In this document: positions 1 to 40,227 of the stretch, one piece after another
Position numbering within the stretch: the stretch's first letter is position 1
How the letters are laid out: the number at the start of each line of letters is the position of its first letter
From: Streptomyces pathocidini
Lineage (GTDB): Bacteria > Actinomycetota > Actinomycetes > Streptomycetales > Streptomycetaceae
Direction of reading: 5' to 3'
DNA: 40,227 nucleotides
Assembly (NCBI RefSeq): GCF_001418495.1
Contig: NZ_LIQY01000014.1
Span: 1-40,227, forward strand
Notes under the pieces: generated by a model
The model's input: the letters and a program-made list of their open reading frames with translations, nothing else
Told to the model about the DNA's origin: nothing
Databases searched by the model: none
Program-made: the position numbers and the translations under genes

Positions 1-1059
1 ATTGTGCTTGCGCGCAAGCAGGCCGCCGGGGCGATCGAGACCGCCTGGTTCGACCGCCACCGCTCCACCCCCGTCACCGAGATCCCCACCCACTGGCCCG
101 ACTGGTACCGGGACATCGTCCAGGCCCGCATCGACACCATCACCTCCCGCCGCGACATCGCCCTCATCGAGCGCCCCGAGTGCAAGCGGCGCTGGGCCAC
201 CGATCCCTGGGAGAAGCGGGAGAAGGCCGCCCTCCGTACGTGGCTGCTCGACAAGTGCGAGGACAAGTCGCTCTGGTTCCACGTTCTCAACGACTTCGAG
301 CAGCCCCGCACCCTCACCGTCGGCCGGCTCGCCGACGAACTCGAGAAGCAGGACGACGCCAAGGCTATCCTCAACACCGCATCTCTCTACGCTACCCACC
401 TCGGCAAGCCCAACCTCACCCTCGCCCAGGTCCTCCAGGATGTGGTCGACGCCGAACATGTCCCGTACCTCGCCGCGTACCGCTACAAGGACAGCGGTCT
501 ACGCAAGCGCGCGCAGTGGGAGGGCATCTGGGAGCAACAGCGCGAGGAAGACCGGAGCGGCCAGCGCCTCGCCATTCCCGTACCGCCGAAGTACACCTCC
601 GCGGACTTCGTGAAGCAGTCCTACTGGTCGAACCGCGGGAAGCTGGACGTACCCAAGGAGCGGTTCGTCTCCTACCCGGACTCGAGTCCCGGCTCCGACC
701 CGACTCTCTTGCTCGGTTGGGCCGGCTGGGACCAACGCGACCAGGCCACCGCCCTACTGAACATCGTGAGCGAGCGCCGTAAACAGCAGGACTGGTCCGG
801 TGAGCAGCTCGTGCCGCTGCTCGCGGGGATCAACGAGCTGATGCCGTGGCTGCGCCAGTGGTTCGGCGAGGTGGACGACGAGTGGGGCGAGGAGTCCGCC
901 GCAGAGGAGTTCCAGAGCTTCCTGGACGGCGAATTGGCGCGCGAACAACTCACCCCTGCCGCACTCACCGCATGGCGTCCGGCGAAGAGGACCCGGGCGC
1001 GCAAGGCATCAGCCACGGCAAAGACGGCCAAGACGAAGGCGACAGAAGACGATGAGTAG
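1..1059 (+). CDS. pglX: BREX-2 adenine-specific DNA methyltransferase PglX, C-terminal part (5' end outside window)
   Basis: The reading frame is open from base 1, so this is the 3' end of a longer gene; about 352 residues are visible. PglX is the site-specific adenine methyltransferase of type 2 BREX (Pgl) systems and marks host DNA as self. The catalytic methyltransferase motifs lie upstream and are not visible. The visible part resembles the PglX tail, including a YWSNRGKLDVPKERFVSYP stretch near residue 209 and a Lys/Arg/Ala-rich C-terminal tail. It ends in TAG at 1057-1059 and overlaps the next start (ATG 1052) by 8 bases. The order PglX-PglY-PglZ-BrxD-BrxHI is the type 2 BREX order, and that context carries much of the weight of this call. 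Confidence 0.88.
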   Translation: MVLARKQAAGAIETAWFDRHRSTPVTEIPTHWPDWYRDIVQARIDTITSRRDIALIERPECKRRWATDPWEKREKAALRTWLLDKCEDKSLWFHVLNDFEQPRTLTVGRLADELEKQDDAKAILNTASLYATHLGKPNLTLAQVLQDVVDAEHVPYLAAYRYKDSGLRKRAQWEGIWEQQREEDRSGQRLAIPVPPKYTSADFVKQSYWSNRGKLDVPKERFVSYPDSSPGSDPTLLLGWAGWDQRDQATALLNIVSERRKQQDWSGEQLVPLLAGINELMPWLRQWFGEVDDEWGEESAAEEFQSFLDGELAREQLTPAALTAWRPAKRTRARKASATAKTAKTKATEDDE

Positions 1060-4000
1060 CGGCAACGACGACCTCTACCTCCGGGACGTACTCGACCTGC
1101 CCGAGTCCGTGCTCGCCGGCTCCTTCAAGGTCGAGCTGTCCGGCGGATTCGACGCGACCGCCGAGCGCGTACGCGAGTACGTGGTCACCCCGCAGCTGGA
1201 ACAGTCTCTCCGCAAGGCGCTCAAGATCGTTGAGGCATCCGTACGGGCGGGGTCGTCCGACGCCGCGTATCTGCACGGATCGTTCGGCTCCGGTAAGAGC
1301 CACTTCATGACCGTGCTGCACGCAATCCTCTCCAACGACCCGGCCGCTCGCACCAAGGCAACGCTCCAGCCGATCATCGCGGACCATGACACATGGCTGC
1401 GGGACCGGAAGTTCCTGATGGTCCCGTTCCACCTGGTCGGTGCGACCGACCTCGATTCGGCGATCCTCGGTGGATACGTCCGCACCGTTCAGCGTTTACA
1501 CGCGGGCGCACCGGTGCCGCCGGTCTACCGGGCGGACGCGATGTTCGAAGACGCCCGCCGCCAGCGGGAGTTCTTCTCCGATGACATGGAGTTCGTCCGC
1601 TGGCTCGGCAACCCCTCGCTGCCGAAGGAGTCAAGCACCGCCCCGCAGGCGGCCGCCGATGACGATGACGATCTGGTGAACCTCGACGTCAAGGAAGCTC
1701 CTCAGGTCTGGACGCCGACGCTCCTCGACGAGGCCTTCGCCGCCGCCCCCGGCGAGAAGGTCCGCAACTGGCTGGCGTCCGCGCTGCTTTCTGGTCCGTA
1801 CTCCTCGTACTCGCTCAGTGCGATCGGCGCGAAGAACGCCTTTCTGCCGCTCGAGAACGGTCTCGACATCATCAGCCAGCACGCCAAGTCCCTTGGCTAC
1901 GACGGGCTGATCCTCTTCCTCGACGAGCTGATCCTCTGGCTCCAGGCACATCTGCGTGAGCGGACCTTCGTCAATGACGAGGTGAACAAGCTCGTCAAGC
2001 TGATCGAGTCGGGTACGGGTGGCCGCGCCCTACCAGTCATCTCGTTCATATCCCGGCAACGCGACCTCTCCGAGCTGATCGGCTCGGACGCGGTCGGCGC
2101 TGACGCCAAGAACCTGGAACAGCAGGTCAAGTACCTGGCGGGCCGCATCGACCCGATCAGCCTGGAGGACCGCAACCTCCCGGAGATCATCAAAGAGCGG
2201 GTGCTCAAGCCGAAGGACGACACCGCCAAGGCCGCGCTCGAAGCCGCCTTCGCCCGGGTCGAGACATCCAACCAGTCGGTGCGGGACGTGCTGCTCGACG
2301 CCAACGGCGCCACCCACGCGGACTGGGCCGACTTCAAGGCGCTGTACCCGGTCTCGCCCGTCCTCCTCAACGTCCTGGTCGCGCTCTCCGGTGCGCTCCA
2401 GCGCGAGCGCACCGGTCTCAAGCTGCTCCAGCAGATGCTCTACAAGCGGCGTGAGGACATGAAGGTCGGTGAGCTGATCCCGCTGGGTGACCTGTGGGAC
2501 GTGCTGGCCGAGGGAATGGGCGAGGCGTTCACCGACCGGCTGCGGAGCGAGGCCGATGCGGCAACTCGCTTCCACGGCAAGGTCAAGGACCACCTCCTCC
2601 AGAAATACGGTTCGGCGGACGACGCCAAATACAAGGCTGACGACCGCTTCATCAAGACGATGCTGCTCGCCTACCTCGCGCCCGAGGTGCCTGCTCTCAC
2701 TCGCCTCACCGGCCCCCGCCTAGCGGCTCTGAACCATGGATCGATCCGCTCCCGCACCGGGCAGGAGGACCGGATCGTGGTCAAGCGGATGCAGGAGCTT
2801 CAGGCGGAGTTTCCCGGTGAGCTGCGCAGTGACGGCAACGACGCGGACCCGGTCTTCACGCTGCATCTGTCTGATCTGGACGTGGAGCCGATCCTGGACA
2901 GTGTCGGCGAGAAGGACACGCACGGCGCCCGCAAGCGGTGGGTGCAGGAGTGGCTGTGGCAAGAGCTGGGGGTCGTCGACAACGGAGGTTTTGTCGCCGA
3001 ACGCGAGGTCGTCTGGCACGGTACGCGGCGCATGGCCGAGTTCGTCTTCGAGAATGTGAGCGATACCCAGATCCTGCCCGACGCGCAGTTCGAACCGTCC
3101 TCGCCGGACCGAATCCGGTTCATCATCGACTACCCCTTCGATGAGAACGAAGACGGGCGGCCCAGCGCGGACGAGAACCGGGTCTTTCGCCTCCAACGGG
3201 AGAAGCCCGATGCCGCGACCACCGTCTGGCTGCCGTCCTTCCTCTCAGCCCAGCGGGGTACCCAGCTCGGCCGGCTCCTGAAGATCAACTATCTGCTCGG
3301 CAGGGATCGGCTGAAGGACTTCGCGACCCACCTGTCGTCCGACGACCAGGTGCGGGTCAGGCATCAGCTGGAGGCCCAGCGCGAGACGCTCGTCTCGCAG
3401 CTGGGCCAGGTACTGCACCAGGCGTACGGAATCGCCAAGGCCAAAGAGACCGACCTCGGCGCCCAGGTGACCGAGGGCAAGCACGTCCATTCGTTGTACG
3501 CCGGGCACACTCCGCAGCTCCAGGGCGGCGGCGTCTTCGAGTACAACCTGCTGAAGCTCGCCGACGGGTTGCTGGACACGCTGTATCCCAAGCACCCGAA
3601 CTTCGATCGTCAGGAGAGCCGCAAGCCGGTCAGTGCCGCAAAGTTCAAGAAGGCGTACGGCTGGATCGCCAGGGCCATGGACGATGGCTCACGCCGGGTC
3701 GTGGTCGACAGCGGTGACATCACGGACGTGGCGCGGATCGTGCACGCGCTGGAACTGGGTGAGGTGTACGACGGGCCACTGAACGTCTCCACGGACTGGC
3801 GCCGCCACATCGACCAGCAGGCGGGCAAGCGTGGGGCCAAGGGCGACTTCTCGGTCGAGGACATCCGCGTCTGGATTGCCGAGCTCGGCTGGACGGGCCT
3901 CGACAAACTGGTCTCCAACCTGGTGATCGCCACCTACGCACTGCTCTCGGACCGCTTCTGGATCTACAACGGGCAGGCGGAAGAGGCCCCCGCGCTGGAC

Positions 4001-4951
4001 CAGATCGGCCCCGGCTGGGCCCTGCGGGCCCAGGAGCGGCCCAGCGAGGAAGAGTTCACGGCAGCACACACCAGGGCCGCGGCGCTGTTCGGCACGAGTG
4101 TCCCGCAGATGCTGTTCGCCCGGAACGTCAACGCACTCGCCACGGACGTTCATGCGAAAGCGGCGGAGCGAGAGGCCGCTGTCAACGGGTTGCGGCGGGC
4201 GCTGACCCGGTTCAGGGCCGCCCTCGGTATCAGTGGCGAGGCCCTCAGCCCACGCGAGCAGTCGGTGCGCGATGCGGCCGACCTGCTGGCTCGGATCAAG
4301 CAGAACCCGGAGCCTACTCCGCTCACCCGTGACCTTGCCGCGGCAACGTATGCGAGCACTGATGTCGTGCTGGCCAAGACCATGTCCTCGGCGCAGCGGG
4401 TGCTGGATGCTCTGGAGAGCACCGACTGGGACCTCATCGAGAGTCTTCGGCAGTACACCGAGCGCGGGGATGATCTCGCTGACCGGTCCAGGCTGTTGCT
4501 CGACGAAATCGCAAAGACAGCGGCAGCCGACGAGTTCGACACCGAGCTCGCCCCGGTGCTGCGCAGTGCGCGCAGTCAGGCCGTATCGATGATCAACGAG
4601 GCAGCGCGCCGCAGTGTCGTGGCGCCCGTCGCGCCCACGCCGCCCCTGCCCATGAGGCCGGTGGTGGTTTCGCCTCCAGCCGAGACGGACGACGAGGACG
4701 ACAAGCCGTTCGAGCAGCCGAAGCCGACGCCCAGTACCCCGGTCACGACGGATGCCCCTCGCCGTGCGCGGCGAGTCTCGGCAGGGCCCACGACTGCGCT
4801 GGAGATCGCGCTGAGCCAGGCCCTCGACGCGATACAGGGCGAGATCCGCGACTACGCAGCCACGCACCCCGGCGTCGAGATCGAAATCCAGTGGCGGGTA
4901 CCCCAGGCCAACCAGGGCGATGGTGCGCAGGCACACGGCGGCGAGGGCTGA
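1052..4951 (+). CDS. pglY: BREX-2 ATPase PglY
   Basis: A 1299-residue P-loop protein, the usual size for PglY, the large ATPase of type 2 BREX needed for phage resistance. The Walker A motif GSFGSGKS lies at residues 76-83 and a Walker B-like segment LILFLDEL near residues 288-297. The C-terminus (about residues 1200-1299) is low-complexity, rich in Pro, Asp and Glu. The start ATG overlaps the pglX stop by 8 bases, and the stop overlaps the pglZ start by one base (TGATG), so translation is coupled. One in-frame TTA leucine codon occurs at 1496-1498 (residue 149), the only TTA codon I found in the visible BREX genes. The assignment rests on size, P-loop motifs and fixed gene order. Confidence 0.9.
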   Translation: MSSGNDDLYLRDVLDLPESVLAGSFKVELSGGFDATAERVREYVVTPQLEQSLRKALKIVEASVRAGSSDAAYLHGSFGSGKSHFMTVLHAILSNDPAARTKATLQPIIADHDTWLRDRKFLMVPFHLVGATDLDSAILGGYVRTVQRLHAGAPVPPVYRADAMFEDARRQREFFSDDMEFVRWLGNPSLPKESSTAPQAAADDDDDLVNLDVKEAPQVWTPTLLDEAFAAAPGEKVRNWLASALLSGPYSSYSLSAIGAKNAFLPLENGLDIISQHAKSLGYDGLILFLDELILWLQAHLRERTFVNDEVNKLVKLIESGTGGRALPVISFISRQRDLSELIGSDAVGADAKNLEQQVKYLAGRIDPISLEDRNLPEIIKERVLKPKDDTAKAALEAAFARVETSNQSVRDVLLDANGATHADWADFKALYPVSPVLLNVLVALSGALQRERTGLKLLQQMLYKRREDMKVGELIPLGDLWDVLAEGMGEAFTDRLRSEADAATRFHGKVKDHLLQKYGSADDAKYKADDRFIKTMLLAYLAPEVPALTRLTGPRLAALNHGSIRSRTGQEDRIVVKRMQELQAEFPGELRSDGNDADPVFTLHLSDLDVEPILDSVGEKDTHGARKRWVQEWLWQELGVVDNGGFVAEREVVWHGTRRMAEFVFENVSDTQILPDAQFEPSSPDRIRFIIDYPFDENEDGRPSADENRVFRLQREKPDAATTVWLPSFLSAQRGTQLGRLLKINYLLGRDRLKDFATHLSSDDQVRVRHQLEAQRETLVSQLGQVLHQAYGIAKAKETDLGAQVTEGKHVHSLYAGHTPQLQGGGVFEYNLLKLADGLLDTLYPKHPNFDRQESRKPVSAAKFKKAYGWIARAMDDGSRRVVVDSGDITDVARIVHALELGEVYDGPLNVSTDWRRHIDQQAGKRGAKGDFSVEDIRVWIAELGWTGLDKLVSNLVIATYALLSDRFWIYNGQAEEAPALDQIGPGWALRAQERPSEEEFTAAHTRAAALFGTSVPQMLFARNVNALATDVHAKAAEREAAVNGLRRALTRFRAALGISGEALSPREQSVRDAADLLARIKQNPEPTPLTRDLAAATYASTDVVLAKTMSSAQRVLDALESTDWDLIESLRQYTERGDDLADRSRLLLDEIAKTAAADEFDTELAPVLRSARSQAVSMINEAARRSVVAPVAPTPPLPMRPVVVSPPAETDDEDDKPFEQPKPTPSTPVTTDAPRRARRVSAGPTTALEIALSQALDAIQGEIRDYAATHPGVEIEIQWRVPQANQGDGAQAHGGEG
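1496..1498 (+). promoter_or_regulatory. Rare TTA leucine codon in pglY (bldA-type control point)
   Basis: The frame of pglY (ATG 1052) reads CGT-TTA-CAC at 1493-1501, so TTA is codon 149. In Streptomyces TTA is decoded only by the bldA tRNA, which accumulates late in development. Full-length PglY may therefore depend on bldA. That consequence is inference; the codon is seen directly. Confidence 0.8.
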
Positions 4952-7719
4952 TGGGAGCCATGGTGCCCGAACTCGACCAGCGGGTCATCACCGGACTTCT
5001 GACCACACGGCTGGCCCATACCAAGGGGCGACGGCTGGTGCTGGTGCACGGTAAGTACGTGGTGGGCGGGCCACAGGAGTTCACTGTGCCGGTCGGCGAG
5101 GGTGAACGCCGCAAGGTCCGGGTCGTACACACCACTTCGGTGCTCGGCATCACCGACGCCTGGCAGGCTCATCTGAATATCGAGGGATCGGACCTGCTGG
5201 TGGTCACCACCGATGTGTCCGGAGATCGGATCAGCCTAGACCTGGTGGGCGAGATGGTGCGCTCGCAGATCATCGCCGTCGACGAGGCCGACATCGTCAA
5301 GCAGCTGTTCGGCGCAGCCGACCTCGACCCTCGCATGCGACGCGACCCATGGCTCTGGCTGCCCGGTGCGCTGATCACCGCTGAGCCGGACGGCGGCTGG
5401 CCCCAACGTGGGGCCGTGCTCACCCTGGACGCAGCGATGCGCGCCCTCGTCGGAGTGCGGCTCGGGCTCGAGGGCGTCTTCGAGGGCGAGGCGTCGGTGG
5501 ATGTCGATGCGCTGCTTACTTGGTCCCGCACGCCCGGCGGGCCACAGCGTTTCGCAGCATTGCCGGAAGCCGAACAGCAGGGCATCGCCGAGTGGCTGGC
5601 GCAGAACGCGGGCGAGGCTGCCCCCGTGCTCCTGCGTCTCGCGCTGAGCGGCCGCGGCACCGAGGCCACTGCGTTGGGTGTACTGGCCTCGGTCATGAAC
5701 GGGGACGCTGCGTCGGCCGATGCGGCCGTCGCTCTGGGCTCCGTCTTCGGCATGGGTTCACGCCCACCCGAACTGCGTGCCTACGCAAGGGCAGTGGAGG
5801 GCACGCTCACCCGATGGATCGGTGAGGCAACGGGGCGGGGCGCGCAGAGCGAGGAGGCACGGCAGCGGGTTCTTGGCGTACTGCGCCAAGCCGATCAACT
5901 GGCCACGGAGGCCCACCTCTCTGCTGCGCTCGCCGACAATCCCTTTCTCCCCTCTGGGTTCCAGGCACGGCTGCGCCGGCTGGCCGAGGCGCTGGCCCGG
6001 GAGCCCCAAGAAGCTCAGACCGCCTGGGAACACGTACAAGAACATCGCCTTGCCGCTGTTCTCTACGCGAAGCGGGTCGAGCTGGCGCGCATGGGCGTAC
6101 GGCTGAAGCACTGGTTGGACGCGCCGGAGCCGGTGGTGTCCTCGATCGACCAAGCTGTGCATGCGCATGTCGCCGACTGGGGGTGGGTGGACCGGGCACT
6201 GGCACAGCTGTGGGTGGGAGACGCCGACGCCGAGCCCGTTCTGGTTAATGCGTACCGCACTGTGCACGACGCGGCGCGGCGGCGACGGGCGACACTCGAC
6301 GCAGCCTTCGCGGCCGAGCTCGGGCCGTGGGCACGGCACGCCAGTGCGGCGCAGCCCGGCGGGACGCTGCTCATCGAGGACGTGCTGGAGAAGGTCGCCG
6401 TGAAGTTGGCGGCGAAGCGACCGCCGCTGGTCCTCGTACTGGACGGGATGAGCAGCGCGGTCGCGGCGCAGCTCGGCGAAGAGTTGACCGGCGCGGGCCG
6501 GTGGAACGAGCTGTCCGGCGACGGGCGGCGGGCAGCTGCGGTCGCCATGATCCCGTCGGTGGCGGTCGTCAGCCGGGCCACCTTGCTGTGCGGACGCCCG
6601 GTCTCGGGCGGGCAGAGTGTGGAGAAGGAGGGATTCGTCGATTTCTGGAAACAGCATCGGCGCGCGGCCGCACTCTTCCACAAGAGCGAGATCGCCGGTC
6701 CTGCGGGGCTCGACCAGCCGCTGGTCGAGGCCATCGCATCGGATGCCGTGGTCGGTGTCGTGCTGAACACCATCGGCGAAAGCCTCGACCACGGGCAGCA
6801 GCGCTCGCTGGCCGACTGGTCGGTGAACCGAGTGAAGTACCTAACCGAACTGCTCAACTCGGCGCGGGGGCAAGGGCGTCCAGTGGTGCTGGTATCCGAT
6901 CACGGACATGTACTGGACCGGACGGAGTCAGACGCAGGACCAGCGACCGCCGAGGGAGTGGAGTCGGCCCGCTGGCGTACGGGGACGGATGCCGGTAAGG
7001 GGGAGATCGCGCTGGCAGGCCCCCGCGTGCTGGAAAACGGCGGTCGGGTCATTGCCCCCTGGTCGGAGGAGCTCCGCTACACCCCGCGTAAGGCCGGCCA
7101 CCACGGTGGTGCCGCACTCGCCGAGATGACGGTGCCGGTACTGGTCCTGACTCCGTCGATCGACCTCGCACCCGACGGATGGGCTGAGCTACCGCGAGAG
7201 TCGGTTCAGCCGCCATGGTGGGAAGCGCAAGTCGCCTCGGGGCCGCTGAAGACCCAAACCACCAAGAAACTGGCGCGGAAGGCGCCACCCTCCAAGCCGA
7301 AGGCACGGCCACAGGAGGGTGAGCTCTTCGCGGACGACGCGGTGGAAACGCCTCCTACCAGGCCCGCCCTCATCGAGCAGCCGACCCCAGTCACGTTGGG
7401 CCGTCAGGTTGTGGACACCAAGCTCTACGAGCATCAGGGGAAGTTCGTGCGCAGGGCCCCGGACCGCAAGGTGGTGGCCGCTGTCATCGACGCACTCGAC
7501 GCATCGGGCGGCACTCTCTCACTCGCCGCAGTCGCCGGGGCCGCCGCCGCTTCGGGGGGGCGCATCAACACCCGCCCGGAAGGCTTTGTCACTGTGCTGA
7601 CTCGGCTGCTGAACATCGAGGGGTACGAAGTCATCAGTCTGATCGACTCCCGGACCCGGGTCCGGCTCAACCGCGACACACTGCGCGAGCAGTTCGAACT
7701 GCCCAGGGAGAACGCATGA
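4951..7719 (+). CDS. pglZ: BREX-2 alkaline-phosphatase-superfamily protein PglZ
   Basis: The 922-residue product has the PglZ pattern. A segment LVLVLDGMSS near residue 494 fits the first metal-site strand of the alkaline phosphatase fold, LVSDHGHVLD near 647 is a DHGH metal-binding motif, and HHGGAALAEM near 717 is the final conserved PglZ block. PglZ is the signature protein of all BREX systems; its substrate is not settled. I chose ATG 4951, which shares one base with the pglY stop and has GAGGG just upstream. ATG 4960 is an alternative that would remove three residues. A Lys/Pro-rich linker (about residues 770-800) separates the phosphatase domain from a C-terminal region. The stop overlaps the brxD start as ATGA. 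Confidence 0.92.
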   Translation: MGAMVPELDQRVITGLLTTRLAHTKGRRLVLVHGKYVVGGPQEFTVPVGEGERRKVRVVHTTSVLGITDAWQAHLNIEGSDLLVVTTDVSGDRISLDLVGEMVRSQIIAVDEADIVKQLFGAADLDPRMRRDPWLWLPGALITAEPDGGWPQRGAVLTLDAAMRALVGVRLGLEGVFEGEASVDVDALLTWSRTPGGPQRFAALPEAEQQGIAEWLAQNAGEAAPVLLRLALSGRGTEATALGVLASVMNGDAASADAAVALGSVFGMGSRPPELRAYARAVEGTLTRWIGEATGRGAQSEEARQRVLGVLRQADQLATEAHLSAALADNPFLPSGFQARLRRLAEALAREPQEAQTAWEHVQEHRLAAVLYAKRVELARMGVRLKHWLDAPEPVVSSIDQAVHAHVADWGWVDRALAQLWVGDADAEPVLVNAYRTVHDAARRRRATLDAAFAAELGPWARHASAAQPGGTLLIEDVLEKVAVKLAAKRPPLVLVLDGMSSAVAAQLGEELTGAGRWNELSGDGRRAAAVAMIPSVAVVSRATLLCGRPVSGGQSVEKEGFVDFWKQHRRAAALFHKSEIAGPAGLDQPLVEAIASDAVVGVVLNTIGESLDHGQQRSLADWSVNRVKYLTELLNSARGQGRPVVLVSDHGHVLDRTESDAGPATAEGVESARWRTGTDAGKGEIALAGPRVLENGGRVIAPWSEELRYTPRKAGHHGGAALAEMTVPVLVLTPSIDLAPDGWAELPRESVQPPWWEAQVASGPLKTQTTKKLARKAPPSKPKARPQEGELFADDAVETPPTRPALIEQPTPVTLGRQVVDTKLYEHQGKFVRRAPDRKVVAAVIDALDASGGTLSLAAVAGAAAASGGRINTRPEGFVTVLTRLLNIEGYEVISLIDSRTRVRLNRDTLREQFELPRENA

Positions 7720-9044
7720 GCGCCGCATCCGTCAGCGCGGCCCGCCGCCGCGAGGTCATCGACGCGCTACGGCGCGGGACCGTACCGCAGTCGGGTCTCG
7801 ACCTCTTCGCGGTCGGGCTGGACCGTTATGCGCCTGCGCTGGACGAGCGGATCGCCACGATCGCAACGGGCAGTGCAGCCTTCCATGCCATTCGCGGCGA
7901 GTACGGGTCAGGCAAGACCTTCTTCGCCCGCTGGCTCGCCGAACGGGCGAAGCGGGCGGGGCTCGCCACCGCCGAGATTCAGATCTCGGAGACAGAGACA
8001 CCACTGCACAAGCTGGAAACCGTCTACCGACGGCTCACCGAGCGGCTGACCACAGCGACCGAGCCTGCCAGTGCCCTGCGCTCGGTGATTGATGGTTGGT
8101 TCTACACCCTCGAAGAGGAGGTGACCGAAGCGCAACCCGAACTGGCTGAAGACAGCGAGGCGTTGGAGTCCGCGGTCGAAGCGCTGCTGGAGGAGCGGCT
8201 CCGTGGCATCGCCCAGACCACTCCCGCCTTCTCCGCCGCCCTGCGCGGCTATCGCAAAGCCACGCTCGACGGGGACGCGGCCACCGCCGAAGCCGTCATC
8301 GCCTGGCTAGGTGGGCAGAAGTCGGTCGCAGCCTCCGCGCGCCGTACCGCGGGGGTGCGCGGAGATCTCGACCACTTCGCGGCACTGGGCTTCCTTCAAG
8401 GGCTGCTCACCGTCCTGAAGGACTGCGGGCACCCCGGACTCCTGCTGGTCCTCGATGAGATCGAGACCTTGCAACGGGTGCGGGGAGACGTGCGCGAGAA
8501 GGGGCTCAACGCGCTACGACAGCTCCTTGACGAGATCGACGTGGGCCGCTTTCCCGGACTCTTTCTGGTCATCACCGGCACACCTGCCTTCTACGACGGA
8601 CAGCAGGGGGTTCAACGTCTGCCTCCACTGGCCCAGCGGCTGACAACCGACTTCTCCACCGATCCATGCTTTGACTCACCGCGGGCGGTCCAGCTGCGAC
8701 TTACCGGTTTCGATCTCCAGCTGCTGGGCGAACTGGGTCGTGCTGTACGCGACTTGTATGCGGACTCGGCTCGGAATCCTGAACGTATCGTTGCCCTCGT
8801 CGACAATACGTACGTGGCGGAGTTGGCCACTGCCATGACGGGCAAACTCGGCGGGCGGGCCGGCATCGCGCCAAGGCTCTTCCTGCGCAAACTCGTCACT
8901 GACGTACTGGACCGGGTGGACGAGTTTGATGACTTCGACCCGCGCAAGCACTACGCGCCGACCGTCAACGGCGACGAGCTGAGCGAAGTCGAGCGCAACG
9001 CCGCGGCGGACAGCGCCGACGAGATCGAGCTGGAGCTGCCGTGA
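7716..9044 (+). CDS. brxD: BREX-2 ATP-binding protein BrxD
   Basis: A 442-residue P-loop ATPase with Walker A GEYGSGKT at residues 61-68 and Walker B LLLVLDEIETL near 241-251, followed by a sensor-like LFLVITGTPAFYDG segment. This fits BrxD, the small ATPase found next to PglZ in type 2 BREX. It starts at ATG 7716 inside the pglZ stop (ATGA) and its TGA overlaps the helicase GTG start (GTGA). The C-terminus is acidic. Alternative ATPase families cannot be excluded by eye, but position and size fit BrxD well. Confidence 0.88.
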   Translation: MSAASVSAARRREVIDALRRGTVPQSGLDLFAVGLDRYAPALDERIATIATGSAAFHAIRGEYGSGKTFFARWLAERAKRAGLATAEIQISETETPLHKLETVYRRLTERLTTATEPASALRSVIDGWFYTLEEEVTEAQPELAEDSEALESAVEALLEERLRGIAQTTPAFSAALRGYRKATLDGDAATAEAVIAWLGGQKSVAASARRTAGVRGDLDHFAALGFLQGLLTVLKDCGHPGLLLVLDEIETLQRVRGDVREKGLNALRQLLDEIDVGRFPGLFLVITGTPAFYDGQQGVQRLPPLAQRLTTDFSTDPCFDSPRAVQLRLTGFDLQLLGELGRAVRDLYADSARNPERIVALVDNTYVAELATAMTGKLGGRAGIAPRLFLRKLVTDVLDRVDEFDDFDPRKHYAPTVNGDELSEVERNAAADSADEIELELP

Positions 9045-11173
9045 CAGGTGCGCCCGAACCGCTGGACCGGCTGCACCCCGGGGTCGTACACCACATCGTC
9101 AACACCCTGGGGTGGCCTGGTCTTCGCCCGCTCCAAGAAGAGGCAATCGAACCGCTACTGGACGGTGCGGATGCAGTACTGCTGGCACCGACGGCGGGTG
9201 GAAAAACCGAGGCAGCATCCTTCCCTCTGCTGTCCAGGATGGCTGCGGAGAACTGGACAGGGACCTCAGTCCTCTACGTATGCCCACTCAAAGCACTGCT
9301 CAACAACCTCCTGCCCCGTCTGGATACTTACACCTCATGGCTGGGCCGGACCGCAGCGCTGTGGCACGGGGATCTCTCACAGCCACGGCGCAAGCGGATC
9401 CTGCGGGATCGGCCGGACATCCTGCTGACTACGCCAGAATCGCTGGAAGCGATGCTGGTCAGCGCCAATGTCGACCATCGGGCCTTCTTCTCCGGACTGC
9501 GGGCCGTCGTCGTCGATGAGGTGCATGCCTTCGCCGGTGATGACCGGGGCTGGCAGCTGCTGGCCGTGTTCGAGCGGCTCGAACGAGTCGTCGGTCGGTC
9601 AGTACAGCGGGTCGGGCTCTCCGCGACGGTGGGCAATCCTGAACAGCTGCTCGCCTGGTTGCAGGGCTCGGGGCGCGACAATCGCGCGGCTTACGTTGTT
9701 GCCCCGCATCTGCGCGAGGAGAATCCAATCCTGCCGCCCCCCGGCGAGATCCAGCTCGACTACGTGGGATCACTGGAGAATGCGGCGACAGTGATCACCT
9801 CCCTGCACCGTGGGGAGAAGCGGCTGGTGTTCTGCGAATCGCGTCGGCAGGTCGAAATGCTCGGCGAGAGGCTACGGGCCAAGGGGGTGACCACATTCCT
9901 CTCGCATGCGTCTCTCTCAATGGATGAGCGGAGGCGGGCAGAAGAGGCCTTCGCCGATGCGCGAGACTGTGTGATCGTCTCCACCAGCACACTGGAACTC
10001 GGCATCGACGTGGGCGACTTGGATCGCGTCATCCAGATTGACGCACCCAGCACCGTGGCCTCCTTCCTCCAGCGGCTCGGTCGTACCGGTCGGCGCTCAG
10101 GTTCCACTCGTAATTGTCTCTTCCTTGCCATCGACGAGCACGGTCTGCTCGGCGCGGCAGCTCTGCTCCTGCTGTGGTCACGTGGCTGGGTCGAGCCGGT
10201 GATGGCCCCACCGGAACCCCGGCACATCGTCGCCCAGCAAGTGCTGGCTCTCTGCCTGCAGGAACATCGGGTCGGAGACCGGCTCTGGCAGGAGTGGTGG
10301 GGTGGGCTCGGCCCTTTCGGTCCCTCCGCCGAACCCATAGTGCGCCATCTGATCGAGGAGGGGTTCCTGAAGCGGGACGGCGGAATGCTGTTCATCGGCC
10401 CTGAGGCCGAACGCCACTTCGGTTACCGGCATTTCATGGATCTCACTGCGGTCTTCACTGCCTCACCGGAGTTCACTGTGCTGGCGGGCCGTAGCGAGAT
10501 CGGCACCACCAACCCGGCGCTGCTGACGGAGGAAGTTGTCGGGCCCAGGCGGCTGCTCCTCGCCGGACGGAGCTGGCAGGTGACGTACATCGACTGGTCC
10601 CGACGGCGGTGCTTCGTCAAGCTGGTCGAGAGCGGCGGCAAGGCACGGTGGGGCGGAGTCGGATCCGGCCGTTCCGCCTCGTACGAGTTGACCCGCTCCG
10701 CCCGGGAGGTCCTCCTCAGCACCGATCCGCCAGTCGCTTTGACCCGTCGTGCTCAAGCCGCCCTCGCTCGGGCTCGCGACAACGGTGCGGAGTTGGTGCA
10801 CCCTGCCGGGACAGTTGTTATCCGCGGTGGTCGGGACACAAACGTGCGTTGGTGGACTTGGGCCGGCTATCGGGCCAACGTCACCCTGGCTGCCACGCTC
10901 TCGGGCATTGCCGACCCTCTCCAGCGCCCTACAGACACATACATCCGGCTCCGCGAAGACTTGACTCCGGACGAGTGGAATCGAGCCAAGGCCGAGGCAA
11001 TAGATCAGCTCTGCCTCCCCGCCGTCAACACGCGCGCTCTCCATGGGCTCAAGTTCAGCGCCGCGCTTCCTCAACGGCTTGCGGAGGCCACACTCGCCGC
11101 GCGTCTCGCGGATCTCGATGGCGCATCGGCTGCACTCAAGGAAACCTCGAGGTTCGTGTCCGCAGGCGATTGA
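9041..11173 (+). CDS. brxHI: BREX-2 Lhr-like DEAD/DEAH helicase BrxHI
   Basis: A superfamily 2 helicase of 710 residues. Motif I APTAGGKT is at residues 50-57, motif II DEVH at 159-162, motif III-like GLSATVGN near 192, and motif VI QRLGRTGRRSG near 344-354, preceded by the ELGIDVGD segment typical of Lhr-type helicases. A C-terminal accessory region of about 300 residues follows. In type 2 BREX the brxHI helicase is the last core gene after brxD, as here. The GTG start overlaps the brxD stop by four bases. No terminator hairpin is evident in the 33 bases before the convergent ATPase gene. Confidence 0.88.
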   Translation: MTGAPEPLDRLHPGVVHHIVNTLGWPGLRPLQEEAIEPLLDGADAVLLAPTAGGKTEAASFPLLSRMAAENWTGTSVLYVCPLKALLNNLLPRLDTYTSWLGRTAALWHGDLSQPRRKRILRDRPDILLTTPESLEAMLVSANVDHRAFFSGLRAVVVDEVHAFAGDDRGWQLLAVFERLERVVGRSVQRVGLSATVGNPEQLLAWLQGSGRDNRAAYVVAPHLREENPILPPPGEIQLDYVGSLENAATVITSLHRGEKRLVFCESRRQVEMLGERLRAKGVTTFLSHASLSMDERRRAEEAFADARDCVIVSTSTLELGIDVGDLDRVIQIDAPSTVASFLQRLGRTGRRSGSTRNCLFLAIDEHGLLGAAALLLLWSRGWVEPVMAPPEPRHIVAQQVLALCLQEHRVGDRLWQEWWGGLGPFGPSAEPIVRHLIEEGFLKRDGGMLFIGPEAERHFGYRHFMDLTAVFTASPEFTVLAGRSEIGTTNPALLTEEVVGPRRLLLAGRSWQVTYIDWSRRRCFVKLVESGGKARWGGVGSGRSASYELTRSAREVLLSTDPPVALTRRAQAALARARDNGAELVHPAGTVVIRGGRDTNVRWWTWAGYRANVTLAATLSGIADPLQRPTDTYIRLREDLTPDEWNRAKAEAIDQLCLPAVNTRALHGLKFSAALPQRLAEATLAARLADLDGASAALKETSRFVSAGD

Positions 11174-11206
11174 GGTTCGTCGTTGGCATCGCGGCAGGAG
11201 TGATAG

Positions 11207-12709
11207 CTACCCGACCCCGTAGAGAGTCGCGAGATCAACCAGGAGCAGATCTTCGCGGCCGGCCGCGGACTCGATCAGGTCCGGGTAGAACCCGTGCAGG
11301 GAGAACAGGGCCAGGGTGGTACTCGTGGTGTCGTAGCCCTGGTCGGTGAGCAGGGTGCGGATGCGTTCCAGGCGTTGCAGGTCGCCGGTGCCGCGGCGGG
11401 CGGCGGTGGCCTTGGCCTCGCCAAGGAGGGCGATCCGGACGCGGGGGGCCTGCGGGCGCTCGCCCAGGGCAAGGGCGATGACGTCGACCTCGTGCTTGGT
11501 GCGGGCCGCGGGGTCCGCCACTTCGGTGGTACCGACCGGACCGGGCAGGCCATCGGGAAGCAGGGTGTGGGCGTATTGGCGGGTGAAGGCCCGAGCGAGG
11601 TCCTCGAAGTGAGGACCGAGGATCTTGGAGTTGAAGGTCGGCGCGGCGGCCTGCCACGCCTCTTCGGCGAAACCCTGCTCGACGATGGCCGCCTGCGGCA
11701 GGGTGATCAGCTGGTTGAAGCGGATGATGGGGTCGGCCAGGGTGATGACGGGGTGGCGGGGACGCAGGATGTCCTGCTCGCGCTGGATGTAGCTGGTGGA
11801 CTCAAGGACGTCGAGCGGGTGGGTGACTGCGTTGCGCTGTCGTTCCAGGGCAGCGCCGATCTTGGTGGGGGTGCTGGCGCCCTGGGCGATCGCCGTGAGG
11901 ATGTCGTAGTAGAGGGTGTGCTGGGTGATCCTCGGATCCTCGCGCAGCAGATACTCCGTCTCCGTGCGCGAGTACACCGCCCGCCCCGGGTCCAGGAGCG
12001 TCCGCGTAAGCCAGGAGGCGAAGCCGTCGTTCGGGTGCGGGCGGGCCGCCACCGGCCGGTAACCGGGAGCGCCACCGAGGACGGCGTGCACCTGGAGGGC
12101 GACCAGTGGGTTGTCGATCTGCCAGAACGCACGGCTGGCCCGGTAGTCGAAGGCCCCCAGCCTCAGATCGATCACCGCACGGCCGCGCAACGGTTTCGTT
12201 CCTGACAGCAGTTCGTGCATGACGCTCATCGCGGACCCGCACAGGATCACCCGCGCTCCGGGTCCGGCCTCGGTGCCCCGCTGGCGCTCGTCATAGAGCT
12301 GCTGCAGCAGGCCAGGGATCTCAGGAGAGTGCTGAAGGAGATACGGCAACTCGTCGATCACCAGCAGCGGAGTCTGCGAACGCGCGGTGACATCAAGGGC
12401 GTTGGACAGAACCTCACGCCAGTCGGTCAACCGCAGCGTGCCGGGCCGCAGACCCGCGTGGGTCGCGATGGCGTCGCTGAACCGCTGGATCGCCGGCAGC
12501 CGCCCTTCCTCCCGCACCGCGGTGACGTACAGCCCCCCGACCCGCTCCGACAGCGCCTGCAGAAGATACGACTTCCCGTGCCGCCTGCGCCCCGACATGA
12601 TCCCCAGACGCATCGCCGGATCCGGGTCCGTGACGAACTCGGTGAGCAGACCCCACTCACGATCACGGTCGACCACGTCCTCGGGCTTGGCAAGCATGCT
12701 CTCGTGCAC
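11207..12709 (-). CDS. AAA-type ATPase with DUF234/PD-(D/E)XK-like C-terminus
   Basis: A 500-residue protein of the archaeal-ATPase/DUF234 type. The N-terminal ATPase domain has Walker A GRRRHGKS, Walker B LLVIDELPYLL and a sensor segment RVILCGSAMSVM. The C-terminal part carries E407-V-D409 and G-E431-A-K433, the D...ExK spacing of PD-(D/E)XK nucleases, to which DUF234 is usually related. I chose GTG 12709 because GGAGAG sits 5 bases upstream; ATG 12697 is an alternative without a good site. The gene is convergent with the BREX operon and ends 33 bases from it. Its function is not established. A defence, toxin-like or DNA-processing role is inference from the fold and neighbourhood. Confidence 0.78.
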   Translation of the reverse strand: MHESMLAKPEDVVDRDREWGLLTEFVTDPDPAMRLGIMSGRRRHGKSYLLQALSERVGGLYVTAVREEGRLPAIQRFSDAIATHAGLRPGTLRLTDWREVLSNALDVTARSQTPLLVIDELPYLLQHSPEIPGLLQQLYDERQRGTEAGPGARVILCGSAMSVMHELLSGTKPLRGRAVIDLRLGAFDYRASRAFWQIDNPLVALQVHAVLGGAPGYRPVAARPHPNDGFASWLTRTLLDPGRAVYSRTETEYLLREDPRITQHTLYYDILTAIAQGASTPTKIGAALERQRNAVTHPLDVLESTSYIQREQDILRPRHPVITLADPIIRFNQLITLPQAAIVEQGFAEEAWQAAAPTFNSKILGPHFEDLARAFTRQYAHTLLPDGLPGPVGTTEVADPAARTKHEVDVIALALGERPQAPRVRIALLGEAKATAARRGTGDLQRLERIRTLLTDQGYDTTSTTLALFSLHGFYPDLIESAAGREDLLLVDLATLYGVG

Positions 12710-12960
12710 CAGAACTCTCCACCAGCCTAGATCGACCACGACGTGTCTAAGTCTACCTGGACAGAATCCGTCCAGCTTGACTTTCGCGGGCGAGAGGGGT
12801 CGGGAGAGTTCGACTTGCTGGATATCGCAAAAACACAGATCGAGCCCCGCCGGCGCTCCTGCTGAACCGCAGGGTAAGCGGCGATTCCCCACCGGCTGCA
12901 GGATCGCGACGCACTCCAAAGCGTCATCAGGAACACGTCACCGCTTGGGCTTCGGCGTGG
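12710..12960. other. Intergenic spacer between ATPase and lipoprotein genes
   Basis: This 251-base spacer has no convincing gene. It contains the upstream region of the minus-strand ATPase. A short inverted repeat, CTGGAC-7-GTCCAG, spans 12757-12775, about 50 bases upstream of the ATPase start, and could be an operator. The lipoprotein gene ends at 12961, and I saw no strong terminator after it. Small reading frames here look like non-coding shadows. Confidence 0.4.
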
Positions 12961-13272
12961 TCAGCCGGCGTCGATGATGTTGCCCTTCTTGTCGAGCGTG
13001 TGGGTGTTCCAGTACTTGTCCCACTTGTCGTCCACCTGCCGCGGGACCTTGCCCTCGGGGTAGCGCGCGAATCCCGCTGGAGGCTGTTCGCCGTTCGAGA
13101 CGCACGCAGAGCCGGTGCCGCCCACGCTCAGAACGGGGTACTCGCCCTCGGAGCAGACGTCCTCGCGGTACCCGGCGCACGCGGTGAGCGTTACGAGCGC
13201 GACCGCACTGGCGAGAACACCGGAGGCGACGCGAGTGACTGCGGTACGAAACGGCCTGCGGATCATGGACAC
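12961..13272 (-). CDS. SCO0607-type small lipoprotein
   Basis: A 103-residue secreted lipoprotein of unknown function. The N-terminus has a basic stretch (MIRRPFRTAVTR), a hydrophobic segment and the lipobox LTAC, so the mature protein should be anchored to the outer face of the membrane at that Cys. The mature part has a second and third Cys (C-SEGEYPVLSVGGTGSAC), which could form a disulfide, and a conserved-looking YPEGKVP...DKWDKYWNTHTLD block that I recognise from the Streptomyces SCO0607 family. I chose GTG 13272 because GGAG lies 8 bases upstream; ATG 13266 two codons later is nearly equivalent. It is monocistronic and divergent from the terpene synthase gene. Confidence 0.75.
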   Translation of the reverse strand: MSMIRRPFRTAVTRVASGVLASAVALVTLTACAGYREDVCSEGEYPVLSVGGTGSACVSNGEQPPAGFARYPEGKVPRQVDDKWDKYWNTHTLDKKGNIIDAG

Positions 13273-13337
13273 GGTTGTCTCCAGTCGTCGGTCGTCGGGC
13301 CCGCCTCCACTCTCTTCGTTTCCGGGCCGCGCCGTCA

Positions 13338-13353
13338 TGAGTAGGAGTACTCA
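13338..13353. promoter_or_regulatory. Inverted repeat TGAGTA-4-TACTCA, possible operator or promoter
   Basis: A perfect 6-base inverted repeat with a 4-base spacer, TGAGTAGGAGTACTCA, lies 66 bases upstream of the lipoprotein GTG. Its position suits a regulator site or promoter element for the minus-strand gene. The symmetry is seen directly; the binding factor is unknown. Confidence 0.45.
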
Positions 13354-13542
13354 CCCGACGCTGTCCCGATACGCAACATGCAGTCGGCACGGCCACGAAC
13401 GCCGAACACAACCCCGCGCCGACCCCGCGCCGGCGCCGCGCCTCCCGCCACAAGACGTCCACAACTGCGCAAGCGTTCAACGCGTTCACGCATTGCCCTG
13501 CCGCGACCAATTCCCGTCCGGTAGTGGTCGTGGCTCACTAAA

Positions 13543-13555
13543 AAGAAGGCTTCTT
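13543..13555. promoter_or_regulatory. 13-base palindrome AAGAAGGCTTCTT upstream of the terpene synthase
   Basis: A perfect palindrome with one central base sits 15 bases before the GGAGGG ribosome binding site of the terpene synthase gene. It is unusually AT-rich for this genome, which suggests a protein-binding site or a short hairpin in the leader. A TAGTG/CACTA pair directly precedes it. Confidence 0.45.
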
Positions 13556-13582
13556 ACAGCGCGGAGTCCCGGAGGGATACTC

Positions 13583-14587
13583 GTGGATCTCCTTGTCCCT
13601 CCCTTCGTCACGCCCCACACCCCGCGCATCAACCCCCACGCTTCGCTGGCGCGCGACCACCTCAAGGCATGGTCGCGGCAGATCGGCATGGTTCCCGACG
13701 GCCCTGAAGGCGATCGCTTCGATGGAGTGCTCCTGGACCGCCTCGCCGCCTGGGCCTACCCCTACGCCAGTCAGGACAAGATCCTGCTCATGGCCGACTG
13801 GATGGGCTGGTTCTTCGCCTTCGACGACATCCTCGACAACACCGACGAAGGCCGGGACCAGGAATTTGCCGCCTTCGTCGCGGACACCATCAACTCCGTC
13901 CACAACTCCGCCCCACCACCGCGCCATGATCCGGATGTCGAGCCCTACCGCGTCGCCATGAAGGACCTCTGGACCCGCACGACCACCGACATGCCGCGGT
14001 CATGGTGCCGGCGCCTGGCCACCGACCTCATGGAATACCTCAACTCCTATCGCACGCAGGCTCTTGTCAACGCCCATCTGGCAGCTCTGAGCGAGGATTT
14101 CTACCGCGCGCACCGCCTTGCTTCCAGTGCCGTTCTCGTTTCACTTGACATAGGTGAGGCCGCGACGGGCCATCCCCTGTCCGAGACACTGCTCGTCCAC
14201 CCTTACGTCCGTGTCGCACGGGAGGCCGCGAACAACGTCGTCTCCTGGGTCAACGACCTCTACTCGGCGCCCAAGGAGCTGGGCCTTGGCGACCTGTGCA
14301 ATTACGTGGCCGTATTGCAGCGGCAGTACGGCTGCTCGTCCAACGAGGCCACTGAGCGGGTTGCCGCTCAAGTCACCCAGCAGACCGAGCGTTTCCTCCA
14401 AGCCGAGGACAGCATCCACGCTTACCTCATCCCCCATGTGGCGCCCCCCGAGCGGCAGGCCCTCCGCCTGATGCTGGAGGGTCTCGCGTGCTGGATGAAC
14501 GGCAACTCGGCCTGGTCCGCGGAGACCGCCCGGTACCGGGTCCGGCACGTCGCAAACCCCTCGGCCGGCCCCAAGGAGCTTCCATGA
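13583..14587 (+). CDS. Class I terpene synthase (sesquiterpene-type cyclase)
   Basis: A 334-residue class I terpene cyclase that would ionise a linear prenyl diphosphate, probably farnesyl diphosphate. The aspartate-rich motif DDILD is at residues 81-85, preceded by FFAF, and the NSE triad is NDLYSAPKE at 224-232 (N224, S228, E232). An RY pair lies near the C-terminus (ETARYR). Length and motifs match bacterial sesquiterpene synthases such as the epi-isozizaene and pentalenene enzymes, but the product cannot be read from sequence. The start is GTG 13583 with GGAGGG six bases upstream. Its TGA overlaps the ATG of the P450, so the two form a coupled cyclase-oxygenase pair. Confidence 0.88.
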   Translation: MDLLVPPFVTPHTPRINPHASLARDHLKAWSRQIGMVPDGPEGDRFDGVLLDRLAAWAYPYASQDKILLMADWMGWFFAFDDILDNTDEGRDQEFAAFVADTINSVHNSAPPPRHDPDVEPYRVAMKDLWTRTTTDMPRSWCRRLATDLMEYLNSYRTQALVNAHLAALSEDFYRAHRLASSAVLVSLDIGEAATGHPLSETLLVHPYVRVAREAANNVVSWVNDLYSAPKELGLGDLCNYVAVLQRQYGCSSNEATERVAAQVTQQTERFLQAEDSIHAYLIPHVAPPERQALRLMLEGLACWMNGNSAWSAETARYRVRHVANPSAGPKELP

Positions 14588-15927
14588 CCGCCATCCCCAC
14601 CGCCCCTGGCAAGCTCCCCCTCCTCGGCCACGCCCTCCAGCTGTGGCGACGGCCTCTGGAGTTCCTGGACTCCCTCACCGCCTACGACAAACTGGTAGCC
14701 GTCCACCTCGGCCGCACACCCACGTACGTCCTCGCAAGCCCGGAGCTGGTGCACCGGGTCCTGGTCACCGACGCGGCCCGGTACGCCAAGGGCCGCTCTT
14801 TCGAGAAACTGCACGACTACCTCGGCCAGGGCCTGGCCACTTCCGAAGGCCCGTTGCACCTACGGCAGCGGCGGATGATGCAGCCCGCCTTCCACCACCA
14901 TCAGATCGCCCAGTACGTCCGCACCATGGCGCGCCTCGCCGACGAGCGCGCCTCGTCCTGGCAGTCCGGCCAAGTCATCGACGTCACGAGGGAGATGCAG
15001 GATCTCTCCCTCGCCGTGGTCACCGCCACCCTGTTCTCCGCCGAGCTCGACGACGACCTCTCCGTCGACATCCACCACGCCATACCCGTTGTCCTACGGG
15101 GCATGTACACGCGCGTCCTCGACCCCACCGGCCTGTGGCGCAGGGTCCCCACTCCTGGCAACCGGCGGCTGGCGGACGCGAACCGGCGACTGCGTGCCGC
15201 CATCGACCACCTGATCCGCACCCGGCGTCGAAACCCTCTGGCCAACCATCACGACGTGTTGTCGATGCTGCTGCGGGCCCAGGATGACGACAGCGGCGAG
15301 ACCATGACCGACCAACAGGTCCACGATGAACTGATCACCCTGCTGGTGGCGGGCACGGACACCGCCGCCGGGGGCTTGGCCTGGCTCTTCCACGAACTCG
15401 GGCAGAACCCGGCCGTCGACCGGGAACTCCACCGGGAACTGCGGGAAACGCTCGTCGGCCCCCTCGACCCCGATGTCCTGCGCCGGCTCCAGTACACCCG
15501 CCGGGTGATCGATGAGGCTCTGCGGATGCGCAACCCCGGAGGCATCACGATCAGACGCGCCGTCGACGACGTCGAATTGGCCGGCCACCACTTCCCCGGC
15601 GGAACCGAGTTCATCTTCAGCGCCCTCGTACTGCACCGCAATCCGCGGTACTTTCCCGACCCCGTACGGTTCGACCCCGACCGCTGGCTGCCCGGCCATC
15701 CGCCGGTTTCCCGCGGATCATTCGTACCCTTCGGCGCGGGAAGCCACATGTGCATCGGGGATTCCTACGCCCGCACGGAGATGGCGACCGTAGTCGCCAC
15801 CATCGCGAACCGCTGGCGCCTGGAACCCCTGCCCGACGTCCAGGTGCGGGGCGTCATGACCTCCACCAACAACCCCGGCGACCTCCGGATGCGGCTACGG
15901 CAACGCGAGGAGCCCGAACGAACCTGA
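14584..15927 (+). CDS. Cytochrome P450, terpene-tailoring
   Basis: A 447-residue P450 coupled to the terpene synthase through an ATGA overlap. It has the oxygen-activating I-helix AGTDT, the K-helix ExxR as EALR, and the heme loop FGAGSHMCIG with ligand Cys390. The N-terminal PGKLPLLGHALQLWRRPLEF and the RGMYTR...PTPGNRR segment resemble Streptomyces sesquiterpene P450s such as CYP170 and CYP183. Its likely role is oxidation of the neighbouring cyclase's hydrocarbon. No ferredoxin or ferredoxin reductase gene is adjacent, so electrons must come from elsewhere in the genome. Confidence 0.88.
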   Translation: MTAIPTAPGKLPLLGHALQLWRRPLEFLDSLTAYDKLVAVHLGRTPTYVLASPELVHRVLVTDAARYAKGRSFEKLHDYLGQGLATSEGPLHLRQRRMMQPAFHHHQIAQYVRTMARLADERASSWQSGQVIDVTREMQDLSLAVVTATLFSAELDDDLSVDIHHAIPVVLRGMYTRVLDPTGLWRRVPTPGNRRLADANRRLRAAIDHLIRTRRRNPLANHHDVLSMLLRAQDDDSGETMTDQQVHDELITLLVAGTDTAAGGLAWLFHELGQNPAVDRELHRELRETLVGPLDPDVLRRLQYTRRVIDEALRMRNPGGITIRRAVDDVELAGHHFPGGTEFIFSALVLHRNPRYFPDPVRFDPDRWLPGHPPVSRGSFVPFGAGSHMCIGDSYARTEMATVVATIANRWRLEPLPDVQVRGVMTSTNNPGDLRMRLRQREEPERT

Positions 15928-15942
15928 CTCACAGGGACGGTA

Positions 15943-15965
15943 AGGGCCTGTCCAGCAGACGCCCT
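15943..15965 (+). terminator. Possible terminator hairpin after the P450
   Basis: AGGGC and GCCCT form a stem 16 bases after the P450 stop, with an inner GTC/GAC pairing. There is no T-run, as is common in Streptomyces. The left arm could alternatively be part of an IS-like element end. Confidence 0.35.
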
Positions 15966-16055
15966 CGTCGACCAGCGCCGACCGGATGCATCCATTCAAC
16001 GGCCGATCTTGGTTGTTGAGAGCGCGCCTCCCAGAAGCTCGCTGTCGGACTGCCG

Positions 16056-16124
16056 ACACATCGAAGCTCCGGTTCGGCAGGGCGAATTGAGACGTCACCA
16101 TATCCAACCGGAGCTTCGATGCGT
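16056..16124. repeat. Long inverted repeat between convergent operons
   Basis: Arms 16056-16074 and 16106-16124 are complementary at 18 of 19 positions, with a perfect 16-base core CATCGAAGCTCCGGTT. The loop is 31 bases. It lies between the end of the terpene operon and the end of the long minus-strand operon, so it may act as a two-way terminator. It may instead be a remnant of a mobile element. The rest of 15928-16176 shows no convincing gene. Confidence 0.6.
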
Positions 16125-16176
16125 ACGAGACGGGCGAAGCAGCAGCAGTCACACACTGACCTGCAACTTCACGGCG

Positions 16177-17109
16177 TTACCGGGACTTTGCAACAGCCCT
16201 GACCTCAACGGACAGTCCTTCGCGTAGTTCGGCGATATAACTAACCAATTCCCTTTTCGGTATCCAACCGAGCTCTCGCGCCTTAAGCGAGTCCGCACGG
16301 CTCCGCAGCCGTTCGCCGCGGCGTCGCGGAATCATCTCCACGACGCCGCCGAACATCCGCGCCACGTCGACGAGCCGATGCTCGACACCGCTGCCCAGCA
16401 GGTAACCGTCACCTTCACCCTTGGCCGCGCACACGAGGATGCCGTCGACAATGTCATCGACGTGTGTGAAATCGCGTGTCTGGGTGCCCGGTTCCACCAC
16501 CGTCAGCGGGCGGCCGGCCCTCAACTGTTCTTCGAAGATCCCGATGACCGTCGCATAGCGTCCGGTGGATATCTGTCGTGGGCCGTACACGTTGTAGAAG
16601 TACGTGATAACGAAGTCCAACCCGTACCAACTACCCATGTTGCGAATGTATTCGACGTTCTTCGCCTTGGTCCAGGCATACGGACTCAAGTTCTCGTCCT
16701 GTCCGCTGTTGCCGAACTTCGAGCTCGATCCCGCGTACACGAGTCGGGCACCGTGCTCGAGACAGAAACGGACGATCTCCTTGGTGCCCAGAAGGTTGGA
16801 CTCCCAGACCCGGTCGGGCTCATCGAAGGACTGCGCGATACGGGAGTACTCGCCCAGGTGGTAGACGGTGTGGGGAGAAACGACTTCATGGCGGCCCCAC
16901 AGCTCCACGATGTCGCTGGTACTTCCACTGAGATACGTGACGCGCTCATCCATCACATGATTGGCCGGACTCCCGGTGGCGTAGCTGTCGACCGACACGA
17001 TGCGGTCCTCAGGATGGGCGGAAAGTAGCCCGGGGATCAGATTCGCACCGATGAAACCGGCCCCGCCGGTCACTAGTATGACGCCCTCACGCACTGCGGT
17101 ACTCCCCAT
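16177..17109 (-). CDS. NAD-dependent epimerase/dehydratase (extended SDR)
   Basis: A 310-residue extended short-chain dehydrogenase of the UDP-glucose 4-epimerase type. The NAD-binding motif GGAGFIG is at residues 15-21, the catalytic YxxxK is Y144-A-W-T-K148, and GSSSKFGN lies upstream of it. It probably modifies a nucleotide sugar, perhaps the CDP-4-keto-6-deoxyglucose made by two genes of the same operon. It is the last gene of the unit, 15 bases after the oxygenase, with GAGG six bases before its ATG. Its last residues (VRAVAKSR) are encoded by an IS-end-like sequence, so the C-terminus may have been altered. The exact sugar substrate is unknown. Confidence 0.82.
   Translation of the reverse strand: MGSTAVREGVILVTGGAGFIGANLIPGLLSAHPEDRIVSVDSYATGSPANHVMDERVTYLSGSTSDIVELWGRHEVVSPHTVYHLGEYSRIAQSFDEPDRVWESNLLGTKEIVRFCLEHGARLVYAGSSSKFGNSGQDENLSPYAWTKAKNVEYIRNMGSWYGLDFVITYFYNVYGPRQISTGRYATVIGIFEEQLRAGRPLTVVEPGTQTRDFTHVDDIVDGILVCAAKGEGDGYLLGSGVEHRLVDVARMFGGVVEMIPRRRGERLRSRADSLKARELGWIPKRELVSYIAELREGLSVEVRAVAKSR
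16181..16202 (-). mobile_element. IS-end-like sequence, possible insertion-sequence remnant
   Basis: Read on the minus strand, the sequence GGGCTGTTGCAAAGTCCC resembles terminal inverted repeats of some insertion sequences (compare the GGCACTGTTGCAAA end of the IS6 family). No transposase is present. It supplies the last codons and stop of the epimerase gene. The resemblance is from memory and partial, so this is tentative. Confidence 0.35.
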
Positions 17110-17124
17110 TCCTTCCCTCAGTGG

Positions 17125-18162
17125 TCAACCCGCCACCCGACGGGCGACCAGGGATTCCTTGATGTACTCCCGGCGTCTCTTCGCCGCGAAGTAGGCGTCT
17201 GCTCGTGTGGGAGGAAACTTCGATGTCTCGTCCGCGTCTCTGCATGTGGGGATACAGGAAACAACCGCCCCGGGGCTCGGCTGATAAAAATACGCAAAGG
17301 AATACCGTGCGCTATGCGCCAGGCCAGCAGGTGGGTTGACAACCCTGTGCACGGTGCTGACCCAGCGGTCGTTGGTCCACCTGGCCATCAGGTCGCCGAT
17401 GTTGATGACGAACGTGCCGGGCACTGCCGGAACATCGGCCCACTGGCCGTCCCGGCCGTAGACCTGCAGGCCCCGGCTCGTCTCATCCTGGTACAGGACG
17501 GTGAGGGTCCCCCAGTCCCGATGCGCCTCCTTGCGCATGCGCCCCGGCTCGGGGGCTGCCCCCTGTCGGGGGTAGTAGTTGGCGGTGAGACTCGACATGT
17601 GCGACCCGAACGCGGCATCGAACCATCCGCCGGGGAGCCCGAGGGATACAGCGAACAACCGCATGATCTCCCCGGCCAGCCCCTCCATAGCGGCACAGTA
17701 TTCGGTATACGCCTGCCGGAATCCGGCGATGTCCGGCCACTTGTTCGGCAGCAGAAGCTGTTCATCCACATCGGATGAACAGCGCTTCGCGGCGTCCGGC
17801 GCACCCAGCCTGTTCACGGTGAACGACTCGAGCAGCTCGGTCCTCCCGCGCCCGAAACCGCGCATCAACGGGTCACCCGGCTCGACGGCCACGCTCTGCT
17901 TGAACTCGTCAGACCGGCGAAAGAAGTCCCCGGTCTGCCTCCTCAGCTCGTTTATGACCCGGCTCGGCACACCGTGCCCCGTAACCACCAGAAATCCGAT
18001 TTCCGTGCAGGCGTCGCCGACGGCCCGGGCTGTTTCGGCACGGTCGCGGTCGCTGCTGGGCTCTCCGTCAAGAGCCAGATCGATCACCGGCAGACCACGG
18101 CTCACCGCCACCGCCACGGTGCGCGATTCGTCGCCTGTCGCACATTCCCTACTGCTGGACAC
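17125..18162 (-). CDS. Isopenicillin N synthase-family Fe(II) oxygenase
   Basis: A 345-residue non-heme iron oxygenase of the isopenicillin N synthase/2-oxoglutarate dioxygenase family. The metal triad is H214-x-D216 (HRDWG) and H272 (VHRVVN), and R286-x-S288 (ARYSFAYF) fits the 2-oxoglutarate carboxylate-binding motif. The N-terminal DIOX_N-like segment includes IGFLVVTGHGVP. It would hydroxylate, desaturate or cyclise an intermediate of the neighbouring pathway. I chose GTG 18162 because AGGAGG lies four bases upstream; the open frame extends further but without a good start. It is 32 bases downstream of the LLM monooxygenase. Confidence 0.85.
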   Translation of the reverse strand: MSSSRECATGDESRTVAVAVSRGLPVIDLALDGEPSSDRDRAETARAVGDACTEIGFLVVTGHGVPSRVINELRRQTGDFFRRSDEFKQSVAVEPGDPLMRGFGRGRTELLESFTVNRLGAPDAAKRCSSDVDEQLLLPNKWPDIAGFRQAYTEYCAAMEGLAGEIMRLFAVSLGLPGGWFDAAFGSHMSSLTANYYPRQGAAPEPGRMRKEAHRDWGTLTVLYQDETSRGLQVYGRDGQWADVPAVPGTFVINIGDLMARWTNDRWVSTVHRVVNPPAGLAHSARYSFAYFYQPSPGAVVSCIPTCRDADETSKFPPTRADAYFAAKRRREYIKESLVARRVAG

Positions 18163-18194
18163 AGGTCCTCCTGGAACGTCTTTGGAGCCACAAC

Positions 18195-19220
18195 TCACGC
18201 AATGGAGAGGCATTTCTGCCTGACCTGGTCGAGGTAGGGCAGGGCCTTGAGCATCGCTTCGTTTTCGACGCCGAAGTCGACAAGGCAGGCGATTTCGTCC
18301 ACACCCACATCGGCGAGCTTGCGGGCGAATTTCGCACATTTCTCGACCGACCCGAAGAGCGCGGCCGTCCTGAAGTAGCGCTCGAAGGCGAACGCGACCA
18401 CCTGGTCTTCGTCAGCATCGCCGAGACCGTCCCACTGCCCACGCCACAGATCGAACGAGGAGCGCAGGTAGTTCTGGAAGGGGACCTTCACCACCTCGCG
18501 CACTGCACGGTCCGATTCTCCGGCGAAAGCGTGGAGCATCAGGCTGACCGTTCCCCCGGCCGGATCGTGGTTCGCAGCCTCGCGGGCCGCCCGATATCGC
18601 CGGATGTTCGCAGCAACCTCGTCCACGTTCTGGAAGAGCAACGCGGTCAGTATGTTCAGGCCCCGCGCGCCCGCCTCCTCGAAGGTCGCCGGATTCGCCG
18701 TGCAGGTGATCCACATGTTCGGCGCCGACTGGAACGGTCGCGGATAGGTGAGGACCTCGACCTTGTCGCCCTCCCCGTTGATCCGTTCCACCGGCTGTCC
18801 GGTCCACACCCGCCGGATGAGATCGACGCTGTCGAACATGATCTGCCGACGATCGGCATAGCGGTCGGGGGCCAACACGAAGTCGTCGGCGACCCACCCC
18901 GTCGCCAGCGCCAGATCGACCCGGCCGTGCGACAGGTTGTCCACCATGGCCCAGTCCTCGACGATCTCCAGGCAGTCATGGAGAGGAGTGACCACGCTGC
19001 CGGCCCGAAGCCGAATTCGGCGTGTGCCCGAGGCGAGTGCCGCCGCCGCGACCGCGGGGTTGGGATACGCGCCCCCGAAAGGATGGAAATGGCGTTCGGG
19101 AAGCCACAGAGCGGTGAAGCCGTGGTCATCCGCGAACGTGGCGGTTCGTGCAAGAACTTCGTACTCCGACGAGGCGTCCCTTACCTCGCGGTTGGCGAAA
19201 TACAGCAGGCTGAAGTCCAT
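18195..19220 (-). CDS. MupA/Atu3666-type LLM flavin monooxygenase
   Basis: A 341-residue luciferase-like monooxygenase. The N-terminus MDFSLLYFANRE and the segments ALWLPERHFHPFGGAYPNP and SHGRVDLALATGWVADDFVL are typical of the MupA/Atu3666 group, FMN-dependent oxygenases found with or inside PKS and NRPS systems. They usually act on carrier-bound intermediates, so an oxidation of an ACP-tethered chain is likely. The start is ATG 19220, with AGGAG seven to eight bases upstream, 31 bases after the SDR stop. It sits with the ketosynthase, ACPs and condensation protein, which supports the assembly-line role. Confidence 0.85.
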   Translation of the reverse strand: MDFSLLYFANREVRDASSEYEVLARTATFADDHGFTALWLPERHFHPFGGAYPNPAVAAAALASGTRRIRLRAGSVVTPLHDCLEIVEDWAMVDNLSHGRVDLALATGWVADDFVLAPDRYADRRQIMFDSVDLIRRVWTGQPVERINGEGDKVEVLTYPRPFQSAPNMWITCTANPATFEEAGARGLNILTALLFQNVDEVAANIRRYRAAREAANHDPAGGTVSLMLHAFAGESDRAVREVVKVPFQNYLRSSFDLWRGQWDGLGDADEDQVVAFAFERYFRTAALFGSVEKCAKFARKLADVGVDEIACLVDFGVENEAMLKALPYLDQVRQKCLSIA

Positions 19221-19251
19221 CTGGCGCTCCTTGTCCGCATGGTCGCGTGCG

Positions 19252-20040
19252 TCACTGCGCGGTTCGCGCTCGGCGAGTCCTTCGTGCTCCGCCACGGTCG
19301 GCCCGGAGCGTGATGCCGCCGTCGATGATGATCGTCTGACCGGTCATCCAGCCTGACTGCTCGGACAACAGGAATGCCGCCGCTCCGGCGATGTCCTCTG
19401 GTCGGCCGAGCCGCTGCAGCGGATACGTGGCTGCCGTTTCCGGCTCACGGCCCACATAGGCCCCGGCAGCGAAATCGGTCTTCACGAGGGCCGGAGCGAT
19501 CGCGTTCACGCGGATATCCGGAGCGAACTCGTAGGCGAGCTGGGTGGTGAGGCTGACCACCGCCGCCTTGCTGACGGCGTACAGCCCCATGAAGGGGGCT
19601 GCGCCGAGCGCGGAGATGGACGCGATGTTCACGATCGCCCCGCCGTGCTCCCCCATCCAGGCCTCGTGGGTGTGTTGCGCGAACCCCAGCGCCGACAGCA
19701 CGTTTATCTCAAGGATGTTCCGGGCGTCGGCGACACCGACACCGGCCAGCGGGCCGAACGCGGTGTTCGTTCCCACGTTGTTGACGAGGTAGTCGATCCT
19801 TCCGAAGCGCTCCAGCGTCGCGGACATGACGCCGGCCTGATGGTCCTCGTCCTGGGCCGCCCCGACCACACCGAGTGCCCGGTCAGGACCGCCCAGTTTG
19901 ACGACCGCCTCCTCCAGCCCCTCCTTTCCCCGGGCCGTCACGCAGACGAAGTCCCCTCGCTCGACGAGAGCCCTGGCGATACCGAACCCGATACCTCGGC
20001 TGGCGCCGGTGACAATCGCGACGCGACCTGTGGAGTTCAT
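19252..20040 (-). CDS. Short-chain dehydrogenase/reductase (possible stand-alone ketoreductase)
   Basis: A 262-residue classical SDR. The cofactor motif TGASRGIG is at residues 11-18, NNVG at 87-90, and the catalytic S141/S143, Y154-x3-K158. The family uses NAD(P)H to reduce carbonyls; FabG-type members act on ketoacyl-ACP. The ketosynthase in this operon has no ketoreductase domain, so this enzyme could supply that step, though it could equally act on a sugar or tailoring intermediate. Its ATG overlaps the TGA of the condensation gene (ATGA). Confidence 0.85.
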   Translation of the reverse strand: MNSTGRVAIVTGASRGIGFGIARALVERGDFVCVTARGKEGLEEAVVKLGGPDRALGVVGAAQDEDHQAGVMSATLERFGRIDYLVNNVGTNTAFGPLAGVGVADARNILEINVLSALGFAQHTHEAWMGEHGGAIVNIASISALGAAPFMGLYAVSKAAVVSLTTQLAYEFAPDIRVNAIAPALVKTDFAAGAYVGREPETAATYPLQRLGRPEDIAGAAAFLLSEQSGWMTGQTIIIDGGITLRADRGGARRTRRARTAQ

Positions 20041-21413
20041 GCCGCTGCACTCCCCTCTGCCAGTTCCGCGACGCGTTGGATCGGCCGGTGCCTCCCCGGA
20101 CTTTCGACCTCTTCGACCAGCAGACTCTCCAGGGCGCGTAGAAAACGCTCCGGGCCAGGGCCGGCGACGTAGTCGGGGTCCACCCGCATGGCGAAGTCCA
20201 CCCCTCCCGGGGTCCCGTAGAGGTGCAGCGACAGCTTCGCGTCGGTGTCCACCGATATCGGCTCACTCCGCACCGTCGTCTCACCGACCATGGCGCGTAG
20301 TTCGCTCTCCGCGAGCGACGGTCTGGCCTGCTGCGTGGTGGCCATGTCGTTGTAGAGACAGTCGAGGAGGATCTTCTCGCCACGCACCCGCTCGACGTCC
20401 GCCCAGAGGTCGTCCAGTTCCAGGGGGTGGTACCGACTGTTCGCGTACGCCGTGATCCTCGCGAGCCAGGTGTCGCGAACCAGTTCCGCAAAGGTCGTCC
20501 CCGTGGTCCTGACCAGGACGACCGCACCCTGCGCCAGGTCGCCGACATACGTCTTGTCGGCGATCGACGCCCGGTTTGAGACGACTTCCGAGAAGACGCA
20601 GTTCTCGTTCCCCGAAAGCGCACCGACCAGGGCGGAGACTCCCGCCTGGAGCACCGCGGACGGACTGACCTTGTGCGTGGCTGCCAACAGTCCGGCCGCC
20701 TGTTCCAGGGCCGGGGAACGCATCACGGAACGGCTCCACCTGGTGCCCGTGCCCCCTTGGTCCGCCTTGGGGAAGTTCGCGGCGGGACACGTTTCCAGAG
20801 TCCGTTTCCAGTAGGCCAGGGACGTGTTGTTCTGCAGCGCGCCGTCCGGTGAGGACTCCAGCCTGGCGCGATCCACCGGCTGCAGTCGTGGCGCTGCCGG
20901 GCCCTCCGGTCTCGCACGACTGACGCTCTCGTCCAGAGCCTCCTTGACCAGGCCGCAGGCGAATCCGTCCAGGGACAGATGGGAGGCCGCAACGACGAGG
21001 TACACGGGTGCCTCGTCGACGAGCACCGCCGCGAACCGGACGGGCAGGTCCCTCTCGTGTTCGAACCCGCGCCCGATGAAACCGGACAGCACCTTCCTCG
21101 CGTCACTCTCGGCCAGCGCATCGGAGCTTGCGCAGGTGTCCATCGCGACCCTGCCCCGCATGTCCACCGTCTGGCGCGGACTGCCCGCGGCATCCAGCGC
21201 ATACCGGGTCCGAAGTGCCTCGAAGGCCCCCATGACATGTCCGACGGCCTGACAGAGGTCGCCCATGGTCAGCCCGACGGGCAACGGCTGGTACCAGCCC
21301 ACATTGGTGTGCTGTGGTTCGAAGAGCTGCAGGTTCTTCCATGTCTGATGCTGCGTCCAGGTGAGTGGCGCGGACGCGTCCCGGGCGCCGGTGAACTCGG
21401 CCGCGCGGCTCAC
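20037..21413 (-). CDS. Free-standing NRPS condensation domain
   Basis: A 458-residue stand-alone condensation domain with no adenylation or carrier domain. The C1-like LTWTQHQTW lies at residues 18-26. The C3 motif reads SHLSLDG (144-150): the first His of HHxxxDG is Ser, but the catalytic second His (H145) and D149-G150 are kept. Later segments such as LLDCLYNDMATTQ occupy the usual floor region. Such proteins join a carrier-bound acyl group to a free or carrier-bound amine or alcohol, so it may form the amide or ester in this pathway. GTG 21413 overlaps the ACP stop (GTGA), which points to the ACP as its donor. Confidence 0.82.
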   Translation of the reverse strand: MSRAAEFTGARDASAPLTWTQHQTWKNLQLFEPQHTNVGWYQPLPVGLTMGDLCQAVGHVMGAFEALRTRYALDAAGSPRQTVDMRGRVAMDTCASSDALAESDARKVLSGFIGRGFEHERDLPVRFAAVLVDEAPVYLVVAASHLSLDGFACGLVKEALDESVSRARPEGPAAPRLQPVDRARLESSPDGALQNNTSLAYWKRTLETCPAANFPKADQGGTGTRWSRSVMRSPALEQAAGLLAATHKVSPSAVLQAGVSALVGALSGNENCVFSEVVSNRASIADKTYVGDLAQGAVVLVRTTGTTFAELVRDTWLARITAYANSRYHPLELDDLWADVERVRGEKILLDCLYNDMATTQQARPSLAESELRAMVGETTVRSEPISVDTDAKLSLHLYGTPGGVDFAMRVDPDYVAGPGPERFLRALESLLVEEVESPGRHRPIQRVAELAEGSAAA

Positions 21414-21700
21414 CGGGAACCGCCCTCGTAGTGGCGCTGCAGCGTGGGACCGTAGTTCTCCACGAGGTACTCGGTGAGTTCGTGCAGGCTCGGGCAGTCG
21501 AACATCACCACGGGCTCCAGGTCGACGCCGAGTTTCTTGTTCATCTTTCCGAGGAGCGCTGCCAGCGAGATCGAGTCAAATCCGAGCTCGAGTAGATCGT
21601 CGTGCGGATCGACCTCTTCCTCCTCACCGAGCAGGAATTCGTTCATGATCTTCAAGAGATCGGCCAGGATCAGGGGGGCCAGAGTTTCGTGTTCAGCCAT
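21410..21700 (-). CDS. Acyl carrier protein (first of two)
   Basis: A 96-residue stand-alone carrier protein. The phosphopantetheine site is LGFDSISL with Ser43, followed by the helix III pattern MFDCPSLHELTEYL. The acidic N-terminal stretch GEEEEVDPHDD is typical of ACPs. I chose ATG 21700, with GGAG six bases upstream; ATG 21703 directly before it would add one Met. It overlaps the ketosynthase end and the condensation gene start, so the three are translated as a coupled set. Its job is to carry either the aromatic starter or the elongated chain. Confidence 0.88.
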   Translation of the reverse strand: MAEHETLAPLILADLLKIMNEFLLGEEEEVDPHDDLLELGFDSISLAALLGKMNKKLGVDLEPVVMFDCPSLHELTEYLVENYGPTLQRHYEGGSR

Positions 21701-23483
21701 CATGAACTCCGTTCCGGCCGTCGTCGCCTTCGGCCCAATAGCGTTTGCGGGTGAATGGGTATGCCGGCAGGGGAACTCGGCCGGGTCGGCGTCCCGCCCA
21801 TGAGTGGTGCCAGTCGACCGCGTTTCCCTGCGTCCAGGACTGAGCCGCCGCGTCGCTGTTCTCGTGCTCTGCGGGGGACGTTCCCGGGCGACCAGGGGTT
21901 CGGCGGACGCTGCCGGAGTGGACTCCCGGCGCCTCAACTCCGTTCAGATAGGCACTCATTCGGTCGCGCAGGCACGGCAAATCGTCGGCGACGATCGCCA
22001 CACGCTCCCGCATGTCACGGCGGCCGACCTGGCTGGTGTAGGCGAGGCTCTCGATCGAGGCGACCTTGAGCGGCCCGGAGCCGAGGGAGTCCAGGGTTTC
22101 CCGGGCCAGCTGTTGGAGCTGACCTCGTGTGCGCGCCGACAACAGGAGGACACCTGGACCGGATCCCGACTGCGGATCCGGGTCGGTGGCCGGCTCGGGG
22201 GGTTGTTCGACGATGACGTGGACGTCGGCTCCGCCGGCTCCAAAGGAGCTGACGGCGGCCCGCCTGGGGTGGCCTTGGGCTTCCCAGTCAGTGAGCGAGC
22301 GCGCAGGCCGGAACGGCGATCTCTCGAAGTCGATTTTGGGATTGGGGTTCTCCAGGTGGACGCTCGGGGTGACTTTCCCGAACTTGACCTGGAGCAGGGC
22401 CTTCGTCAGCCCTGCGATTCCCGCCGCGCCCTCGAGGTGTCCGATGTTGGCCTTCACCGAACCTATCCAGCATGAGCCGCTGTCGACGCCGGCCTTGGTG
22501 TATGCGCGGGTGAGGCCCGCGAGCTCGATCGGATCGCCCAGGGACGTGCCCGTACCGTGCGCTTCGACGTACCCGATGGTCCTTGCGTCGACTGCGGAGC
22601 GTCTGAGTGTGGCGCTGATCAACGCCTCCTGCGCCACGGGGCTCGGCACCGTGTACCCCATGGTGCGTCCTTCCGAATTGAGGAAGCTCCCCTTGATCAC
22701 TCCCCAGATGTGATCGCCGTCGTCGATCGCCCGGCCAAGGGGCTTCAGCAGGACCGCACCGACGCCTTCCCCGGGTACGAACCCGTCTGCGCGTTCGTCG
22801 AAAACCTTGCACGCGCCATCACGCGCCAGCATGTTCATCGAGCACAGGGACGTGTAGTGGGCGGGATGCAGGAGCAGGTTCACACCGCCGACCAGGGCCA
22901 TCGAACACTCCTGCCTCCTGATGCTCTCGCAGGCCAGGTGGACGGCCGTCAGCGAGGAGGAGCAGGCCGAGTCGACCGCGAAGCTCGGGCCGTTGAAGTC
23001 GAAGAAGTGCGAGATCCGGTTCGCCGTGGACCAGTGTGAGGAACGGGGCCCCCGAAAATTTCCCTGCGGCCATCCGGTGGCCCCGATGTTCCCGTATGTG
23101 CCGTGCATGAGACCGACGAACACACCCGTGCTCGGCTCATGCGTAGACGACCCCAGATATCCGCTGCCTTCCAGCAGGAGCCAGCAGGTCTCCAGAAAGA
23201 GTCGTTCCTGTGGATCCATGGCCGCGGCATCCTTCGGCAGGATGTTGAAGAACCCTGGATCGAACATGTCGATGTCGTCGAGGAACCCGCCCCATCTGCT
23301 GTACGAGTGCCTGCCCTGCTCGGCCCCTCCCACGTCCGCGAAATTCCGCCAGTCCCAGCGATTCTCCGGAATCTCGGTCACGCAGTCCCTGCCCGCCGTC
23401 AGGTTGCGCCAGAGAGTCTCGACGTCGGGCGATTCCGGATATCGGCCGGTCACTCCTACGACGGCTATGTCTTCATCGGCCAC
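21693..23483 (-). CDS. AT-less polyketide ketosynthase
   Basis: A 596-residue modular-type beta-ketoacyl synthase. The triad is complete: C174 in DSACSSSL, H309 in EAHGTGTS and H349 in KANIGHLEG. After the KS comes the linker seen between KS and acyltransferase domains (LLLSARTRGQLQQLA), then directly the post-AT linker with DWHHSW and RVPLPAYPFTRKRYW. The acyltransferase domain is absent, the organisation of trans-AT systems, so the extender must be loaded by an AT from elsewhere. It likely performs one or few elongations of an ACP-bound aromatic starter. The start is GTG 23483 inside the preceding ACP gene, with GGGAGA about 10 bases upstream. Confidence 0.9.
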   Translation of the reverse strand: MADEDIAVVGVTGRYPESPDVETLWRNLTAGRDCVTEIPENRWDWRNFADVGGAEQGRHSYSRWGGFLDDIDMFDPGFFNILPKDAAAMDPQERLFLETCWLLLEGSGYLGSSTHEPSTGVFVGLMHGTYGNIGATGWPQGNFRGPRSSHWSTANRISHFFDFNGPSFAVDSACSSSLTAVHLACESIRRQECSMALVGGVNLLLHPAHYTSLCSMNMLARDGACKVFDERADGFVPGEGVGAVLLKPLGRAIDDGDHIWGVIKGSFLNSEGRTMGYTVPSPVAQEALISATLRRSAVDARTIGYVEAHGTGTSLGDPIELAGLTRAYTKAGVDSGSCWIGSVKANIGHLEGAAGIAGLTKALLQVKFGKVTPSVHLENPNPKIDFERSPFRPARSLTDWEAQGHPRRAAVSSFGAGGADVHVIVEQPPEPATDPDPQSGSGPGVLLLSARTRGQLQQLARETLDSLGSGPLKVASIESLAYTSQVGRRDMRERVAIVADDLPCLRDRMSAYLNGVEAPGVHSGSVRRTPGRPGTSPAEHENSDAAAQSWTQGNAVDWHHSWAGRRPGRVPLPAYPFTRKRYWAEGDDGRNGVHDG

Positions 23484-23811
23484 TTGGTGTGCTCGTCTCC
23501 CGCTCGGCTCGCCAACCCGACATCGCCGCTCGAAGCTCGTCCCGCTTGTTCTCGAGGAGGTAGTAAGCAGTCTGCGCCGGGGAAGGGTGCTCGAAGAGCA
23601 GGGTCACCGGTACCTCGCCGAGGTCCTGGTCCAGTCTCGCGACGATGTTCATGTTCTGGAGTGAACTCAGCCCCAGGACGTCCCATGAGTCCAGTTCCTC
23701 AAGTTCCGGGACGGGCACCTCGAGGATCTCGGCGAACACGCTCATCGTGTATCGGTGCGCCCATGCGTCGAGTTCCACGTCGGGCACATCGTCACGTTGC
23801 CGTCCTGTCAT
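23473..23811 (-). CDS. Acyl carrier protein (second)
   Basis: A 112-residue stand-alone carrier protein. The phosphopantetheine site reads LGLSSLQNM, with Ser50 as the probable attachment residue and Ser49 in place of the usual Asp. The C-terminal VTLLFEHPSPAQTAYYLLEN matches ACP helix III and IV. ATG 23811 is preceded by AGGAGG at four bases and shares one base with the upstream TGA (TGATG). It overlaps the ketosynthase start by 11 bases, suggesting that this ACP and the ketosynthase work together. The missing Asp may weaken recognition by standard phosphopantetheinyl transferases. Confidence 0.83.
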   Translation of the reverse strand: MTGRQRDDVPDVELDAWAHRYTMSVFAEILEVPVPELEELDSWDVLGLSSLQNMNIVARLDQDLGEVPVTLLFEHPSPAQTAYYLLENKRDELRAAMSGWRAERETSTPSGR

Positions 23812-24716
23812 CAGACCTCCTGTTTCATCGTCGGCAGCGAATAGGTGGTCTTCTGTCCCCCGTGCAGAACCAACGGGACGTCCTCGCCGTGGAGCCTCCA
23901 CGCGACACCGCCCAGCGTGCGGAAGGGCAGCCAGTCGGCAGCGTCGATGATCCCGCGACTCGCCAACATGGCGAGGAGAAGCGGATCGACCGGCAGCCAC
24001 TCACCATCGACCAACAGGTCTATCCACATGTGCGGGATCGAATACGGCACGGCCATGAATATCCCGAAGGACTTGCGCGCAGCGAAGCCGCGTCGACCGG
24101 CCTCCCGGAAAAGGAACTCTGCGGCAAGGGGACAGTCGGCGAGTCGCGCACTGCGCAGGAACCCGACGTCGTTCTGGAGCGCCGGCGGCAACAAATGGAA
24201 CTCGACCGAGGCCAGTTGGGCGGTGAGCGCACGCATTTCGTCGGGCAGCAGCACGCTGCCTCCGGCAGCCCGACGGTGCACCACACAGCCAGTGACCGCA
24301 TCGATCTCGCCGTCGGTCCCGAAGTGCCCGGCCACTTCGGGTGCGATGCTGAATTCGCAGGCCTTCTCGCAGCCGGGGTCGAGGCAGTGGGGCGCGAGGG
24401 TCAGTGTGTACAGGGCCGCCTGCTCCGAGCGCGCAGCACGCAGTGCAGTCGCCCACCCACGCAGTGCCATGGCTCTGGCGGACGGCAGCCCCAGCATGAA
24501 GGAGACGTTGGCGAGATCCAACCCGTCCATGGCGATGGTTCCGTTCGCGCGCCCGTGGGGCAGTCCCACGTCCAGGAGCTCCTTGAGGAGATCCTCCGGA
24601 ATTCCGTGCGTGCGCCGTGCGGTCGCGACGTCGTGCACGTACTCCCGGTGCTTCGACGGCACTCGCCGCACGCGCTCAACGGCGCTTTCGATCTCCGTCC
24701 GCTGCGGTGTCCTCAT
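23811..24716 (-). CDS. Transglutaminase-like acyltransferase
   Basis: A 301-residue protein with a C-terminal transglutaminase-like core. The probable triad is C195 (LADCPLAAEFLF), H229 (IPHMWIDLL) and D244 (WLPVDPLL). Transglutaminase-like enzymes in some biosynthetic clusters, such as AdmF of the andrimid pathway, form amides from carrier-bound thioesters, and that is the likely role beside two ACPs and a free condensation domain. The N-terminal half is unfamiliar; it holds HCLDPGCEKAC (H110, C111, C116, C120), a possible metal site. The start is ATG 24716, overlapping the P450 stop (ATGA); the open frame upstream has no support. A peptidase or another acyl transfer role remains possible. 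Confidence 0.65.
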   Translation of the reverse strand: MRTPQRTEIESAVERVRRVPSKHREYVHDVATARRTHGIPEDLLKELLDVGLPHGRANGTIAMDGLDLANVSFMLGLPSARAMALRGWATALRAARSEQAALYTLTLAPHCLDPGCEKACEFSIAPEVAGHFGTDGEIDAVTGCVVHRRAAGGSVLLPDEMRALTAQLASVEFHLLPPALQNDVGFLRSARLADCPLAAEFLFREAGRRGFAARKSFGIFMAVPYSIPHMWIDLLVDGEWLPVDPLLLAMLASRGIIDAADWLPFRTLGGVAWRLHGEDVPLVLHGGQKTTYSLPTMKQEV

Positions 24717-25930
24717 GCCTCGCTCATCCCTTCCCACGTGATGGGCAGGGATCGGAGACCGTAGACGAGCATGTCGTCGAGAAACTGGTGGGCATCGGGC
24801 GGCGCGGACAGGCACAGACCGGGAAGTCCGAGCAGTATTTCCACAACGGCGATCTCCACGAGATTCTCCGCGAGCGAGCTGCCCAGACAGCGGTGCACAC
24901 CGTGTCCGAAGGCGAGGTGGCCGCCCTGGGTTCGGGTCATGTCGAACGTGTCGGGGTCGGTGTAGACGGAGGCGTCCCGGTTGGCCGTCGGCAAGTGCAC
25001 GATGACCGCGTCTTCCCGACGAATTCGACACCCGGCGAGCTCGGTGTCCCGAGTGGCCACGCGTGCCACGCCGTGCTGGACGATCGTCCAGTAGCGCAGC
25101 GCTTCCCGTACGGCAGGCGCCGCCCAGGTGGCCGGATCGGCGACGGCACGTTCGCGTTGCCGCCGGTCCCGCAGCAGCGAGAGCATCGTCAGGGCGAAGA
25201 GCCCCGTGGTGGTCTCGAGACTCGCCATGATGATGACGTTGGCAAGGCCGGCGAGTTCCTCCGTGGAAAACCCGTCATCCACGCCGCGCGCCAGATGGGT
25301 CAGCAGGTCGTTTCCGGGATTCCGGCCCCTGGCCGCCAGTTGGTCCACCAGGTAGTGCTCCATCCGGCCGGCGGCCACCCGTCGAGTGACCGCCGTGGCG
25401 TCATGGCGTTGGAGGTCGGTCGCGCAGGTCTCGAAGAAACCGCGATCCTCCATGGGAACGCCCAGCATGGGTGCGAGTCCCGCCGAGGGCAGCGGCACGG
25501 CGAAGTCCGCCACCAGGTCGGGCGTCCCCGACTGTGCGAGCGCCTCGGCCAGCGTCCGCACAGAAGCCCTGAACCGCGGTCGCGACTCACGTACGCGTGC
25601 CGCACTGAACTGCGCGGCCACCAGTCGGCGCAACCGGGTGTGCTCGGGCGGGTCCATCGACAGCAGGTGCCCTGGTATCCGGTGTTTCACCGCCAACGGC
25701 AGCGAGGGGTAGCCGGGCAGGGTCGAGTCGGAACTGAACCGGGTGTCGGCGAGGACGAGTCGCGCCGTCGGATGGTCGGTCACCAGCCATGCGGTGCCGC
25801 CGTAGCGCAGGGATACGCGGCGTATCCCCGGACGCCCGTCGGACAGGTAGTCGCGCGGAGGGGCGTACGGGTCGGAGCGGACCGTCGGGAAGACGGTCGC
25901 GGCCTCCGCCGGGCTCGGTGTGCAGTTCAC
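24713..25930 (-). CDS. Cytochrome P450 (CYP105-like), cluster tailoring
   Basis: A 405-residue actinobacterial P450. The heme loop is FGHGVHRCLG with ligand Cys348, and the K-helix ExxR is EALR. The HLLSMDPPEHTRLRRLV segment is the usual C-helix region. The I-helix reads IMASLETTTG where most members have AGxET, so the conserved Gly is replaced by Ser. It probably hydroxylates the product of this operon, for example the aromatic ring or the side chain. The GTG start overlaps the exporter stop (GTGA). No redox partner is encoded nearby. Confidence 0.87.
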   Translation of the reverse strand: MNCTPSPAEAATVFPTVRSDPYAPPRDYLSDGRPGIRRVSLRYGGTAWLVTDHPTARLVLADTRFSSDSTLPGYPSLPLAVKHRIPGHLLSMDPPEHTRLRRLVAAQFSAARVRESRPRFRASVRTLAEALAQSGTPDLVADFAVPLPSAGLAPMLGVPMEDRGFFETCATDLQRHDATAVTRRVAAGRMEHYLVDQLAARGRNPGNDLLTHLARGVDDGFSTEELAGLANVIIMASLETTTGLFALTMLSLLRDRRQRERAVADPATWAAPAVREALRYWTIVQHGVARVATRDTELAGCRIRREDAVIVHLPTANRDASVYTDPDTFDMTRTQGGHLAFGHGVHRCLGSSLAENLVEIAVVEILLGLPGLCLSAPPDAHQFLDDMLVYGLRSLPITWEGMSEA

Positions 25931-27738
25931 CGGTACCCCGCCGCCTGAATGCCGTAGAGCTCCGCGTACTGGCCGCCGCGGGCGACGAGCTCCTCATGCG
26001 ATCCGTGCTCGACCAACCGCGCCCCGTCGAGCACCACGATGACGTCCGCCATCTGCACGGTGGAGAAACGGTGGGACACCAGGATGGTCACGCCCCCGAC
26101 GGTGGACGACGAGGAGGCACGGGCCGCCTCCGCATAGCGTTCGAACAGGGCGTGCTCGGTCTCCGCGTCCATCGCCGACGTGGGTTCGTCCAGCACCGTG
26201 AGAAGCGGTGACCGGCGCATGAACCCTCGGGCGAGGGCCACCCGCTGCCACTGCCCCTGGGACAACTCCACCCCTTCGGGCCACGTCGCCCCCAGCTGCG
26301 TGTCGATCCCCCGCGGGAGCACGGCCGTCACCTCGTCGGCGCCGGCGCGGGTGACCGCCTCGTCGACGGCACGGGGCAGTTCGGCGCGAGCGAGGTCGCC
26401 CAGTCCGACCGACGTTCTGAGCGGGTACTCGAACTTGACGAAGTCCTGGAAGGCCCCGGAAAGTCGACGCCGCCAACCAGGAGCCGGAATCCGGGAGAGA
26501 TCGGTGCCCTCGACAGTGATACGTCCCGAGGTCGGCCGGTACAGCTGGCACAACAGCTTGACGAGCGTCGACTTGCCGGCACCGTTCTCCCCCACGACGG
26601 CCACGACGGCCCCCGCGGGAATGGTGAACGACACGTCCTTCAGGACCGGCCGGTCGGTACCGGGATAGGTGAACGAGACGTTCTCGAAGCTGATGCCCGC
26701 GCGGAGACGCTCGGGCACCGGGGCGTCGGCCCGCTCCTCAACGGTGCGTGCGTAACCCTCCAGCCACGCCAGGCGGCGCGCACAGTCGAGCCAGATGGTC
26801 CGGAAGAAGTGCGTCTGGCTGACGCTCTGCCCCACGTACTGCGAGAGGCGGCTGCCCGCGGCGAGGACCAGCATGACCTGCCCGGCAGGTGAATCGCCTC
26901 GCTGCGCCACGAATCCGACCGCCACACAGAACGCGATACCGAAGAACGCGTAGCTGGCCGACTGCCATATCGCCGTCGCCCATCGCGCCCTGGCCATCGG
27001 CCGATAGCGCCGCTCCCATGCCGCACGCCGGTCCGCGCGGATCCGCTGCCGGACGCCCGCGACCCGGAGTTCCTTCCCCGCGGCCGGCGTACTGCCCACC
27101 ACGAAGAGGTGCCGGGCGAGCCGGTCGTGCTGGGCGCCGGCTTCCTCGGCCGACTTCTCGATCCCGGCCCGCCAGGTGGACACCAGCACGGTCGGGACGG
27201 CGCAGACGCCGAGCAGCCCGAGGGCCGGGTGGACGGACATCAACAGGGCCACGGTGAGGCCAAGCCGCAACACCGCCCCCGCCACCGCGAACAACTGCTG
27301 ATACAGCTCGCTCAACGCTGGAGCATGGTCCCGAAGAAGGGAAAGCCGGTCCACGAAGTCGGGGCGCTCATGGTGCTCGATCGTGACGACCTCGGACTGC
27401 AGTCGCGCCACATGGGATTCGACCACGATCCCGGCGCGGTCGGCGAAACGCCGGTTGACTCGTTCCGCCGCGGTGTTCAGCAGCCAACCGCACGCGGCGA
27501 GCAGCGAGAGGGCCAGTGCGGACATCAGTACCGCAGTGCCGTCCCCGCCGATGACGGAATCGGTGAAGGCGGCGAGTCCCAACGCAAAGAGAGCGTCGGG
27601 GACGGCAGCGGCAACACTCGTCGCGAACGCCACCACGATCAGCCACGGGTCGGCGCGATATCCCAGCCGCAGAGAACTGGCCAGGGAGCGGACCGCCGAG
27701 GGAAGCTGGTCGGTCGACCGGTCAGACGTGGCAGTCAT
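25927..27738 (-). CDS. ABC exporter half-transporter B
   Basis: A 603-residue type I ABC exporter with an N-terminal six-helix membrane domain and a C-terminal ATPase. Motifs are Walker A GENGAGKST (about residues 381-389), signature LSQGQ, Walker B LTVLDEPTSAMD and the switch His in LVSHRFST. The signature has Gln in place of the first Gly of LSGGQ. It overlaps the end of the preceding half-transporter by 17 bases, so the two most likely form a heterodimer that exports the cluster product and gives self-resistance. The start is ATG 27738, with GGAG six bases upstream. Confidence 0.88.
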   Translation of the reverse strand: MTATSDRSTDQLPSAVRSLASSLRLGYRADPWLIVVAFATSVAAAVPDALFALGLAAFTDSVIGGDGTAVLMSALALSLLAACGWLLNTAAERVNRRFADRAGIVVESHVARLQSEVVTIEHHERPDFVDRLSLLRDHAPALSELYQQLFAVAGAVLRLGLTVALLMSVHPALGLLGVCAVPTVLVSTWRAGIEKSAEEAGAQHDRLARHLFVVGSTPAAGKELRVAGVRQRIRADRRAAWERRYRPMARARWATAIWQSASYAFFGIAFCVAVGFVAQRGDSPAGQVMLVLAAGSRLSQYVGQSVSQTHFFRTIWLDCARRLAWLEGYARTVEERADAPVPERLRAGISFENVSFTYPGTDRPVLKDVSFTIPAGAVVAVVGENGAGKSTLVKLLCQLYRPTSGRITVEGTDLSRIPAPGWRRRLSGAFQDFVKFEYPLRTSVGLGDLARAELPRAVDEAVTRAGADEVTAVLPRGIDTQLGATWPEGVELSQGQWQRVALARGFMRRSPLLTVLDEPTSAMDAETEHALFERYAEAARASSSSTVGGVTILVSHRFSTVQMADVIVVLDGARLVEHGSHEELVARGGQYAELYGIQAAGYR

Positions 27739-29560
27739 GGTTCTCCTGCTCCTCTCGCTCCGCACTGCCCGCTTGCCCGCTGTCGAACCGGGACGCCTGA
27801 AGCTCGAACATCTCCCGGTATCGCCCACGCCGGGCCATGAGCTCCGTATGCGTGCCGGTTTCCACGACGCCGCCCTTCTCCAGAACGCAGATACGGTCCG
27901 CATGACGCACCGTCGAGAACCGGTGAGAGATGAGGATCGTCGTGCAGCCGCGGGTGGCCTCAAGAATCTGGTCGAAGATCTCCGCCTCGGCCCGTACATC
28001 GAGCTGGGCGGTGGGTTCGTCGAGGATGACCACTCCCGCGCCCAGCCGTACCGCGCACAGCACTCTGGCCAGTGCCACCCGCTGCCACTGACCGCCGGAA
28101 AGGTCCGTACCCCCGTCGTAGCCGCGCGCGAGCACCTGGTCCGGATCGGCGAGGTCCGAGGCGCGGGCGTCCTTGAGCGCGGCGTTGATCACCTCGTCCG
28201 GAGCGCCGAGCGGGGCGACGTTGTCACGCAGCGGCAGCTCGTAGCGTATGAAGTCCTGGAAGCTCGCCGCGATCTGCCGGCGCCAGGAGTCCAGGTCGAA
28301 GTCGCGCAGGTCGACGCCGTCCACCTCGATGGCCCCGCGGTCCGGGTCGTACAGCCGGCACAGCAGTTTCACCAGCGTGGTCTTGCCGGCGCCGTTCACG
28401 CCGACGATGGCCAGCGACGTCCCCGCCTCGACGCTGAGGTCCAGACCGTTGAGGATCGGGCGTTCATCGGTGGGATAGGAGAAGTGGACGTCCCGGAATC
28501 GCAGGGTGGATGACGGCCGCCCATCCGCCTGCTGCTCACCCGAGGGGAGCCGCCCCAGGGAATCCGTCTCCTTTCCCAACCGGATCACAGCCGACACGCT
28601 TTGGGCGGCCAGTGGCAGGGCCCAGTTCAGGCCTCCGAAGGCGAGTGCGGCCGTGCCCAGCGCGGCCTGCGCGTAGATGATCACCTCGCCGGCGTTGATC
28701 GCGCCGGCGGTGGCGTCGGCGGCCAACGACCAGAACAGCAGTCCGTTCGCCCCGACCAGGACCGCAACGGTCCACCGCATCGGCCGCTGTCGCAGCCGTG
28801 TCGCGTGCCAGCGCAGGTCCACGAGCCGGCGTCGGTTCGCGGCGAACCGGGCGACGGTCCACTCGCTCAGGCCGAAGAGCCGCAGTTCCTTGGCGGCGGA
28901 CGGCTCCACGGCGAGCCGGTAGGTGTATTCCGCGTGCCGTTGGGCGATCCCCACCTCGTCGGTGCCCCGGTCCCAGCCCGAGCTCTCTCGTAGCAGCCAG
29001 TGGGTCGCAGCCCACGCTCCACCGACCAGGGGTGCGGCCCACCAGTGGTACGCGCTGAGTACAGCGGCCTGGGTGAGCCCCGCGACGGCCTCGACGAGCC
29101 CCCCGGCGATCATCCCCATCGACAGGTTCATCGGCGGACCCGAGATCCCGAGATCGAAGTCGCGGGCCACCGTGAGGTCAGTGGTGATCTTCTCGGATTC
29201 CAGGTGTGCGGTTCCGTCGGGGCGCGTGGTCGCGTCCAGCAGACGATCGTGCAACCAGGAGGCGAGCCGATCCCCGAGGTTGCTGCCGACCTGCGCATGC
29301 AACGGCGCCAGCAACTGGATGAGTACGAAAAGTCCGCCCACCAACGCGAGCGACACCACTACGGACCCGCCGTGCTGTACCGCTGCCACGAACAGGCCGA
29401 CGGCTACCGTGAAGGCCGCCGGCAGTAGACCGCGGGCCAACACCAGGCTCCACCACGCGGCGGTCAACCCGCCGTGGGATCGCGGAAGCACCGCGAAAAA
29501 GGCCCATTCATCGCGATCGCGGAGCCTGCGCTTCACTGTGTTCACTGAATTCTTACCCAT
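27722..29560 (-). CDS. ABC exporter half-transporter A
   Basis: A 612-residue type I ABC exporter with the same layout as its downstream neighbour. The ATPase domain has Walker A GVNGAGKTT (about residues 384-392), signature LSGGQ, Walker B VVILDEPTAQLD and switch His in LISHRFST. Hydrophobic segments in the first 310 residues fit six membrane helices. The ATG at 29560 overlaps the end of the chorismate lyase-like gene. It is probably the partner of the second half-transporter in a heterodimeric efflux pump. Confidence 0.88.
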   Translation of the reverse strand: MGKNSVNTVKRRLRDRDEWAFFAVLPRSHGGLTAAWWSLVLARGLLPAAFTVAVGLFVAAVQHGGSVVVSLALVGGLFVLIQLLAPLHAQVGSNLGDRLASWLHDRLLDATTRPDGTAHLESEKITTDLTVARDFDLGISGPPMNLSMGMIAGGLVEAVAGLTQAAVLSAYHWWAAPLVGGAWAATHWLLRESSGWDRGTDEVGIAQRHAEYTYRLAVEPSAAKELRLFGLSEWTVARFAANRRRLVDLRWHATRLRQRPMRWTVAVLVGANGLLFWSLAADATAGAINAGEVIIYAQAALGTAALAFGGLNWALPLAAQSVSAVIRLGKETDSLGRLPSGEQQADGRPSSTLRFRDVHFSYPTDERPILNGLDLSVEAGTSLAIVGVNGAGKTTLVKLLCRLYDPDRGAIEVDGVDLRDFDLDSWRRQIAASFQDFIRYELPLRDNVAPLGAPDEVINAALKDARASDLADPDQVLARGYDGGTDLSGGQWQRVALARVLCAVRLGAGVVILDEPTAQLDVRAEAEIFDQILEATRGCTTILISHRFSTVRHADRICVLEKGGVVETGTHTELMARRGRYREMFELQASRFDSGQAGSAEREEQENHDCHV

Positions 29561-30098
29561 TCATCTCAAAGCATGCGGCCGAGAAGGACTCGTCGATGAG
29601 CAGTGCGGGGATGCCTCCCACGATGATTCGGTAGCGACGACTCGCTCTGACCGCCCCCTCCGGCTCATCGGGTACGGCCCAACGCACGTGCTCTCGCCGG
29701 GACTCGACGCGGTGCAGACGCATCAGACGCCCGATCGGCTCACGCGTGTGCAGCAGATCCCTGCCGAGTGCGGACGGCAGGACGTCCACCGCCACGACCG
29801 AACTCGCGCGCACGTACAGAGCTCCCGTTTCGGCTCCCACCAGATCGGTGGTGCGGCGGATCAACGTACAGTCCGCGGGGGAACCCAAGGCGACCGCGTC
29901 CGCCGAGTGCGCCGGCATCTCCGAGTGGCTCAACCCGGAGGTCGTCAGGCGCTCGCCGGTCAGGTACTCCAACATCGGCGTGACCGTGCCGTCCGAGATC
30001 ATCAACAGGCCACCGGCCCTGCCGAGGCGGCCGAGCGTCGCGGCGGGCGGCGACAGGCCGGCCTGCCCCGCAGGATCCACGGAGACGTCCGCCGTCAC
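29553..30098 (-). CDS. Chorismate lyase-like protein (DUF98/Rv2949c type)
   Basis: A 181-residue protein of the size and pattern of the DUF98 chorismate-pyruvate lyase family, whose member Rv2949c makes 4-hydroxybenzoate from chorismate. The recognisable blocks are SDGTVTPMLEYLTGERL (residues 35-51) and LLHTREPIGRLMRL (115-128), with Arg-rich residues after it. It lies directly downstream of an AMP-dependent ligase, with GTG overlapping the ligase stop (GTGA), which fits synthesis and activation of 4-hydroxybenzoate as a starter. The family also contains non-lyase members, so the reaction is probable rather than certain. Confidence 0.72.
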   Translation of the reverse strand: MTADVSVDPAGQAGLSPPAATLGRLGRAGGLLMISDGTVTPMLEYLTGERLTTSGLSHSEMPAHSADAVALGSPADCTLIRRTTDLVGAETGALYVRASSVVAVDVLPSALGRDLLHTREPIGRLMRLHRVESRREHVRWAVPDEPEGAVRASRRYRIIVGGIPALLIDESFSAACFEMNG

Positions 30099-31546
30099 CG
30101 CTTCTCCCCCGCAGTCCCGCCCGGGATGTCCCTGACCAGCTTCCCCGTGGCCGACCGGGGTAGCGCCGTCACCACCTCGATGCGCCGCGGTACCTGGTGC
30201 GGGGCCAGTCGGTCACGGCACCACCGGTGCAACACCTCCGTGCTGACGACGGCGCACAGCACCACCCGGGCCACGGGAACCTGCCCCCGCGCGCTGTCCG
30301 GCGCCGCCAGCACCTGCGCCTCGGCCACGGCGGGATGACCGCTCAGGGCGTCTTCCACCTCCTGGGGGCTGACCTTCTTGCCGGCGACGTTGATCATGAG
30401 GCCCATGCGGCCGCGGAGTCTGATCTCGCCACTCGCGGCGTCGACCGTCGCGAGGTCACCGGTCCGGTGCCAGCCGCCGTCGTCGCCCAACGCGACGAGC
30501 TCCGTGGCGTCCATCACCCAGGCGGCCAGGGAGTCGGTGCGCAGAAGCAGCTCCCCCACCGCCTCGCCGACCGAAGACGCCTCGTGCACGGCCACGGTCC
30601 GCGCCTCCACCCCGGGAAGGGGGACGCCCACCTGCCCGGGCTCCTCGGTGCCCCGCACGGGCATGAGTGTCACGGCTCCCGCCTCCGAGGACCCGTAGCA
30701 GTTGTAGAGCGTGAACGGGAAGCGGCCGGCGATCCGTTCCGCCACTCCGTCGGCCAGCGGAGCGCCGGCCGACACCGCGTTGCACAGGTCCGCCAGGCCC
30801 GCGTCCGGCATCCCGTCCGGCGCGATCGCCCCCTGCGCAAGCAGACCGTAGTGCGCCGGAAGTGCGACCAACGTCCGTGCGTCATGTTCACGTACGGCGC
30901 GAGCGAGCTGGGACGGGACGGCGCGCGGCGAGCAGAACCGGGCAGGCGCGCCGAGCAACAGCGGCGCCATGACACCGTAGTTGAACCCGTAGTTGTGAAA
31001 CTGCGGAGCGGCCACGACCACCGGGGAGTCCGGTGCGTAGCCGAGGACCCGGGCGACACGTCGGGCATCGGTGAGCACGGCGTCAGCCGTCCTGACCACG
31101 CCCACCGGGCTGCCGGTGGAACCCGAGGTGAGGAAGATCTGCGCGCCGGCAGGCAGCCCGGCCGGCAGCCCGGAGTCGCCCGTGACGCTCGTCCACAGCC
31201 GCAGCTCCCGCGTTCCGAACCAGCCGGGCTCCCTCCCCTCCTCCGCCGGAGGCCTGCGGTCCTGAACGGTGCAGCCGGGAGCAGCCGGCAGGGACGGATC
31301 CCGGTGGACGACCGGCACACCGGCCAGGTCGCATCCGAGGGCCACCGCCGCAGCAGCCACCGGGTCGGTGATCTGCGCGGACACCCCGTAACGAGCCGGG
31401 TAGCTCTGCTGCAACCGGGTGGCGACCTCCTCAGCCGCTTCCAGGAGCCGCCGGAGCGTCCAACGGCGACCGTTGGCGATCAGGGCAGTTCCCTCTTCCG
31501 GCCCGGGGCCGTCCTTGACCGCCTCGAACAGGCCGATACCGCTCAT
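30095..31546 (-). CDS. AMP-dependent carboxylic acid ligase (aryl-CoA or aryl-ACP ligase)
   Basis: A 483-residue ANL-family adenylating enzyme. Motifs are A3 TSGSTGSPVG (residues 140-149), A5 YGSSEAG, A7 HRTGDLA, A8 GRMGLMINVAGKKVSPQEVE and A10 LPRSATGK with catalytic Lys469. It activates a carboxylic acid as an acyl-adenylate and passes it to CoA or a carrier protein. The next gene is chorismate lyase-like, and two stand-alone ACPs lie downstream, so 4-hydroxybenzoate is the favoured substrate (inference). The start is ATG 31546; it overlaps the HAD gene end by four bases. Confidence 0.87.
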   Translation of the reverse strand: MSGIGLFEAVKDGPGPEEGTALIANGRRWTLRRLLEAAEEVATRLQQSYPARYGVSAQITDPVAAAAVALGCDLAGVPVVHRDPSLPAAPGCTVQDRRPPAEEGREPGWFGTRELRLWTSVTGDSGLPAGLPAGAQIFLTSGSTGSPVGVVRTADAVLTDARRVARVLGYAPDSPVVVAAPQFHNYGFNYGVMAPLLLGAPARFCSPRAVPSQLARAVREHDARTLVALPAHYGLLAQGAIAPDGMPDAGLADLCNAVSAGAPLADGVAERIAGRFPFTLYNCYGSSEAGAVTLMPVRGTEEPGQVGVPLPGVEARTVAVHEASSVGEAVGELLLRTDSLAAWVMDATELVALGDDGGWHRTGDLATVDAASGEIRLRGRMGLMINVAGKKVSPQEVEDALSGHPAVAEAQVLAAPDSARGQVPVARVVLCAVVSTEVLHRWCRDRLAPHQVPRRIEVVTALPRSATGKLVRDIPGGTAGEKR

Positions 31547-32196
31547 CGTCCGGCGTCCCTTCCGAGTTCCTTCAACAGACAGCCGAGGTCGGGGATCCGT
31601 GTCGCGGACGCCCACGGCCCGCCTGCCGAAGGGGACCTGTCCAGAAGCAGCGTCCGGACTCGGGCGGCTTCTCCCTGCTCACGATCCGCAGGGCTGTCTC
31701 CGACGTACACGGCTTCTTCCGGCCTCAGCCCCAGGCGCCGCAGCGCGAGGCGCAGTCCGTCGGGCGCGGGTTTGGGCAGCGGTGCGTCCTCGCGGGCGAC
31801 CGTCAAACGCACATCCAGCTCACACGCGTCGAGCAGCGCCTGCGCATCCGCACGGGACCGGCCGGTGCACACCCCGACCGCCGCACCGCGGTCGCGCAGG
31901 GCGGCCAGAACCTCGGGAGCGTGCGGCACGACGGGCGCCGGCGCGGGGTGCTCGCGCAACGCCCTGTCCAGCTCTTCTCGGTACGCCCGCAGGGCGGGCT
32001 CGACCCGGTGCTCACCGACCAGCGCGATCAGGGTTCCGACGTCTGTCGGACGCTGGGCGACCGACAGCCGGGCGGCACTCGCCCCGCCCGCGCCCACCGC
32101 CTGCACCGCGCTTCGCAGGCAGCACAGATGCAGCTGCCAGCTGTCGACGAGTGTCCCGTCCAAGTCGAAGACCACTCCACGTGACCCGGCCGTCAT
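31543..32196 (-). CDS. HAD-superfamily phosphatase
   Basis: A 217-residue haloacid dehalogenase-type hydrolase. Motif I DLDGTLVDS gives nucleophile D11 and acid/base D13, motif II is CTGRS, and motifs III and IV are KPAPDG and VGDSPADREQG. It is closest in look to phosphoglycolate phosphatase-type enzymes. The ATG overlaps the stop of the CobT-like gene (ATGA). That pairing suggests it removes the 5'-phosphate after phosphoribosyl transfer, as in other two-step ribosylations (for example BtrL/BtrP in butirosin). The substrate is inferred, not shown. Confidence 0.85.
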   Translation of the reverse strand: MTAGSRGVVFDLDGTLVDSWQLHLCCLRSAVQAVGAGGASAARLSVAQRPTDVGTLIALVGEHRVEPALRAYREELDRALREHPAPAPVVPHAPEVLAALRDRGAAVGVCTGRSRADAQALLDACELDVRLTVAREDAPLPKPAPDGLRLALRRLGLRPEEAVYVGDSPADREQGEAARVRTLLLDRSPSAGGPWASATRIPDLGCLLKELGRDAGR

Positions 32197-33281
32197 GGCG
32201 CGACCGGACTTCGCGGGGAGGACAGTCCGACGGACCGCGCGGAGGGGGTGAGCGCGGCGGCGGCGAGGGCTGCGTTGACCAGTCCCAGAGCGAGCGCGGC
32301 TCCCGATCCCATGCCGAGGTGCATGTCGAGACTGAGCAGCGGGGGCTCGTCGAGCGCCGCCAGGAGCACGCGGTGTCCCGGCTCGGACGAGCGGTGCGCT
32401 GCCACCAGGTAACCGCGCGCGGCGGGGCACAACCGGACCGCCACCAGTGCGGCGACCGCGGTGATGAAGCCATCGAGGACGACGACCTTGCGTCGCTTGG
32501 CGGCGGCCAGGATGACCCCGACGTTGCCTGCTATCTCGAACCCGCCAAGGGCCGCGAGAAGCCGGACCGGGTCATCGGGCACGGCTCGCACCCGCGTCAA
32601 CGCGTCCCGCACGATGTGCCGCTTGCGTTCGACCGTGGCGGCGTCGACCCCGGATCCCGAGCCGACGAGGTCGGACGGGTCCAGGCCGAGCAGACGGGAG
32701 GCGAGAGCAGCAGTCGGGGTGGTGTTCCCCACGCCGATCTCGCCTACTGCGACGAGAGGTTCGTCTGCGAGGCACTCCCCCACGTATGAACAACCGTTGA
32801 GGATCGCCTGCCTGGCCTGATCGGGCGTCATGGCGTCCTGCAGGCAGATGTCCGCGGTTCCCGACGCGATCCTGAACCGCTGGTCACCGACCGAGGACAG
32901 CAGTCCGAAGTCCGCGTACGAGACCCTGGCCGGAACTCGCTCCGCCAGGAAGTTCACCGGGGCACGGCCCGCGGCGACGAGCGTGAGGACCCGTGCGGTC
33001 ACCTCGGGGTGGAACAACGAGGTGCCACGGGCCGCCACTCCGTGGTCCGCGGCGAGGACACTCACGACCGCGGGCAGCGGGCCCGGTGCGGGGTCGCGCC
33101 GAATCGCCGCGATTCGATGCACCAACGCGTCGAGCGTCCCCAGGCTTCCCGCGGGACGAGCCAGGGTGCGCTGGCGCACCCTGGACAGCCGCCCGTGGAC
33201 CGGGTCCGGGGGATCGATCGCGGAACACAGGGCGGCGAGCCGGTCCTCGAGGTCGCCGATGGCGTCGGGACGCTCACCCAT
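32193..33281 (-). CDS. CobT-like nicotinate-nucleotide phosphoribosyltransferase
   Basis: A 362-residue homologue of CobT, which transfers phosphoribose from nicotinate mononucleotide to dimethylbenzimidazole in cobalamin synthesis. Recognised blocks: ADHGVA (79-83), GEIGVGNTTPTAAL (180 on, E181), GSGSGVD, LGGFEIAGNVG, VLDGFITAVAALVA, AHRSSEPGH and LDMHLGMGSGAALAL. The last block normally reads LGEGTGAA; the catalytic base Glu (Glu317 in Salmonella CobT) is Met324 here. The E181-to-M324 distance of 143 equals Glu174-to-Glu317, so the alignment is firm. No cobalamin genes are near; neighbours are a HAD phosphatase, glycosyltransferase and aryl-acid genes, which points to a secondary-metabolite substrate, perhaps a phenol. 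ATG 33281 overlaps the glycosyltransferase end. Confidence 0.83.
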   Translation of the reverse strand: MGERPDAIGDLEDRLAALCSAIDPPDPVHGRLSRVRQRTLARPAGSLGTLDALVHRIAAIRRDPAPGPLPAVVSVLAADHGVAARGTSLFHPEVTARVLTLVAAGRAPVNFLAERVPARVSYADFGLLSSVGDQRFRIASGTADICLQDAMTPDQARQAILNGCSYVGECLADEPLVAVGEIGVGNTTPTAALASRLLGLDPSDLVGSGSGVDAATVERKRHIVRDALTRVRAVPDDPVRLLAALGGFEIAGNVGVILAAAKRRKVVVLDGFITAVAALVAVRLCPAARGYLVAAHRSSEPGHRVLLAALDEPPLLSLDMHLGMGSGAALALGLVNAALAAAALTPSARSVGLSSPRSPVAP

Positions 33282-34569
33282 GCCGGACCGCCAGCAGCTC
33301 ACGGCCCAGAGCGGAGATGCCTCGCGCAAAGCGATCGTTCGTGAAGTGCCCCATGATCCGGTCACGGGCCGCTGCTCCACGGGTCATCGCCGCGTCGGGT
33401 CGGCTCAGCGCCTCACGCAGGGCATGCGCAAGGTCGAGGGGCTCCAGTACGCGACTGCCCGAAGGGCCCTTCACCGCAACCGGGAAACCGTACTCGCTGC
33501 CGGGCATGAGCTCGCGCAACGAGTCGACGGCCGTGGCGACCACCGGGCGGCCGAAGGCCATCATCTCCGCGCACACGTAACAGAACGACTCCCACAGACT
33601 CGGCACGACGGCGACATCCGCCACCGACATCCAGCCGAGGGCCTCGCGGCGTGGCACGTCACCGAGGAAGGAAACCCGATCCGTCAGTCCGAGCTGCGCG
33701 CACAGTTTCCGAAGGTGCGGTTCCTCGGGCCCGACCCCGACGAGCCCCAGACGGGGAACCACCGCGGGCGCTCCGGGCCGTTCCACCGACCCGAGCAGCG
33801 CAAGTGCCGAGAGCAGCTGCGCGAACCCCTTGACGGGCACGACTCGCCCGCAGGCGATCAGCAGCGGCGGCCGCTGCGCCCCAGGGGCACCGGGCACGAG
33901 TGTGTCCAGCCTCGTAAGGCGCCCGGTGTCCGCCTCGACGGCGGCGATCTCGTCCGGGTCCACGCCCAGGTGCACCACGCTGTGGGGGGCGATGTCACCC
34001 GGGTAGTAGCCAGTGATGGCGTCGGAGAGCGCCTGGCTGATGAAGACGGTGTGGTCGCTGCCCCGGACCGCTTTCTCCTCGAGCGCCAACAGGTGTGCCC
34101 GCTCGGCCGAGACACCGCTCGTCACGCGGTGTGTGTCCCGGTCGTACGGGGTGATCGCCCGGAAGTCCTGGAGCAGGATGTTCACCAGCGGTGCGGAGTA
34201 CGTGCGGGCGAACATGGTCGCCTCGGGATGGCAGAACAAGTCCGGCAGGGCGACCACGTCCGGTGCGCCGATCTCGGCAGCGAGGCGCTCGGCCGCCGCG
34301 TGGAGTCGCCGGTGTGTGCGCAGGCTCTGGTCGGCGAGGCCGGTGCCGGAGTTGTAGACGAGCCCGGCTCCGGTGCGGAGCACCTCGATCCCGTCGACGC
34401 GCTCGCGCACATCGCCGTCGCCGTCCACACGGGTGGTGACAACGCCGACGTCCCAGCCCTCGGCCGCCAACCCGACAGCAAGGTTCCGCGCGACCGTGCT
34501 GGTGCCGCCCACCGTGGTCGGCGGGTACTCACGGGAGAAGATGAAGATGCGTGGGGAGTCGATCACCAC
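33274..34569 (-). CDS. GT4-family glycosyltransferase (GT-B fold)
   Basis: A 431-residue retaining GT-B glycosyltransferase of the GT4 type. The N-terminus IFSREYPPTTVGGTSTVARNLA is the acceptor-domain start of GT4 enzymes. ACGRVVPVKGF begins the donor domain, and the E-x7-E motif is ESFCYVCAE. It would transfer a sugar from a nucleotide donor, plausibly the CDP-linked deoxysugar made by the two preceding genes. The frame opens with GTG-GTG at 34569/34566, overlapping the dehydratase stop; either may be used. Acceptor and donor cannot be read from sequence. Confidence 0.87.
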   Translation of the reverse strand: MVIDSPRIFIFSREYPPTTVGGTSTVARNLAVGLAAEGWDVGVVTTRVDGDGDVRERVDGIEVLRTGAGLVYNSGTGLADQSLRTHRRLHAAAERLAAEIGAPDVVALPDLFCHPEATMFARTYSAPLVNILLQDFRAITPYDRDTHRVTSGVSAERAHLLALEEKAVRGSDHTVFISQALSDAITGYYPGDIAPHSVVHLGVDPDEIAAVEADTGRLTRLDTLVPGAPGAQRPPLLIACGRVVPVKGFAQLLSALALLGSVERPGAPAVVPRLGLVGVGPEEPHLRKLCAQLGLTDRVSFLGDVPRREALGWMSVADVAVVPSLWESFCYVCAEMMAFGRPVVATAVDSLRELMPGSEYGFPVAVKGPSGSRVLEPLDLAHALREALSRPDAAMTRGAAARDRIMGHFTNDRFARGISALGRELLAVRHG

Positions 34570-35666
34570 TGCCAGCCTTCCGCCTGCGTGTCGAGAAAAG
34601 CATCGATCTGCCGTGTGGTGGTCTCGTCGGGCCGGGCTCCGTCGTCCACGGAGCGATGCCAGTCGACGATCGCCGCTGCGGACGCGTCGAGGGTGAACCT
34701 GTGACGCCAGCCGAGCTCCTCGGCGGCCCTGCGCCCGTCCAGTCGGAGCAGCTCCTCCTCCGCGAAGAGTGGCTCCGACTCCTCGACGACCGCGGCCGCG
34801 GACGTCGGCGCGCCCGCTTCCTGCGTTTTCGACCAGTGCGCGGCCAGGGAATGCGCCAGCTCACGGGCGGTCGCCCCGTCTCCGGGCGGCGCGAAGTTGT
34901 AGACGGTTCCCGGCTTGACCACCTCGTCGGCCAGGTGGTCGGCCAGCAGGAGGAGGCCGTGGACCACGTCCAACACGTGCTGCCAGGGCCGCACCGCCGT
35001 CGGCCGGCGAAGCCGGATCGGCTGCCCGGCCCTCAGCGCGGCCATCGCGTCCGGAACCAGCCGCCGGTCGGCGAAGTCACCGCCCCCGATGACATTGCCG
35101 AAGCGCACGGACGCCGTTCGAGGACACAGGTCGCCGAACAACTCCGCGTACCCTTCGAAGACCACTTCCGCGGCGGCCTTGGAGACACTGTAGGGGCACC
35201 CTCCGCCGAGGTCGTCCGTCTCCCGGTAGGGCCATGGCCAGGCACGGTTGCGGTAGCACTTGTCCGATGTGACGTGGACCAGCACCGTCGGCTCGCAGCG
35301 TCGCGCGGCTTCGAGGACGTTGATCGAGCCGTCGATGTTCGTGCTCAGGGTTTCCCGGGGATCGTCCAGCCCGGCGCGCACCAGGGGCTGGGCTGCCAGG
35401 TGGAAGACCGCGTCATAGGGGACGGCCGTCATCGCGCGGTGTACGGCGTCGAAATCCCGCACGTCACCGACCGCCCCACGGACACCGCGATCGGCCAACC
35501 AGGCATGCCGCACCTGTGTCTGCCGGTCCCCGTTCAGGGCGAAACCGTGCACCTCGGCGCCGAGTTTCCGGAGGGTGAGAGCCAGCCACGAGCCGATGAA
35601 ACCGCTGTGTCCCGTCATCAGGACCCGCCGGCCCCGCCATCTTGAGGTCAGACCGGCGTCAACCAC
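34563..35666 (-). CDS. CDP-glucose 4,6-dehydratase (RfbG-like)
   Basis: A 367-residue extended SDR. The cofactor motif TGHSGFIG is near the start, then FHLAAQPLVR, the TSDKCYRNR block that is diagnostic of CDP-glucose 4,6-dehydratases, PYSVSKAAAE with the catalytic YxxxK, and NVIGGGDFADRRLVPD plus RPWQHVLD. It converts CDP-glucose to CDP-4-keto-6-deoxyglucose, entry to CDP-linked 6-deoxy and 3,6-dideoxysugars. I chose GTG 35666, with GGAGG seven bases upstream inside the cytidylyltransferase gene; ATG 35618 in the Rossmann motif is too late. It follows its expected partner enzyme. Confidence 0.9.
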   Translation of the reverse strand: MVDAGLTSRWRGRRVLMTGHSGFIGSWLALTLRKLGAEVHGFALNGDRQTQVRHAWLADRGVRGAVGDVRDFDAVHRAMTAVPYDAVFHLAAQPLVRAGLDDPRETLSTNIDGSINVLEAARRCEPTVLVHVTSDKCYRNRAWPWPYRETDDLGGGCPYSVSKAAAEVVFEGYAELFGDLCPRTASVRFGNVIGGGDFADRRLVPDAMAALRAGQPIRLRRPTAVRPWQHVLDVVHGLLLLADHLADEVVKPGTVYNFAPPGDGATARELAHSLAAHWSKTQEAGAPTSAAAVVEESEPLFAEEELLRLDGRRAAEELGWRHRFTLDASAAAIVDWHRSVDDGARPDETTTRQIDAFLDTQAEGWQW

Positions 35667-36424
35667 GGGCACCCCTCCCGGGCGATCAGCGCTTCCGCGT
35701 CGATGAAGTCCTTGTAGGTGTCGAACGGCAACCAGAGTCCGTCGTGGGCGACGGCGTGCACCGCTGCCCGGTCGACCAGGCGGGGCAGTACGTGGCCCTC
35801 GAGTTCCTGATCCGCGTCCAGAAAGCGGAACAGCTCCGGCGAGCACATGAAGTACCCGGCGGAGATCAGCTCCGGCCGGGCGGGCTTCTCCGCGAACCCG
35901 GTCACCAACGCGCCCTGGCCGACGGTCAGTTCCCCGTAGCGGGACCGGACTCGTGTGGTGGTCACGGTCACCACACCGCCCGCGGCCTCGTGCAGGGCGA
36001 CCAGCGCACCGAGATCGAAATCGGACAGGACGTCCGCGTACCCGAGAAGAAATCCCCGGTCGCCGACGTGTTCCTGGGCCTCCAGCAGCCGGACACACTT
36101 CTCCGCCTGCGGTCCGCTGTCGACCAGAGTGAAACACGCGTCACCAGCGGTGAACCGATGCCAGCCCGCGCCGGCTTCGACCCCTTCGGGGCGCACTGCG
36201 TACTCTTCGAGCAGCGTCTTCTCGATACCGTCGGCCCCGTATCCGACACACAGCACGAACTCGGTCACTCCGAAGGCTCGGTAGTAGTCGAGAACATGCA
36301 GCAGGAGGGCGCGGCCGTCGGGCAGTGGGCGAAGCGGCTTCGGCAGGTCGTCGCCGTCCGTGCGCTGGCGCAGCCCGAGTCCACCGCAGAGCAGCACCAC
36401 CGGAGGCCACGTTCGCCGTCCCAC
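35648..36424 (-). CDS. Sugar-1-phosphate cytidylyltransferase (RfbF-like)
   Basis: A 258-residue nucleotidyltransferase, the length of glucose-1-phosphate cytidylyltransferase. It has the N-terminal LLCGGLGLRQR...LPKPL signature, LCVGYGADGIEK, a YADVLSD metal-binding region and PFDTYKDFIDAE near the end. The signature is unusual: most members read GGxGTR, here GGLGLR. Directly upstream of CDP-glucose 4,6-dehydratase, it most likely makes CDP-glucose. The start is GTG 36424, five bases after the carbamoyltransferase stop, with GAAGG ten bases upstream. Confidence 0.82.
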   Translation of the reverse strand: MGRRTWPPVVLLCGGLGLRQRTDGDDLPKPLRPLPDGRALLLHVLDYYRAFGVTEFVLCVGYGADGIEKTLLEEYAVRPEGVEAGAGWHRFTAGDACFTLVDSGPQAEKCVRLLEAQEHVGDRGFLLGYADVLSDFDLGALVALHEAAGGVVTVTTTRVRSRYGELTVGQGALVTGFAEKPARPELISAGYFMCSPELFRFLDADQELEGHVLPRLVDRAAVHAVAHDGLWLPFDTYKDFIDAEALIAREGCPWLTPV

Positions 36425-36429
36425 GCCTC

Positions 36430-38079
36430 TCACGCCTTCGGTCCCTTCCGCAGCACCACGTCGCCCAGCACCAGCAGGTCGAGCTCGGTCTTGAGGAAGC
36501 AGCGCACGGCGTCCTGCGGGGTCTCCACGATCGGCTCTTCGTTGTCGTTGAACGACGTGTTGAGCAGGACCGGAACGCCCGTGATCCGGTCGAAGGCGCG
36601 AAGCAACTCGCACAGACCGGGATTGAGCTCGGGCAGCGCGGTCTGCATGCGCGCCGAGCCGTCGACGTGGGTGACGGCCGGTATGACGTCCCGCCGGTCC
36701 TCGCGCACGTCGGGAACCATCAGCATGTACGGAGTCGGGACAGCCGTGGTGAAGAACTCCTCCTGCCGCTCGTGGAGCACCACGGGAGCGAAGGGCCGGA
36801 ACGCCTCCCGGTGCTTCACCTTGGCGTTGATGCGGTCCTTCATTTCGGCGGCACGCGGATCGGCGAGGATGCTTCGGTTCCCCAGCGCCCGCGGCCCGAT
36901 CTCCGAACGGCCCTGGAACCACCCGACGATCGCGCCGGACGCCAGCTCCTTCGCAACATGCCCGTGGAGATCATCCGGGCGCACCGTCTGCAGCCGGTCC
37001 TGTTCCGCCTCTATTGCGGCATCGATTTCGGCGGCACCGTACGTCCGTCCCAGATAGGGGGAGAACGGCTCCGGTGCGGGCTTCCACGAGTTGCCCGCCA
37101 GCCCGTAGTAGCCGTGCAGCGCAGCGCCGAGGGCCGTGCCCTGGTCTCCCGCCGCGGGCACGACATGAATGCGCTCGAACGGCGTCTGCTCCAACAACTT
37201 GTAGTTGGCGACGCTGTTCAGGGCGACTCCACCGGCGAGGCAGAGGTCCCGGGCGCCCGTCTTCTCGTGGAGCCAGCGGACGAGCGCGATCACGATGCGC
37301 TCGGTGTGCTCCTGCACGGCATAGGCGAAATCGGCGCGTACCTCGTCGCGGGCCGCTGGTGTGCCGGCCCGGGCGAGCTCTCGTTCGATCAGCGTTCGCA
37401 GAGCGATCTGCTGTGACGTCGACTGACGGAACTCGCCGTCGCGAAGGACGTAGAACTCTCCGAGTGCCTGGACGTACCTGGGCGTGCCGTACGGTGCCAG
37501 GCCCATCGTCTTTCCCGGCGCGCCCATGCCGCCGGAGGTCAAGAACCCGATCGCCTTCGACACGGCCTCGTACATCCACCCGACGGAGTCCTCGTACGGG
37601 TCCTCCGAGCGCCGGTCGGTGAGGGTGACCCGGCCGTGCAGGCCACGCACGACCTGCAACCCGTCGGGCCCTGCCGTGTAGAAGGAGATGGTCTCGCCGT
37701 AGAGCTCACCGTTCCGGGCGACGGTCGAACCACGGCCGTCCATGACGAGCACCGCGGCCCGCTCGAAGGGCGAGGTGTAGAAGGTGCTCGCCGCGTGGGA
37801 CAGGTGATGCCCTATCCAGTCGACGCGGTCGCGGAACCTCAGCGTGAACACCGGATTCACGAAGTCGTTCGCGACGACGAGGTCCACATCATCGATGCCG
37901 ACACCCGCCTCGGAAAGAACGTAGTCGGCAGAGAGGCACCGTTGCAGGCGCGGCCCGAGGCCGAACGCGATCTTCTTTCGAGTGAGTCTCTCTTCTTCGA
38001 TCGCCGAGACCACTCGGCCGTCCTCGATGAGACATGCACAGAAGTCGTGATGGGAACCGCCGAGACCAAGTATGCGCAC
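36430..38079 (-). CDS. O-carbamoyltransferase (NodU/CmcH family)
   Basis: A 549-residue carbamoyltransferase of the NodU/CmcH/TobZ type. It has the family start VRILGLGGSHHDF, the metal-binding HHLSHAAS (residues 91-98), GGVALNSVAN, GWFQGRSEIGPRALGNRSIL, REAFRPFAPVVL, THVDGSARMQT and PVLLNTSFNDNEEPIV. These enzymes use carbamoyl phosphate and ATP to carbamoylate a hydroxyl, usually on a sugar. GTG 38079 fits the family N-terminus and has AAAGGA eight bases upstream. GTG 38115, overlapping the LLM stop, would add 12 residues. The target is probably the deoxysugar or another hydroxyl of the product. Confidence 0.92.
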   Translation of the reverse strand: MRILGLGGSHHDFCACLIEDGRVVSAIEEERLTRKKIAFGLGPRLQRCLSADYVLSEAGVGIDDVDLVVANDFVNPVFTLRFRDRVDWIGHHLSHAASTFYTSPFERAAVLVMDGRGSTVARNGELYGETISFYTAGPDGLQVVRGLHGRVTLTDRRSEDPYEDSVGWMYEAVSKAIGFLTSGGMGAPGKTMGLAPYGTPRYVQALGEFYVLRDGEFRQSTSQQIALRTLIERELARAGTPAARDEVRADFAYAVQEHTERIVIALVRWLHEKTGARDLCLAGGVALNSVANYKLLEQTPFERIHVVPAAGDQGTALGAALHGYYGLAGNSWKPAPEPFSPYLGRTYGAAEIDAAIEAEQDRLQTVRPDDLHGHVAKELASGAIVGWFQGRSEIGPRALGNRSILADPRAAEMKDRINAKVKHREAFRPFAPVVLHERQEEFFTTAVPTPYMLMVPDVREDRRDVIPAVTHVDGSARMQTALPELNPGLCELLRAFDRITGVPVLLNTSFNDNEEPIVETPQDAVRCFLKTELDLLVLGDVVLRKGPKA

Positions 38080-38111
38080 TACAGCCGTCCTTTGCTCGTC
38101 ATCCGATTCAG

Positions 38112-39047
38112 TCACTTGCCGGCCATACGCGCGACGATCGGGGCGAAGCTCTCCAGCTGAGCGGCGGGGACGACCCAGTAGCTGATCCCGTAGCGTTCTC
38201 GTCGCACGTGCAGCCGCTCGCATATCTCGTCCGCGTTTCCCACCAGCGCCAGCGGTGAGTCGAGCGCCTCCTCTGCGGGCAGCCCGAACATGCGGGACAG
38301 GACCCTGTCGGCGTAGCGTGCGCTGTCAGGGACGACCGCTGCAGCGAACAGCAGGGTCTGCAACTCGATGTCGTGGATCCGTGCGCCGGCGGCCTCGCGC
38401 ACCCACCGGACACGTTCGTCGAACCGCTCTGCGGTCGCGGACGCGCCGAAGGAGTTGTCCTTCCTCCCGGAGGAGAGCCGAGCACTGAGCGAGACGATGT
38501 CCGCGTGCCGGACCGCGGTGCGCAGCATCTGCGGGCCTCCGCCGCCCATCGCCCATCTGACGGGGTTGGGTCGCGGCTCGCCCACGGCGCCGGCGGCCGA
38601 GAAGTAGTCGCCGTCGTGCGTCGCCGTTCCCTCGTCCCAGAGGCGACGGATGATCGACACGGCCTCGTCCAGGCGCCGAATCCTCGCCCCGGCCGGTTCG
38701 AACGGCAGGCCGGCTCGCGTGGCGTCGGTGGCCAGCCAGCCCGCGCCGAGGCCGATCTCCAGCCGCCCCGGTGCAGCCAGCTCCAGGGTCGCCAACTCCT
38801 TGTAGAGTACCGCGGGTTGACGGAGGTTGGCGGCCAGCATCAGAGTGCCGAGTGCTATACGGGAGGTGTGCTCGGCCGCAAGGGCGAGCGAGACCAGCGG
38901 CCCCCACTCCTGTCCCATGTGGTCGGGCACGAGGAGTGCGGAGTAGCCCAGTTCCTCGGTGCGACGGGCCTGCTCACGCCAGGTCGCCGCGTCCTTGGCG
39001 CCTCCGGCGAGCACCCCGAAGCGAAAGGGGTGCCGTGTGGTGTTCAC
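38112..39047 (-). CDS. LLM-class (F420-type) oxidoreductase
   Basis: A 311-residue luciferase-like TIM-barrel protein. The segments FRFGVLAGG, YSALLVPDHMG, LGTLMLAANLRQPAVLYKELATLE and GRLEIGLGAGW follow the F420-dependent LLM subfamily (TIGR03621 type). It could reduce or oxidise a pathway intermediate with F420 or FMN; the cofactor cannot be settled by eye. GTG 39047 has GGAG seven bases upstream and overlaps the amidohydrolase TGA (GTGA). It is distinct from the MupA-type protein later in the operon. Confidence 0.82.
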   Translation of the reverse strand: MNTTRHPFRFGVLAGGAKDAATWREQARRTEELGYSALLVPDHMGQEWGPLVSLALAAEHTSRIALGTLMLAANLRQPAVLYKELATLELAAPGRLEIGLGAGWLATDATRAGLPFEPAGARIRRLDEAVSIIRRLWDEGTATHDGDYFSAAGAVGEPRPNPVRWAMGGGGPQMLRTAVRHADIVSLSARLSSGRKDNSFGASATAERFDERVRWVREAAGARIHDIELQTLLFAAAVVPDSARYADRVLSRMFGLPAEEALDSPLALVGNADEICERLHVRRERYGISYWVVPAAQLESFAPIVARMAGK

Positions 39048-39925
39048 CGTGGAGCTCCGTTCTGCCCGACGCCTGCGGGGCGAGGTGGTCGAAGAGCCGT
39101 CAACGCGCGGTACGCATGCGGCCTGCGATGGGACACGCCCCAGATCGTGTCCTTGCGGTACTCGCGCAGTGCCGCAAGGTCGAGATCGGCGCACACCAGG
39201 TCAGCCCGGGGCCCGGCGACTGCCAGCCGGTGGTCGCGGGGGCGCCCCTGCGCCACGGCGCGGCCGTCGAAGACGCAGGACCGTCCGTTCATATGGGGCA
39301 AGGGGTAGTTGGCCACGGCGAGGGCGGCCGAGTTCTCGAAGGCGCGGGTGCGTATCTGCGCCATGCGGTCGTCGCAGAGCATGCACGCGTTCGGGCAGAC
39401 GATCAGCTCCGCGCCGTCGAGCGCCAGCGATCTGGCCGCCTCGGGGAACTCACGGTCGTAGCAGATCATCACGCCCAGACGGACGTCGCCCGCCGCCGTC
39501 TCGATCGTCACTGCTTCGAACCCGTCGCCGGGCGTGAGCGCACGTTCCCAGGAGAAGTCACACAGGTGGACCTTCCTGTACACCGACCTCAGCTGACCAG
39601 AGCGGTCGATGACGGCCGCGGCGTTGCTCACCCCCGCACGCTCTTCCCGCAGGAACGTGGGCACGACGGCGATTCCGTGATCCCTGGCCACCTTCTGGAA
39701 CCCGCCAAGCCACGGGTCGCAGTCGCTGATGGCGAGGTCTCGCCAGGCCTGGGTCCGGCCCTCATCCTCCGGACATGCGGAATAGCCGATCTGCCACAGT
39801 TCGGGAAAGACGACCAGATCGGCCCCCAGCTCTGCAGCCTGTGTGCACGCGTCGACGCCTCGGCGCAGGTTCTCCTGCGGATCGGCGGCCGCGGCGCGCT
39901 GCTGCACGAGCGCGATGCGCATCAT
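39044..39925 (-). CDS. Nitrilase-superfamily carbon-nitrogen hydrolase
   Basis: A 293-residue nitrilase-superfamily hydrolase with a complete triad: E42 in FPELWQIGY, K118 in YRKVHL and C155 in MICYDREFPE. Members cleave amides, carbamoyl groups or nitriles, and some run in reverse as acyltransferases. In this operon it could process a nitrogen-bearing precursor or remove a protecting acyl group; no specific substrate is evident. I chose ATG 39925, overlapping the upstream TGA (ATGA); GTG 39934 would add three residues. Confidence 0.85.
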   Translation of the reverse strand: MMRIALVQQRAAAADPQENLRRGVDACTQAAELGADLVVFPELWQIGYSACPEDEGRTQAWRDLAISDCDPWLGGFQKVARDHGIAVVPTFLREERAGVSNAAAVIDRSGQLRSVYRKVHLCDFSWERALTPGDGFEAVTIETAAGDVRLGVMICYDREFPEAARSLALDGAELIVCPNACMLCDDRMAQIRTRAFENSAALAVANYPLPHMNGRSCVFDGRAVAQGRPRDHRLAVAGPRADLVCADLDLAALREYRKDTIWGVSHRRPHAYRALTALRPPRPAGVGQNGAPR

Positions 39926-40227
39926 GTCGCCCACGCCTCGGCCAGGAGCTCGTCGATCCGGACGGGCATCCGACGTTGCGCGGAGATCACGGCGGCCTCA
40001 ACCATCGCAACGGTCCGAAGGTTGTCCGACGCCTCCCCCCACGGGCTCGAACCGGTGGTCAACGCTTCGCCGAACTCCTCAAGGGGTCGGGCGACCTGGC
40101 GCACCGGATCCCGGTCGAACGTGGCGTCATCCACGGTTTCGACATCGTTGTCCGCGTGCTCGCCGTCCGGCCCTCCGCCGTGTACGCGCCCCGCACCGTC
40201 CCACTCAACCGACCCCTCGGTCCCCAC
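39922..40227 (-). CDS. Gfo/Idh/MocA-family oxidoreductase, C-terminal part (5' end outside window)
   Basis: The frame is open to the right edge, so only about 101 C-terminal residues are seen. GTEGSVEWD, RPLEEFGEALTTG and DNLRTVAMVEAAVISA match the end of the Gfo/Idh/MocA fold, NAD(P)-dependent dehydrogenases of sugars and inositols. The Rossmann domain lies beyond the window. It is translationally coupled to the amidohydrolase gene. A sugar or cyclitol dehydrogenase would fit the glycoside-like chemistry of the operon. Confidence 0.75.
   Translation of the reverse strand: MGTEGSVEWDGAGRVHGGGPDGEHADNDVETVDDATFDRDPVRQVARPLEEFGEALTTGSSPWGEASDNLRTVAMVEAAVISAQRRMPVRIDELLAEAWAT

Follow-up and report, generated by a model that had tools for sequence, protein, structure and literature searches.

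What is a relative of CobT, the nicotinate mononucleotide (NaMN):5,6-dimethylbenzimidazole phosphoribosyltransferase (EC 2.4.2.21), doing beside a phosphatase gene in a cluster of the polyketide synthase/nonribosomal peptide synthetase (PKS/NRPS) type? The question is raised by a 40,227-nucleotide stretch of Streptomyces pathocidini DNA (contig NZ_LIQY01000014.1, positions 1 to 40,227; the window), in which all of the genes discussed lie on the minus strand. The gene at 32193..33281 encodes a full-length protein of 362 residues, a predicted CobT-like NaMN:acceptor phosphoribosyltransferase. It matches the whole PF02277 domain (325.8 bits, cut-off 22.6; profile positions 1-318 of 329), narrowly misses TIGR03160, the CobT equivalog model for the dimethylbenzimidazole phosphoribosyltransferase (315.2 bits, cut-off 319.3), and passes the broader NCBI subfamily model NF000996 (323, cut-off 306). 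Its AF2 model (pLDDT 82.8) has CobT and ArsAB as top PDB matches and keeps the fold over its full length when compared with SeCobT (Z about 41, 34% identity). The partner is a predicted HAD-IA phosphatase of 217 residues (31543..32196; PF13419 (HAD_2)/PF00702, HAD_2 88.5 bits). An earlier note on this DNA had claimed that the two genes are translationally coupled, and this was borne out: the cobT stop and the HAD start share four nucleotides, ATGA, an overlap found exactly at all six loci described below. The hallmarks of subclass IA HAD phosphatases are motifs I-IV (DxDGT, S/T, K and GD..D), and the six HAD orthologues carry them as invariant DLDGT, CTGRSR, PKP and GD(x3)D. Among 14 solved PDB relatives of the window HAD, which are of mixed function, AlnB ranks second.

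The start of cobT overlaps the stop of a GT4 glycosyltransferase gene directly upstream (33274..34569; Pfam GT4 domains). On the other side the HAD stop is overlapped by the ATG at 31546 of an AMP-forming acid ligase (30095..31546; PF00501/PF13193), the reading frame of which opens at 31615, followed by a DUF98/Rv2949c-like chorismate pyruvate-lyase homologue (29553..30098; PF01947, 27.8 bits, cut-off 22). The GT4, acid ligase and chorismate lyase-like neighbors named in the earlier note all have matching Pfam domains, and only their order needed refinement, the ligase lying downstream of the HAD gene and the GT4 gene upstream of cobT. The DUF98 profile (A2) matches PDB entry 2nwi with an E value of 1e-16; 2nwi was deposited as a hypothetical protein and we take it to be a DUF98 protein. 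The DUF98 gene probably supplies 4-hydroxybenzoate. The ligase had no PDB match at the strict threshold of E 1e-60.

These five genes form an operon that belongs to a PKS/NRPS-type cluster. Beyond the GT4 gene lie a CDP-glucose 4,6-dehydratase (ORF 34563..36137; TIGR02622 321.8 bits, cut-off 278.45; domain from residue 167, about 35640), a glucose-1-phosphate cytidylyltransferase-like protein (ORF 35648..36922; PF00483; TIGR02623 129.2 bits, below the cut-off of 300.25; domain from residue 175, about 36400), an O-carbamoyltransferase (36430..38223; PF16861, PF02543), an F420-type LLM oxidoreductase (38112..39194; TIGR03621 279.1 bits, cut-off 213.15) and a carbon-nitrogen hydrolase (39044..39934; PF00795). 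Beyond the DUF98 gene are two ABC exporter-type proteins (25927..29560; ABC motifs found by eye in the translations; homologues in loci L036 and L075), a cytochrome P450 (24713..25930; PF00067; homologues in L036, L038 and L075), a transglutaminase-like protein (23811..24716), a carrier protein-ketosynthase-carrier protein (21410..24000; PF00550, PF00109/PF02801, PF00550) and a condensation-domain protein (20037..21413; PF00668). The transglutaminase-like protein had no Pfam match and was assigned by alignment, model and Foldseek: its putative Cys-His-Asp triad (C195, H229, D244) is invariant in four aligned sequences, and the model (pLDDT 68) gave transglutaminases as the best Foldseek matches (best E 5e-4), with arylamine N-acyltransferases and an amide synthase as weaker ones. 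Literature searches yielded no lead to the product of the cluster.

The earlier note had proposed looking for the CobT-HAD pair beside DUF98 and ligase genes in other genomes, and it does recur there. Orthologues are found at five further actinomycete loci, in Kitasatospora, Actinoplanes, S. fildesensis and two apparent Nocardiopsis, giving six loci in six genomes of three families. The ligase accompanies the pair at all six and the GT4 gene adjoins cobT at five. DUF98 is present at five; at the sixth, that of S. fildesensis, it is uncertain, a leave-one-out HMM having found nothing and hhalign having given a candidate 90% probability. The CDP-sugar and carbamoyl genes vary more than these three: the O-carbamoyltransferase is present at four of the six loci, the flanks obtained for L038 and L039 lack homologues of the CDP-sugar genes seen in the window, and S. 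fildesensis has deoxysugar genes of its own nearby. HMMs for the HAD, ligase and DUF98 proteins (E 1e-5) found nothing at 50 other PF02277 loci, where the flanks spanned at most 1.5 kb in 36 cases and 0-10 kb in 14. This conservation supports recruitment of CobT to secondary metabolism together with a dedicated phosphatase. The third CobT copies of two other genomes (L003 in G206 and L004 in G285) were considered as further members and excluded by their Glu317 and by their surroundings, the sole neighbor shared with the window being a carbon-nitrogen hydrolase match in L032 (29% identical).

In CobT, Glu317 (SeCobT numbering) deprotonates benzimidazole. A residue table, from which the fragment L053 was left out, places Met324 of the window CobT at this position. 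All six CobTs have Met there, whereas in 51 other PF02277 rows Glu occurs 50 times and Gln once (L058); most of these rows are top hits of the window protein rather than a random sample, and they fall into 26 groups at 90% identity. Position 317 is the only one of the tabulated catalytic and base-contact residues that sets the six apart; further residues specific to them lie beyond those positions. In a tree that dropped 27 of 62 rows (five duplicate loci, fragments L051 and L052, and 20 close streptomycete rows, L011-L030) the six form one clade (100/99), whose sister group is made up of ordinary actinobacterial CobTs. The base-pocket set F80/V88/I175 was set aside as proof of phenol use, the same residues being present in the ordinary CobTs L040, L044, L045, L047 and L048 of the sister clade. 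Glu174, which according to part of PMC9561151 contacts the ribose 2'-OH, is kept in all six, as are the DHG and GNTT motifs.

As the proposed general base is missing throughout the clade, these proteins might have lost transferase activity and serve as NaMN hydrolases, scaffolds or regulators, with the HAD enzyme acting on another phosphate, for example that of a phosphorylated sugar from the deoxysugar branch, a reading to which the deoxysugar genes of S. fildesensis lend some color. We consider this very unlikely given the retained Glu174, DHG and GNTT, the intact fold of the window model and the exact HAD coupling, which persists even in L038 and L039. Moreover, in archaeal MjCobT position 317 is Val and yet the enzyme is active with another base, as described in part of PMC9561151, and PDB entry 4kqi is titled as holding the E317A variant of SeCobT with its reaction products; thus, an enzyme that lacks the Glu may still be active.

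If the transferase is active, is it simply the host's own CobT, displaced into another cluster, with alpha-ribazole phosphate or the nucleotide of a phenolyl cobamide as its product? The earlier note had held that its proposal would be refuted if the host's cobalamin locus had no cobT of its own, and formally this is what the draft assembly gives: the window CobT is the only PF02277 match in a profile search, and CobN and CobU are present but no CobS was found. However, 450 bases separate the CobU frame from an end of contig C516 (6,000 of its 14,821 bases covered), and in the relative G001 a second CobT-like gene (L086) and cobS lie on just that side of cobU, so both may have been lost from the host assembly at the contig end. 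We therefore downgraded the window protein as a candidate for the host's cobT. L086 reads VGEGA, with Glu at 317, though it is 77% identical to L058 with its Gln. The contig break accounts for only part of the missing cobT/cobS, as the genus usually has a fused Glu317 CobT, which sits elsewhere than beside cobU and is absent from the assembly too. All five other hosts of the CobT-HAD locus have a separate Glu317 CobT. The window itself conforms to the earlier claim that cobalamin genes are absent nearby: no other cobalamin-pathway Pfam family was found among the ORFs scanned (the two ABC-type ORFs lay outside the scan), and an Rfam search of the window and L036-L039 gave no match and therefore no cobalamin riboswitch. 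As judged from sequence, this context argues against a B12 role and, together with the loss of Glu317 and the missed TIGR03160 cut-off, makes a cobamide enzyme most improbable.

The enzyme logic of the CobT-HAD pair is well supported. A vitamin B12 enzyme seems to have been duplicated and, with a phosphatase at its side, put to a new use, the ribosylation of an aromatic building block of an actinomycete natural product. The CobT-like enzyme would take the 5-phosphoribosyl group from NaMN, freeing nicotinate, and pass it to an aromatic acceptor derived from chorismate via 4-hydroxybenzoate, most likely through the phenolic oxygen. The coupled HAD phosphatase would then strip the 5'-phosphate to leave an aryl ribofuranoside (alpha- by CobT chemistry), which the products of the GT4 gene and of the CDP-sugar and carbamoyl genes could later modify further. 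We infer the donor from the family, and likewise infer acceptor, anomer, timing and later steps; for the route as a whole our confidence is a little better than even. A para-acyl phenol, such as a 4-hydroxybenzoyl thioester or derived ketide, should be largely phenolate at cell pH, acidic enough that the Glu may have become dispensable and been replaced by Met.

Of the earlier proposal of phenol O-ribosylation, the recruitment of CobT with a phosphatase has stood, as have the separate CobTs of the five other hosts and the company of ligase and DUF98; the phenolic acceptor stays a proposal, as residues 80, 88 and 175 are not diagnostic and ArsA, the phenol-using relative, retains Glu317. The same two reactions could act on a ring atom, either nitrogen or carbon (the latter giving a C-riboside), on an amine or amide, or on the hydroxyl of a sugar. 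The sequence does not fix the acceptor, the clusters are rich in other steps (ketosynthase, transglutaminase-like and condensation proteins, an aminotransferase in L036) and DUF98 is unconfirmed at one of the six loci, but the pair's most constant neighbors are the ligase, DUF98 and GT4; we consider another acceptor possible though rather unlikely. It also counts against phenol ribosylation by CobT that the GT4 enzyme could itself glycosylate the phenol and that no sequence feature points to the identity of the acceptor.

How does the pair compare with known systems? Full-length fold and Glu174 are common to the window protein and CobT/CobU, and alpha-ribotide chemistry is expected; the window protein differs in its Met317, HAD coupling, biosynthetic rather than cobalamin locus and sub-cut-off TIGR03160 score. 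ArsAB of Sporomusa ovata (NaMN:phenol/p-cresol phosphoribosyltransferase) is of the same family with a hydrophobic base pocket, and its phenolic acceptor is the kind proposed for the window enzyme, but it consists of two homologous subunits and serves cobamides, whereas the window has a single gene. At 80/88/175/317 ArsA has Y/M/M/E and the window CobT F/V/I/M. A PF02277 search of the window genome and the five other hosts found no ArsAB-like tandem second copy at the CobT-HAD loci, and to our knowledge no HAD gene is coupled to arsAB.

A natural-product precedent for ribose-phosphate transfer followed by HAD dephosphorylation is AlnA/AlnB of alnumycin, as given in part of PMC5321127, and in minimycin MinB/MinC likewise attach ribose-phosphate to a natural product from which a HAD enzyme cleaves the phosphate (part of PMC8724604). 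Those systems form C-C bonds with C-glycosynthases, whereas the CobT family would imply an NaMN donor and a heteroatom bond. No AlnA-type transferase family was found among the Pfam-scanned window ORFs, a part of the total. Butirosin/ribostamycin assembly resembles the pair in that BtrL/BtrP carry out phosphoribosyl transfer and then dephosphorylation, but the donor is PRPP, the acceptor an aminocyclitol hydroxyl and the transferase unrelated to CobT. Hygromycin A has a 4-hydroxybenzoate starter and a phenol-linked furanose, and it and the mycobacterial Rv2949c-FadD22-PKS system share with the window the logic of chorismate lyase, aryl ligase and ketosynthase with a glycosylated phenol; their sugars come from nucleotide sugars via glycosyltransferases rather than from a CobT/HAD pair.

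The earlier remark that no natural-product pathway using CobT is described agrees with our literature searches, which found no published natural-product role for the family. The chances seem to us evenly balanced that this CobT lineage is a new ribosyltransferase class, spending NaMN of the NAD pathway and with its HAD partner making aryl ribofuranosides in an unrecognized family of compounds from actinomycetes; an acceptor that is already an acyl-phenolate may let it do without a general base. If so, NaMN would become a further glycosyl donor of natural-product biosynthesis beside nucleotide sugars, PRPP and ribose-5-phosphate, and the Met-for-Glu signature with a coupled HAD gene would be a genome-mining handle for aryl ribosides. 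The clade also bears on the need for a general base in CobT catalysis, as it is a natural lineage that dispensed with the usual Glu. As the broad NCBI model is passed, routine annotation would likely label such genes cobT and so hide them. A search of a plasmid collection with the window CobT gave 129 records, every one below 60% identity, and among the 15 of these matches listed most were annotated as cobT.

The window is one whole contig (40,227 bases) of a draft genome of 5.54 Mb in 743 contigs, given as 98% complete; genomes of the same genus in our search ran from 4.8 to 11.8 Mb. Its minus strand encodes a CobT-like PF02277 protein of 362 residues (32193-33281, 325.8 bits) and, by family match, a HAD-IA hydrolase of 217 residues (31543-32196). 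The two genes are translationally coupled, as the earlier note had claimed, with an ATGA common to the cobT stop and the HAD start. An overlap of this kind also joins the HAD stop to the ligase start at 31546, and the GT4 gene runs 8 bases into the start of cobT. Downstream the operon continues with the AMP-ligase, a DUF98 chorismate-lyase homologue, two ABC-type exporters and a P450, and further on with a transglutaminase-like protein, carrier proteins, a ketosynthase and a condensation protein. Upstream of cobT lie the GT4 gene, a CDP-glucose 4,6-dehydratase and a cytidylyltransferase-like gene, followed by a carbamoyltransferase, an F420-type oxidoreductase and a carbon-nitrogen hydrolase. 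Hence the GT4, acid ligase and chorismate lyase-like neighbors named in the note are all present in the same operon region, and its statement that cobT has no cobalamin genes nearby also holds: no cobalamin family other than CobT was found among the window ORFs scanned.

The note had also proposed a search for the CobT-HAD pair beside DUF98 and ligase genes elsewhere, and this gave five further loci. A scan of genome contigs returned 18 loci, four of them close (53-63% identity), from Kitasatospora sp. A2-31, Nocardiopsis coralli, Actinoplanes sp. NBRC 103695 and Streptomyces fildesensis. A profile built from the five CobTs, used at E 1e-90 or better, added one species (G599) of the same genus as N. 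coralli. With seeds included, the profile matched 2 of 394 genomes of the class, 1 of 298 of the Actinoplanes order and 2 of 345 of the G599 order; the distribution of this CobT subfamily is rare and patchy. In all six loci the HAD gene directly follows cobT with an overlap of exactly four bases and the ligase is adjacent, although divergently oriented in S. fildesensis. GT4 adjoins cobT in five, and within the DNA compared a DUF98 gene is found in five, a carbamoyltransferase in four and a transglutaminase-like gene in four. None of 50 other PF02277 loci (flanks of at most 1.5 kb in 36 and 0-10 kb in the rest) had the HAD, ligase or DUF98 gene; only these negatives are informative, because the HMMs were built with the positives. 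Two genomes of the window's genus have a third CobT gene that stands alone and encodes Glu317 (loci L003 and L004); its neighborhood shares almost nothing with the window cluster. The transglutaminase-like family, which has a putative Cys-His-Asp triad, recurs across these clusters (window, 23811-24716; Kitasatospora L036, two copies, 13785-14735 and 17468-18400; L038, 19750-20652; L075, 12858-13841). The window member has no Pfam match; the family may form amides between carrier-bound units.

HAD motifs I-IV are invariant in all six phosphatases, and AlnB was second among 14 solved relatives (profile, E 1e-12 or better). AlnB is described as removing phosphate from the ribose-5-phosphate placed on alnumycin by AlnA (PMC5321127), and in minimycin synthesis a monophosphate is likewise dephosphorylated by a HAD domain (PMC8724604). 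Both systems attach ribose-phosphate and then dephosphorylate by HAD, as proposed for CobT/HAD. A ribosylation module is expected to look like this pair, a transferase that delivers a phosphoribosyl group and is tightly coupled at the base level to a HAD protein.

A much less likely reading is that the window protein is the host's B12 enzyme. The note's reading called for a separate cobT in the host, and the draft assembly yielded no second CobT and no CobS, though each of the five other hosts encodes a Glu317 CobT separate from the one in its cluster. The window CobT narrowly missed the curated B12 equivalog model TIGR03160 (315.2 versus 319.3 bits). A CobT protein was matched in 388 of 391 genomes of the host's order, host included, and both CobN and CobU were found in the host assembly. 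The CobU reading frame lies 450 bases from the end of its contig (C516), and in a relative, G001, a second CobT-like gene and CobS lie on the side of CobU facing that end, so these two genes may be lost to an assembly gap. The usual fused CobT of genus mates lies apart from CobU (1.85 Mb versus 2.57 Mb in G001); the C516 break would not account for its absence. No Rfam family matched the window or the four close loci listed above, and thus no cobalamin riboswitch was found there. G394 (L058) and G001 (L086, 4380-5318) encode a second, shorter CobT-like protein in addition to a fused Glu317 CobT. In G001 the shorter gene is placed between cobU and cobS; position 317 is Gln in L058 and Glu in its 77% homologue of G001.

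Glu317 is the proposed general base of CobT, needed because benzimidazole (pKa near 11.5) must lose a proton; archaeal MjCobT, with Val at this position, relies on Asp52 (PMC9561151). Glu174, which holds the ribose 2'-OH (PMC9561151), is retained in all six proteins. By SeCobT numbering all six have Met317, a position that in 51 other rows, ArsA included, is Glu in 50 and Gln in one (L058). This comparison set consists mainly of best matches, was not drawn at random, and clusters into 26 groups at 90% identity. A single clade (support 100/99) holds the six proteins, and its sister is a clade of ordinary actinobacterial CobTs (98/92 for the pair). Further residues specific to the six include Arg42, Asn253 and Cys285. 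The authors of an E317A SeCobT structure reportedly questioned the need for a base. Para-acyl phenols have a pKa near 8, and a 4-hydroxybenzoyl thioester would therefore need no strong base. We infer that Met became clade-wide since a strong base is superfluous for an acyl phenol, and that a buried Glu by the phenolate would even be unhelpful. The title of PDB 4kqi, SeCobT E317A with its reaction products, suggests that Glu317 is not indispensable.

Base choice is tuned by positions 80 and 88 (PMC4657239), and by their titles PDB entries 4kqj and 4kqk are structures of an S80Y/Q88M/L175M variant with p-cresol. Phe/Val/Ile at 80/88/175 was rejected as a sign of phenol use, the same set occurring in ordinary sister-clade CobTs; S. 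fildesensis CobT has His/Leu/Ile. Of the proposed phenol O-ribosylation by CobT and HAD, then, the conserved coupled pair stands, but residues 80/88/175 are not diagnostic and the phenol-using ArsA retains Glu317. Against structures of bacterial CobT and of ArsAB, an AF2 model of the window CobT (pLDDT 82.8, alignment of five rows) scored Z 39-42; such matches confirm the CobT fold and nothing beyond it.

In the pathway judged most likely, the DUF98 protein would make 4-hydroxybenzoate, and the ligase would activate it for use by the carrier proteins and the ketosynthase. CobT would transfer phosphoribose from nicotinate mononucleotide to an aromatic acceptor of this line, HAD would then remove the phosphate, and the GT4, CDP-sugar and carbamoyl genes would decorate further. 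CobT/HAD very probably serves natural-product synthesis as some kind of ribosylation module; we lean slightly toward a 4-hydroxybenzoate-derived phenol as its acceptor. The literature searched, with subscription literature largely outside it, gave no paper linking CobT to natural-product ribosylation; the proposed CobT/HAD chemistry combines known parts in a new way.

Elsewhere in the window, BREX/Pgl defense genes occupy 1-11173 of the plus strand in the order PglX (C-terminal part, at the contig start), BrxC/PglY, PglZ, BrxD and BrxHI. A 570-residue ATPase-like ORF on the minus strand (11207-12919) matches PADLOC candidate PDC-S27 (E 5e-14), its Pfam ATPase matches being below cut-off. A terpene synthase gene and an overlapping cytochrome P450 gene (13115-15927, plus strand) are perhaps a separate small terpenoid locus.
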